DNA of 64,000 nucleotides. Origin: Asterias amurensis (lineage: Eukaryota; Echinodermata; Asteroidea; Forcipulatida; Asteriidae). Of the stretch, positions 1-64,000 are shown piece by piece. The stretch lies in assembly GCF_032118995.1 (NCBI RefSeq), contig NC_092666.1:13962501-14026500 (forward strand), given 5' to 3'. The notes below the pieces were generated by a model. It saw nothing but the letters and a program-made list of their open reading frames with translations, made no database searches and was not told where the DNA came from. Numbering within the stretch: the first letter of the stretch is position 1; the number at the start of each line of letters is the position of its first letter. A program made the translations under genes and the position numbers.

Positions 1-1440
1 TGTGACTTTGTCTCGTTCTCATTAGCGTGGTCAAGTCGAGCAACATGTAATCGTTGCAAATGTGGTATCATTTTAAAGAGGAACAGTTCAGCTTTGCATT
101 GATATATATCATAAACAAAGAGAGTATTAAATAATGACAAATATACTGGATTGAAAAAAGTTTCCTTACTTTTTGTGAGCAGTTTAGTTGTTTGTACAAA
201 CATAATCAATTTAGTCAAAGATAAACTGGTCAGCAATATTCACTAGAGGGCGCCCTGCAAAGCGATGATTTGCACCCTGGCTTTAGCGATGGTTAAAGAG
301 CATCAACATTAAGATTTGCCATTTTCTATATAGTCAAACAGGGAGCCCGTGCAATTTCGAGACATGTGTGTGGATCATTATAAGCTACATTTAAAACATC
401 TTTCTAACAATATGCATTTCATAACAAACGGTGTCAAACGCTTTTCGTGGTGCAACTCGCCTGATCCAAGTCAACGTGTCCCTTTAACCACCAGAACTTG
501 AATTCGATACTCTAACCCACTCGACCATAACACTCTGTAATATACCTTTAACATTTACGTTTGATTATGCTAACGGTTTATTCAGTCAACCATATGCATA
601 TGTTGCTAAGGGGCATAATACTCATGAATCACAATAACAATAAATCATCGTCTGCATTTTTTCTGCTTCTTTTCATTTTTTTTGTATTAATTGGAAAACC
701 TGTCCACGTGGTAAACGAAGGGAAGACAAAGAAGTCCCTTGCCCGACCATTGCATTTTCTGGTTCGACGATTCTTGCTATGACTATTAAACCCACGCATT
801 GTCAAAGTGGTTGCCTTTTTTCCGTTTGCTTACTGCCTCCGTCTTTCTCGATGTTCGTATCCACTTGGCTGCTTGTGTGGTACACATCTAAAGCAGTTGT
901 TGTATTAAATGTCAGTCTGCTGCAAAGACTCTACTGGACCGAAACGTCAGGCTTTTAAGTATTTTTAGGGGGTTAGTGCAGCGGCGATGTTTTGTTAGCT
1001 ACGGAAATTAAAACCGTTTATCTAGTTTGAGGAGCTAGATTCTTTTGGATAATACTTAACCTGAGGATACCAGATGTGTTGGAAGGCGGTTTACTCAGTG
1101 GCGGTATGTAACTATGAATGAATAAATAACTAGAAAATAAAAATAAAATGTTCGTGTTTTTTGTGATTTTCATGTTGAACTATGACTTTTTGGGCATGGT
1201 ACAATCACAACGACCAATTTTGCAACATGGCGGATTTCAGAATCGTTGAAACGTAAACGGAAAGAAATGGAATGTTTTTTTTTTGAGGTATTATACATGA
1301 TTGGTATAGTCACATACAGTGTTCATGTTTTATATGAACAACCATGTGAACGATTTGTTAAAAATGTGAAAATGTGACTTTTATTCGTTAATAGTGTGAG
1401 TCATGATAAAAAAAATGAAAATCAATGCACAATTCGTAGC
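1..1440. other. No gene recognised, AT-rich intergenic DNA
   Basis: I see only short open frames without family resemblance in this stretch. A GACCGAAACGTC string at about 938-948 resembles the end motif of some invertebrate retroelements. Nothing else could be assigned. It may contain an upstream 5' UTR exon or promoter of the glycosyltransferase that follows, because that gene's first coding exon is preceded by a splice acceptor. Confidence 0.5.
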
Positions 1441-1454
1441 ATGTACACACACAA

Positions 1455-1612
1455 ATGTTCAGATAACTTTCCGTATCACGCCACCACAACATTTTCACTC
1501 ATTTTACAAAATAGGATATCTCATTGAGGTAAATTAGATACTATATTATATCATATCGAATGAACAAATGATGGCGTGATACGGAAACTTTTTTCCAATT
1601 AATGTTCACCTA
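1455..1612. repeat. Foldback MITE with TTTCCGTATCACGCC ends
   Basis: The string TTTCCGTATCACGCC near 1,469-1,483 recurs inverted as GGCGTGATACGGAAA near 1,574-1,588, and the AT-rich interior folds back on itself. This is the layout of a small non-autonomous DNA element. No coding capacity is visible. It sits just upstream of the SINE fragment and the glycosyltransferase. Confidence 0.6.
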
Positions 1613-1617
1613 CTCCT

Positions 1618-1762
1618 GGGGCTGAAACAGGGTTACCCCTTCACAGTCCATATACGGATAGCTCTACCAATTTGTACATGTCTACGTGCCATTGTCAAGG
1701 GCGCAAGTGTCATGACCGGGATTCGAACCCACACTCTGCTGCTAGTTATCCTTGCTTGCTAT
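1618..1762 (-). repeat. tRNA-derived SINE fragment
   Basis: Read on the minus strand, this contains a good pol III B box (GGTTCGAATCC) followed by the GGTCATGACACTTG and CCCTTGACAATGGCAC body common in marine deuterostome SINEs, then a CCAGGAGTAGGTG-like end. The A-box half is degraded, so it is a fragment and not a working tRNA gene. Family placement is from memory and not searched. Confidence 0.6.
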
Positions 1763-1793
1763 CCTTATTTGTTTTCCCATTTAGGTTGGTACA

Positions 1794-3402
1794 ATGAGAA
1801 AGTCGCGCCACTCCACGTTGCTGAAATTGTTATTCATACTCGTTTTTGTCATTTCCACGATAAGTAAGTCAGTCAAAATTTTGTATCTTCATTTTCATCA
1901 TTTATTTCGTTCAATTTAGTAATTGGAAATTGTTGGAAACTTATAAGTTCTGGCTTGGGTTGAAGCATATAAATTACTCTAACTATCTAAATGTCAAGTC
2001 AAACTTTAAATTATTATTTATCAATTTTTGTCTACTGGTTATTTGTCCGAAAATGCTATTTTTTGAAAAACTCAATGCTTATAATTAAAAAAAATTATTG
2101 GTGCGAATGTTTTTTATTTAGGGGTTGAACAACAAAAATTTGACAGAAGTGGGACTACAACCAACGACCTCTGGATTAAAGTGCCAGTGCTCAACCAACA
2201 GAGCTATTTTTGTTGGTTGTCTCCCTATTATTCCAAAAACTTTGTTCGCTGGTGATTTTTTATTTTACATAAATAATAAATATTCTCGCACATTCTGTAA
2301 ATTGACCATGCGTTTTTTTTATTGTATGTTGGTTTTATTCTTATTTTAAAGTGTACGTTACAGTGTGTTTTTTTAAGTTAATTTTGTTTTGATGTATTCT
2401 TATTATACGGACGTTACAGTGTCCGTTTTGTAAATAGTTAACTGTTTGTTGTGTTTTTGTATTTTTACAGTATACGTTACAGTCCACGTTTTTTAAGTTA
2501 ATTTGTTTTGTTGTGCTTTTATTTTACAGTGAACGTTCAGTGTCTTTTTTTGTTTAGCTAATTCGTTATGTTGTGTTCTTTATTTTACAGTGTACGTTAC
2601 AGTTTGGTCAAACTTTGCCCTCAACCTAAACACAGTTGTTGTGGAGATACCATTCGGCCGAGATGAGATAGCAAACAGATCGAACGTAAGCGCGATAGTT
2701 CTCACCACCACAAATGCAGGCTTTCTCGACTTAACAGAAAACATGTTGGAGAGTATAAGGCGAACGGGTTCACGTCCAAACATCACCGTGATCGCCGAAG
2801 ACGACAAGTCGTTTCAGACTTTATCAAGGCGAGCCAAAACCCAACCTGGTCTTCGCGTGCAGAAGACCAACTCTGGAGTCACGACTTCGGACAAACTTAT
2901 GGTTAATACTGCCATCTACAACAGACTGGTGAATAAGCGCCCTGCTTACCTTCTCTCATTACTAGAGAAAGGGAACCACGTTCTATTTGTTGATGTGGAC
3001 ACATACTGGTTCCACGACCCGCTGAAAAACCTTAAATGGGACTTCGATTTTGCGCTTCACAACGAGTTCACTCCACCAACTTATGGTTTCTGCGATGGAT
3101 TTGTCTTCTACCGGCCAACGGAAAACACCATTCGATTCGTTAAGGAATGGGTTTACTTATTGGCGACCACAGACAAGGAAACACCCGACCAGAAAGTTAT
3201 GAATCGCTTGATACTTAGCAAGAAGTTCCCCTTAAAGATTGGTGTCCTCCTTGCGAGCCAGTTTCCGGACGGATTCAAGTACTTCAAGACGAAAGGATGG
3301 AGGAATAAGAATAACAATACGATTGCAGTCCATCTTAGCTATCTCTACGGACACCAGGAGAAGTTAGAGCATCTTAAGAACCAAAGTTTGTGGTTATTGT
3401 GA
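1794..3402 (+). CDS. Type II membrane glycosyltransferase, GT77-like (nucleotide-diphospho-sugar transferase)
   Basis: There are two coding exons. Exon 1 is 1,794-1,863 (start codon at 1,794; an acceptor at 1,783-1,784 implies an upstream untranslated exon). Exon 2 is 2,591-3,402, ending in TGA. Exon 1 ends in phase 1 before GTAAGT and exon 2 opens with TG, so the frame joins exactly and gives 293 residues. Residues 1-6 are basic and 8-24 are hydrophobic without a cleavage motif, which fits a Golgi signal anchor. The lumenal part has the AIVLTTTNAGF strand, a DVD metal- and nucleotide-sugar-binding motif at residues 158-160 (FVDVDTYWF) and the CDGFVFYRP segment typical of PF03407 (GT77-like) transferases. 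It should transfer a sugar from a UDP-sugar to a glycan or glycoprotein in the Golgi. Donor and acceptor cannot be read from sequence. No neighbour supports an operon-like context, as expected for an animal gene. Confidence 0.85.
2141..2212 (-). repeat. tRNA-Lys-like SINE head inside the glycosyltransferase intron
   Basis: On the minus strand the segment reads TAGCTCTGTTGGTTGAGCA (A box) and GGTTGTAGTCCCACTTCTG (B box and T arm), with a TTT anticodon-like triplet between them. The anticodon loop is too long and there is no clean acceptor stem, so I call it a degraded SINE head or tRNA pseudogene, not a tRNA gene. Confidence 0.55.
2344..2604 (+). repeat. Five-copy 59-60 bp tandem repeat carrying duplicated splice acceptors
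   Basis: A unit of roughly T-rich tract, TTTTACAGTGTACGTTACAG and AAGTTAATTTGTTTT recurs at 2,344, 2,404, 2,463, 2,522 and 2,582. The last copy is the real acceptor of glycosyltransferase exon 2 at 2,590. The copies at 2,463 and 2,522 also keep a pyrimidine tract plus ACAG. The last unit has two in-phase AGs (2,590 and 2,602), so four residues may be optional. Confidence 0.85.
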
Positions 3403-4568
3403 TGACTCTATGCAATGTTCATTTATTTTATTTTATTTTATTTTTATACTTGTTTGGGGGAGTGTTGTTTGTTTTTTTGTTTGTTGTTTTCTTGTTTTTG
3501 TTTTTTTAATTTCCATTCATAAAACAGATAGTTTTAATTCATGATAGACAAGGAATTACAAGTTACAGTATACATGTCGTATCATTTTTAATAAGAAAAT
3601 ATTACAAGACATCGGTATGAATGGGGGTGAGCTATAGAGAAGGATACGGCCTTCTGTAGAGGAGCACCCAAGACTGTTGTCATAACAAACAAAGGGTAGC
3701 AGTTAAGAATAAACAAAATATTTCAGTTCAATTCAATTAATCTTTATTATATCAAAAAAGGGTAATTCAAAAGCTCACATAAAAAAAATAAAAAAATAAA
3801 CACTAAAATAAAAGAACAGTAGAAACCTCAGCTGCAAAAATCACAATCTTTCAAGCACAGACAATAACAAAGTTAAACTGAAAATAAATATTGACTAGCT
3901 GCGCTGTGGGTAAAATTAAGTTACCACAATAATTATTGCTTAAATTGCGTTAATACAATATTTTCACATGAGAATACACATAGGCCTACAGACAGTAACT
4001 TATTTTGGGGTCTTTTTCACACTCAAAATGCTGGTACCACAAAAGTAGGTGAAGAATGTTTAGGTTGGGTGATATTAGTTAAATTTGACCTTCGCCAAAT
4101 TTATATAAAGCCAAATTATTGTTGCGAGTCCCCCGAATTATGCATGAGCAATGCCACTTGCATGTTCGTTGATTTCGCCACCGGAAACGACCTTGGAATT
4201 TATAATTACCATACGTTACTCATGATGGTCGCTAATTCTGTTGAGAAATGGATGAATTAAGAGCTAATGGGCTTCGTGAAACGAGTGCTTTCCGCTATAA
4301 GCAACCATCAGCAACAGCTTGGTGTCGGCATTCATAAAACAACAATGCCCTTTTATGCCCAGCTGCCGCCATTTCTTTTATCCTTCAAACTGCCTTCTCA
4401 GTTTGTATGGTTTAATGGTGGACGCAATACTATGAAACTATCAAACCCCTTTATGAAAGCACTTTAGCAAGAGTCCCTTGCTATTTGTAGCATGGTTGTA
4501 AAAAAATAATAATAATAATGTTCCTCGTTTGAAAGGACACAAAATTACTTCTACTTTCCTTGCTAAAA
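3403..4568. other. 3' flank of the glycosyltransferase, no further gene recognised
   Basis: The stretch is AT-rich with TTTTA runs just after the stop codon and several candidate AATAAA signals (one near 3,708). Two short open frames (about 4,069-4,467) show no recognisable domain. The DNA looks like plain intergenic sequence with low-complexity tracts. Confidence 0.5.
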
Positions 4569-4947
4569 TTAAAGGCAGTGGACACTATTGGTAATTAATC
4601 GAAATAATTATTTTCATAAAACCTTACTTGGAAACAAGTAATGGGGAGAGATTTATAGCATAAAACATTGTGAGAAACTCTGAAGTAACGTAGTTTTCGA
4701 GAAAGAAGTAAATTTCCACGAATTTGGTTTCGACACCTCAGATTTAGAATTTGAGATCTCGAAATCAAGCATCTAAAAGCACACAACTTCGTGTGACAGG
4801 GGTGTTTTTTCTTTCATATTTATCTCGCAACTCCGACGACCAATCGAGCTAAAATTTCCACAGGTTTGTTATTTTATGCATATGTTGAGATACACCAACT
4901 GTGAAGATTGGTCTTTGACAATTACCAATAGTGTCCACTGCCTTTAA
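4569..4947. repeat. Palindromic TTAA-flanked MITE, family 1, full copy
   Basis: The ends are TTAAAGGCAGTGGACACTAT and its reverse complement, and about 375 bp lie between them. The interior carries a second inverted pair around ACCTCAGATTTAGAATTTGA. There is no coding capacity. TTAA at both ends suggests mobilisation by a transposase with TTAA target preference (piggyBac-like); that is inference. Confidence 0.85.
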
Positions 4948-4982
4948 ACAAGGGACCCCAATTACATTGATATTTTGTACCA

Positions 4983-5400
4983 CCTGTGTTATGTTTGTGA
5001 ATGTCTGCTATGTTTTATGCCATTCTTGAGACATGGTGAACACCATACGATGACACAATAGGTTTGGGTTAAATATACACCCAAAAACACAACAGTGCCC
5101 TCCTATATGCCTACTGTAAACCATCAACAAAGCTAGTTGATTGTTTTATGATCGTTGACTTCTCTGCTATGCCATTTGGAAATATTATGGTTAAACACTA
5201 TACGATGACACAATAGGTTTGGGTTAAATGTGTCTGTAATACACACCCAAACACAACAGTGCACTTCTATAGTAATTGTCAACCATGTCTCAAAATGGCT
5301 AATTGTTTTGGAAATTTTTTGACTGCCTGTTGTGAATGTCTGCTATGTTGGGTTGTGTCTGTATACACCCCCAAACACAGCAGTGCCATTCTATCATACA
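4983..5400 (+). repeat. About 150-bp tandem repeat, 2 to 3 units
   Basis: The pair ATACGATGACACAATAGGTT and CACCCAAACACAACAGTGC recurs at about 5,046-5,100 and 5,198-5,255, and a decayed third unit lies at about 5,340-5,390. The spacing is close to 150 bp. It is an intergenic minisatellite-like array without coding features. Confidence 0.7.
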
Positions 5401-5406
5401 AGCTAT

Positions 5407-5763
5407 TTAAAGGCAGTGGACACTACTAGTAATTACTCAAAAAAATTATTAGCATAAAACCTTACTTAGTACGAGTAATGAGGAGAGGTTGATGGTATAA
5501 TTGTTGTGAGAAACGACTCCCTCTGAAGTGACATAGCTTTCGAGAAAGAAGTAATTTTCCACGAATTTGATTTCTCGTAATCAACCATCTAAACGCACAC
5601 AACTTCGTGTGACAAGGGTGTTTTTTCTTTCATTATTATCTCGCAACTTCGACGACCAATTGAGCTAAATTTTTCACAGGTTCGTTATTTCATGCATATG
5701 TTGAGATACACCAAGTGAGGAGACTTGTCTTTGAGAATAACCAATAGTGTCCAGTGTCTTTAA
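5407..5763. repeat. MITE family 1, full copy
   Basis: The same ends and interior blocks as the copy at 4,569 are present (ACAACTTCGTGTGACAAGGG, TGAGATACACCAAGTGAG), flanked by TTAA. The middle ACCTCAG palindrome is partly deleted. Confidence 0.8.
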
Positions 5764-6033
5764 CTGTATTATGATCTTGTTATGTTATATGCCATTTGGA
5801 GATCATGGTTTGACACAATACTTTGTATGCAATCTAATTGGTTTTAAAACTAGCTATTTTTTTTGCGACTTTGAAAGTCCGTTTTGTAATGTATGCAACT
5901 GATATCAATTACAACTGTATTTATTAACATATTTTATGAGAAAGGTATTAATGGTGGAATAGTAATGACTACATGAAAAATATCAATTTTCTAATATGAA
6001 AACTTGTACCGCCTATATTATAAGTATTAAATC

Positions 6034-6500
6034 TTAAAGGCACTGGACACTATTGGTAAAAGTAGTTTAAAGTAACTGTTAGCACAAAAACTTACTTAGT
6101 GATAAGCAAGGGGGAGCTGTTGATAGTATAAAACATTGTGAGAAATGGCTCCCTCTTAAGTAACGCAGTTTTTAAGATAGAAATAATTTCTCAGAAAGAA
6201 ATAATTTCTCACTCAAACAGTTTAAAAAAATTTAGGTCTGAAGCAATTTATTGCCATCTGAGGGCAAACAAACGTGTGTTTTTTTATTTTTTATTTTTTT
6301 ATTTTTTACTTTCCACACATGGAGTACACTGTTAGAAACGTCGAGACCAAACCGGCTCTTTTCAGAGCCACCACTCCTTCAAAAGAGTTTTTACCCATGG
6401 TTGTACCCGCAAGTTTACTATTCATATTTATATTTGTAGTTGCTCTTAAGGGTGTGTTTTCTTTCATTATTCTCTTGCAACTTCAATGATCAACATTTTG
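6034..6500. repeat. MITE family 1, interrupted and decayed copy
   Basis: The left arm (TTAAAGGCACTGGACACTAT) runs to about 6,200. It is interrupted by about 230 bp of T-rich unrelated sequence, and a short right-arm piece with GGGTGTGTTTTCTTTCATTA follows at about 6,448-6,497. A 40-base A run follows at 6,514-6,554. Confidence 0.6.
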
Positions 6501-6511
6501 TACATGTACAC

Positions 6512-6513
<2 letters not shown>

Positions 6514-6554
<41 letters not shown>
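6514..6554 (+). repeat. Poly-A tract of about 40 bases
   Basis: There is an uninterrupted A run directly after the decayed MITE. It may be the tail of a retroposed sequence or a homopolymer. No retroposon body could be recognised immediately to its left. Confidence 0.8.
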
Positions 6555-6556
<2 letters not shown>

Positions 6557-6997
6557 GGAAATGAAATAAACAGGGGAAAAATGGTCTTCAGCAAAAAATA
6601 AAGTTCGGAAAATACAATTATACCATAGGTGTACAACGCCATGAGTTTGAACGAAGGGTTTATATTACTAGTGAATTTATGACTTCAAATTGTCGATTTT
6701 TTAGCAAAGGTGTCTTAAATGAGAACTATGAAATCATTTTGATATTTTCTCATAGCTTGATGTTATACTTGTTGAATATTTTGATAAATTGAACGATTCG
6801 TTTAACTACGATGACCCAAATGACTTCAAATGTTTATTTTGTAATAACTCACAGTCGAATTCCCTGTCAATTTCAAACACTTTTTGCTATTAACTGAATT
6901 CCGAATTAATACTTAAATCAACACAAAACATAAAGCAGTGTTGTGTATATATAGTTTGTTGTATTTAAATTGGATCTTTTACTTAGATTTTTACTGT

Positions 6998-7392
6998 TTA
7001 AAGGCAGTGGACAGTGGACACTATTGGTAATTACTCAAAATAATTATTAGCATAAAACCTTACTTGGTATCGAGTAATAGAGAAAGGTTGGTAGTATAAA
7101 ACATTGTAAAAAATGGCTCCCTCTGAAGTGGAGTAGTTTTCGAGAAAGAAGTAATTTTCCACGAATTTTATTTCGAGACCTCAAGTTTAGAATTTGAGGT
7201 CTCGAAATCAAGCATCTGATCAAAGCACACAACTCCGTGTGACAAAGGTGTTTTTTCTTTCATTATTATCTCGCAACTTCGACGACCGATTGAGCTCAAA
7301 TTTTAACAGGTTTGTTATTTTCAGCATATGTTGAGATACGCCAACTGTGAAGACTCGTCTTTGACAATTACCAATAGTGTACACTGTCTTTG
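6998..7392. repeat. MITE family 1, full copy with duplicated tip
   Basis: The left end repeats GTGGACA once more than usual (GGCAGTGGACAGTGGACAC). The rest follows the family, including the inner palindrome around ACCTCAAGTTTAGAATTTGA and a right end reading AGTGTACACTGTCTTTGA. Confidence 0.8.
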
Positions 7393-8063
7393 ATAAAAAC
7401 ACGAATGAACATATGTCTATCTTCTTTAGTTATATACGGTTGTACAATATGGAATATATTATGTCTTGTAATACAAAAATTGTCGTTTTACTCTTTACGA
7501 AAATGTTTAATGTTTATACGAAAATGCCGGGGGTTGGTTCTGCAGGGGGCGCTTAATAAATCTAGGTATTTTTTTTATATTAATCACATCATTTTTATTT
7601 TGTTCCCTTCTTTCTCATGAAGACAACTGGGTGTTCCAGTCGAAACGTTAAGTTCGTTACACGTGCTAAGCTGCTCTTTCAAAGCATTATATAGTGCCCT
7701 GAGTTTCGATGTGTACCTGCAATTCGAAATTGCAAGCCTTAATGGGTTTGGGGTCTTTTACGACCCAAAACACCATGTTGAAAGTTCACATACTTACATC
7801 AAACTATAAAAGGTTTTACGATAATCCCCTAAAATAAAACTTGCTGAGGTGCTGCAGAAATTTGAAAATTTGTAAAACAATGTCCGGAAATAATTTACGC
7901 AACCCTCATGAAAAACATTGCTATGAGTTTTTCACTGGCTTTCTCAAAAACTTAACGACAAATGAAGCTAAACTTCTGCAGTTAAATTATATCACATACA
8001 TCTACATTCACGAGTTGGGATAATGTCATGTCCAAAAACTTGTACAAAAGGTATCAAATCCCC
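7393..8063. other. Intergenic, hammerhead-like motif, no gene recognised
   Basis: A CATGAAGAC...GTCGAAACGTT arrangement at about 7,616-7,649 recalls the hammerhead-type motif at the ends of some invertebrate retroelements (see findings). Otherwise only short open frames without family resemblance are present. Confidence 0.45.
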
Positions 8064-8489
8064 TTAAAGGGTATGTACTTTTTCCTAACAAAAAACACAA
8101 TGTCTACAGATTTACACTAAACTTACACAGTTTGAAGATCATGATAGTAGAAAGCGTCCCTTAAAATTTTACTTACTGAGGTGCTGTAGTTTTTGAGAAA
8201 TGAGTAAAAGTAATAATTTTCATCTCAGTTTTAGCATGTAAAACCGTATTAACCAGTTATGCTATGGTTTTGGTATAATATCATAACTGGTTAAGGGGAT
8301 TTTACATGCTAAAATAATTTTGGTCTCATGAGACCAACATTATTTTGTGACTTGTGTTACTCATTTCTCAAAAATTACACAACCTTAGTTAGTAATATTC
8401 GAAGGGAAGCTTTCCACTATCATTATCTTCAAACCCTGTACGTTTAATGTAAATCTATGGACATTTTTAAAAAGTACCTGAATCCTTTA
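8064..8489. repeat. Foldback MITE, family 2, full copy
   Basis: The left arm carries TTTACACTAAACTTACACAG and GAGGTGCTGTAGTTTTTGAG. The right arm is the reverse complement (TACTCATTTCTCAAAAATTA and onward). A central palindrome lies around CATGAGACCAA. An inner pair CCAGTTATG / CATAACTGG at about 8,250-8,290 looks like a smaller hairpin inserted in the left arm. Confidence 0.8.
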
Positions 8490-9356
8490 ATGCGTGTATG
8501 TATTATTTTATACGGTCTACAACTGATGCTATATGGGGATCAAAGCACTGTGTCCAAAATGGAGGTGAAAAATATCTCCACCATCAAATGAACAAAGGAC
8601 AACAACTAAACCAAAAAAAACATGCTTCCTTCCGAAATGTTCGTAGTTTATATTGTTTGGTTTCGTACCAAGCCCATTGAATTTCCATCTAACCCATAGT
8701 TCCGGATAGTTGACGTTGTAAAGCCGAAATATTTTCTATTTTCCAGAATAATTTATAGTTTCGGTTGAAATCTCTACTTGTGGCTGGTGTGGGCGGGTAG
8801 AGGTTATTCACATGTCCTACATTAAATCTGACAATAGATGGTCACACATCGCTGCTCTGGTGGTAGTGATGAAGCGACGGGCGGGAAAAGCTCTTTGTGG
8901 TTTCCGGAGCGCAATTGTGTGACGAACAAAGTCTGTGCTGTGGACCGGTTGTGTTTGCTGCCGCCAGCGTCTCAAAAATCTGTCATTGAAAGGACTACTA
9001 TGGGCGTATTCAATTACCTTCCCTGGGTCGACCCAGGTCTACCTCCGGTAAGTTCGAATAGCTTTGACGTCATTCCAGGGGCTCACCCGGGTCAGCCGCG
9101 GAGTGGGTGACTTGGGGGTTGGCCCAGGTGCATGACGCCACTACGAGAGAGTGAGTGATCATTCGATTAGCTCTTGTCAGGGGATCACCCGAGTGAGCAC
9201 CGCAGGGGTAGACCCAGGGAAGCTAATCGAGGTTTAGCCTGAACATCTCACGCCACACACTTCGGCGCTCGTGAATAACGCCCGTGAACGGCAGGCCGGC
9301 ATTTTGACCTACATTTGTTTCACATAGAGATACGTAATCAAATTCTACACCAACAT
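8490..9356. other. Intergenic DNA with a GGGTCGACCC-bearing inverted element
   Basis: Around 9,017-9,231 the string TTCCCTGGGTCGACCCAGG recurs inverted as GTAGACCCAGGGAAGCTAAT, with GC-rich CACCCGGG blocks between. This is a decayed relative of the perfect hairpin at 12,650. The 90-codon frame across it is not a recognisable protein. Confidence 0.5.
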
Positions 9357-10345
9357 TATCATAATCATAAAAACTGACTTGGTAACAAGCAACGGAGAGC
9401 TGTTGATAGTATAAAACATTGTAAGAAACGGCTCCCTCTAAAGTAACGTAGTTTTTGAGAAAGAAGTAATTTTCCACTGCTTGTTATCAATTAACCTTTT
9501 ATGCTAACAATTATTTTGAGTTATTACCAATAGCGTCAAGTACCTCACCGTATTGTATATACATTGTTTAAAAAGGCAAAACACTATTCTTGACTATGTT
9601 GATGTTAGTTCCATTATCAAAATGTACAGGAGGACACATTTCTTTCAAAATACCAAGTGTTGGATTTCATCTCGTGAACATGTCAAAATGCACTCAAACA
9701 TATCAGGTCAATATTTACAATGCCAGCTGTACGATCCCCGAACACTGTAAAAATTGCGTAAAATGTTAAAGTCTCTGGAATGATGTGATTTTTAGTACCA
9801 ATAATAGAAGGCAAATGAGAAGGCATTGATTATAAAATACAGACTCTTCGATTTAGATAATATGTACGGCAATGGACAGGCATATATATTAATAATAATT
9901 GTATGTTAAAAGACAAGCAAAATGTGCAAACAGTGCGTCCGACCTTCCTATCGGGATAACTGAGAGTGAAACCAGACGCTTTCTGTCTGTTCACACCCCA
10001 AACATTTTTGCTTTGCTGAGATAGAACAGCGAGCCATTCCATCAGATTTGTTTTTCAAAACGTAAGCCTAACTACATCTTTTCAGAACTCCTTGCCTCGT
10101 TTTTTCCCTCCACCCTACAATCTAAACCTATTTTAAGAGGAGTATCAATTCCAACCCATATTATGCTTCCTTGAGTTTTGTTCTAACCTACTGACATCAT
10201 GATTTATAAAGTCATGGTCATTATTTTACAAAAACACAACATATCGGTATGGTCACAAAATAATGACTCGCTTAATACGTCACACTGAAACACTAACGTT
10301 ACCATCAATTCCTACACTCAGCTTCCTTGAGTTTTTTCTAACCTA
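9357..10345 (-). repeat. Inverted copy of the TRIM 3' flank block
   Basis: The reverse complement of this stretch matches the downstream flank of the later TRIM genes in order: the part near 10,190-10,290 matches 43,140-43,250, the part near 10,080-10,145 matches 43,260-43,365, the part near 9,780 matches about 54,515-54,560, the part near 9,650 matches about 44,150-44,230, and 9,357-9,480 matches the MITE piece at about 55,235-55,350. Similarity is clearly lower than between the right-hand blocks, so this is an older duplicate lying head-on against the array. Confidence 0.75.
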
Positions 10346-10346
10346 C

Positions 10347-10430
10347 TGAAATAATGGCAACACTTTGCAGTAGTAAACGATGCAAAAGTACAAATTTACC
10401 ATTGGGTATACCAGTCAACTATCTACGGCG
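10347..10430 (+). pseudogene. Remnant of a TRIM last exon (end of the propeller)
   Basis: About 80 bp align base by base with the final codons of the intact TRIM genes (35,000-35,045 and 42,770-42,822): GGCAACACTTTGCAGTAGTA, then the CGATGCAAAAGTACA stretch, then CCAGTCAACTA. The reading frame is broken and nothing of the upstream exons remains, because the inverted block abuts it. After an inserted MITE the sequence continues at 10,823 with the normal TRIM downstream flank (TTTTTTCCAATGCAACTTT). This marks the left end of the TRIM array. Confidence 0.8.
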
Positions 10431-10822
10431 TAAAGGCAGTGTCCACTGTCCACTGCCTAATTACTCAAAATAGTTATTAGCACGAAACCTCACTTGGTAT
10501 AACGAGTAATGGGGAGAGGTTGGTAGTATAAAACATTGTGAGAAACAGCTCCCTCTGAAGTGACGTAGGTTTCGAGAAAGAGATAATTTTCCACGGATTT
10601 GATTTCGAGACTTCAGATTTAGAATTTGAGGTCTCGAAATCAAGCATCTGAAAGCACACAACTTCGTGTGACAAGGGTGTTTTTTCTGTCATTATTATCT
10701 CGCAACTTCGACGACCGATTGAGCTTAAATTTTCACAGGTTTGTTATTTTATGTATATAATGAGACACACCAAGGGAGAAGACTGGTCTTTGACAATTAC
10801 CAATAGTGTCCACTGTCTTTAA
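10430..10822. repeat. MITE family 1, full copy inserted just after the TRIM remnant
   Basis: It has the full family structure with a rearranged left tip (GGCAGTGTCCACTGTCCACT). Comparison with 35,045-35,075 shows it lies within the downstream flank shortly after the TRIM stop position. Confidence 0.85.
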
Positions 10823-11089
10823 TGGTGTTTTTTTCCAATGCAACTTTCCCTCAAACAATTTGCTTAATAAAGACACTCTTTGTGAAAGGGGTTTAACGGG
10901 ATGAATAAATATCAAGAGAGCCGAGGGAAAGATTTGATGGTATAACTTTAGTCGTTCATTTATGACCCTATACCGATTATGGTGTTGTGTTTTTGTAAAA
11001 GAAAGATCATGACTTGAAAATGATCTAATATCAGTATGTTTGAACAAAACTAACAGCTGATGATAAAAATTGATACTCCTCCTGAAGGA

Positions 11090-11452
11090 TTTGGGTACTT
11101 TTTGTAACACAAAACCACATGTCCACAAATTTACATTAAACTTGCATCTTTTGAAGATAATGATATAGTAAAAAGCTTACCTTCAAATATTAGTTGCTGA
11201 GGTGCTGTAGTTTGTGAGAAATGAGTAAAACAATGTCATGAAAATACGTTTTTACATGCTAAAATAATTTTCGTCTCATGATTACTGAGACGAAAATTAT
11301 TTTCATGACATTGTTTTACTCATTTCTCAAAAACTACAGCACCTCAGCAAGTAATATTTTAAGGGAAGCTTTCTACTGTAATTATCTTCAAACTGTGTAA
11401 GTTTAGTGTCAATCTGTGGACATTTTGTTTTTTGTCCTAAGACCCTTTAAAA
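11090..11452. repeat. MITE family 2, full copy
   Basis: The arms match the copy at 8,064 (TTTACATTAAACTTGCATCT; AACTACAGCACCTCAGCAAG). The centre is an almost perfect palindrome around GTCTCATGATTACTGAGAC. Confidence 0.8.
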
Positions 11453-12649
11453 TGTATCAAGATTACATTTTTTGACAAGATTAGATTGTAGGATGGGGGA
11501 AACAACGAAGCAAGGAGTTTTGAAAAGAAAGACTTACGTTTGAAAAAAACAAAAACTTTTTGAATGGCTCTTTGTTCTTTCTCATCAAAGCAAAGAGTTG
11601 TACAGGTGAGAAGAAGCAGAAAGCCTGGTTTCAAGCTCAAATAATATTACACTCACACATCTATTAGACCCTTCCCATGAAATATGTAAATTGCACATAG
11701 CGCGTGCGCACTAACGTTTTGGTTGGCAAATTAATGAGGGAACATTGGCTTTTTGTACACGGCTAATGGGTGCGTGACGCAGACGCGACTGCGCGTCTGC
11801 TTAGTGCACAACTCTTTGGCGTTTGCCAACTAACAGGGTCTGTACGCATGCGTGAATGTTATTAGCATATTTTATGAGAAGGGTCCATTGAACAGCTGGC
11901 TGTAAATTATGTTGTCAATACGATCTCAATGACTCTGGGTTAGAATTGACCTGGATCTTCGGATCCCGTGATGGGGACTGACCCATTTCTGGGTCAGTAT
12001 GACCCGGAACACGTGTCAAGTGACCATTGAATGGGTGAAACTAACGCAGAATCCGAGTTGTAAACATGTTCCGGATTAACCTGACATGTAAAATGTTTCC
12101 GTACACATAGAATCCGGGTAAATCCTAATCCGGGTGATTAGAGTATCTGTAAACGAGTATCAAAATGTGTATAACGTTTAGCAAAGTAATGATGTGTACT
12201 CTATGTATTCTGTCAACAATCGATGGTTCCCTTACTTAAAGGTTTCTTTATATATTGTTAATGCCCTTTTTTATTAAAAAAAAAACTTGACTGTGCCAGG
12301 TATAACACAAAAATTGAGTGAAATCTCAACAAATACTCACCAAGTGGCATATTTAAGAGCAGAAATATTTATTTAGGGTCAAGCGCGAGCAAATACGTTA
12401 CTAATTAGGGGGACTACTTAATTATCGAACCATAAATTTCAGAGTTGTCTATCAAATGAGGGTGAAAAACTGGAGCGAGGCATGCGGGAGATGGGGGAGG
12501 GGCGGGGTTGCCAAACTTGAATCCTGGTTTACACCAGTGTTCCCGATAGGGCCAACGAATACACGCAGCCAGTCTCTGCCAAGCTCGCCATTCTGGGAGT
12601 CGAAGGCCGAAACTCATGCGTGCTTAATTTACATACATTGAAAAGCTAT

Positions 12650-12797
12650 GGGTGCGTTCGTTTAGCTTCCCTGGGTCGACCCCGGTGTGTGGCGGTTTTT
12701 TTCCAGGACGAACGTGGGTTATTATCTGCACACGTTTGTCCTGGAAAAAAACCACGCCACACACCGGGGTCGACCCAGGAGTTAAACGAACGCACCC
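12650..12797. repeat. 148-bp near-perfect hairpin element
   Basis: The arms are about 68 bp, starting GGGTGCGTTCGTTTAGCTTC and ending with its complement, around a loop of about 12 bases near 12,724. It contains GGGTCGACCC and CCAGGACGAACGTG. The matching places in blocks II (about 15,718) and V (about 56,340) are empty. It is therefore an insertion in block I only. Confidence 0.85.
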
Positions 12798-13527
12798 ATT
12801 GATTCCCATCACAACCTAGAGTTGTTGTGGTGATCACGTGAGGTGAACCGGGTCAATGCAGGCCTACTGTTTGATACTCGTCTGCTCATACAGACGACCT
12901 GTAACGACTGTTACCCCAGGAATATCGGCTAGTGGCCATAACTTACCAAACAAATTGAAGCCATTTCCACAACCATTTATTAGGGCGGGACCAGTTGAGA
13001 TGATGTGTGTTCTTTTTTGGAATTGGGGTTGGGGCACCTTTGATCTACATGGATGCACTACCTTTAGTACTGAATAGAAAGCACAAACATCGAATGCGTA
13101 CGGAGTGAAGCCAATTTTCAAAAGCAGCATCTATGTTTCAGTTACGTTTAATGTCTGCATTCAGGTTAAACTGGCCTCCATTTCCGTTCCGTAGCATTAT
13201 CAAGGGCAATTCTTTCGAGTTACATCAGCAGAATCACCAAGAGAACTTTGAAGAGGCATGCTATTAATATTGCGATTATTGCGATTGCAATATTATGAGA
13301 AGACTTTGAACCTGGGAGTAAATTCAACGGCGATACCAACTCCATAAACAATGCATCAACGTTTACATCATAAATCCACAAGCACATGTTGGGTAAACAA
13401 TGGTGGCTGAGATTGTGCCAGAACAATTCTTGTGAATCTGGGTCTGAAACATTCTGAAGTAGACTGTATTATCTGTTACAGTTAATATTAAACTAACTAA
13501 GAATTCCAATGTTTGTAGTGACATATG

Positions 13528-13631
13528 TAGTCTTGGTGCAAGACGTTTTTCGGTGAGTCGGTGCGGGCGCTGTTAGTGAATTGGCCGCGGTGTGCGTGAA
13601 AGGAAAATGGGAAACGTCTTGCACCAAGACT
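13528..13631. repeat. Small hairpin element with TAGTCTTGGTGCAAGACG ends
   Basis: It has inverted ends of about 21 bp and a GC-rich centre. The same element sits at the equivalent place in block II (16,811-16,916) and is missing in blocks IV and V. It lies about 200-300 bp upstream of the untranslated TRIM exon. Confidence 0.75.
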
Positions 13632-13837
13632 AAGTGATAAACTTTTCATGCGACTCTCGCGACACTGCTTGTTGTCTGCAGGGAAGACTATACTTTCTCG
13701 CGGGAAAACTGATTTCGCGCGAGACTGCTGGGGGCGTAGTCGCAACAGCAGTAGTCTTGCGAACAAGTAGTCTCGATACAACGATCACGTCAAGAGTCGC
13801 TGGGAGAGTAAGGTATGCTATCAGCCCGACAAACATT

Positions 13838-14009
13838 ACGACTTGTCCAAAAGTCTACATTTTGAAAAAGAGCTACGTGCAGATAGTGTTCTCACCTCTC
13901 ACACCTGTACACAACAGATACGCCCACTGGGACCTCATACCAGACTACTGCCATTCTACCCAATAGTTGCAACAATTGTTCTTCCTCAAGACTATTTTGC
14001 TCTTTTCTG
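13838..14009 (+). promoter_or_regulatory. Orphan TRIM untranslated first exon, copy I
   Basis: It is conserved with four other copies from ACGACTTGTCC through AGAGCTACGTGCAGATAGTG and TTCTCACCTCTCACACC to the donor CTTTTCTG|GTAAGT at 14,009/14,010. In the later copies this block lies about 0.8-3 kb before a TRIM coding exon, so I read it as promoter plus 5' UTR exon. Here no TRIM coding exon follows; block II starts instead. The transcription start is not known and the left boundary is only where conservation is clear. Confidence 0.5.
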
Positions 14010-14620
14010 GTAAGTCTTTCGCTTGAAATTCATATATTGATACCGTGCATGGTAATAACAGCTGGGGGCGTGATACATACAAGAATATTATTCGCGTCAA
14101 GTCTGCAATTATTACGAAAAACTAAAACCAACTGCTGCGTCGACGTTCATCGTAGCCGACTGACGCTCTTGGCTCCGGGTAGGCCTTGGCGGCACTGTCG
14201 ACTACAAATAAATAAATCCCACTCGTGAAGTTCATTTCTAGTGATGGATGGTGGCTTAGCTGTACTTGTTATTTTCTGTATCTAATGAGATACACCAAGT
14301 GAGAAGACTGGTCTTTGACAATTACCAATAGTGTCCACTGTCTTTAATGGTATTTTTTTCCAATGCAACTTTGCCTCAAACAATTTGCTTAATAAAGACA
14401 CTCTTTGTGAAAGGGGTTTAACGGGATGAATAAATATCAAGAGAGCCGAGGGAAAGATTTGATGGTATAACTTTAGTCGTTCATTTGTGACCCTATACCG
14501 ATGATGGTGTTGTGATTTTGTAAAAGAAAGATCATGACTTGAAAATGATCTAATATCAGTATGTTTGAACAAAACTAACAGCTGATGATAAAAATTGATA
14601 CTCCTCCTGAAAGATTTGGG

Positions 14621-14829
14621 TACTTTTTGGAACACAAAACACTATGTCCACAAATTTACACTAAACTTGCATCTTTTGAAGATAATGATAGTAGCAAGCT
14701 TACCTTAAAATATTAGTTGCTGAAGTGCTGTAGTTTTTGAGAAATGAGTAAAACAATGTCATGAAAAGACGTTTTTACATGCTAAATTAATTTTCGTCTC
14801 ATGATCACTGAGACGAAAATTATTTTCAT
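14621..14829. repeat. MITE family 2, truncated copy
   Basis: It contains the left arm and centre only (up to CACTGAGACGAAAATTATTT). The right arm is lost together with the following 0.45 kb that is still present in block I. Confidence 0.75.
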
Positions 14830-15884
14830 CTGCGTGACGCAGACGCGACTGCGCGTCTGCTTGGTGCACAACTCTTTGGCGTTTGCCAACCAACAGGGTC
14901 TGTACGCATGCCTGAATGTTATTAGCATATTTCATGGGAAGGGTCCATTGAACAGTTGGCTGTAGATTATGTTGTCAATACGATCTCAATGACTTTGGGT
15001 CAGAATTGACCTGGATCTTCGGATCCCGTGATGGGGACTGACCCATTTCTGGGTCAGTATGACCCGGAACACGTGTCAAGTGACCCTTGAATGGGTGAAA
15101 CTAACGCAGAATCCGAGTTGTAAACATGTTCCGGATTAACCTGACATGTAAATGTACCCGGCCTCCGTACACACAGAATCCGGGTAAATCCTAATCCGGG
15201 TGATTAGAGTATCTGCAAACGAGTATCAAATGTGTATAACGTTTAGCAAAGTAATAATGTGTACTCTATGTATTCTGTCAACAATCGATGGTTTCCTTAC
15301 TTAAAGGTATCTCTATATATTGTTAACGCCCTTTTTATTTTAAAAACTTGACTGTGCCTGGTATAAAACAAAAGTTGAGTGAGATCTCAACACATATTCA
15401 CCAAGTTGCATTAGTTATAAGAGCATAAATGTTTGTTTGGGGTTAAGCGCAAGCTAAGACATAACTTAAGGGGACTACTTAATTATCGAACCATTAATTT
15501 CAGAGTTGTCTATCAAATGAGGGTGAAAGACTGGAGCGAGGCATCTGGGAGGTGGGGGAGGGGGCAGGTTTGCCACCCTTTAACCCCTGGCTACGCCAAT
15601 GTTCCCAAATAGCACCAACATTACAAGCGGTCAGTCTCTGCCAAGCTCGCCATTCTGGGAGTCAAAAGCCGAAACCAGAGATCTTAACATGCGTGCTTAA
15701 TTTGCATACATTGTAAAGCATTGATTTCCATCACAACCAAGAGGTGTTGTGGTGATCACGTGAGGTGAACCGGGTCAATGCAGGCCTACGTTTTGATACC
15801 GCGCATTACATTGGATCTGTAACAACTATTACCCCAGAAATATGGCCATGTGTATCAACTTACTAAACAAATTGAAGCCATTTC

Positions 15885-16271
15885 CACTAATTGTTCATTG
15901 TGTTTGTTGGTCATGCGTGGGGCAGCATGCTTCCGATCAACAGTAATTTTGTTTACTTTTGTTACCTCTGACCCGCATGATTTGTCCTTGTTTTTTATCC
16001 CTTCTGGTTGTCGTTCCCATTTGGTTCTGTTTTCCTCCTGCATGCTCCGCCCTCAGCCGCCCTCTTATTGTGTTTATGTTTTGCTTTTGTTTTCTTTTTC
16101 AAATATTTTATTTAAGTTAATTTAATTTAACCTTATTTATTCTTTTATTTAATTCTGTATTTATTTTCCTTATTTCTTGCTTTTTCATATTGTTTTTTCC
16201 CCGTTATTGTTCTGTCTTGTTTGTTGTACCTTGTATTGGTCGAATAAATAATAGTAATAATAATAATAATT
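15885..16271 (+). mobile_element. LINE 3' end with (TAA)n tail
   Basis: About 385 bp are present here but absent from the equivalent sites in block I (about 12,975) and block V (about 56,518). It ends TTGTACCTTGTATTGGTCGA, then AATAAATAATAGTAATAATA. AATTG occurs on both sides as a possible target duplication. No reverse-transcriptase frame remains, so this is a 5'-truncated insertion. Clade (L2/CR1-like) is a guess from the tail type. Confidence 0.6.
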
Positions 16272-16810
16272 GGGGTGGAACCAGTTGTGATGGTATGTGT
16301 TCTTTTTGGAATTGGGGTTGGGGCACCTTTGATCTACATGGATGCACTACCTTTTACTGCAATGAAAGCATACACATCGAATGCGTACGGAGTGAAGCCA
16401 GTTTTCAAAAGCAGCATCTATGTTTCAGTTACGTTTAATGTCTGCATTCAGGTTATAGGCCTCCATTTCTATTTCCGTAGCACTATCAAGGGCAATTCTT
16501 TTGAGTTACATCAGCAGAATCACCAAGAGAACTTTGAACAGGTACGTTTGTAATGTTGCGACTATTGCGATTGCAATATTATGAGAACACTTTGAACCTG
16601 GGAGTAAATTCAACGGCGATACCAGCTCTATAACAATGCATTAAAGTTTACATTATAAATCCACAAGCACATGTTGGGTAAACAATGGTGGCTGAGATTG
16701 TGCCAGAACAATTCTTGTGAATCTGGGTCTAAAACATTCTGAAGTACACTGTCTTATCAGTTACAGTTAATATTAAACTAACTGAGAGGTCCAATGTTTG
16801 TAGTGATACG

Positions 16811-16916
16811 TAGTCTTGGTGCAAGACGTTTTTCGGTGAGTCAGTGTAGGGCGCTGTTAGTGAATTGGCCGCGGTGTGCGTGAAAGGAACACGAGAAACG
16901 TCTTACACCAAGACTA
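16811..16916. repeat. Small hairpin element, copy in block II
   Basis: This is the same element as at 13,528, at the orthologous position upstream of the untranslated exon. Confidence 0.75.
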
Positions 16917-17121
16917 AGTGATAAACTTTTCATGCGACTCTCGCGACACTGCTTGTTGTCTGCAGGGAAGACTATACTTTCTCGCGGGAAAACTGATTTC
17001 GCGCGAGACTGCTGGGGGCGTAGTCGCAACAGCAGTAGTCTTGCGAACAAGTAGTCTCGATACAACGATCACGTCAAGAGTCGCAGGGAGAGTAAGGTAT
17101 GCTATCAGCCCGACAAACATT

Positions 17122-17293
17122 ACGACTTGTCCACAAGTCTACATTTTGAAAAAGAGCTACGTGCAGATAGTGTTCTCACCTCTCACACCTGTACACAACA
17201 GATACGCCACCTGGGAACTCATACCAGACTAGTGCCATTCTACCCAATAGTTGCAGCAATTTTTCTTCCTCAAGACTATTTTGCTCTTTTCTG
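17122..17293 (+). promoter_or_regulatory. TRIM untranslated first exon, copy II
   Basis: The exon ends CTTTTCTG|GTAAGT at 17,293/17,294. It is the only first exon upstream of the truncated TRIM genes at 23,120 and 28,358. Its intron to the first of them would be about 5.8 kb, because a 5-kb DNA element lies in it. The upstream 250 bp are GC-richer, with repeated AGTCTCG/CGAGACT strings. Confidence 0.5.
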
Positions 17294-18861
17294 GTAAGTC
17301 TTTCGCTTGAAATTCATATATTGATACCGTGCATGGTAATAATAGCTGGGGGCGTAATACATACAAGAATATTGTTCGCGTCAATTGTTCGCGTCAAGCA
17401 ATATTATTAAGAAAAACTAAAACCAACTGCTGCGTCGACGTTCATCGTAGCCGACTGACAATCTTGGCTCCGGGTAGGCCATGGCTACAGCTGTCGACTA
17501 TTAACTGACCCCTAAATAAATCCCATTAGGCCCATTTCTAGCGATGGATGGTGGCTTAGCTGTACTAAGGCGCAATCTGTAAAATATAATATGTGCTTCT
17601 GCTGCTTTTTTTTCTCTATTTTTTTAAAAATTTATTATAGAGACGCAATTCTTTATTTACAATGTTATTTTGACTCCTTTATTATTATTTAGTCAACGGA
17701 CAGAACATGAACATTTTTAGGCAGTTAAACTTTAAAAATGTGTAGTCGTGTTGTTTTAGCTTTTGGGTGTAACTATAGTTTCATCTATAGTGCGAAGAGG
17801 GACACTCCCGGGTCAGTATCTAAACCTACTGACCCTAATTCTTGGTCAAAGGGGGTTCGACCTGTTCCAGGTCAGTCTAATCTGGAGAGTCGTTTTTAGT
17901 TTAACTGTGATTCTGTCATTTGAACACATCCATAATCATGTGGACACAGCCCAGCTATCATGCATACGTTGGGCCAACGTCGGTGAACGTCGGCAAAGTC
18001 GGCATCAAAAAACGAACGTTGAACAGACGTTGGGAAGGTAGGAGTCAGTTTTTAAACGTTGTACTGACGTTTGTAAACAGTATGAAATACAACAGTCAGA
18101 ATTACAACGTTGTCACAACTTAGTTATGATAGGGGCAACTTAAGACTGGGTTGCTGTAAAAATCGAAGAAGTGGTGGCAGACTTTCAAACATTGATTTCG
18201 TTTAAATTTTGCACAAGTGAAGGCAATCAACCAAAATGTAAAAATAAAGCATAATTTGTGCTTATTACCTTATTTCACATAATTTAGCACTTTTTATGAG
18301 TAAAAATTACCGAAAGTTGAGGGCTTCACTGTGTGAAAACCAAGTAGTGGACCTACCTCTTAGCTGGATATGGTAACTATAGATCCTTAATTTTTCCAAA
18401 AATGCACTTGACAAAAGTACAGTTAATTGTGAAAGGAAGATTCCATTATTTCAAAAAGGGGTGTTTTGAGGAAAAGACAACTTGGGAAATATAGGGGGTT
18501 GCTAAAAAGTGGCATATTTAGGAAGGTTTTGCTTCTAGGCGTGAAAGATAAGATACTGGTCTGTAAGAATTTTAAAAAAAGTTTTACTTTTACATGCTGA
18601 ATTACTTTTTACATGCTGAAAAATTATATGATTGAAAAAACAGGCACACAATATAGCAAAGCAACTTACAAGTATCTAAATATAACTTTCAATTGTATAA
18701 ACGTGGATCACAAAGACATTCTGTTGTATGTTTGTGGTCATTTACGTTTGGCTATAGCACAATTTTCTTGACAAATGGACGTTCACAGCTCTTCGTTTAA
18801 ACGATCAAAAATTTCGTACACGTCCTTAACCCGGCGCACAGGCATCACATAATCAGTGACT

Positions 18862-19541
18862 AAGGGAATCAATGTGTGGTGAAGAGGTTTTCAACTAGTG
18901 GTTTAAACCCAACGAGGCCTGGTTTTTGATAATTTCACTGAGACGAAGTCGAGGTAAATTATCAAGAATCAGGCCTCGGCGGGTTTAAAGTCACCTGGAA
19001 ATAGAATCTTTTTTCTTTCAAACATAAGAGTATATGCTTACGAACAATAAAACAATTTGTTTAGTAATTGTTTGTCACGATTTATATGTTTAACAAATAT
19101 ATAAAGTTGTTTGGGGGCTGACTCCGCCTACCCCTTTTGTGACGTCAATCGAGGCAGACTTTGCCTGCAATGCGTATAGTAAACACACGTGCAAAGTACA
19201 TGTACGTCCAAGTCGTGAGTTGGTACGTTTCAAAAAGTGTTTTTCTGCATTCAGCAGCAATACACCTGGTCGGCATTGCCGGAAAAAAAAACAAAAAAAT
19301 ATTTTTTTGAAACGTAAAAACTCACGTCTTGGTCCGCACATGTACTTTGCAATTGTGTTTACTGTACGCATTACAGGCAAAGTAACATAAGAACTGATTT
19401 TTTTAAACCTTAGTTAACTGTTTATTCACATTCCACTCATCAAAACACATATATTGGTGACAAAAGCTTTATTTTGAAAAAATACCACTTCCAGGTGACT
19501 TTAAACCACTAGTTGAAAACCGATTCAACACACTTTGATTC
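18862..19541. repeat. Foldback element, family 3, about 680 bp
   Basis: The outer inverted arms run GGTTTTCAACTAGTGGTTTA to its complement at about 19,500. Nested inside is a second pair, TTTGCCTGCAATGCG (19,151) against CGCATTACAGGCAAA (19,367), flanking an A-rich centre. The inner pair spans CACGTGCAAAGTACATGTAC. Related pieces lie at 38,055-38,177 and 63,886-64,000. Confidence 0.7.
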
Positions 19542-19696
19542 CCATTCATAAATACCTTTTCGGTCAAAAACATCATCACTTTTTGGTCAAAAAGTAAAAT
19601 AAATGCAAAAATTATAATGTTACATTATTTCTTTCAACACAACACCCCTCCAGCTATGATATGGTAAAGCCCTCCGCCGCCCTCGGGTAAACAACT

Positions 19697-19894
19697 CCTT
19701 ATAAGGGAATGCTGTGCGCGTCACGCGTATTGTATATGGCACAACTGTTTCGGTCGTTGTTCTCGACCAATAGGAATGAAGAAACTGTCTTATAAGAACA
19801 GGTGCAAGGTCGCGTGTCACGCTCATGAATTGACACTTTTTACCGGTCATAAACAAAGGTTTATACACACCCACGTGACGCGCTCTCCACCAAT
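19697..19894 (+). promoter_or_regulatory. Candidate regulatory cluster: CArG box, two CCAAT boxes, E-box
   Basis: A perfect CCTTATAAGG (SRF-type CArG) is at 19,697-19,706, CCAATAGGAATG occurs at 19,767 and 19,890, and CACGTG is at 19,872. A good donor GAG|GTGAGT follows at about 20,235. The cluster is copied with the tandem unit (24,935 and 30,173). As the duplicated TRIM gene has no first exon of its own, this could act as promoter, but the evidence is only motif spacing. Confidence 0.3.
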
Positions 19895-19964
19895 AGGAAT
19901 GGTCTGAGGTATTTATGAATGTACAATTAATGGTTACGAAAATCAATTAATTTCCAAGTTCCTC

Positions 19965-20193
19965 AAAGACACTACACACTATTGGTAACTGTCAAAGACA
20001 AGTCTTCTCACTTGGTATATCTCAACATATGCATAATATCAAATTCGTGGAAAATTACTTCTTTCTCAAAAACAATGAGGGAGCCGTTTCTCACAATGTT
20101 TTATAGTTTAACCTCTCCCCATTAATCGTTACCAAGTAAGGTTTTGTGCAATAATTATTTTGAGTAATTACCAATGGTGTCCACTGCCTTTAA
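19965..20193 (-). repeat. MITE family 1, reversed and shortened copy
   Basis: It reads CAAAGACACTACACACTATT to TGGTGTCCACTGCCTTTAA, with the central palindrome deleted. It is carried in all three tandem units (also 25,203-25,431 and 30,441-30,669). Confidence 0.8.
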
Positions 20194-21919
20194 TGGAACA
20201 TAGCAAGATAACATTAAACCAGCCGAACTAGCTGAGGTGAGTCTTCGAACTATACACTGTATACAATTGAGAGTTATATTTTTATTTTAAGTTGCTTTGC
20301 TTTATTTTATCCTGTTTTTTTTCCAATCAACATCATTGTTCAGCATGTAAGAAATGTCATTTTAGAGAATTATTTTGATCTTGTTTTTGCAAATATTACC
20401 ATGTTTGAGACAGTGTCATTACATGACACAGTTGCCCATTTGTGCTCCCCAGACATGAAAACACAAATAATCGCCCAATCACAAACGAAAGGGAAATATT
20501 TTCTGAAGGAAACTGAAGCCACTACAAACTTTCCTACTACTAATGATGTGCAATGGAAATTTAAAAAGGGACTTTCAACAAAGGAGACGCTGTTCACAGC
20601 GTTTTGTAATGCATTGTCAACAAAGTTTGATACGCTTGGGGTGGGCAGGGGAGGGGGGGGGGGGGTTTAAAATCCAAAACTTAGGTCATTCAAAATATGT
20701 AGTCCACAAGGCTACAGGGTGCTAATGAAAGGTACCGGATTGATGGAAAACTTAAAAAATAAAAGTATTATTTTATTAATGTTATTATTTCAATCTGAAA
20801 AAATAAAACTTCTGTATGCATTTTCTTTTTAGGCTGTACTGTTACTACAGGATACAATTGTATTTCTCAAAAGTTTTTCTCAAAATGGAAGGACCAATAT
20901 TGGCCCAAAATACAACCGAAAGGACAACATTTTGAGACCCCTGGCAAATTGTCAATTAGAATGCCAAAAATAGGGTAAAATTTTGCAATTTTCTAAAGAC
21001 ATGCGCTAATGCTGTTCTAAAAATAGCATAAGGGTAAAAGTTAAAGCAATAATTGTTTGTCTCAAGTAAAACAAAGGACGACCCGTTGTATTGATGTGAA
21101 AGGTTTTATATAAAAAAAAAAATGCGCATTGGCTGGGTGGAGCTGCAATATGCTAACAAAATATCGGCAAAAAATTGGCAAAAAATTGCCAAAGCACAAA
21201 ATAAGCTATTACCATGGCAACGGGCTATGTGGTGATTTCATAGTTTATTTATTTTAAATGCATCTCAAAGCCCTTCCACCCAGAAGGTATTAAAAAACCC
21301 TGATATTTACCTATTAATAATGTATAATTTTTTCCCCTGCAAAAGTGCTAACTTTCCGGCAAAACTGTGTCCGCGCACTTAAAATACCAAAACATTTTAT
21401 TGCATTTTTATGTAGGTCGGTACCTTATCTTCCAATTACACAAGTGTCATAATCCACAACGTGCCACTTTCGGACTTATGGCCCAATTCAATACCCCTGT
21501 TTTTCGCTATTAGATATGACAAAAACACCCCTATTTGAAATAGTGGTTCGATCCAAAGTTGATTGCACACTTAAAAAAAACATTTTTAAAAACATTTTCT
21601 CAAAGAGTAAACATGGTTGTGCAATATGTGTGAAAGAAAAACTTCAACGTTTTCCCCTTTAGACGTACCAGTAATTTCAATTCACCTATATTTCAACACT
21701 TAAAAAAGGTAAAAACTTGGACAACTTGCTGAAAATCTTATTTTGGCCGTAACCATGGCAACCAATGTCTGATATAACTTTTTTTCTCGATTTTTGTGTT
21801 TTGTGTACCCATACCCACTCGTATATGGGGTTTTGCCAAAATCCATTTTTTGAAGTCTGCCAACATTTCAAAAATATCTTTGATTTTTACAGCAACCCAG
21901 TCTTAACGTCGGCTAATAT

Positions 21920-22250
21920 TATGCAGTGAGACATGTCGTTTTTCCAACGTTGGCTCAACGTAGATATAATACGGGTAACCTAATGTCTGCATTCTTAGGT
22001 TGTGCCAACGTTGGGAAATGTTGTGCAGTAATAACCGGTCAATTTCCAAAGTCGGCTCAACGTAGTTATACGGGCAACCTAACGTCTGCATCCTTAGGTT
22101 GTGCCAACGTCAGGAAATGTTGTGCAGTAACAACCGGTCGACTTCCAACGTGGCACAACGTAGTTAAATTATAATGTGGGCAGTCTAACATCGGCGTCCT
22201 ACGGTTGTGCCAACGTCAGGAAATGTTGTACCGTCTAAAGGGCCACTTTC
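21920..22250 (+). repeat. About 105-bp tandem repeat with CCAACGTTGG core, 3 units
   Basis: The series GGTTGTGCCAACGT, GGAAATGTTGTGCAGTAA, ACCGGTCRA and GGCTCAACGTAGTTATA recurs about every 105 bp (21,994, 22,098, 22,204). It belongs to the right palindrome region of the outer element. Confidence 0.75.
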
Positions 22251-23119
22251 CCACCAAGATAATAGTCATACGTTGGGCCAACGTTGGCACAACGTTTAAA
22301 TAAATGCAAATTTGTGGGCGTGATTCAGAAGCGTATATTAGCAATACCAAGAACAAATTTGTACACTCAAAATGCTTTTAAAAAACATTTGAATTTAGAA
22401 GTAAACAATTTTAATTAATAAAGGTGTAAAACCATGACTGGAAAATCAATGACTATGACTATAAAAATACAAGACATGCCGTGCACAAGGGTGTATGGGC
22501 TAGTATAAGTTGTAGATAGAATGTATGTAGTTATTAGTATCATCAATTATTTGTAAATAACATAACTGATAAGTAATAACTAACATACACTAATTATTTG
22601 AATTAATTTCACAGGGCGTTAACTGCATTAAAAGATAATTAATCTCTAAATTATTGTTTTAGATTATTCGTAAGTTGTCCCAACGTTGGCCCAACGCTGT
22701 AAACAAACGTCAATACGACGTCAGCTGCCGAAGTTGGGCCAATTAAAAGATATTATGTTGTCCCAACTTTTAACAAAAACGTCTAACGAACGTTGGACGT
22801 ACAGACGTCGGCAAAAAAGTTGCCGACGTCGGAACGGGGTTGGGCTTACGTTAGCCCAACGTTGGCCCAACGTCCTCGACGTTGGCCCGATGTAAAAAAC
22901 AACGTCACCAAAAACGTCACTTGTCAACGGTTGCCCTACCAAAAATGTGTACGTTTGCCAACGTTGGGCCGACGTATACATGTTAGCTTGGAGATTATGT
23001 GTGAAAACTGACCAGGGATAAGTCGGCCACCACGAGATCAAGATCCGAGTCAAATGTTCATTAATTTTCTTTGGTTGCTAAATCTAGTTTCTAATTTGTT
23101 TTCTTTTTTACTAGGTAAA

Positions 23120-24256
23120 ATGGCGAGTGTATCTACAGTACTCAAGGAAATTGGTCAAGACTTTTTGGAATGTGGTATCTGTTTCGAACGTTACACAAAT
23201 CCCAAAATCCTCAGTTGCGTTCACAGCTTCTGCGAGTTATGTTTGGTTCAATACTATGGCAACCAAAAGGTAAAACCTTGTCCAGTGTGTCAACAGGAGA
23301 CACGACTACCAGTGCCCGGGGGCATCGGTGGCCTCAAGACCAATGGGTTCATAATAACACTGAGGGAAAAAGTCGAGCTCCAGGAGAAGGTTGCCAAACT
23401 ATCAGCCAAAGCACGACGCACTTGTGAATTATGTACTCAGAAGGAGGTTACACATCATTGTTTAAACTGCTCTCAGAATATCTGCCAGGGCTGCATGAAC
23501 ATTCACAGGCGAATCAAAGTTTCAGCTGATCACACAGTCGGAACCTTGAAAGATATTGGCGAGGGAAAGGTTACCCTACCACCAGAGGTACAGAAGGAGT
23601 ATACATGTAACACGCACAAGGGTGAGATCAATCGATTCTACTGTGAGACATGTCATGTCTTGATTTGTCACGTCTGTACTGTTGTAAACCATTGCAAACC
23701 AGAGCATCAGTACATTGATTGCGCCACAGCGTCTTCCAAATATAAGAGGGGTTTTAAAGAACTATTTCCCACCATTACCAATGAAATCAAACATGTTGAA
23801 GAATGTTTAGATATTGCATGCAAAGCTCAGCAACAATTTGAAAGGAAAGTTTCACAAACAGTGCAAGAGGTGAATAAGGGAGCAGATTGGGCGAGGGACA
23901 AAGTGAAAGCCGAACAAGACCGAATTCTTCGAGAGATCCGGGTCCTAAAGGAGGATCGCAGCACAGCATTTGACGAACAAATAAAAACAATGCAATCTTT
24001 GCTTCAGAGGAAGCAAGATACGCTGACCATCGCAAGAGATGTCACAAACAAAGGCTCAGATAGTGACTTTCTGTCTTTATTTCCAATCATCGACCAAGAT
24101 TTGACTTTCTTAAAAAGTAATAAAGTCCCACCTCAGATTGACGCTAGTTTCCACTATCAGCGGCTCGATCAGACTGGTTCCATCAAACTAGGCAACCTGG
24201 AAGTCGGAACTAAGAGGAAGCTGCGTGGTCACCAAGAAATATCTTTTTTCTTCTAA
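23120..24256 (+). CDS. Truncated TRIM protein (RING, two B-boxes, coiled coil), copy a
   Basis: The coding exon starts after the acceptor TTTTACTAG at 23,114; the start codon at 23,120 is the one shared by all copies. It encodes 378 residues. The RING is C3HC4 (C18, C21, C33, H35, C38, C41, C54, C57). B-box 1 is C102 to H138 and B-box 2 is C163 to H196, with all zinc ligands present. The coiled coil is about 215-320. The propeller is missing: after KLRG the frame enters transposon-derived sequence, adds HQEISFFF and stops. It would be a cytoplasmic RING-type E3 ubiquitin ligase able to dimerise but lacking the substrate- or RNA-binding C-terminal domain. The protein is identical to copy b. 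The truncation is caused by the 5,238-bp tandem duplication. Expression would need first exon copy II (17,122-17,293) or another promoter. Whether it is functional is unknown; all zinc ligands are intact. Confidence 0.85.
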   Translation: MASVSTVLKEIGQDFLECGICFERYTNPKILSCVHSFCELCLVQYYGNQKVKPCPVCQQETRLPVPGGIGGLKTNGFIITLREKVELQEKVAKLSAKARRTCELCTQKEVTHHCLNCSQNICQGCMNIHRRIKVSADHTVGTLKDIGEGKVTLPPEVQKEYTCNTHKGEINRFYCETCHVLICHVCTVVNHCKPEHQYIDCATASSKYKRGFKELFPTITNEIKHVEECLDIACKAQQQFERKVSQTVQEVNKGADWARDKVKAEQDRILREIRVLKEDRSTAFDEQIKTMQSLLQRKQDTLTIARDVTNKGSDSDFLSLFPIIDQDLTFLKSNKVPPQIDASFHYQRLDQTGSIKLGNLEVGTKRKLRGHQEISFFF

Positions 24257-27200
24257 ACATAAGAGTATATGCTTACGAACAATAAAACAATTTGTTTAGT
24301 AATTGTTTGTCACGATTTATATGTTTAACAAATATATAAAGTTGTTTGGGGGCTGACTCCGCCTACCCCTTTTGTGACGTCAATCGAGGCAGACTTTGCC
24401 TGCAATGCGTATAGTAAACACACGTGCAAAGTACATGTACGTCCAAGTCGTGAGTTGGTACGTTTCAAAAAGTGTTTTTCTGCATTCAGCAGCAATACAC
24501 CTGGTCGGCATTGCCGGAAAAAAAAAAACAAACATATTTTTTTGAAACGTAAAAACTCACGTCTTGGTGGTCCGCACATGTACTTTGCAATTGTGTTTAC
24601 TGTACGCATTACAGGCAAAGTAACATAAGAACTGATTTTTTTAAACCTTAGTTAACTGTTTATTCACATTCCACTCATCAAAACACATATATTGGTGACA
24701 AAAGCTTTATTTTGAAAAAATACCACTTCCAGGTGACTTTAAACCACTAGTTGAAAACCGATTCAACACACTTTGATTCCCATTCATAAATACCTTTTCG
24801 GTCAAAAACATCATCACTTTTTGGTCAAAAAGTAAAATAAATGCAAAAATTATAATGTTACATTATTTCTTTCAACACAACACCCCTCCAGCTATGATAT
24901 GGTAAAGCCCTCCGCCGCCCTCGGGTAAACAACTCCTTATAAGGGAATGCTGTGCGCGTCACGCGTATTGTATATGGCACAACTGTTTCGGTCGTTGTTC
25001 TCGACCAATAGGAATGAAGAAACTGTCTTATAAGAACAGGTGCAAGGTCGCGTGTCACGCTCATGAATTGACACTTTTTACCGGTCATAAACAAAGGTTT
25101 ATACACACCCACGTGACGCGCTCTCCACCAATAGGAATGGTCTGAGGTATTTATGAATGTACAATTAATGGTTACGAAAATCAATTAATTTCCAAGTTCC
25201 TCAAAGACACTACACACTATTGGTAACTGTCAAAGACAAGTCTTCTCACTTGGTATATCTCAACATATGCATAATATCAAATTCGTGGAAAATTACTTCT
25301 TTCTCAAAAACAATGAGGGAGCCGTTTCTCACAATGTTTTATAGTTTAACCTCTCCCCATTAATCGTTACCAAGTAAGGTTTTGTGCAATAATTATTTTG
25401 AGTAATTACCAATGGTGTCCACTGCCTTTAATGGAACATAGCAAGATAACATTAAACCAGCCGAACTAGCTGAGGTGAGTCTTCGAACTATACACTGTAT
25501 ACAATTGAGAGTTATATTTTTATTTTAAGTTGCTTTGCTTTATTTTATCCTGTTTTTTTTCCAATCAACATCATTGTTCAGCATGTAAGAAATGTCATTT
25601 TAGAGAATTATTTTGATCTTGTTTTTGCAAATATTACCATGTTTGAGACAGTGTCATTACATGACACAGTTGCCCATTTGTGCTCCCCAGACATGAAAAC
25701 ACAAATAATCGCCCAATCACAAACGAAAGGGAAATATTTTCTGAAGGAAACTGAAGCCACTACAAACTTTCCTACTACTAATGATGTGCAATGGAAATTT
25801 AAAAAGGGACTTTCAACAAAGGAGACGCTGTTCACAGCGTTTTGTAATGCATTGTCAACAAAGTTTGATACGCTTGGGGTGGGCAGGGGAGGGGGGGGGG
25901 GGGTTTAAAATCCAAAACTTAGGTCATTCAAAATATGTAGTCCACAAGGCTACAGGGTGCTAATGAAAGGTACCGGATTGATGGAAAACTTAAAAAATAA
26001 AAGTATTATTTTATTAATGTTATTATTTCAATCTGAAAAAATAAAACTTCTGTATGCATTTTCTTTTTAGGCTGTACTGTTACTACAGGATACAATTGTA
26101 TTTCTCAAAAGTTTTTCTCAAAATGGAAGGACCAATATTGGCCCAAAATACAACCGAAAGGACAACATTTTGAGACCCCTGGCAAATTGTCAATTAGAAT
26201 GCCAAAAATAGGGTAAAATTTTGCAATTTTCTAAAGACATGCGCTAATGCTGTTCTAAAAATAGCATAAGGGTAAAAGTTAAAGCAATAATTGTTTGTCT
26301 CAAGTAAAACAAAGGACGACCCGTTGTATTGATGTGAAAGGTTTTATATAAAAAAAAAAATGCGCATTGGCTGGGTGGAGCTGCAATATGCTAACAAAAT
26401 ATCGGCAAAAAATTGGCAAAAAATTGCCAAAGCACAAAATAAGCTATTACCATGGCAACGGGCTATGTGGTGATTTCATAGTTTATTTATTTTAAATGCA
26501 TCTCAAAGCCCTTCCACCCAGAAGGTATTAAAAAACCCTGATATTTACCTATTAATAATGTATAATTTTTTCCCCTGCAAAAGTGCTAACTTTCCGGCAA
26601 AACTGTGTCCGCGCACTTAAAATACCAAAACATTTTATTGCATTTTTATGTAGGTCGGTACCTTATCTTCCAATTACACAAGTGTCATAATCCACAACGT
26701 GCCACTTTCGGACTTATGGCCCAATTCAATACCCCTGTTTTTCGCTATTAGATATGACAAAAACACCCCTATTTGAAATAGTGGTTCGATCCAAAGTTGA
26801 TTGCACACTTAAAAAAAACATTTTTAAAAACATTTTCTCAAAGAGTAAACATGGTTGTGCAATATGTGTGAAAGAAAAACTTCAACGTTTTCCCCTTTAG
26901 ACGTACCAGTAATTTCAATTCACCTATATTTCAACACTTAAAAAAGGTAAAAACTTGGACAACTTGCTGAAAATCTTATTTTGGCCGTAACCATGGCAAC
27001 CAATGTCTGATATAACTTTTTTTCTCGATTTTTGTGTTTTGTGTACCCATACCCACTCGTATATGGGGTTTTGCCAAAATCCATTTTTTGAAGTCTGCCA
27101 ACATTTCAAAAATATCTTTGATTTTTACAGCAACCCAGTCTTAACGTCGGCTAATATTATGCAGTGAGACATGTCGTTTTTCCAACGTTGGCTCAACGTA

Positions 27201-29466
27201 GATATAATACGGGTAACCTAATGTCTGCATTCTTAGGTTGTGCCAACGTTGGGAAATGTTGTGCAGTAATAACCGGTCAATTTCCAAAGTCGGCTCAACG
27301 TAGTTATACGGGCAACCTAACGTCTGCATCCTTAGGTTGTGCCAACGTCAGGAAATGTTGTGCAGTAATAACCGGTCGACTTCCAACGTGGCACAACGTA
27401 GTTAAATTATAATGTGGGCAGTCTAACATCGGCGTCCTACGGTTGTGCCAACGTCAGGAAATGTTGTACCGTCTAAAGGGCCACTTTCCCACCAAGATAA
27501 TAGTCATACGTTGGGCCAACGTTGGCACAACGTTTAAATAAATGCAAATTTGTGGGCGTGATTCAGAAGCGTATATTAGCAATACCAAGAACAAATTTGT
27601 ACACTCAAAATGCTTTTAAAAAACATTTGAATTTAGAAGTAAACAATTTTAATTAATAAAGGTGTAAAACCATGACTGGAAAATCAATGACTATGACTAT
27701 AAAAATACAAGACATGCCGTGCACAAGGGTGTATGGGCTAGTATAAGTTGTAGATAGAATGTATGTAGTTATTAGTATCATCAATTATTTGTAAATAACA
27801 TAACTGATAAGTAATAACTAACATACACTAATTATTTGAATTAATTTCACAGGGCGTTAACTGCATTAAAAGATAATTAATCTCTAAATTATTGTTTTAG
27901 ATTATTCGTAAGTTGTCCCAACGTTGGCCCAACGCTGTAAACAAACGTCAATACGACGTCAGCTGCCGAAGTTGGGCCAATTAAAAGATATTATGTTGTC
28001 CCAACTTTTAACAAAAACGTCTAACGAACGTTGGACGTACAGACGTCGGCAAAAAAGTTGCCGACGTCGGAACGGGGTTGGGCTTACGTTAGCCCAACGT
28101 TGGCCCAACGTCCTCGACGTTGGCCCGATGTAAAAAACAACGTCACCAAAAACGTCACTTGTCAACGGTTGCCCTACCAAAAATGTGTACGTTTGCCAAC
28201 GTTGGGCCGACGTATACATGTTAGCTTGGAGATTATGTGTGAAAACTGACCAGGGATAAGTCGGCCACCACGAGATCAAGATCCGAGTCAAATGTTCATT
28301 AATTTTCTTTGGTTGCTAAATCTAGTTTCTAATTTGTTTTCTTTTTTACTAGGTAAAATGGCGAGTGTATCTACAGTACTCAAGGAAATTGGTCAAGACT
28401 TTTTGGAATGTGGTATCTGTTTCGAACGTTACACAAATCCCAAAATCCTCAGTTGCGTTCACAGCTTCTGCGAGTTATGTTTGGTTCAATACTATGGCAA
28501 CCAAAAGGTAAAACCTTGTCCAGTGTGTCAACAGGAGACACGACTACCAGTGCCCGGGGGCATCGGTGGCCTCAAGACCAATGGGTTCATAATAACACTG
28601 AGGGAAAAAGTCGAGCTCCAGGAGAAGGTTGCCAAACTATCAGCCAAAGCACGACGCACTTGTGAATTATGTACTCAGAAGGAGGTTACACATCATTGTT
28701 TAAACTGCTCTCAGAATATCTGCCAGGGCTGCATGAACATTCACAGGCGAATCAAAGTTTCAGCTGATCACACAGTCGGAACCTTGAAAGATATTGGCGA
28801 GGGAAAGGTTACCCTACCACCAGAGGTACAGAAGGAGTATACATGTAACACGCACAAGGGTGAGATCAATCGATTCTACTGTGAGACATGTCATGTCTTG
28901 ATTTGTCACGTCTGTACTGTTGTAAACCATTGCAAACCAGAGCATCAGTACATTGATTGCGCCACAGCGTCTTCCAAATATAAGAGGGGTTTTAAAGAAC
29001 TATTTCCCACCATTACCAATGAAATCAAACATGTTGAAGAATGTTTAGATATTGCATGCAAAGCTCAGCAACAATTTGAAAGGAAAGTTTCACAAACAGT
29101 GCAAGAGGTGAATAAGGGAGCAGATTGGGCGAGGGACAAAGTGAAAGCCGAACAAGACCGAATTCTTCGAGAGATCCGGGTCCTAAAGGAGGATCGCAGC
29201 ACAGCATTTGACGAACAAATAAAAACAATGCAATCTTTGCTTCAGAGGAAGCAAGATACGCTGACCATCGCAAGAGATGTCACAAACAAAGGCTCAGATA
29301 GTGACTTTCTGTCTTTATTTCCAATCATCGACCAAGATTTGACTTTCTTAAAAAGTAATAAAGTCCCACCTCAGATTGACGCTAGTTTCCACTATCAGCG
29401 GCTCGATCAGACTGGTTCCATCAAACTAGGCAACCTGGAAGTCGGAACTAAGAGGAAGCTGCGTGG
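24229..29466 (+). repeat. 5,238-bp tandem duplication unit, copy 2
   Basis: This unit is practically identical to copy 1: over the parts compared by eye I saw only a handful of differences (for example one base near 27,359, and A-run and poly-G lengths). It includes a second foldback element piece, the reversed MITE, the CArG cluster and the second truncated TRIM gene. Confidence 0.9.
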
Positions 29467-29494
29467 TCACCAAGAAATATCTTTTTTCTTCTAA
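28358..29494 (+). CDS. Truncated TRIM protein (RING, two B-boxes, coiled coil), copy b
   Basis: This is an exact tandem copy of the gene at 23,120: same acceptor (28,352), same start, same 378 residues, same zinc ligands and the same transposon-encoded HQEISFFF end. No untranslated first exon lies between copy a and copy b, so b can only be reached by splicing over a from 17,293 or from a promoter inside the unit. A tandem assembly artefact cannot be excluded from the sequence alone. Confidence 0.85.
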   Translation: MASVSTVLKEIGQDFLECGICFERYTNPKILSCVHSFCELCLVQYYGNQKVKPCPVCQQETRLPVPGGIGGLKTNGFIITLREKVELQEKVAKLSAKARRTCELCTQKEVTHHCLNCSQNICQGCMNIHRRIKVSADHTVGTLKDIGEGKVTLPPEVQKEYTCNTHKGEINRFYCETCHVLICHVCTVVNHCKPEHQYIDCATASSKYKRGFKELFPTITNEIKHVEECLDIACKAQQQFERKVSQTVQEVNKGADWARDKVKAEQDRILREIRVLKEDRSTAFDEQIKTMQSLLQRKQDTLTIARDVTNKGSDSDFLSLFPIIDQDLTFLKSNKVPPQIDASFHYQRLDQTGSIKLGNLEVGTKRKLRGHQEISFFF

Positions 29495-32400
29495 ACATAA
29501 GAGTATATGCTTACGAACAATAAAACAATTTGTTTAGTAATTGTTTGTCACGATTTATATGTTTAACAAATATATAAAGTTGTTTGGGGGCTGACTCCGC
29601 CTACCCCTTTTGTGACGTCAATCGAGGCAGACTTTGCCTGCAATGCGTATAGTAAACACACGTGCAAAGTACATGTACGTCCAAGTCGTGAGTTGGTACG
29701 TTTCAAAAAGTGTTTTTCTGCATTCAGCAGCAATACACCTGGTCGGCATTGCCGGAAAAAAAAAAAAAAACATATTTTTTTGAAACGTAAAAACTCACGT
29801 CTTGGTGGTCCGCACATGTACTTTGCAATTGTGTTTACTGTACGCATTACAGGCAAAGTAACATAAGAACTGATTTTTTTAAACCTTAGTTAACTGTTTA
29901 TTCACATTCCACTCATCAAAACACATATATTGGTGACAAAAGCTTTATTTTGAAAAAATACCACTTCCAGGTGACTTTAAACCACTAGTTGAAAACCGAT
30001 TCAACACACTTTGATTCCCATTCATAAATACCTTTTCGGTCAAAAACATCATCACTTTTTGGTCAAAAAGTAAAATAAATGCAAAAATTATAATGTTACA
30101 TTATTTCTTTCAACACAACACCCCTCCAGCTATGATATGGTAAAGCCCTCCGCCGCCCTCGGGTAAACAACTCCTTATAAGGGAATGCTGTGCGCGTCAC
30201 GCGTATTGTATATGGCACAACTGTTTCGGTCGTTGTTCTCGACCAATAGGAATGAAGAAACTGTCTTATAAGAACAGGTGCAAGGTCGCGTGTCACGCTC
30301 ATGAATTGACACTTTTTACCGGTCATAAACAAAGGTTTATACACACCCACGTGACGCGCTCTCCACCAATAGGAATGGTCTGAGGTATTTATGAATGTAC
30401 AATTAATGGTTACGAAAATCAATTAATTTCCAAGTTCCTCAAAGACACTACACACTATTGGTAACTGTCAAAGACAAGTCTTCTCACTTGGTATATCTCA
30501 ACATATGCATAATATCAAATTCGTGGAAAATTACTTCTTTCTCAAAAACAATGAGGGAGCCGTTTCTCACAATGTTTTATAGTTTAACCTCTCCCCATTA
30601 ATCGTTACCAAGTAAGGTTTTGTGCAATAATTATTTTGAGTAATTACCAATGGTGTCCACTGCCTTTAATGGAACATAGCAAGATAACATTAAACCAGCC
30701 GAACTAGCTGAGGTGAGTCTTCGAACTATACACTGTATACAATTGAGAGTTATATTTTTATTTTAAGTTGCTTTGCTTTATTTTATCCTGTTTTTTTTTC
30801 CAATCAACATCATTGTTCAGCATGTAAGAAATGTCATTTTAGAGAATTATTTTGATCTTGTTTTTGCAAATATTACCATGTTTGAGACAGTGTCATTACA
30901 TGACACAGTTGCCCATTTGTGCTCCCCAGACATGAAAACACAAATAATCGCCCATCACAAACGAAAGGGAAATATTTTCTGAAGGAAACTGAAGCCACTA
31001 CAAACTTTCCTACTACTGATGATGTGCAATGGAAATTTAAAAAGGGACTTTCAACAAAGGAGACGCTGTTCACAGCGTTTTGTAATGCATTGTCAACAAA
31101 GTTTGATACGCTTGGGGGTGGGCAGGGGAGGGGGGGGGGTTTAAAATCCAAAACTTAGGTCATTCAAAATATGTAGTCCACAAGGCTACAGGGTGCTAAT
31201 GAAAGGTACCGGATTGATGGAAAACTTAAAAAATAAAAGTATTATTTTATTAATGTTATTATTTCAATCTGAAAAAATAAAACTTCTGTATGCATTTTCT
31301 TTTTAGGCTGTACTGTTACTACAGGATACAATTGTATTTCTCAAAAGTTTTTCTCAAAATGGAAGGACCAATATTGGCCCAAAATACAACCGAAAGGACA
31401 ACATTTTCCGACCCCTGGCAAATTGTCAATTAGAATGCCAAAAATAGGGTAAAATTTTGCAATTTTCTAAAGACATGCGCTAATGCTGTTCTAAAAATAG
31501 CATAAGGGTAAAAGTTAAAGCAATAATTGTTTGTCTCAAGTAAAACAAAGGACGACCCGTTGTATTGATGTGAAAGGTTTTATATAAAAAAAAAAATGCG
31601 CATTGGCTGGGTGGAGCTGCAATATGCTAACAAAATATCGGCAAAAAATTGGCAAAAAATTGCCAAAGCACAAAATGAGCTATTACCATGGCAACGGGCT
31701 ATGTGGTGATTTCATAGTTTATTTATTTTAAATGCATCTCAAAGCCCTTCCACCCAGAAGGTATTAAAAAACCCTGATATTTACCTATTAATAATGTATA
31801 ATTTTTTCCCCTGCAAAAGTGCTAACTTTCCGGCAAAACTGTGTCCGCGCACTTAAAATACCAAAACATTTTATTGCATTTTTATGTAGGTCGGTACCTT
31901 ATCTTCCAATTACACAAGTGTCATAATCCACAACGTGCCACTTTCGGACTTATGGCCCAATTCAATACCCCTGTTTTTCGCTATTAGATATGACAAAAAC
32001 ACCCCTATTTGAAATAGTGGTTCGATCCAAAGTTGATTGCACACTTTAAAAAAACATTTTTAAAAACATTTTTTGAAAGAGTAAACATGGTTGTGCAATA
32101 TGTGTGAAAGAAAAACTTCAACGTTTTCCCCTTTAGACGTACCAGTAATTTCAATTCACCTATATTTCAACACTTAAAAAAGGTAAAAACTTGGACAACT
32201 TGCTGAAAATCTTATTTTGGCCGTAACCATGGCAACCAATGTCTGATATAACTTTTTTTCTCGATTTTTGTGTTTTGTGTACCCATACCCACTCGTATAT
32301 GGGGTTTTGCCAAAATCCATTTTTTGAAGTCTGCCAACATTTCAAAAATATCTTTGATTTTTACAGCAACCCAGTCTTAACGTCGGCTAATATTATGCAG

Positions 32401-32613
32401 TGAGACATGTCGTTTTTCCAACGTTGGCTCAACGTAGATATAATACGGGTAACCTAATGTCTGCATTCTTAGGTTGTGCCAACGTTGGGAAATGTTGTGC
32501 AGTAATAACCGGTCAATTTCCAAAGTCGGCTCAACGTAGTTATACGGGCAACCTAACGTCTGCATCCTTAGGTTGTGCCAACGTCAGGAAATGTTGTGCA
32601 GTAATAACCGGTC
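29467..32613 (+). repeat. 5,238-bp tandem duplication unit, copy 3 (truncated)
   Basis: The same order of markers is present up to the ACCGGTCGACTT of the palindrome region, then the unit jumps into TRIM exon 2. It shows more differences from units 1 and 2 than they show from each other (for example near 30,953, 31,018, 31,407 and 32,046-32,078), so it is older or was exchanged with another locus. The TRIM N-terminal exon part is absent. Confidence 0.9.
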
Positions 32614-33218
32614 GACTTTCTGTCTTTATTTCCAATCATCGACCAAGATTTGACTTTCTTAAAAAGTAATAAAGTCCCACCTCAGATTGACGCAAGTTTC
32701 CACTATCAGCGGCTCGATCAGACTGGTTCCATCAAACTAGGCAACCTGGAAGTCGGAACTAAGTGGAAGCTGCGTGGTGACGTCAGTCGGAATTGGATGG
32801 CGGGGGAGCTTTGTTATGATGTAGCAGCTCTGCCAGGTGACAGACTTGCAGTAACTACCGCATCCAGGCCCGGTTCCCATGATAGAAAATTCGTTATTTG
32901 CAGTACTGATGGTGACTTTGAGAAAACTATTCCAGTGAAGGGACGTAAGTGTTCCAATGAACAACATGTTACTCTCTCAACAGGAGGGCTCTGTATTGTA
33001 AGCTTCGAATAGCTTGTTTGAAACAAAGATGCAATGACGTTTGTAATTACAATCTTTGCGTCAAAGACGTGACGGGGGGGGGGGGGGGGCAAAAATAAAA
33101 CAAGAATGATTCTTCGATAAATGGGCTGATATTTGATGGTTGACATGTCGTCTGCTCCCGACTGCGAGGGCGGTGTGGGTTTGATTGCTGATCGAATCAC
33201 CAATTTTAAGTGTGTCAA

Positions 33219-33600
33219 TTAAAGCCATTGGATACGTTCGGTAAACAGTTTTGTCCAAAGGCCCGTCACTTCGTGTATCACAACTTATAAATATATATAT
33301 TATATATAAAATAACAAACCTGTGACAATTAGGCTCAATCGGTCATCGGTGTCGGGAGATAACGGAAAACCCACCCTTGTTTCCGCACGTTTCGCCGTGT
33401 CATGCCATGTGTTTAAAATAAATCCGTAATTCTCGATATCGAGAATTGATAATTGTTTAAATGTTTTCTTAAAAAGTAAAGCATTTCCTGTAATAATATT
33501 TCAAGAGAATTCTTTCACCATTACCTTCTGTAAACCCTGTAAGTTATTTGTAAATCTGTGAACTTTTTTATTTCTGTTCCGAAAGTGTCAAATGGCTTTA
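33219..33600. repeat. Foldback MITE, family 4, in TRIM intron 2
   Basis: The ends are TTAAAGCCATTGGATACGTT and, inverted, TAAAGCCATTTGACACTTTC, with an inner palindrome TTCTCGATATCGAGAA. The same insertion sits at 41,025-41,405. Intron 2 of the genes at 49,923 and 60,555 lacks it. Confidence 0.8.
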
Positions 33601-34226
33601 CGTGCGTTAATTTAGATTTTCATGTAATCAATAGAGGTTTTTTTAATTCTATTTATTTTCTCATGTCAGGTTGTCTAAATGGCATAACATCTTTTCGCAA
33701 TGGCTTAATGGTGGCTGCTGAGGACGGATGTGTCCAGATCTACAACGAGGATTTCGCAACGACCTCTCAGCTTCAATATGGAGACAAAAAGAGTGGGACA
33801 AAGTAAAACTCATATTATATTAAATTAATTGCATTCTCCCAATATAAGTCTTCTTCCTCCTCAAATACTGTTTTTTCCTCGAAATCAATTTTCGTTCCCT
33901 CAAAAAAACTTCCTTCCCAAAAATGCTAATTATTTTGTTTTCCTCGAAATAAATTTTGCTCATTTTGATTTCAGCCACACCAAACAGCGCAAGCGCCCAT
34001 AACAGGATGGAAAAAGCACATCAATTTTTAAAGTGCTTAACTTCTGTCGTGTATTTTTGTGATATTTTTAATAAACCTTACAGAATTGAATTTAATTGAA
34101 ATGAAACTACATGAAATAGTTCGTTCCTCTGAATAACAATTCGAAGGAACGAATTATTTTGGCGGCTACCGATGCCTTTTTTATTTTCAAGTAAAATTAC
34201 GAGATCGCCGTAGAACTACAGCCTGC

Positions 34227-34420
34227 TGATGTGTCTGTCTGTCTGTGTGTCTGTTTGTCTGTTTGTCTGTTTGTCTGTTTGTCTGTTTGTCTGCTTGTCT
34301 GCTTGTCTGCTTGTCTGCTTGTCTGCTTGTTCGTTCGTTCGTTCGTTCGTTCGTTCGTTTGTTTGTTTGTTTGTTTGTTTGTGTGGGTGTGGGTGTGTGT
34401 GTGTGTGTTTGTTTGTTTGT
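34227..34420 (+). repeat. Tetranucleotide microsatellite in TRIM intron 3
   Basis: A graded array runs TCTG/TTTG, then TCTG/CTTG, then TTCG, then TTTG, then TG repeats. Its copy at 42,030-42,205 is shorter by about 25 bases. Long open frames across it are repeat artefacts. Confidence 0.9.
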
Positions 34421-35051
34421 TGATATCAAAGCTAAGGAAATATAATTTCGAAGGAATGAAATAATTAATTTTTAACCATCGTATAATTTCTTTTGCAATT
34501 GTCTCTTTAGAGGAGATTCCACGATGTTGGACGAGTTGCTTGATGATTTATTCGATCCATACACGTGCATTTGTGTGAAGAAAGACGGCACTATTTTTGT
34601 AGGACATTCCAAGGAGAACGTGATAACCTTAATACATCGTCCTGGCGGTAAGCCAATATACACTACCCGTATATCACTGCCGAAGTCACCGCAGTTCTTG
34701 GCCACTGACTGCAATGACAGAGTGGTTGTCAGTTGTGGTACTGACCACCAAGTTATTGTTATCGATGACCAAGGTGCTACCCTAGTCACCATCAAACCCA
34801 CCATGAATGGTCATCCTGTCAACTACTGCAGGGGCGTATGCTGCGACGGCTCAGACATCTACGTTGCAGTTTGCAACCGTTCTGGACATATCCATCGTTA
34901 TGATGGTGATGGGAAGTTCCTCACCTGTATTATTCAAGGTCTGCACTGTCCAAGGGGAATCACATTCACGGAAGATGGGCAACACTTGGCAGTAATAGAC
35001 GATGCAGAAGTACAACTTTACCATAGGGTATCAGTCAACTACGTTACCTAA

Positions 35052-37613
35052 TTAGCTGTAAGGCTAACATGGTATTTTTTTCCAATGCAACAAAAGACCA
35101 TTATCATGCTGTCACCATCTTCGTCATGTACCTTGTTTCATTTGCAATAAAAGATACTATTACTCATTGTACAAAAGGGAACCAGACTTTTTCTCCTTCC
35201 AGCCTCGGTTTGGTTGCTTTGATTTGAATGGGAACAAAATCAAGATGGCTGCACCATGATATGTAGATTTGCTTAATAAAGACAATCTTTGTGAAAGAGG
35301 TTCAATGATGAACACAACCCAAGAGAGCTGAGGGAAGGATTTGAGTTGTTCAATGTGACATTAGGCAAAAATTTGATACTCCTCTTAAAATGTATCAAGA
35401 TTACATTTGTAAACAAGATTAGATTGTGGGATTGGGGGAAACAACGAGGCAAGGAGTTTTGAAAAGATAGGCTTACGTTTGGAAAAAAAAAACTGTTTGA
35501 GTGTTTTTTTGTTCTATCTCAGCAAAGCAAGAGTGAACGGATGAGAAGAAGCAGAAAGCCTGTTTTTAAGCTCAAACATCCCGATATGAGGAACCAGGTC
35601 GCACGCACTGGTCGCACATTTTGCTTGTCTTAATAATTATTTCATAACATTATCATTAATAGATATGCCTGTCCATATAGCTGTGCCTGTCCATTGCTGT
35701 ACGTGATATCCAAAAAAGATCATGCATTTTAAACGTACCATATGGTAAATCGAAAAATCTGTAATTCATGAAAAACTTCCTCTCATTTGCCTCGCCATTG
35801 ACACTAAAAATCCAATCACTTCAGAGACTTTAAAGACACTAGACACTATTGGTAATTGTCAAAGACTAGTCTATCTCAATATTATATGCATAATATAACA
35901 AACCTGTGAAAATTTGAGCTTAGTTGGTCGTCGAAGTTGCGAGATAATAATGAAAAAGAAAAAACACCCTTGGCACACAATGGTCACACGAAGTTGTGTG
36001 CCTTCAGATGCTTGATTTCGAGACCTCACATTCTAAATCTGAGGTCTCGAAATCTACTTCTCTCTCAAAAACTATATTACTTCAGAGGGAGCCGTTTCTC
36101 ATCACAATGTTTCATACTATCAACCTCTCCCCATTACTCGTAATCAAGAAAGGTTTTATGATCATAATTATTTTGAGTAATTACCAATAGTGTTCACTGC
36201 CTTTAAACATTTTAAGCAATTTATACCGTGTTCGTACACTTTCAGCTGGTATTGTAAATATTTACATGATATTTTTGAGTGCATTTTAACATATTCACGA
36301 GATGAAATCAAACAATTAGTATTTTGTAATGTCCACAAGTACATTCTAGTAATAGTACTAAAATCAAAATAGTCCAGAAACTTGATTGAAGTGTTTTCCT
36401 TTTTATCAATGTATACATCATACAGTGAGGCAGTGGATACTAAGCAGAATTTGCAACTTTGCACGGTGGGGGTATCGTCACATGAGGTCTGTGGTGACAC
36501 CATGTACATACATCTCTAAAGTGGTTTTGAGATTAATCTTTTATGAGAATGTAGCTCGGAACAATTAATATAGTTAGCTTCCGTGTTTATTTACTTGGGT
36601 GTTATCTGTACACTTCAGTAATTTGTAAACTTGTATTTAAAGTGTTTTAATTGCCTAATTTGTAACAGATGTTAAATTTGCATCGGGGATAATTTGTATT
36701 TTTTTTAGGGGCTTCAAGGCACTGGACACCATTGGTAATTGTTAAAGACCAGTATTCTCACTTGGTGTATCCCAACATATGCATCAAATAACAAATCTGT
36801 GAAAGTTTAGACTCCATTGGTCGTAAAAGTTGCGAAAGAATAATGGACGAAAAAACACCATTGACACACAAGTTGAATGCTTACAGATGCCTTGAACTTG
36901 AGACCTCAGCTGGTGTCTTGAATTCAATTCAGTTTTACTCACACATCAGATGATTTGAAAAGTTGGCTGTAAATTATGTTGTCAATACACTCTCAATAAC
37001 TCCGGGTCAGAATTGACCTGGATCCGGATCCTGTGATGGGCACTGACCCATTTTTGAGTCAATATGACCCTGAACACGTGTCAAGTGACCCTTGAATGAG
37101 TGAAACTAACGCAGAATCCGAGTTGTAAACAATGTTCCGGATCAACCTAACATGTAAAATGTGTCCGTACACATAGAATCCGGGTAAATCCTAATCCGGG
37201 TGTTTGGAGTTCCTGTTAACGAGTATCAAATGTGAATAACGTTTAGCAAAGTAATAAAATGCGCACTGTATGTATTCTGTCAATCGTTGGTTTCTTTACC
37301 TAAAATATCACTGACTGTGCCAGGTATAAAACAAAAGTTGAGTGAGATCTCAACACATATTCACCAAGTTGCATTAGTTAAAGACACTGATACTATTGGT
37401 AATTGCCAAAGACTAGTCTTCACAGTTGGTGTATCTCAACATATGCATAAAATAACAAATCTGTGAAAATTTGAGCTCAATCGGTCGTCGAAGTTGCGAG
37501 ATATTAATGAAAGAAACTCAGATTTAGACCTCAGATTTAGAACTTGAGGTCTCGAAATCAACCATCTAAACGTAACACAACTTCGTATGACAAGGGTGTT
37601 TTTTCTTTCATTA
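35052..37613 (+). repeat. Flank block III: TRIM 3' flank, duplicated at 42,830-45,532
   Basis: This block has the poly-A signal, the GCTTAATAAAGACAATCTTT segment, three MITE family 1 derivatives (35,829-36,206 full; about 36,714-36,920 partial; about 37,377-37,613 rearranged) and the GATCCTGTGATGGGCACTGA segment. It is nearly identical to 42,830-45,532, apart from about 110 bp missing near 35,366. Together with 32,614-35,051 it makes a duplication of about 5 kb. No gene is seen in it. Confidence 0.8.
35829..36206. repeat. MITE family 1, full copy (reversed orientation)
   Basis: It starts TTAAAGACACTAGACACTAT and ends TAGTGTTCACTGCCTTTAA, with an inner palindrome around CTCACATTCTAAATCTGAG. 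Confidence 0.8.
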
Positions 37614-38527
37614 TTAAGGGTATGTTTTTAGCTTTTGCCAAGTGACACGATTTTGTTGGTACCGCATGCGATTCACCGTGCGTGCAGGTCCTATGTGACC
37701 GTCCGCCCATTATACAGCAGCCATAGTGCGTGCGTGCAGTCTGCTCCGTGGCCGTATTTCTATAATAATACGTAGGCAGACCTACATCTTACAACCCATG
37801 TTTGGTCACTAAAAAGTCGCATAGTTAAATAAAAATAGCAGCAATAGCTTTTGTAAAAACCACTAGGCGTTCAACATGTTCAAGTTTCAATGTACGTATG
37901 TGTGTAAAATCGTGATGTCTAAATTTGTTTTGATGTGAAATGTTCCCAGACGTAATGTACGAGGGCCCGACTACAAATTTTCTCTCCAAATATCGCGCCT
38001 TGAAATACGTCACGAACAGCGCCCTCTCGGGTCGGGGCCTACTCGTAAATTTGTAAATACAATCAAAACTAAGATTTTTAAACCATAGTTAATTTTTTAT
38101 TCACATTCCTGTCATAAAAACACATATTTTAGTGACAACAGCTTTATTTAAAAAAAATACCACTTCCAGGTGACTTTAACGTTTTACACTACAAATCCAC
38201 AAGCAAATTGGTAAACAACTGTGGCTGATTTTGTCAGAACAAAACCAGTCCGTTGAACTTTCTCAAGTAGACTGCCTTATCAGTCACAGTTAATATAGTT
38301 AATATTAAACCATGGAGGTAGACTAACCGAAATTCCACCCCTTTTCAAGCATTGCTTTTTGTACATCATGCAAAGAATGACGAAGATTGCAGATCGTGAC
38401 GTACAAGTATGAGTACACAAAAGCTTCGAGTGTTCCCATTGTAGCTTGGTATATTTCGTATCATTGGCCTAGCTTACCTTTCTTACTAGACTTGTTGATT
38501 CTCGCGGGGGAAATTGCTCTCGCACGA
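37614..38527. other. Unassigned DNA and partial foldback element before TRIM gene c
   Basis: From 37,614 to about 38,050 lies moderately GC-rich unique sequence with CGTGCGTGCAG strings and an AGCGCCCTCTC string near 38,020. From 38,055 to 38,177 it matches one arm of foldback family 3 (AATACCACTTCCAGGTGACT). The rest aligns to blocks IV and V upstream of the untranslated exon. No gene is recognised. Confidence 0.5.
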
Positions 38528-38690
38528 GACTTGTCCACAAGTCTATTTTTTTTAAAGAGCTACGTGCAGATAGTGTTCTCACCTCTCACCTCTACACAAC
38601 GGCTACGCCCACTGGGACCTCATACCAGACGCTTTACACTACCCGTTATAGGGTTGCAGCCATTTTCCCTCTATTGCTCGCTCTTGTATG
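38528..38690 (+). promoter_or_regulatory. TRIM untranslated first exon, copy III
   Basis: The donor is CTTGTATG|GTAAGT at 38,690/38,691, followed by a 784-bp intron to the acceptor at 39,474. Compared with copy IV, about 125 bp of upstream sequence are missing, with the join at GAGAC. The exon ends in ATG, which after splicing reads out of frame with the TRIM start (see findings). Confidence 0.55.
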
Positions 38691-39479
38691 GTAAGTCTTT
38701 GGCTTGAAATTCATAATATATTGATACCGTGGTAATAATAGTTGGGGACGTTAGAAGATGCTTATTTGCGTCAAGACTACAACTTTTACGAAAAACTAAA
38801 ACCAACTGCTGCGTCGACGTTCATCGTAGCCGACTGACGCTCTTGGCCCCGGGTGGGCCATGGCTACAGCTGTCGACTAACTGACCCTAAAACAATTCCG
38901 TTAAACCCATTTCTATCGATGGATGGTGACTTACTGTCCTGTTTAAGCGTACTCTGTATAGATCATGTGATTTTTGCGTTCTTTGTCTAATTATGGAGAT
39001 GCGTTTCATTATTTACAATTTTTGACTCCATTGTTACTATTGACTCAACGGATATAGAGGTTGAACATGAAAATATTATGGCAGTTGAACTTCCAAGCTG
39101 TGCAGTCGTTTTTTTTGTTTGTTTGTTTGTTTTTTTTTTTTTTTTTTGGGGGGGGTGTAGGCCTTAACTACATGTATAGTTTCATCTATAGTGCGAAAAA
39201 GGACACTTCCAGGTCAGTAGACCCACTGACCCTAATTCTGGATCTTAGGGGGTTCGACCCGTTCCACGTCAGTCTAACATGGAGAGCGGTTTGAAGTGTA
39301 AGCTTAACTGTGATTCTGTCATTTGGACACATCCATAATCATGTTGACACAGACTATTTGTGAAAACTGACCCGTGATAAGTCGGCCACCACGAGATCAA
39401 GATCCGGGTCAAATGTTCATTAATTTTCTTTGGTTGCTAAATCTAGTTTCTAATTTGTTTTCTTTTTTTACTAGGTAAA

Positions 39480-42400
39480 ATGGCGAGTGTATCTGCAGTA
39501 CTCAAGGAAATTGGTCAAGACTTTTTGGAATGTGGTATTTGTTTTGAACGTTACACAAATCCCGAAATCCTCAGTTGCGTTCACAGCTTCTGTGAAAAAT
39601 GTTTGGTTCAATACTATGGCAACCAAAAGGTAAAACCTTGTCCAGTGTGTCAACAGGAGACACGACTACCAGTGCCCGGGGGCATCGGTGGCCTCAAGAC
39701 CAATGGGTTCATAATAACACTGAGGGAAAAAGTCGAGCTCCAGGAGAAGGTTGCCAAACTATCAGCCAAAGCACGACGCACTTGTGAATTATGTACTGAG
39801 AAGGAGGTTACACATCATTGTTTAAACTGCTCTCAGAATATCTGCCAGGGCTGCATGAACATTCACAGGCGAATCAAAGTTTCAGCTGATCACACAGTCG
39901 GAACTTTGAAAGATATTCGCGGGGGAAAAGTTACCCTACCACCAGAGGTACAGAAGGAGTATACATGTAACACGCACAAGGGTGAGATCAATCGATTCTA
40001 CTGTGAGACATGTCATATCTTGATTTGTCACGTCTGTACTGTTGTAAACCATTGCAAACCCGAGCATCAGTACATTGATTGCGCATCAGCTTCTTCCAAA
40101 TATAAGAGGGGTTTTAAAGTACTATTTCCCACCATTACCAATGAAATCAAACATGTTGAAGAATGTTTAGATCTTGCATGCAAAGCTCAGCAACAATTTG
40201 AAAGGAAAGTTTCACAAACAGTGCAAGAGGTGAATAAGGGAGCAGATTGGGCGAGGGACAAAGTGAAAGCCGAACAAGACCGAATTCTTCGAGAGATCCG
40301 GGTCCTAAAGGAGGATCGCAGCACAGCATTTGACGAACAAATAAAAACAATGCAATCTTTGCTTCAGAGGAAGCAAGATACGCTGACCATCGCAAGAGAT
40401 GTCACAAACAAAGGCTCAGATAGTGACTTTCTGTCTTTATTTCCAATCATCGACCAAGATTTGACTTTCTTAAAAAGTAATAAAGTCCCACCTCAGATTG
40501 ACGCAAGTTTCCACTATCAGCGGCTCGATCAGACTGGTTCCATCAAACTAGGCAACCTGGAAGTCGGAACTAAGTGGAAGCTGCGTGGTGACGTCAGTCG
40601 GAATTGGATGGCGGGGGAGCTTTGTTATGATGTAGCAGCTCTGCCAGGTGACAGACTTGCAGTAACTACCGCATCCAGGCCCGGTTCCCATGATAGAAAA
40701 TTCGTTATTTGCAGTACTGATGGTGACTTTGAGAAAACTATTCCAGTGAAGGGACGTAAGTGTTCCAATGAACAACATGTTACTCTCTCAACAGGAGGGC
40801 TCTGTATTGTAAGCTTCGAATAGCTTGTTTGAAACAAAGATGCAATGACGTTTGTAATTACAATCTTTGCGTCAAAGACGTGACGGGGGGGGGGGCAAAA
40901 ATAAAACAAGAATGATTCTTCGATAAATGGGCTGATATTTGATGGTTGACATGTCGTCTGCTCCCGACTGCGAGGGCGGTGTGGGTTTGATTGCTGATCG
41001 AATCACCAATTTTAAGTGTGTCAATTAAAGCCATTGGATACGTTCGGTAAACAGTTTTGTCCAAAGGCCCGTCACTTCGTGTATCACAACTTATAAATAT
41101 ATATATTATATATAAAATAACAAACCTGTGACAATTAGGCTCAATCGGTCATCGGTGTCGGGAGATAACGGAAAACCCACCCTTGTTTCCGCACGTTTCG
41201 CCGTGTCATGCCATGTGTTTAAAATAAATCCGTAATTCTCGATATCGAGAATTGATAATTGTTTAAATGTTTTCTTAAAAAGTAAAGCATTTCCTGGAAT
41301 AATATTTCAAGAGAATTCTTTCACCATTACCTTCTGTAAACCCTGTAAGTTATTTGTAAATCTGTGAACTTTTTTATTTCTGTTCCGAAAGTGTCAAATG
41401 GCTTTACGTGCGTTAATTTAGATTTTCATGTAATCAATAGAGGTTTTTTTAATTCTATTTATTTTCTCATGTCAGGTTGTCTAAATGGCATAACATCTTT
41501 TCGCAATGGCTTAATGGTGGCTGCTGAGGACGGATGTGTCCAGATCTACAACGAGGATTTCGCAACGACCTCTCAGCTTCAATATGGAGACAAAAAGAGT
41601 GGGACAAAGTAAAACTCATATTATATTAAATTAATTGCATTCTCCCAATATAAGTCTTCTTCCTCCTCAAATACTGTTTTTTCCTCGAAATCAATTTTCG
41701 TTCCCTCAAAAAAACTTCCTTCCCAAAAATGCTAATTATTTTGTTTTCCTCGAAATAAATTTTGCTCATTTTGATTTCAGCCACACCAAACAGCGCAAGC
41801 GCCCATAACAGGATGGAAAAAGCACATCAATTTTTAAAGTGCTTAACTTCTGTCGTGTATTTTTGTGATATTTTTAATAAACCTTACAGAATTGAATTTA
41901 ATTGAAATGAAACTACATGAAATAGTTCGTTCCTCTGAATAACAATTCGAAGGAACGAATTATTTTGGCGGCTACCGATGCCTTTTTTATTTTCAAGTAA
42001 AATTACGAGATCGCCGTAGAACTACAGCCTGCTGATGTGTCTGTTTGTCTGTTTGTCTGTTTGTCTGTTTGTCTGTTTGTCTGCTTGTCTGCTTGTCTGC
42101 TTGTCTGCTTGTTCGTTCGTTCGTTCGTTCGTTCGTTCGTTTGTTTGTTTGTTTGTTTGTGTGGGTGTGGGTGTGTGTGTGTGTGTTTGTTTGTTTGTTG
42201 ATATCAAAGCTAAGGAAATATAATTTCGAAGGAATGAAATAATTAATTTTTAACCATCGTATAATTTCTTTTGCAATTGTCTCTTTAGAGGAGATTCCAC
42301 GATGTTGGACGAGTTGCTTGATGATTTATTCGATCCATACACGTGCATTTGTGTGAAGAAAGACGGCACTATTTTTGTAGGACATTCCAAGGAGAACGTG

Positions 42401-42829
42401 ATAACCTTAATACATCGTCCTGGCGGTAAGCCAATATACACTACCCGTATATCACTGCCGAAGTCACCGCAGTTCTTGGCCACTGACTGCAATGACAGAG
42501 TGGTTGTCAGTTGTGGTACTGACCACCAAGTTATTGTTATCGATGACCAAGGTGCTACCCTAGTCACCATCAAACCCACCATGAATGGTCATCCTGTCAA
42601 CTACTGCAGGGGCGTATGCTGCGACGGCTCAGACATCTACGTTGCAGTTTGCAACCGTTCTGGACATATCCATCGTTATGATGGTGATGGGAAGTTCCTC
42701 ACCTGTATTATTCAAGGTCTGCACTGTCCAAGGGGAATCACATTCACGGAAGATGGGCAACACTTGGCAGTAATAGACGATGCAGAAGTACAACTTTACC
42801 ATAGGGTATCAGTCAACTACGTTACCTAA
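39480..42829 (+). CDS. Full-length TRIM E3 ligase with NHL-like propeller, gene c
   Basis: The coding exons are 39,480-40,755, 41,476-41,608 and 42,289-42,829. All junctions are GT-AG, phases 1 and 2 match, and the total is 649 residues. The RING is C3HC4 (C18 to C57), B-box 1 is C102-H138, B-box 2 is C163-H196 and the coiled coil is about 215-320. About 355-649 is a six-blade-sized beta-propeller with NHL-like strands (PRGITFTEDGQHLAVIDD near the end). The protein should be a cytoplasmic ubiquitin ligase that dimerises through the coiled coil and recruits substrate or RNA through the propeller, as in TRIM2/3/71-type proteins; the actual target is unknown. The first exon is at 38,528-38,690 and the poly-A signal at 42,924. 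A MITE (41,025) and a microsatellite (42,030) lie in its introns. It is the closest relative of the orphan 3' half at 32,614. Confidence 0.9.
40884..40894 (+). repeat. Poly-G tract near the start of TRIM intron 2
   Basis: There are 11 consecutive G here. The equivalent tracts are 16 G at 33,074-33,089, 15 at 51,314-51,328 and 15 at 61,946-61,960, all preceded by AAAGACGTGAC. Confidence 0.9.
41025..41405. repeat. MITE family 4 in intron 2 of TRIM gene c
   Basis: This is the same element at the same position as 33,219-33,600, shared by duplication. Confidence 0.8.
42030..42205 (+). repeat. Tetranucleotide microsatellite in intron 3 of TRIM gene c
   Basis: It is the counterpart of the array at 34,227, with fewer TCTG/TTTG and TTTG units. 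Confidence 0.9.
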
Positions 42830-43717
42830 TTAGCTGTAAGGCTAACATGGTATTTTTTTCCAATGCAACAAAAGACCATTATCATGCTGTCACCATCTTC
42901 GTCATGTACCTTGTTTCATTTGCAATAAAAGATACTATTACTCATTGTACAAAAGGGAACCAGACTTTTTCTCCTTCCAGCCTCGGTTTGGTTGCTTTGA
43001 TTTGAATGGGAACAAAATCAAGATGGCTGCACCATGATATGTAGATTTGCTTAATAAAGACAATCTTTGTGAAAGAGGTTCAATGATGAACACAACCCAA
43101 GAGAGCTGAGGGAAGGATTTGAGTTGTTCAATGTGACATTAGGCAGGTCATTTGTGACCCTATACCGATGATGGTGTTGTGTTTTTGTAAAAGAACGATC
43201 CTGACTTGATAAATCTAATATCAGTATGTTAGAACAAAATATAGAAGCTGTTAATAAAATTTGATACTCCTCTTAAAATGTATCAAGATTACATTTGTAA
43301 ACAAGATTAGATTGTGGGATTGGGGGAAACAACGAGGCAAGGAGTTTTGAAAAGATAGGCTTACGTTTGGAAAAAAAAAACTGTTTGAGTGTTTTTTTGT
43401 TCTATCTCAGCAAAGCAAGAGTGAACGGATGAGAAGAAGCAGAAAGCCTGTTTTTAAGCTCAAACATCCCGATATGAGGAACCAGGTCGCACGCACTGGT
43501 CGCACATTTTGCTTGTCTTAATAATTATTTCATAACATTATCATTAATAGATATGCCTGTCCATATAGCTGTGCCTGTCCATTGCTGTACGTGATACCCA
43601 AAAAAGATCATGCATTTTAAACATACCATATGGTAAATCGAAAAATCTGTAATTCATGAAAAACTTCCTCTCATTTGCCTCGCCATTGATACTAAAAATC
43701 CAATCACTTCAGAGACT

Positions 43718-44101
43718 TTAAAGACACTAGACACTATTGGTAATTGTCAAAGACTAGTCTTCACAGTTGGTGTATCTCAATATATGCATAATATAACAAA
43801 CCTGTGAAAATTTGAGCTTAATTGGTCGTCGAAGTTGCGAGATAATAATGAAAAAGAAAAACCACCCTTGGCACACAATGGTCACACGAAGTTGTGTGCC
43901 TTCAGATGCTTGATTTCGAGACCTCACATTCTAAATCTGAGGTCTCGAAATCTACTTCTCTCTCAAAAACTATATTACTTCAGAGGGAGCCGTTTCTCAC
44001 AATGTTTCATACTATCAACCTCTCCCCATTACTCGTAATCAAGAAAGGTTTTATGATCATAAGTATTTTGAGTAATTACCAATAGTGTCCACTGCCTTTA
44101 A
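43718..44101. repeat. MITE family 1, full copy
   Basis: It is the orthologue of 35,829-36,206, here with intact TCTTCACAGTTGGTGTATCT. Confidence 0.8.
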
Positions 44102-45298
44102 ACATTTTAAGCAATTTATACCGTGTTCGTACACTTTCAGCTGGAATTGTAAATATTTACATGATATTTTTGAGTGCATTTTAACATATTCACGAGATGA
44201 AATCAAACAATTAGTATTTTGTAATGTCCTCATGTACATTCTAGTAATGGTACTAAAATCAAAATAGTCCAGAGACTTGATTGAAATGTTTTCCTTTTTA
44301 TCAATGTATACATCATAGAGTGAGGCAGTGGACACTAAGCAGAATTTGCAACTTTGCACGGTGGGGGTATCGTCACATGAGGTCTGTGGTGACACCATGT
44401 ACATACATCTCTAAAGTGGTTTTGAGATTAATCTTTTATGAGAATGAAGACCGGAACAATTAATATAGTTAGCTTCCGTGTTTATTTACTTATCTGTACA
44501 CTTCAGTAATTTGTAAACTTGTATTTAAAGTGTTTTAATTGCCTAATTTGTCACAGATGTTAAATTTGCATCGGGGATAATTTGTATTTTTTTAGGGGCT
44601 TCAAGGCACTGGACACCTTTGGTAATTGTTAAAGACCAGTTTCCCACTTGGTGTATCTCAACATATGCATCAAATAACAAATCTGTGAAAGTTTAGACTC
44701 CATTGGTCGTAAAAGTTGCGAGAGAATAATGGAAGAAAAAACACCATTGTCACACAAGTTGAATGCTTTCAGATGCCTTGAACTCGAGACCTCAGCTGAT
44801 GTCTTGAATTCAATTCAGTTTTACTCACACATCGGATGATTTGAAAAGTTGGCTGTAAATTATGTTGTCAACACACTCTCAACAACTCCGGGTCAGAATT
44901 GACCTGGATCCGGATCCTGTGATGGGCACTGACCCATTTCTGAGTCAGTATGACCCTGAACACGTGTCAAGTGACCCTTGAATAAGTGAAACTAACGCAT
45001 AATCCGAGTTGTTAACAATGTTCCGGATCAGCCTAACATGTAAAATGTGTCCGTACACATAGAATCCGGGTAAATCCTAATCCGGGTGTTTGGGGTTCCT
45101 GTTATCGAGTATCAAATGTGAATAACGTTTAGCAAAGTAATAAAATGCGCACTGTATGTATTCTGTCAATCGATGGTTTCTTTACCTAAATTATCTCTGT
45201 TCAGTTCATGCCCTCTTTTTATTTTAAAAACCTGACTGTGCCAGGTATAAAACAAAAGTTGAGTGAGATCTCAACAAATATTCACCAAGTTGAATTAG

Positions 45299-45663
45299 TT
45301 AAAGACACTGATACTATTGGTAATTGCCAAAGACTAGTCTTCACAGTTTGTGTATCTCAACAAATGCATAAAATAACAAACCTGTGAAAATTTGAGCTCA
45401 ATCGGTCGTCGAAGTTGCGAGATATTAATGAAAGAAACTCAGATTTAGACCTCAGATTTAGAACTTGAGGTCTCGAAATCAACCATCTAAACGTAACACA
45501 ACTTCGTGTGACAAGGGTGTTTTTTCTTTCAATATTATCTCGCAACTTCGACGACCGATTGAGCTCAATTTTTCACAGGTTTGTTATTTTATGCATTTGT
45601 TGAGATACACCAAGTGAGAAGACTAGTCTTTGACAATATACCAATAGTGTCCAGTGTCTTTAA
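45299..45663. repeat. MITE family 1, symmetrical foldback form
   Basis: Both halves read CAAAGACTAGTCTTCACAGT-type right-arm sequence in opposite directions, meeting around ACCTCAGATTTAGAACTTGA. It is a hairpin derivative of the ordinary element. Confidence 0.7.
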
Positions 45664-45879
45664 GAGCAGAAATATTTATTTGGAGTCAAGCGCGAGCAGA
45701 TACATAACTTTTTAGGGGGAATACATAATTATCGAACCATTAACTCGAGTGTTTCTATCCAATAAGGGTGAGGGCGATACTGGAGCGAGGCATCAGGGAG
45801 GTGGGGAAGGGGTTGCCACCCTTTAACCCCTAGTAACGCCAATGTTCCCAATAGCGCCAACGAATACAAGCGGTCAGTC

Positions 45880-46413
45880 TGCACATGCACCAAGCGTAGT
45901 GAAACAATAATTACTCGCTGTGTTGTTTTTATTGATTGTACTGTGAATAATCATCATCGATCGGCTCCAGACAGTGCCGTTCCCAGTTCCGTTCCAGCTT
46001 TCCATAGCACATATCAATTGTCGTTCTGGCAACAGGGTCAGAGACTAGCGAGGACATGAATTGGGATTTAAAAATATGGCCCTGTGAGATAGTCCCATCC
46101 ATGTTCCATCCATGTTCCTCCACTGCCCTGCCAGCCTGGGGACTTGATTTTTGTACATCCCTGTCTATGTCCCGGCTACTCCTAAAACTATTTCGGTTTC
46201 GTTCCGCTATCGTCTTCCGTTACGGGAGACGGGAGACGATAGCGGAGCGAAACCGAAATAGTTCTACGAGATGTCCCGGCTACTTCTCCCAAAGTCCCAC
46301 ACGGCCGTGTATAAACGAATGTAATACGGCCAGAATACAATTTTTACGTACATAACGTTTATTTCAAACGAAAGCCGTTGCCGGTAAAAATAATATGCAT
46401 TGCCCTATAAACT
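45880..46413 (-). other. Unassigned insert with possible 3' exon on the minus strand
   Basis: On the minus strand a 64-residue frame (45,929-46,123) is open upstream to about 46,165, ends DDYSQYNQ, and is followed within a few bases by AATAAA. This could be the terminal exon of a gene or of a transposon gene. I do not recognise the protein. It lies in DNA absent from blocks I, II and V, next to the hairpin at 46,186. Confidence 0.3.
46167..46284. repeat. Hairpin with 30-base arms flanked by 14-bp direct repeats
   Basis: Arms at 46,186-46,215 and 46,234-46,263 pair with one mismatch. ATGTCCCGGCTACT stands at 46,167-46,180 and again at 46,271-46,284. The layout is that of a tiny insertion with a long target duplication, or of a replication-slip product. 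Confidence 0.75.
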
Positions 46414-46602
46414 ACACTTCTAGTAGCCTTGATCATAGAGTAAGGGCTCTGTCCTTACTCTATGCCTTGATCAAGGCGCTACAGCCAGCCGCGATCTGCA
46501 AAATCCCAGTCCCCATCACTGATTTCCGCCAGCGCACCCCCATACATAACACAGTGCATATAATACGTGTACAGCGTATGTACATGTACACACATACGTA
46601 CT

Positions 46603-46720
46603 GTACATGTACATGTACCATCTGTATACGGTACACTTACGGTACATGGGTACTTCACATATACATGTACATGTACCTTCTGTATACGGTACACTTACGG
46701 TACATGGGTACTTCCTAAGT
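46603..46720 (+). repeat. 61-bp tandem repeat rich in GTACATGTAC
   Basis: Two units of GTACATGTACATGTACC, TCTGTATACGGTACACTTAC and GGTACATGGGTACTTC are present. The many GTAC palindromes make the region self-complementary. Confidence 0.85.
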
Positions 46721-46918
46721 AGCGCCTTGACGGTTTTGTAACTGCCAAAATTTAGGGCGGAGCTCATTATGCTAATGTTTACTAACAACCCGTTCTCATT
46801 GGTTGTTGGTTGACCTATAAACTCTCGCTGCGATGTCATCACAACGTTCTCTGTCTGCAAGCACTCGCACACATGTGCTCGTCGACGTAATTGTAAACAA
46901 GCCGTGGTTGTAGTTGCA

Positions 46919-47033
46919 ATGGCGGCGGGCGAGGGAGAAATCCCTACTAGTAAAACAAAACAGAAAGTCGCTGGAAATCAGTGGTGTATAATTTGCAACA
47001 CAACTACAGAAAATTTCAACAAAATATAACAAC
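46919..47033 (+). pseudogene. Captured gene start? (MAAGEGEIPTSK...)
   Basis: An ATG at 46,919 opens a frame of 37 codons with a WCIICNTT cysteine pair. It stops just before a MITE family 4 insertion. About 120 bp upstream is a CTCATTGGTT (CCAAT) motif and GC-richer DNA typical of a housekeeping promoter. Beyond the MITE (about 47,412-47,518) the segment reads in one frame as CEMCLRKVKKV...HGFPARW and meets a GTAAG donor. It looks like the first exon of a zinc-binding (THAP-like?) gene carried inside the 46,425 element. Recognition is weak. Confidence 0.3.
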
Positions 47034-47036
47034 CGC

Positions 47037-47411
47037 GTTTAAAGCCATTGGACCCTTTCGGTAAAAAAAAAAAAAAAAAGTTCACAGATTTACAAATAAT
47101 TTACAGGGCTTACAGAAGGTAATGGTGAAAGACTTCTCTTGAAATATTAGTCCATGAAATGCTTTACTTTTTGAGAAAACGGTAAAACAATATAAATTCT
47201 CGTTAGCGAGAATTACGGATTTGTTATAAACACATATGTCATGACACGGCGAAACGCGCGAAAACAGGAGTGGGTTTTCCCGTTATTTTCTCCCGACTCC
47301 GATGTCCGATTGAGCCTAAATTTTCACAGGTTTGTTATTTGATACATAAGTTGTGATATACGAAGTGTGGGCCTTGGACAATACTGTTTACCGAAAGGGT
47401 CCAATGGCTAA
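47037..47411. repeat. MITE family 4, full copy
   Basis: The ends are TTTAAAGCCATTGGACCCTT and TACCGAAAGGGTCCAATGGC, with an inner palindrome TTCTCGTTAGCGAGAA. It is a diverged relative of the copies in TRIM intron 2. Confidence 0.8.
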
Positions 47412-48425
47412 TGGGTTTAGAAATAGAAGGAAGAAAATTAGAACATGTGAAATGTGTTTGAGAAAGGTTAAAAAAGTATCCAGGTTTCATGGGTTTCCGG
47501 CAAGATGGCTACTTGGTAAGAATTCTTAGGTGTTGGGCATATGACAGTACAACACACCCCATCCCCTTGAAGCACAAACACAGACCAGATGAGATAAGAA
47601 ACCCAGCTGTTTATTTTGTCTTAATGTAGACATATATTATTTATTACGTTTCTCGCGGTAAATCAAAGTTGGGGATCGAAAATATGTGTTGTCGAAAACA
47701 TACCAGACGGTAGAAGATGGCGTGTGGCTGAACAACAACTACAAGTAAAGTTCAATTTCATAAACTAACTCTTGCCATACTACTAGAACTACACTACAAC
47801 ATTACACTTATAGTACAGCAGCTTCCAATTCAGGGACATACCAGCTACGTTGTAATTATGATATGATGCTAGTCCTCGTGTTATAATGAAACGCAAGACA
47901 ACGGAAGTTGTTCGAAGTTGTTCAACACCATTGCCGACCGGGCGGGTCTTGTCCGGCTCACCCGTCCGGCAGCACATTCAGACCCCTTACAATCATAGCT
48001 AATAATATTATACACCACGCTCCCGACACTGCTATAAAAAGCACGTAGTACAGTACATGTCCATACAGCTAGCGTACAGCGTACACACACACACACACAC
48101 ATACATACATACATGGACGTGGCATGATTGCTTGCAGTAATACGTCATTCTCAATCGCGCCTGTGATTGGCCAATATTTAGAATGACACGCCCACATCAT
48201 GAATACCCTTTTATCGGAATTCCGATAAAGCTTTACAAACCCATCAAGGTTGTTGTTTGAGCCACGTGTATGAGGTTGAAAATACGACCGTACTCACGAC
48301 TACGCTCTACTGTTCTCGCTGTACAATGTATGGTAATGTACAATTGTGTATGAACTGCATGCGTGTGCAGCGAACCGGGCCGGGAACAGTACGTCAACAG
48401 CCTTGATCAAGGCTACACTTCTAGT

Positions 48426-48961
48426 GGGTAATTGTACACCTTTGATCTACATGGATGCACTACCTTTAGTACTGCAGTACTGCAGTACTGCATAGAAAGC
48501 ACAAACATCGAATGCGTACTGAGTGAAGCCAGTTTTCAAAAGCAGCATATGTTTCAGTTACCTATAATGTATACATAGGGTAAAGACCTCCATTTCTAAA
48601 TAGCACTGTCAAGGGCAATTATTAAGAGTATTCATCAGCAGAATCACCAAGAGATTGCAGATCGTGACGTACAAGTATGAGTACAAAAAAGCTTCGAGTG
48701 TTCCCATTGTAGCTCGGTATATTTCGTATCATTGGCCTAGCTTACCTTTCTTACTAGACTTGTTGACAAGTCGTTAATGTTTGCCGCGGTAAGCATCTCA
48801 CATGCAACTTTCGTGATGCTGCTTTTGTCTCAGGGAGACGACATTCTCGCGGGGGAAATTGCTCTCGCACGAGACTGCTAGAGGCGACTCGAAACAGCAG
48901 TAGTCTCACGGCCAAGTAGTCACGATATTACCATCACGTAACGAAATTCGCGACAAACTTT
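48426..48961 (+). other. Flank block IV, second part, upstream of the untranslated exon
   Basis: It resumes the block structure at CACCTTTGATCTACATGGAT. It includes a small CTGCAGTACTGCAGTACTGC repeat at 48,472-48,490 and the GATCGTGACGTACAAGTATG segment shared with 38,392. The AGTCTCACGGCC and GCGGGGGAAATTGCTCTCGC strings just before the first exon are shared with block V. Confidence 0.6.
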
Positions 48962-49134
48962 ACGACTTGTCCACAAGTCTATTTTTCAAAAAGAGCTACG
49001 TGCAGATAGTGTTCTCACCTCTCACCTCTTCACAACGGCTACGCCCACTGGGACCTCATACCAGACTCTTTACACTACCCGTTGTAGGGTTGCAGCCATT
49101 TTCCCTCCTAAAGACTATTGCTCGCTCTTGTATG
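48962..49134 (+). promoter_or_regulatory. TRIM untranslated first exon, copy IV
   Basis: It has the conserved exon and the donor CTTGTATG|GTAAGT at 49,134/49,135. The intron to the acceptor at 49,917 is 783 bp. The upstream GC-rich AGTCTC/GAGACT region is complete here. Confidence 0.55.
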
Positions 49135-49922
49135 GTAAGTCTTTGGCTTGAAATTCATAATATATTGATACCGTGGTAATAATAGTTGGGGACGTTAGAA
49201 GATGCGTATTTGCGTCAAGACTGCAATTTTTACGAAAAACTAAAACCAACTGCTGCGTCGACGTTCATCGTAGCCGACTGACGCTCTTGGCCCCGGGTGG
49301 GCCATTGCTACAGCTGTCGACTAACTGACCCTAAAACAATCCCGTTAAGCCCATTCCTAGCGATGGATGGTGACTTACTGGCCTGTTTAAGCGTACTCTG
49401 TATAGATCATGTGATTTTTGCGTTCTATGTCTAATTATGGAGATGCGTTTCATTATTTACAGTTTTTGACTCCATTGTTATTGTTTACTCAACGGATATA
49501 GAGGTTGAACATGAAAGTATTATGGCAGTTGAACTTCCAAACTGTGCAGTCGTTTTTTTTTTTTTTTTGGGTTTTCTTTTTGTTGGGGGGGGGGGTGTAG
49601 GCCTAACTACATGTATAGTTTCATCTATAGCGCGAAAAAGGACACTTCCAGGTCAGTAGACCCACTGACCCTAATTCTGGATCTTAGGGGGTTCGACCCG
49701 TTCCACGTCAGTCTAACATGGAGAGTGGTTTTAAGTGTAAGCTTAACTGTGATTCTGTCATTTGGACACATCCATAATCATGTTGACACAGACTATTTGT
49801 GAAAACTGACCCGGGATAAGTTGGCCACCACGAGATCAAAATCGGGGTCAAATGTTCATCTTTTTCTTTGGTTGCTAAATCTAGTTTCTAATTTGTTTTA
49901 TTTGTATTTTCTACTAGGTAAA

Positions 49923-52900
49923 ATGGCGAGTGCATCTGCGGTACTCAAGGAAATTGGTCAAGACTTTTTGGAATGTGGTATTTGTTTTGAACGGTACACA
50001 AATCCCAAAATCCTCAGTTGCGTTCACAGCTTCTGTGAAAAATGTTTGGTTCAATACTATGGCAACGATGTTGTAAAAACTTGTCCAGTGTGTCGACAAG
50101 AGACACGACTACCAGTGCCAGGGGGCATCAGTGACCTCAAGACCAATATGTTCATAATAACATTGAGGGAAAAAGTCGAGCTCCAGGAGAAGGTTGCCAA
50201 ACTATCAGACAAAGCACGACGCACATGTGAATTATGTACTGAGAACGAGGTTACACATCATTGTTTAAACTGCTCTCAGAATATCTGCCAGGGCTGCATG
50301 AACATTCACAGGCGAATCAAAGTTTCAGCTGATCACAAAGTTGGAACCTTAGAAGATATTCGCGAGGGAAAGGTTACCCTACCAGAGGTACAGAAGGAGT
50401 ATACATGCAACACGCACAAGGGTGAGATCAATCGATTCTACTGTGAGACATGTCATGTCTTGATTTGTCACGTCTGCACTGTTGTAAACCATTGCAAACC
50501 CGAGCATCAGTACATTGATTGCGCATCAGCTTCTTCCAAACATAAGAGGGGTTTTAAAGTACTATTTCCCACTATTACCAATGAAATCAAACATTGTGAA
50601 GAATGTTTAGAGCATGCATGCAAAGCTCAGCAACAATTTGAAAGGAAAGTTTCGCAAACAGTGCAAGAGGTGAAGAAGGGAGCAGATTGGGCGAGGGACA
50701 AGGTGAAAGCCGAAGAAGACCGAATTCTGCGCGAGATCCGAGTCCTAAAGGAGGATCGCAGCGCAGCATTTGACGAACAAATAAAAACAATAAAATCTTT
50801 GATTCAGAGGAAGCAAGATACGCTGACCATCGCAAGAGATGTCACAAACAAAGGCTCAGATAGCGACTTTTTGTCTTTATTTCTAATCATCGACCAAGAT
50901 TTGACTTTCTTAAAAAGTAATAAAGTCCCACCTCAGATTGACGCAAGTTTTCACTATCAGCAGCTCGATCAGACTGGTTCCATTAAACTAGGCAACCTGG
51001 AGATCGGAACTATTAAGTGGGAGCTGCGTCGTAAAGTCAGTCGAAAATGGATGAAGATGGAGTGGTTTTGTGATATAGTAACTCTGCCAGGTGATAGACT
51101 TGCAGTAACTACCGCCATCACCCCACTTTCACATGATGGAAAATTGGTTATCTGCAGAACTGATGGTGAACTTGAGAAAACTATTCCAATGAAGGGAAGT
51201 AAGTGTTCCGATGAAAACATGTTATTTCAATATCTCAACAGGAGGGCTTCGAATAGCTTGTGTGAAACAAAGATTGACGTTTGTAATTACAATCTTTGTG
51301 CCAAAGACGTGACGGGGGGGGGGGGGGGAGACAAACCAGCATAAAAGAAAAAAATGACTCTTCGAAAATGGGCTCTGACATGGTCGACATGTCGTCTGCT
51401 CCCGACTGCGAGGGCGGTGTGGGTTTGATTGCTGAACGAATCACCAATTGGACTCACGAATTAAAAAAAAAAAGTCTGCTAGATTTTCATGTAATCATTA
51501 CAGGGTTTTTATTCTATTTATTTTCTTATGTCAGGGGGTCAAAGTGGCATAGCATCTTTTCGCAATGGCTTAATGGCGGCTGATGAGAACGGATGTGTCC
51601 AGATCTACAACGAGGATTTAACAACAACCTCCCAGCTTCATCCATTCCTTGATGGAAAGATAGACAAAAAGAGTAGGAAAAAGTAAAACATTTTTTATAT
51701 TCAATTAATTGCGTTCTCTCAATATAATATTCTACCCCCTTAAATACTTTTTTTTCTTCGAAATCATTTCGTTCCCTTAAAAAAAACTCCTTCCCCCAAA
51801 ATGCAAATTGTTTTCCTCGAAATAAACTTTGGTCATTTGATTTCAGCCACGGCCAAACAAACAAAGGCTCAGTTTGTGACTTTTTGTCTTTATTTCCAAT
51901 CATCGACCAAGATTTGACTTTCTTAAAAAGTAATTATGTCCCACCTCAGATTGACGGAAGTGTCCACTATCAGCGGCTCGATCAGACTGGTTCCGGTAAA
52001 CTAGGCAACCTTGGCAAGCGCCAATACCGGGCCAGAAAGCACATCATTTAAGTCTGTTGATCTTATGTCGTGTTTTGAACTGAATTGAATTGAAATTACA
52101 TAAAATAATTCGTTCCTCAAAATAATAATTCGAAGGAACGAGTTGATTTAGCGACTACCGATGCCTTTTTAATTTTCAATTAATATTACGAGATCGCCGT
52201 AGAACTAAACCAGCCTGCTAATGTGTCTTTTTGTTTGCTTTGTATTGTTGATTTTCGGTGGGGTGTCAGGGTCCATATTGTTGCTTTTTAATGAAATTAA
52301 ACTTTCATTGTATTGTTTCAAACAGAGTGAGATGAGAGACGTTGATATCGAAGCTAAGGAAACATAATTTCGAGGGAATAAAAATAAATAATTATTTGTT
52401 AACCATCGTATAATTTCTTTTGCAATTGTCTCTTTAGAGGATATCCCACGTTCGAGTCGCTTGATTTTTTCGATCCATACACGTGCATTTGTGTGAAGAA
52501 AGACGGTACTATTCTGGTAGGACATTCCAAGGAGAACGTGATAACCTTAATACACCGTCCTGCTGGTAAGCCAATGTACACTACCCGTATATCACTGCCG
52601 AAGTCACCGCGGTTCTTGGCCACTGACTGCAATGACAGAATAATTGTCAGTTGCGGTACTGGCCACCAAGTTATTGTTATCGATGACCAAGGTGCTACCC
52701 TAGTCACCATCAAACCCACCACGAATGGTCATTCTGTCAAGTACTGTAGTGGCGTATGCTGCGACGGCTCCGATATCTACGTGGCAGTTAACAACCATGA
52801 CCCTGTTTCTGGTCATATCCATCGTTATGATGGTGATGGGAAGTTCATCTCCTGTATTATTCAGGGTCTGCATCGACCAATGGGAATCACATTCACGGAA

Positions 52901-52963
52901 GATGGGCAACATCACTTGGCAGTAGCAGACGGTAACAATGTGAGCATTTACCAAAAGGTTTAA
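49923..52963 (+). CDS. Full-length TRIM E3 ligase with NHL-like propeller, gene d
   Basis: The exons are 49,923-51,198, 51,535-51,682 and 52,438-52,963. Phases match and it encodes 649 residues, equal to gene c through compensating length changes (one residue less before B-box 2, five more in exon 3, five fewer overall in exon 4). All RING and B-box zinc ligands are intact. It differs from c at many sites in the coiled coil and propeller (for example CEECLEHACKAQQ and SRKWMKMEWFC), so it is an older duplicate. First exon at 48,962-49,134; poly-A signal at 53,071. Intron 2 lacks the family 4 MITE. Intron 3 holds a copy of part of exon 2 that can be read as an alternative last exon (51,848-52,052). 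Role as for gene c: predicted cytoplasmic ubiquitin ligase with unknown target. Confidence 0.9.
51848..52052 (+). other. Possible alternative terminal exon of TRIM gene d
   Basis: After an acceptor (TTTGATTTCAG at 51,837-51,847) a 205-bp stretch joins exon 3 in phase 2 and stays open to TAA at 52,050. It contains an in-frame copy of exon 2 codons (FPIIDQDLTFLKSN...VPPQID) without the propeller end. In gene e the same block has a TAA after SVCDFLS. Genes c and the 32,614 locus have no exon 2 copy here. Confidence 0.45.
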
Positions 52964-55070
52964 TTCTGTTCACTTCGTTACCTAACCAGTCGGCAGACGT
53001 TGTTTCTGTTTTAAGCGGTTTCGGTAATTAGCAGAAACACACCCCTTTTCGACGAGATTATAAAAACAAAAATAAAGGTTTTCGGCAACACTGCAGCCAT
53101 TTATTTGTAGGCCTAATGTTTTCATCCAGATCACCCTTTTACTTAGGGGGTTCGGCCTTAGCCAAAACGTCTCCTTTTTTTCTCCTTTTCGCCATTATAC
53201 AACTCACACCTGTTATCTTCATGTAACTCCTTGTACAATTGGTACCCTCTTGTTACTTGACCATGAGCAAGCCAGTTCTGCCGACTACCCCCGCCAGATT
53301 AACTGACCCATGTGACAACAATGAGAATACTTTCACTCACTGAGAAAAGGATGTATACTTTCCAAGATTTGGTGGCCCAACTCGGAAATTCTTTAATGGA
53401 GATTTCCCGCAATGAAACATGAATACTGACCGTGATTGTTATTCTAAAGTTCTACAAATCCTTGATGGTAGCCATAGTTACTGTTCATCTAACCCGAAAA
53501 GCAGTGCATAGTCTTTAATAATTTGTTGTTTAAAACAATCATTGATCAGGTTTGTGTTTAAATGCATTGCAAGTGTAGCGCTATTTCCGGTCGTGACTCG
53601 CCCTTCAAATAAGCAATCATCGCTTCGATATTTGTTTTCGCCCATTGCCTTTTTGTGATGCTTTTTAAAGGTATTTTGTTTTCTCTAAATCGTTTATAAA
53701 AAGGAAATCCTTACCAGAAAAATCTGGAAATGTTTGAGAGTGGCAATCATGTACAGAAAAAAGAAATTGCTTCCGGGTCAGCCTAAAAATCAGTCAATGT
53801 AGCGCCCTCTGCTGTTGACTTTTATTTACAGAACGTCGCCAATAAGGCAAGTGTTCCTAGATAGCCAAGTACGACGCAATGATACATTATGAACAAGTTT
53901 AACTTTAACAACTATGTTGTGTTTATCTGTTTACTTTTTAATGACATACATGCAGTTACTTGAGTTATAAGCTGATGACATTGCACATCTTTTAACAATT
54001 CTCGTCTACAGATTAAACAATTTAACATTAAAATATAATATTTACATTTATTGTATAACTATGTCACTTTGTAATTTGGTTTCACTTCATTATTTTAACA
54101 ATGTTGTTTCAGGAAAAGTGACTTAAATGGGATCTCAACAACAAAAACTAGTTCTATAAAACAATTTTTTATTGAAATGGGAACTGCTGTACATGGTACA
54201 TATGGCATGTATCCTAACCCCTAAAATGGCACAACCGTTACCCCCCCCCCCTAACACCCTTCAACAATTATTCACTGGAGAGCAGCAATCCACCTGCACT
54301 CCTTCTTACTGCGCCTTGAACACCCATCAGGGTGGATACGTGCGCATTACAAATCTTATTATTATTGTTATTATTATAATTTCGCAACCCACCCCAGCCC
54401 AGATCCTATGGAATTCCTTCTATATTAACATTATTACTAATATATATGCCTGTCCATTGCTATGCCTGTCCATTGCTGTACATAATGTCACATAAAGTTC
54501 GTACACTTTCAGAAATGTCTTTTCATTTGCCTTTCTAGATCGGTACTAAAACCACATCATTTCAGAGACTTGGTAAAAGTGTTTTACATTTTATACTAAT
54601 ACAGTGTTCGTACACTTTCAGCTGGCATTGTAAATATTGACATGATTATGTTATTCATTTGAGTGCATTTTAACATATTCATGAGATAAAATCAACCAAT
54701 TAGTAGTTTGAAAGAATTATGTTCTCATGTACATTCTATGGTTCAAATCAAAACAGTCCAGGAAGTATTTTACCTTTTTATCAATGTAGGCCTACACATC
54801 ATACAGTGAGGCACTGGACACTAAGCAAAATATTACAAACTTTGCACGGTGGGGGTACAATCAAGTGAGGTGTGGGGTGACACCGTGTACATAAATCTCT
54901 AAAGTGGTCTGATATTAATCTTTCATGAGAATGTAGCCCGTAACAATTATTATAGTTAGCTTCCGTGTGTATTTACTTGGCTGTTGTCTGTACACTTTCA
55001 GTAATTTGTAAACTTGTGTTTATAAAGTGTATTTAGTGCCTAATTTGTAGTTTGTGTTTTGTATTTAGGG
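52964..55070. other. 3' flank of TRIM gene d, no gene recognised
   Basis: To about 54,420 the sequence does not align to the other flank blocks and shows only weak short frames, with AGCGCTATTTCCGG and AGCGCCCTCTG strings near 53,580 and 53,805. From about 54,440 it resumes the block structure (CCTGTCCATTGCTGTACATA). Confidence 0.6.
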
Positions 55071-55385
55071 GCAAGGGCACTGGACACCTTTGGAATTTGT
55101 CAATATTGGTCGTCGAAGTTGCGAGAGAATAATGAAAGAATAAATACCCTTGTCACACAGAATGTGTGCTTTCAGATGCCTTGAATTCGAGACCTCAGCT
55201 GAGGTCTCGAATTCAATTCAATTTCTTTTAGTGAGAAATTACTTCTTTCTCAAAAACTTCGTTACTTTAGAGGGAGCCACCATTTCTCTTAATGTTTTAT
55301 ACTATCAACAGCTCTCCATTGCTCGTTACCAAGTAGGTTTTTATGCTAACAATTACTTTAAGTAGATTGCTTAGTGCCTTTTACA
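55071..55385. repeat. MITE family 1, decayed copy
   Basis: It reads GGGCACTGGACACCTTTGGA to TTGCTTAGTGCC, with a central GACCTCAGCTGAGGTCTCGA palindrome. The parts in between are partly lost. Confidence 0.65.
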
Positions 55386-57251
55386 TTATAAACAATTTTG
55401 TTTACATTATTATGACTACTCAAATATCGGATGAATTGAAAAGTTGGCTGTAAATTATGTTGTCATTACACTCTCAATGACTCCGGGTCAGAATAGACCT
55501 TCCGTCGATTTCACCAAACTCTTCCTAGCTTAGGATTAATCTATACGTAGGACGCACTGAACCCATCCTAAGTTAGGACGGGTTACTCGTCCTAACTCGA
55601 GTTAGAATTAATCCTAGCGTTTCGTGAAATCGGCTGCTTGATCCGGATCCCGTGATGGGGACTGACCCATTTCTGTGTCAGCTATGACCCGGAACACGTG
55701 CCAAGTGACCCTTGAATGGGTGAAACTAACGCAGAATCCGAGTTGTAAACATGTTCCGGATTAACCTGACATGTAAATGTGTCCGTACACACATAATCCG
55801 GGTAAATCCTAATCCGGGTGATTAGAGTTTCTGTAAACGAGTATCAAATGTGTATAACGTTTAGCAAAGTAATAAAATGTGTACTCTATGTATCCTGTCA
55901 ATCGATGGTCCTTACTTAAAGATATCTCTATATATTGTTAACGCCCTTAAAAAAAAACTTTAAAAAAACTTGACTGTGCCAGGTATAAAACAAAAATTGA
56001 GTGAGATCTCAACAAATACCCACCAAGTGGCATTATTTATTAGCAGAAATATTTATTTGGGGTCAAGCGCAAGCTAAGACATTACTAATTAGGGAGACTA
56101 CTTAATTATCGAACCATTAATTTGAGTGTTTTCTATCCAATGAGGGTGAAAGACTGGAGCGAGGCATCTGGGAGGTGGGGGGGGGGTTGCCAAACTTTAA
56201 TCACTGATCACGCATAAAAATATGTTCCCCTTAGCGCCAACGAATACAAGCTGTCAGTCTCTACCAAGCTCGCCATTCTGGGAGTCAAAGGCCGAAACCA
56301 GATATCTTAACATGCGTGCTTAATTTACATACATTGTAAAGAATTGATTCCCATCACAACCAAGAGTTGTTGTGGTGATCACGTGAGGTGAACCGGGTCA
56401 ATCAGTCCTACTGTTTGATACTCGTCTGCTCATTACAGACGACCTGTAACGACTATTACCCCAGAAATATCGGCTAGTGGCCATAACTTACCAAACAAAT
56501 TGAAGCCATTTCCACAACCATTTATTAGGGAGGGACCAGTTGAGATGATGGGTGTTCCTTTTTTTCAATTGGGGTTGGGGGCACCTTTGATCTACATGGA
56601 TGCACTACCTTTAGTACTGCATAGAAAGCACAAACATCAAATGCGTACTGAGTGAAGCCAATTTTCAAAAGCAGCATATGTTTCAGTAACCTATAATGTA
56701 TACATAGGGTAAAGACCTCCATTTCTAAATAGCACTGTCAAGGGCAATTATTAAGAGTAACATCAGCAGAATCACCAAGACAACTTTGAACAGGTACGTT
56801 GGTAATGTTGCGATTGCAATATTATGAGAACACTTTGAACCTGGGAGTGACTTCAACGGCGATATCAGCTCTATAGCTAACAATGCATTAACGTTTACAC
56901 TACAAATCCACAAGCAAATTGGTAAACAACTGTGGCTGATTTTGTCAGAACAAAACCAGTCCGTTGAACATTCTCAAGTAGACTGCCTTATCAGTCACAG
57001 TTAATACAGTTAATATTAAACCATGGAGGTAGACTAACCTAAGTCGTTAATGTTTGCCGTAATAAGCATCTCACATGCAACTTTCGTGATGCTGCTTTTG
57101 TCTCAGGGAGACGACATTCTCGCGGGGGAAATTGCTCTCGCACGAGACTGCTGGAGGCGAGTCGAAACAGCAGTAGTCTCACGGCCAAGTAGTCACGATA
57201 TTACCATCACGTCACGAAATTCGCCGGGAGAGTAGGTACGCGACAAACTTT
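55386..57251 (+). repeat. Flank block V: TRIM 3' flank to first exon
   Basis: It aligns along its length with blocks I and II (GGGACTGACCCATTTCTG, GGGTTGGGGGCACCTTTGAT, CATGGAGGTAGACTAAC). It contains the hairpin at 55,500 and lacks the 12,650 hairpin, the LINE end and the TAGTCTTGG hairpin. No gene is seen. Confidence 0.7.
55500..55640. repeat. Hairpin MITE with CGATTTCAC ends
   Basis: GATTTCACCAAACTCTTCCT at 55,507 pairs imperfectly with GTTTCGTGAAATC ending at 55,631. Inner repeats of CCTAACTCGAGTTAGGA type occur. Blocks I to IV have an uninterrupted GACCTGGATC here, so it is a block V insertion. Confidence 0.75.
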
Positions 57252-57428
57252 ACGACTTGTCCACAAGTCTATTTTTCAAAAAGAGCTACGTGCAGATAGT
57301 GTTCTCACCTCTCACCTCTACACAACGGCTACGCCCACTGGATGGGACCTTCTACCAGACTCTTTACACTAACCGTTGTAGGGTTGCAGCCATTTTCCCT
57401 CCTAAAGACTATTGCTCGCTCTGGTATG
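57252..57428 (+). promoter_or_regulatory. TRIM untranslated first exon, copy V
   Basis: The donor is CTGGTATG|GTAAGT at 57,428/57,429. The intron to gene e (acceptor 60,549) is 3.1 kb because of the insert at about 57,813-60,215. Upstream promoter-like DNA is complete, as in copy IV. Confidence 0.55.
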
Positions 57429-57812
57429 GTAAGTCTTTGGCTTGAAATTTATAATATATTGATACCGTGGTAATAATAGTTGGGGACGTTAGAAGATGCT
57501 TATTTGCGTCAAGACTGCAATTTTTACGAAAAAAAAATCGTTCATCGTAGCCGACTGACGCTCTTGGCCCCGGGTGGGCCATGGCAACAGCTGTCGACTA
57601 AACTGACCCTAAAACAATTCCGTTAAGCCCATTTCTAGCGATGGATGGTGACTTACTGGCCTGTTTAAGTGTACTCTGTATAGATCATGTGATTTTTGCG
57701 TTCTTTGTCTTATTATGGAGACGCGTTTCATTATTTACAACTTTGACTCCATTGTTATTGTTTACTCAACGGATATAGACGTTGAAGATGAAAATATTAT
57801 GGCAGTTGAACT

Positions 57813-57925
57813 TTTTTTTTAGGTGTTCGGGCCAACAGCCCGAAACACCTCTTATTTTTGTTCGGTTTTTTTTAGGTGTTCGGGCCAACAGCCCGGAACA
57901 CCTCTTATTTTTGTTCGGTTTTTTT
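57813..57925 (+). repeat. Duplicated GGTGTTCGGGC hairpin motif followed by T and TTC runs
   Basis: A unit with AGGTGTTCGGGCCAACAGCC and CCTCTTATTTTTGTTCGG occurs twice, with a period of about 56 bp. Each contains a stem AGGTGTT-CGGGC / CCCG-AACACCT. A (TTC)n tract follows at 57,938-57,966. Confidence 0.8.
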
Positions 57926-57935
57926 TTTTTATTGA

Positions 57936-57966
<31 letters not shown>

Positions 57967-58011
57967 GTACGTCCCTTGTCCCCCTACAAAAACATCTTTC
58001 CAAACATCGTA

Positions 58012-58745
58012 TGAACTTGAAACTTCACACATAGTTAGATATTTATTAGGAGAAGAAACCGTGTGAGTTACGTTATGATGACGTCATCAATTCTTGAGTT
58101 ATGAATATTCAAAGTTTATTCATTCAAAAAATCATAACTTTTGATCTACATGAGGGATTTTTACAATCGAAACATCATCGGAATTGTCATTAAAAACTCC
58201 GTAAACGCCTCACAGACATGACCCCATTTTGATGTTGTCTTCCGGCTCAAAAGAGAGGTTGAAAATTTCAAAATTCACGTCTAAAGAACAACGTAAATCC
58301 CCATTGGTATGTGCATAAACATTGCACGTGTATTAGCGGTGCAGCAGAGCACGCTCCAGTGATCGTCCATTCTGCTTATTAGCGGCGATTGTCCGCTAAA
58401 AAAATCACACTTCCCAAGCACATATAAAGTTGAAACTTCACACCTGGTTAGATATGTATAAGGAGAAGAAACCGTTTGAGTTATGTCACGATGACGTCAT
58501 CAATTCTTGAGTTATGAATTTTCAAAGTTTATTATTTTAAAAAATCATAACTTTTGATCTACATGATGGGTTGTTACAATCGACACATCATCGGAAAGTT
58601 CGTTAAAAACTCCGTAAATGCCTCGCAGACGTGATCCCATTTTGAGCTCGTCTTCTGGTTCAAAATCGAGTTTGAAAGTTCACAATTTCTTGTATAAAGA
58701 ACTACGAAATTTCCCCATTGGTTGTGCGTAACACTTGTGGCGTAC
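58012..58745 (+). repeat. About 410-bp direct tandem repeat, two units, third fragment at 59,515
   Basis: TTGAAACTTCACACATAGTT, GATGACGTCATCAATTCTTG and CATAACTTTTGATCTACATG recur at 58,012-58,330, 58,425-58,745 and, decayed, 59,524-59,662. It lies in the insert that separates first exon V from TRIM gene e. The element class is unknown to me. No protein is encoded. Confidence 0.8.
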
Positions 58746-60215
58746 ACGTGTAGTGTATAAGGCATAATTTATTTGGTGGCATGCTGCCAAGTTTGTTGTA
58801 CTCTGTGCCATAGCGTGATATGCATAGAGCTATATAGCTATGCAGAACGCTGCGAAAACGATTTCATTTCAATCTTCAGCGTCAAATTGTTCAAATGTTA
58901 CCCTTCTGATGGCTTAGTGGTCAATGTGGAATTGAAGACGAAGTTTCGCTGAGATGGCCACCTACTTCAGTGATTAATGGGACTTTTAATTATGTGAGAA
59001 AACAACAGTACAAAATGACGAACATTGGTCATGTTTTGGTTAAACACCGAGAAGAATAGAGACGTTACATCGATCGACCACTCCCCCCGGGTGAAGGGCG
59101 TTTTGGGCCCACGGAATTCACGTCAGTATTACGATATCTATTACTTCTTGAACTTAGCATAATCATCAACTGTTTTGATTATTTGTTAAAACAACTATCC
59201 AAGTTATTTTGAGTTAAATATTTTGAAGAAAAAAAAATCTCTGAAATAACATAAGCCCTTTCAAACTTTCTCTAGTAGGAAAGGACGTTACGTAAACTAA
59301 TCTATTTCTACCTCCATGCACAGACATGGATGTTACAATACAAAACATTCAAAGAAAACAGAATGGTTAAAGCATAAGGCCCAAGCAATTAGGAGTGGTC
59401 TTGCTAAAATAAACTGCCGGATTAAACAAAACTTTAGTACAAACAAATCAATAAAACAATCCAGATTTTCATCTTCTTCTTCTCTTCGTCCCTTGTCCTC
59501 GAACAAAAGCACACTTCCCAAACTCGTATGAACTTGAAACTTCGCACATAGTTAGATATGCATTAGGAGTGGAATAATGTGTTAGTTAGGTCATGATGAT
59601 GTCATCCATTCTTGAGTAATAAAAATTCAAATTATTACTTCAAAAAGTCATTATTTTTGATTCACGTTTTTTTTTTTTTACTTCTTTTTAAAAATATTAT
59701 CAATAGAGCGCGAAAAAGCTTCATGAAGAATAGTCTTCGTTCAAGGCGGTTAAAACATACATGCCCCTTACAGTCTTTTCTTCAGTCGTCAGTCAATATT
59801 TCCTAAGTTCATATTTCCTAAACTACATAAGCTATTTTGACAATCTGTACATCATATGAAAGGGCTTTACGTACTTGACAGAACTGGATATGTTGGTGAA
59901 CTTTCGTTGACCTTTTGACCTGTTTAAACGGGAAGTGACTGTGAAATGATTTGAAAGGGCGTGGTTTATTGTCTTTTAGGTCGAAAAAACATCCTTTGAT
60001 GCTTTACCATCACACCATACAAGTATTACCGATGACATTACCAAACATACACTTTTACTACATGACGTAATCATGTGGTTTTGACAGTTTTTGCAATTTG
60101 AATCATTTATTACAAATCTTGAGAACAAAGCAAGGTGTAATATTTGTTTTTTAATCCAGGCTTTTACTCCCGGAAACCGAACACCTTGAGTTTGTTCACA
60201 AACTCTCAATCTCTA
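58746..60215. other. Unassigned remainder of the insert in the first intron of TRIM gene e
   Basis: Short frames only (for example at 59,316-59,531) with no recognisable domain. TTCTTCTTCTC runs and T runs occur. At about 60,220 the ordinary TRIM intron resumes with TACATGTATAGTTTCATCTA. Confidence 0.5.
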
Positions 60216-60554
60216 GTTTTTTTTTGCTTTTGGGTTTATGCCTAACTACATGTATAGTTTCATCTATAGCGCGAAAAGGACACTCCCGGGTCAGTAAACC
60301 CACTGACCCTAATTCTGGATATCAGGGGGTTCGACCCGTTCCAGGTCAGTCTAACATGGAGAGTGGTTTTAAGTGTAAGCTTAACTGTGATTCTGTCATT
60401 TGGACACATCCATAATCATGTTGACATAGACTATTTGTGAAAACTGACCCGGGATGAGTCGGCCACCACAAAATCGGGGTCAAATGTTCATCTTTTTCTT
60501 TGGTTGCTAAATCTAGTTTCTAATTTGTTTTCTTTGTATTTTCTACTAGGTAAA

Positions 60555-63500
60555 ATGGCGAGTGCATCTGCGGTACTCAAGGAAATTGGTCAAGACTTTT
60601 TGGAATGTGGTATTTGTTTTGAACGGTACACAAATCCCAAAATCCTCAGTTGCGTTCACAGCTTCTGTGAAAAATGTTTGGTTCAATACTATGGCAACGA
60701 TGTTGTAAAAACTTGTCCAGTGTGTCGGCAAGAGACACGACTACCAGTGCCAGGGGGCATCAGTGGCCTCAAGACCAATGGGTTCATTTTAACATTGAGG
60801 GAAAAAGTCGAGCTCCAGGAGAAGGTTGCCAAACTATCAGACAAAGCACGACGCACATGTGAATTATGTACTGAGAACGAGGTTACACATCATTGTTTAA
60901 ACTGCTCTCAGAACATCTGCCAGGGCTGCATGAACATTCACAAGCGAAGCAAAGTTTCAGCTGATCACAAAGTTGGAACCTTGGAAGATATTCGCGAGGG
61001 AAAGGTTACCCTACAAGAGGTACAGAAGGAGTATACATGCAACACGCACAAGGGTGAGATCAATCGATTCTACTGTGAGACATGTCATATCTTGATTTGT
61101 CACGTTTGCGCTGTTTATAACCATTGCAAACCCGAGCATCAGTACATTGATTGCGCAACAGCTTCTTTAAAATTTAAGAAAGTTTTTAAAGAACTCTTTC
61201 CCACTATTACCAACGAAATCAAACATTTTGAAGAATGTTTAGAGCTTGCATGCACAGCTCAGCAAGAATTTGAAAGGAAAATTTTACAAAAAGTGCAAGA
61301 GGTAAAGATTGGAGCAGATCGGCTGAAGGACAAAGTGAAAGCCGAAGAAGACCGAATTCTGCGCGAGATCCGGGTCCTAAAGGAGGATCGCAGCACAGCA
61401 TTTGACGAACAAATAAAAACAATAAAATCTTTGATTCAGAGGAAGCAAGACACGCTGACCATCGCAAGAGATGTCACAAACAAAGGCTCAGATAGTGACT
61501 TTCTGTCTTTATTTCCAATCATCGACCAAGATTTGACTTTCTTAAAAAGTAATAAAGTCCCACCTCAGATTGACGCAAGTTTTCACTATCAGCGGCTCGA
61601 TCAGACTGGTTCCATTAAACTAGGCAACCTGGAGATCGGAACTAAAAAGTGGGAGCTGCGTCGTGGAGTCAGTCGTGATTGGATGGCGATGGAATTTTTT
61701 GGTGATATAGCAACTCTGCCAGGTGACAGACTTGCAGTAACTACCGCCATCACCCCACTTTCACATGATGGAAAATTGGTTATCTGCAGAACTGATGGTG
61801 AACTTGAGAAAACTATTCCACTGAAGGGAAGTAAGTGTTCCGATGAAAACATGTTATTTCAATATCTCAACAGGAGGGCTTCGAATAGCTTGTGTGAAAC
61901 AAAGATTGACGTTTGTAATTACAATCTTTGTGCCAAAGACGTGACGGGGGGGGGGGGGGGAGACAAACCAGCATAAAAGAAAAAATGACTCTTCGAAAAT
62001 GGGCTCTGACATTATTTTGATGGTCGACATGTCGTCTGCTCCCGACTGCGAGGGTGGTGTGGGTTTGATTGCTGAACGAATCACCAATTGGACTCACGAA
62101 AAAAAAAAAAAAAAGTCTGCTAGATTTTCATGTAATCATTACATGGTGTTTATTCTATTTATTTTCTTATGTCAGGGGGCCATGGCATAGCATCTTTTAG
62201 TAATGCCTTAATGGTGGCTGATATGAACGGATGTGTCCAGATCTACAACGAGGATTTCACAACAACCTCTCAGCTTTATCCAACCCTTGATGGAAAGATA
62301 GACAAAAAGAGTAGGAAAAAGTAAAACATATATTGTATTCAATTAATTGCGTTCTTTCAATATAATATTTTCATCCCCCTTAAATACTGTTTTTTTCTTC
62401 GAAATCATTTCGTTCCCTTAAACAAAAGTCCTTCCCCCAAAATGCTAATTAATTTTGTTTTCCTCGAAATAAACTTTGCTCATTTGATTTCAGCCACGGC
62501 CAAACAAACAAAGGCTCAGTTTGTGACTTTCTGTCTTAATTTCCAATCATCGACCAAGATTTGACTTTCTTAAAAAGTAATTATGTCCCACCTCAGATTG
62601 ACGCAAGTTTCCACTATCAGCGGCTCGATCAGACTGGTTCCGGTAAACTAGGCAACCTTGGCAAGCGCCAATACCAGGACGGAAAAGCATATCAATTTAA
62701 GTCTTTTGATCTTCTGTCGTGTATTGAATTTAATTGAATTGAAATTACATAAAATAATTCGTTCCTCAAAATAACAATTCGAAGGAACGAATGTGTATTT
62801 TAGCGACTACCGATGCCTTTTTAATTTTCAGTTAATATCACGGGATCGCCGTACACTGTAAACAAATTGGGTAAAAAAAATGCCCAGCTGTTTACCCAAT
62901 TAAGGGCGAATAGTGAACTCCTCCAACTTTTGGGCAAAATATTACCCATCAAAGTTAGGCACTCTGATTGCCAAATATTTTGTGTAACCAACAGTTGGGT
63001 AATTTTTTGTTTACCCATTTTCTGGGTATTTAATACATTATCAATAACCCACTTATTGGGCGAAGATTTTATTAATGATTTAACCCTTTTCTTTGTTATC
63101 CAACAAATGGTGATTGTATTTAACCCTTTGATTTACAGTTTCTTGTGTGATACGTCATACAACCAGGCGTAGAAAATATCATTTCCACGATGGCAAACGG
63201 TGGTGAGCTGTGACCTTCCAAGGCCTTGGCATCTCTCTCAAAATCGAGAGGGTGCTCAGTGGTTTGTAGATGCTTTGGAAGGTTAGTTTTCAACTAAATA
63301 CTGTTTGTTTCCTGTTCAGTTGTTGTACACAGTCGTGACAGTTGCAGCGCAAGCACACGCATACATGCCACAACCAGCGTTGCACATAATGGCATGATAA
63401 AACTGAAACTAAAAACTGAAACTAGTTCAACAGTAGTGTCACTTTGTTGCTCCCTCTGCAACCAACACGACTATGTACGACTGAATAGAAAACACAACTT

Positions 63501-63854
63501 CATGTTTTGTTCAAAACTAACCTTCAAATTTGATCTACAGAACTAAAACAGCCTGCTAATGTGTCTTTTTCTTTTCTTTGTATTGTTGATTTTCGGTGGG
63601 GTGTCAGGGTCCATATTGTTGCTTTTTAATTAAGTTAAACTTTCATTGTATTGTTTCAAGCAGAGTGAGCAGGGAGACGTTGATATCGAAGCTAAGGAAA
63701 CATAATTTCGAGGGAATGAAAATAAATAATTATTTTTTAACCATCGTATAATTTCTTTTGCAATTGTCTCTTTAGAGGATATATCAGGATGTCGGACGAG
63801 ATGCCTTGGGCAATTTTCTATCAACACACGTGCATTTGTGTCGAATTATTTTAG
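60555..63854 (+). CDS. TRIM E3 ligase with truncated propeller, gene e
   Basis: The exons are 60,555-61,830, 62,176-62,320 and 63,776-63,854. Phases match and about 499 residues are encoded. RING and both B-boxes keep all zinc ligands. The coiled coil is strongly changed from gene d (CTAQQEFERKILQKVQEVKI). Exon 4 follows the family for only about 20 codons (to TCICV), then runs into sequence resembling intron 3 and stops, so the last two to three propeller blades are gone. Intron 3 carries two inserted elements (62,852-63,139 and about 63,278-63,535) and a stop-containing copy of the exon 2 fragment. The protein may be a ligase with damaged substrate binding, or the gene a young pseudogene. 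Confidence 0.75.
62510..62690 (+). pseudogene. Exon 2 fragment copied into intron 3 of TRIM gene e
   Basis: It matches exon 2 codons around FPIIDQDLTFLKSN to RLDQTGS and the counterpart at 51,867-52,012 in gene d. Here a TAA replaces TTA after the first codons, so an alternative last exon would be very short. Confidence 0.75.
62852..63139. repeat. MITE with CACTGTAAA ends and GGGTAA interior, in intron 3 of gene e
   Basis: It begins CACTGTAAACAAATTGGGTA and ends AACCCTTTGATTTACAGT. Internal TTGGGTAA / TTAACCC strings give an imperfect foldback. Gene d lacks it (GATCGCCGTAGAACTA is continuous there). Confidence 0.7.
63278..63535. repeat. Foldback element with GAAGGTTAGTTTT ends, in intron 3 of gene e
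   Basis: GGAAGGTTAGTTTTCAACTA at 63,278 is answered by CAAAACTAACCTTCAAATTTG ending near 63,533. TGTACACAGTCGTG / CACGACTATGTACGAC form an inner pair. Confidence 0.65.
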
Positions 63855-64000
63855 CGACTACCGGTGCCGTTCTAATTTTCAAGTCACCTGGAAGTGGTAT
63901 TTTGTCAAAATAAAGCTTTTTTGTTTCAAAACGTACAAACTCACGACTAGGACTTGAATGTACTTGCACGTACGTGTGTTCGATGTTCGATCGAGGCAAA
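63842..64000 (-). repeat. Intron 3 fragment and reversed foldback family 3 arm
   Basis: 63,842-63,885 repeats the intron 3 string CGAATTATTTTAGCGACTAC found upstream at about 62,785 and 34,151. From 63,886 the sequence is the reverse of one arm of foldback family 3 (AGTCACCTGGAAGTGGTATT), running off the window end. Confidence 0.7.

Follow-up and report, generated by a model that had tools for sequence, protein, structure and literature searches.

A probable young partial tandem duplication, with a breakpoint at a transposon end, within a TRIM gene cluster of Asterias amurensis

The gamma and delta forms of TRIM5, which lack B30.2, are reported to act as dominant negatives; these forms are made by splicing and retain the tripartite motif without a C-terminal recognition domain (PMC1906832). 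In primates, young and copy-number-variable TRIM clusters contain tandem, very recent and near-identical duplications; in a study of these, gene conversion was checked for and segmental duplications of B30.2-type TRIMs were compared across 170 kb (PMC3228819). Tandem duplications attributed to MMBIR carry short microhomology at their joins and extra base changes nearby, the new human events being ~1 Mb in size with variants counted within 4 Mb (PMC9609164).

A locus in the starfish Asterias amurensis resembles each of these systems in part. The product predicted from it would, like TRIM5 gamma and delta, keep a tripartite motif while lacking a C-terminal recognition domain, but by gene breakage rather than by splicing. 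Like the primate clusters it contains tandem, near-identical copies, whereas its unit is partial and 5.2 kb long, its TRIM is probably of the propeller type, and its breakpoint lies at a MITE. The short microhomology and base changes beside its joins recall the MMBIR cases, although the unit is 5.2 kb, the changes fall within 30 bp, and the mechanism is inferred. Judged by title and the start of the abstract, none of the literature matches listed concerns this TRIM locus. Birth-and-death evolution of TRIM genes in an invertebrate is seldom as readable as it is here: a transposon breakpoint, a duplication, a deletion, and what appear to be an unequal crossover and a gene conversion are each legible at single-base resolution over ~17 kb. 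Should copy number vary, the joins could serve directly as markers in resequencing data from populations; if not, this is ordinary genome turnover, a clear but ordinary reshuffling of such gene families.

The window, a stretch of 64,000 nucleotides from assembly GCA_032118995.1 whose first letter is position 1 below, holds a TRIM gene cluster. An initial annotation had proposed a tandem period of 5,238 bp, and this was borne out exactly, with units starting at 18,990, 24,228 and 29,466:

18990-24227, + strand: unit 1 (A), from the MITE to the N-terminal half (N-half) of the TRIM exon
24228-29465, + strand: unit 2 (H), hybrid in make-up, its first ~340 bp unit-3-like (not 24529) and the remainder unit-1-like (not 27369)
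29466-32613, + strand: unit 3 (B), which runs as far as the deletion join and is followed by an exon remnant
24227-24229, + strand: join 1, exon to MITE, with GT microhomology
29465-29467, + strand: join 2, identical in sequence to join 1
32614-32618, + strand: join left by the unit 3 deletion, with GACTT microhomology; 1,925 bp present in units 1 and 2 are absent here

The exon and the MITE have GT in common at the joins, which makes the exact joining base ambiguous, and the positions first given for the joins (24,228/24,229 and 29,466/29,467) fall inside this 2-bp ambiguity. Each unit was said to consist of a transposon plus a TRIM N-half, leaving two N-half genes without a propeller and a propeller half after the third unit only. 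Our analysis agrees: the units terminate within the TRIM exon encoding RING and B-box, and propeller-like exons are present only downstream of unit 3.

The third unit requires a different account. It had been described as a partial unit, and the 3.15 kb that it shares with the others stand; it is an internal deletion, however, and not a truncated array, that shortens it. The deleted stretch corresponds to unit positions 22140-24064, has GACTT at both edges, and is followed at 32614 by ~165 bp of exon that are likewise found at the close of units 1 and 2. A plain partial unit was considered and ruled out by this exon overlap together with the GACTT join. Nor is there support for the idea that the duplication itself split the gene, as had been supposed. 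A tandem duplication alone leaves the last gene whole; what broke it was this separate microhomology deletion, which removed the N-half from unit 3.

The left end of the unit lies within nested transposons:

17950-22991, strand unassigned: nested transposon sequence of about 5.04 kb, just upstream of the P1 TRIM coding exon
18989-19500, + strand: MITE of 512 bp, with inverted ends AGTCACCTGG...CCAGGTGACT and TTAA on each side

The insertion precedes the predicted 3' splice site of the P1 coding exon. The paralog P2 is uninterrupted at the corresponding site: its 38528-39352 align with 17124-17949, and its 39351-40592 with 22992-24229. One part of the transposon (21906-22991) recurs at C4 and C18, and an inner element (~18140-21906) at C10 and other loci; a Pfam search with a 144-codon stop-to-stop frame (20236-20670) returned zero matches. 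MITEs of the piggyBac type are non-coding and possess terminal inverted repeats and a TTAA target-site duplication. The present element fits this type, with TTAA and inverted ends at 18985-18989 and 19491-19504. Among 27 copies inspected by eye, TTAA flanked 25 on the left side, 26 on the right side and 24 on both, and the sequences flanking the fetched copies were unlike one another except for TTAA. When the query included the flank, matches began at 18983-18985 in most fetched loci holding the 5' part. It is this query and the comparison of flanks that locate the MITE end; matches from the first base of another query, which itself started at the join, do not. The left breakpoint of the duplication is base 2 of this MITE.

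Base changes cluster beside the join. On the MITE side of join 1, they occupy 24234-24235, 24240 (3 bp shorter than in unit 1) and 24253-24254. Three of the 17 events separating units 1 and 3 fall in the first 30 bp past the join, as against ~0.16 expected if evenly spread (P 0.0006; the test was chosen post hoc, with the data already seen). The AAG or TTCT form carried by units 2 and 3 was found in none of 25 aligned MITE copies (the script recovered 25 of the 27), and a genome search with the 38-base variant end, at up to three mismatches, matched at the two joins only. The direction of the change at 19003 is less sure than at 18996 and 19018, because this 3-bp difference falls within a stretch rich in T and A whose length varies across the MITE family. 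The clustered changes could also postdate the duplication.

Units 1 and 2 had been regarded as nearly identical, with a very recent event as one reading of this; near-identity of very recent date holds with one refinement, namely that unit 2 is a mosaic. Units 1 and 2 differ in 8 runs, of which 7 fall inside the initial 340 bp and the remaining one at 22131. Units 1 and 3 differ in 20 runs over the shared 3.15 kb (17 when the four runs in the G-rich 20646-20655 are merged), and units 2 and 3 in 14 (11 after the same merging); junction columns 22145 and 22147 were excluded from these counts and from the mosaic test. With 20646-20655 entered as one event and the unit-2-private site 19294 omitted, the resemblance of unit 2 to its neighbors forms just 3 runs across 17 sites (P 0.0009). 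The middle unit thus joins the front of the 3' unit to the back of the 5' unit, an arrangement that fits what would be expected had two older units undergone unequal crossing-over. Of the two exceptions, 22131 requires a later change private to unit 1, and 24529 (19294 in unit 1), which lies in a poly-A run, is private to unit 2. The divergence between units 1 and 3 could be allelic (a separate study put heterozygosity in its sample at 0.96%; PMC11090083), so no age is assigned to the array and absolute dating was dropped.

Units 1 and 2 each end in an open reading frame:

23120-24256, + strand: unit 1 N-half ORF, 378 codons, with RING, B-box and a probable coiled-coil region, and its stop in the MITE
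28358-29494, + strand: unit 2 N-half ORF, identical to that of unit 1

Both exons are identical and both ORFs open, the MITE encoding the C-terminal 8-9 residues. In the TRIM N-half, RING was recognized by PF00097 (35 bits at E 1.3e-08; cut-off 21) and B-box by PF00643 (34.3 bits at E 2.6e-08; cut-off 24.1; two stretches). An NCBIfam search gave matches far below cut-off only (rad18, CrfC). The nearest solved relatives are chains of TRIM3 (E 1.8e-21) and TRIM2 (E 3.4e-21). The tentative coiled-coil assignment derives from one stretch of similarity to a Transcription intermediary factor 1-beta chain over residues 17-262. Neither GTAAGT nor GTGAGT occurs at 23121-24400 in unit 1, and unit 2 has the same exon; AATAAA follows the unit 1 ORF at 24281, within the MITE. 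If transcribed, the two ORFs would yield RING/B-box proteins with a probable coiled coil, their stop and AATAAA being supplied by the MITE.

Downstream lie the surviving half of P1 and its paralogs:

32614-35708, + strand: P1 exon remnant and propeller half, near-identical to P2 40425-43596, with donor-like GTAAGTG at 32945
39480-40823, + strand: P2 N-terminal exon ORF, intact, with donor-like GTAAGTG at 40756
49790-51032, + strand: P3 homologous exon
60428-61664, + strand: P4 homologous exon

No whole P1 gene exists at the locus today. The donor-like GTAAGTG was found in P2-P5 and in unit 3. Outside a TGTT microsatellite, P1 and P2 differ by one substitution over about 2.7 kb; of nine substitution columns, five in the microsatellite and three at the edge of a 110-bp indel were set aside, and neither an indel of five bases in a run of G nor the gaps within the microsatellite were taken as substitutions. 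Past the 110-bp indel, 341 bp are identical. The N-halves, on the other hand, show 28 differences in 1.24 kb (a tally of 22, 9 and 1, becoming 22 and 6 once four alignment-end columns were set aside). Because this 3.1-kb tract of near-identity contrasts with flanks differing by 2-3% (about 3% farther on), it points to homogenization of the P1 propeller half with P2 by recent gene conversion.

The locus as a whole probably represents a young and unstable partial tandem duplication inside the TRIM cluster, for which we infer the following order of events and repair pathway. Nested transposons would first have inserted just upstream of the P1 coding exon. Replication may then have stalled, or the DNA broken, where the TTAA-type MITE has its 5' end, and this end would have been joined, via the 2-bp microhomology, to a site within the P1 exon of the sister or homologous chromosome, duplicating 5,238 bp and leaving base changes beside the new join. 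Subsequently, the last copy would have lost its own front half by the 1,925-bp microhomology deletion, the two units would have crossed over unequally once, generating the third, hybrid, middle unit, and gene conversion would have homogenized the P1 propeller half with the adjoining P2; the order of these last three steps is not fixed by the data.

Duplication, deletion and a switch into P2 might instead have occurred together, in a single complex replication-based event with template switching. Such an event, which we nonetheless consider unlikely, would suit the short microhomology seen at each of the joins, the base changes adjoining the join, and a P2-like tract starting exactly at the deletion join. 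The events look spread over time, because 17 events, after merging, separate units 1 and 3 over 3.15 kb, as opposed to one substitution each between units 1 and 2 past 340 bp and in the P1/P2 tract outside the microsatellite; moreover, homology ends at the join, which likewise accounts for the left edge of the tract. Distinctly unlikely is an assembly artefact, whereby the true locus has two units and one join and the assembler walked a shared stretch twice. Unit 2 is almost exactly a unit-3 front plus a unit-1 back, as a double walk through the ~1-kb shared stretch gives, and the 13.6-kb array exceeds the mean length of the HiFi reads on which the assembly is based (12.51 kb, depth 22.68x; PMC10625585). 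Nonetheless, unit 2 departs from a pure chimera at 27369 and, weakly, at 24529, and a looping walk requires at least one real join. Sites distinguishing neighboring units lie ~5 kb apart, well inside a 12.5-kb read; since those defining the hybrid are only ~1 kb apart (24565 to 25552), the repeat-copying error raised in the initial annotation is unlikely, and the array appears to be real. Very unlikely, in turn, is a second MITE inserted in the TRIM exon, followed by MITE-MITE homologous recombination between homologs. The join does coincide with a MITE end, and the MITE front of units 2 and 3 is unlike that of unit 1. However, the exon site is not TTAA and has only GT in common with the MITE, MITE base 1 and TTAA are absent at the join, the exon after unit 3 bears no MITE remnant, and the variant end was found in no other copy at up to three mismatches; insertion in the exon as a first step was rejected on such grounds.

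Apart from its origin, the partial tandem duplication raises the question of function. It is highly improbable that selection maintains the N-half copies as a propeller-less TRIM, e.g., as an inhibitor of intact paralogs. In favor of this are an ORF open and identical in units 1 and 2, a stop and AATAAA that come from the MITE, and the dominant-negative precedent of TRIM5 gamma and delta (PMC1906832). The copies seem too young, however, their exons being identical, and selection after truncation was dropped as a subject because identical exons leave nothing to test. Changes in the A lineage, which may predate or postdate truncation, comprise 9 nonsynonymous and 8 synonymous single sites over about 870 and 237 sites, or 8 and 8 when counted per codon, one codon being altered at two neighboring sites. 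That a MITE end might at once be where the break fell and provide both a stop codon and a poly(A) signal, and so generate copy-number-variable, propeller-less TRIMs that pair with and damp their intact neighbors is a very long shot.

The TRIM-NHL subgroup is marked by an NHL propeller at the C-terminus. In the surviving half of P1, a Pfam profile search of 32608-33009 gave zero family matches. The propeller exon (34476-35048) matched NHL (E 0.0014) and, likewise below the curated cut-offs, five other families, most of which are propellers.

P1, the broken copy among the TRIM paralogs P1-P5, contains three stretches, 18990-24227, 24228-29465 and 29466-32613 (units 1, 2 and 3), that are linked by a constant 5,238-bp offset when the sequence is compared with itself. 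The partial tandem duplication proposed in the initial annotation is thereby upheld. The genome used for comparison comprised 491,506,623 bp in 23 contigs, with the window at G000:C19:13962501-14026500. Units 1 and 2 are separated by eight runs of differences, seven of which lie within the first 340 bp, while unit 3 differs from unit 1 by 20 runs (17 after merging) and from unit 2 by 14 (11 after merging). Such kilobase-scale identity among the units is far above what chance would be expected to produce.

The duplication has its left breakpoint one base within the 5' end of a transposable element:

18989-19500, MITE of 512 bp, flanked by TTAA, with its 5' end set by copies elsewhere in the genome

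When the MITE was queried together with its flanks, most genomic matches began at 18983-18985 and a few at 18997 or beyond. The end is also defined by the flanks of the genomic copies, which differ outside TTAA; 24 of 27 copies, as judged by eye, have TTAA on each side. The right breakpoint is inside the TRIM exon, at a site other than TTAA, and the exon and the MITE have only GT in common. In P1, nested transposons spanning about 5.04 kb (17950-22991) sit directly upstream of the coding exon's predicted 3' splice site, and in a paralog alignment P2, the next paralog downstream, is uninterrupted at the corresponding site.

Base changes are concentrated beside the join, where the first 30 bp hold three of the 17 unit-difference events (P 0.0006 against an even spread, for an interval picked after the data had been seen). 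The AAG or TTCT form occurred in none of 25 aligned MITE copies, and a genome search allowing up to three mismatches found the 38-base variant end nowhere but at the two joins. The simplest reading of these changes would be error-prone repair at the join. Microhomology-type tandem duplications are described in PMC9609164 as bringing extra base changes nearby, though the scale there is far larger than that of the starfish array.

Unit 2 is a mosaic. It has the unit 3 state at 18996, 19003, 19018, 19292, 19298 and 19329, the unit 1 state at ten merged events between 20314 and 21601 inclusive, and the unit 3 state again at 22131, so that the 17 events fall into three runs (P 0.0009 by shuffling); a variant at 19294 (unit-1 coordinates) is found in unit 2 alone. 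Polarity was judged against other genomic copies, with the poly-A sites 19292-19298 left unpolarised. Unit 1 is ancestral at 18996, 19018 and 19329, and with less certainty at 19003. A derived state is common to units 1 and 2 at 21203 and 21601, unit 3 has the derived state at 20477, 20542, 20934 and probably 21599, and at 22131 it is probably unit 1 that carries the derived state. Unequal recombination of an older A-B pair (units 1 and 3) could have produced A-H-B, with unit 2 as the hybrid H, and would account for the mosaic in a single step, although 22131 and 24529 would then require later private changes. That the three-unit array is instead an artefact of assembly seems improbable to us. 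An over-walked assembly loop predicts a pure chimera, whereas unit 2 deviates at two sites, one of them within a poly-A run. The assembly was made, according to PMC10625585, from HiFi reads (mean 12.51 kb, 22.68x) with hifiasm and purge_dups. Since the hybrid state of unit 2 is fixed by sites about 1 kb apart, and adjacent units are distinguishable through sites about 5 kb apart, ordinary HiFi reads are able to order the units.

Unit 3 extends to 22139 (unit-1 coordinates) and then passes via GACTT into the exon from 24065 on, and so lacks 1,925 bp relative to unit 1. Because it resumes within the exon, the stretch of about 165 bp of exon with which units 1 and 2 terminate is found again past the deletion join. 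The frame from the transposon side into this remnant is interrupted by stops, and the first in-frame ATG of the remnant comes about 60 codons in. The initial annotation had the duplication cutting the gene in two; the duplication stands, but on sequence grounds it was the separate deletion in unit 3 that disrupted the last gene, because a tandem duplication keeps its last copy entire. Every event at the P1 locus is of an already known kind, and the locus is instructive more than surprising.

Units 1 and 2 carry identical 378-codon ORFs (ATG at 23120 and 28358) covering the front, or N-half, of the TRIM gene. RING and B-box matches exceed the Pfam cut-offs, and the closest solved relatives are TRIM3 and TRIM2. 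The C-terminus, HQEISFFF, is encoded by the MITE, with a stop at 24254-24256 and AATAAA at 24281. The N-half exon would be expected to be a terminal exon, because the donor-like GTAAGTG of P2, P3, P4, P5 and unit 3 lies past the end of these ORFs, and a search of 23121 to 24400 for two strong donor forms, GTAAGT and GTGAGT, found neither. The homologous exon is free of stops in P2 to P5, on the same chromosome. Some 1.5 Mb away, two copies of the same MITE occur inside a 10-kb stretch (C19:12488000-12497999) surrounding another TRIM exon of this subfamily.

Outside a TGTT microsatellite, a single substitution separates the propeller half of P1 (32614-35367), retained only after unit 3, from that of P2 (40425-43145); there is also a 5-base G-run indel, and past a 110-bp indel a further 341 bp are without difference. 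Farther on, divergence is about 3% (53 of 1,738 columns, windows 35860 to 37609), and over 1.24 kb the unit 1 N-half and P2 are distinguished by 28 columns; with P3, P4 and P5 as comparison, P1 is derived at 22 of these and P2 at six. This contrast points to recent homogenisation of the P1 propeller half with P2, in either direction. Elsewhere in the cluster, 56403-57527 matches a stretch 12,656 bp downstream, past the window, over 1,125 bp with zero differences. The match joins regions upstream of neighbouring TRIM paralogs and is likely another gene-conversion tract, so that the P1/P2 tract would not be the sole one. The region upstream of P1 (17124-17949) is just 73% identical to that of P2 (38528-39352), against about 98% for the gene bodies; the P1 body and its upstream flank therefore differ in history.

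The sequence upstream of P1 (10741-17566) holds a further, older tandem duplication, about 3.3-3.5 kb in size, with pieces 89-96% identical. The P2 3' region (43146-43255) matches 10956-11049 and 14481-14574 within it at 91-93%, so these may be leftovers of a further TRIM gene. Outside the cluster, the 16,427-bp contig C23 bears a COX1 open under the echinoderm mitochondrial code, and two nuclear COX1 copies (G000:C5:658874-660214 and 675294-676634) are spaced 16,420 bp apart, nearly exactly the length of that mitochondrial contig. The pair may stem from whole mitochondrial genomes inserted in tandem into contig C5, or from a misassembly.
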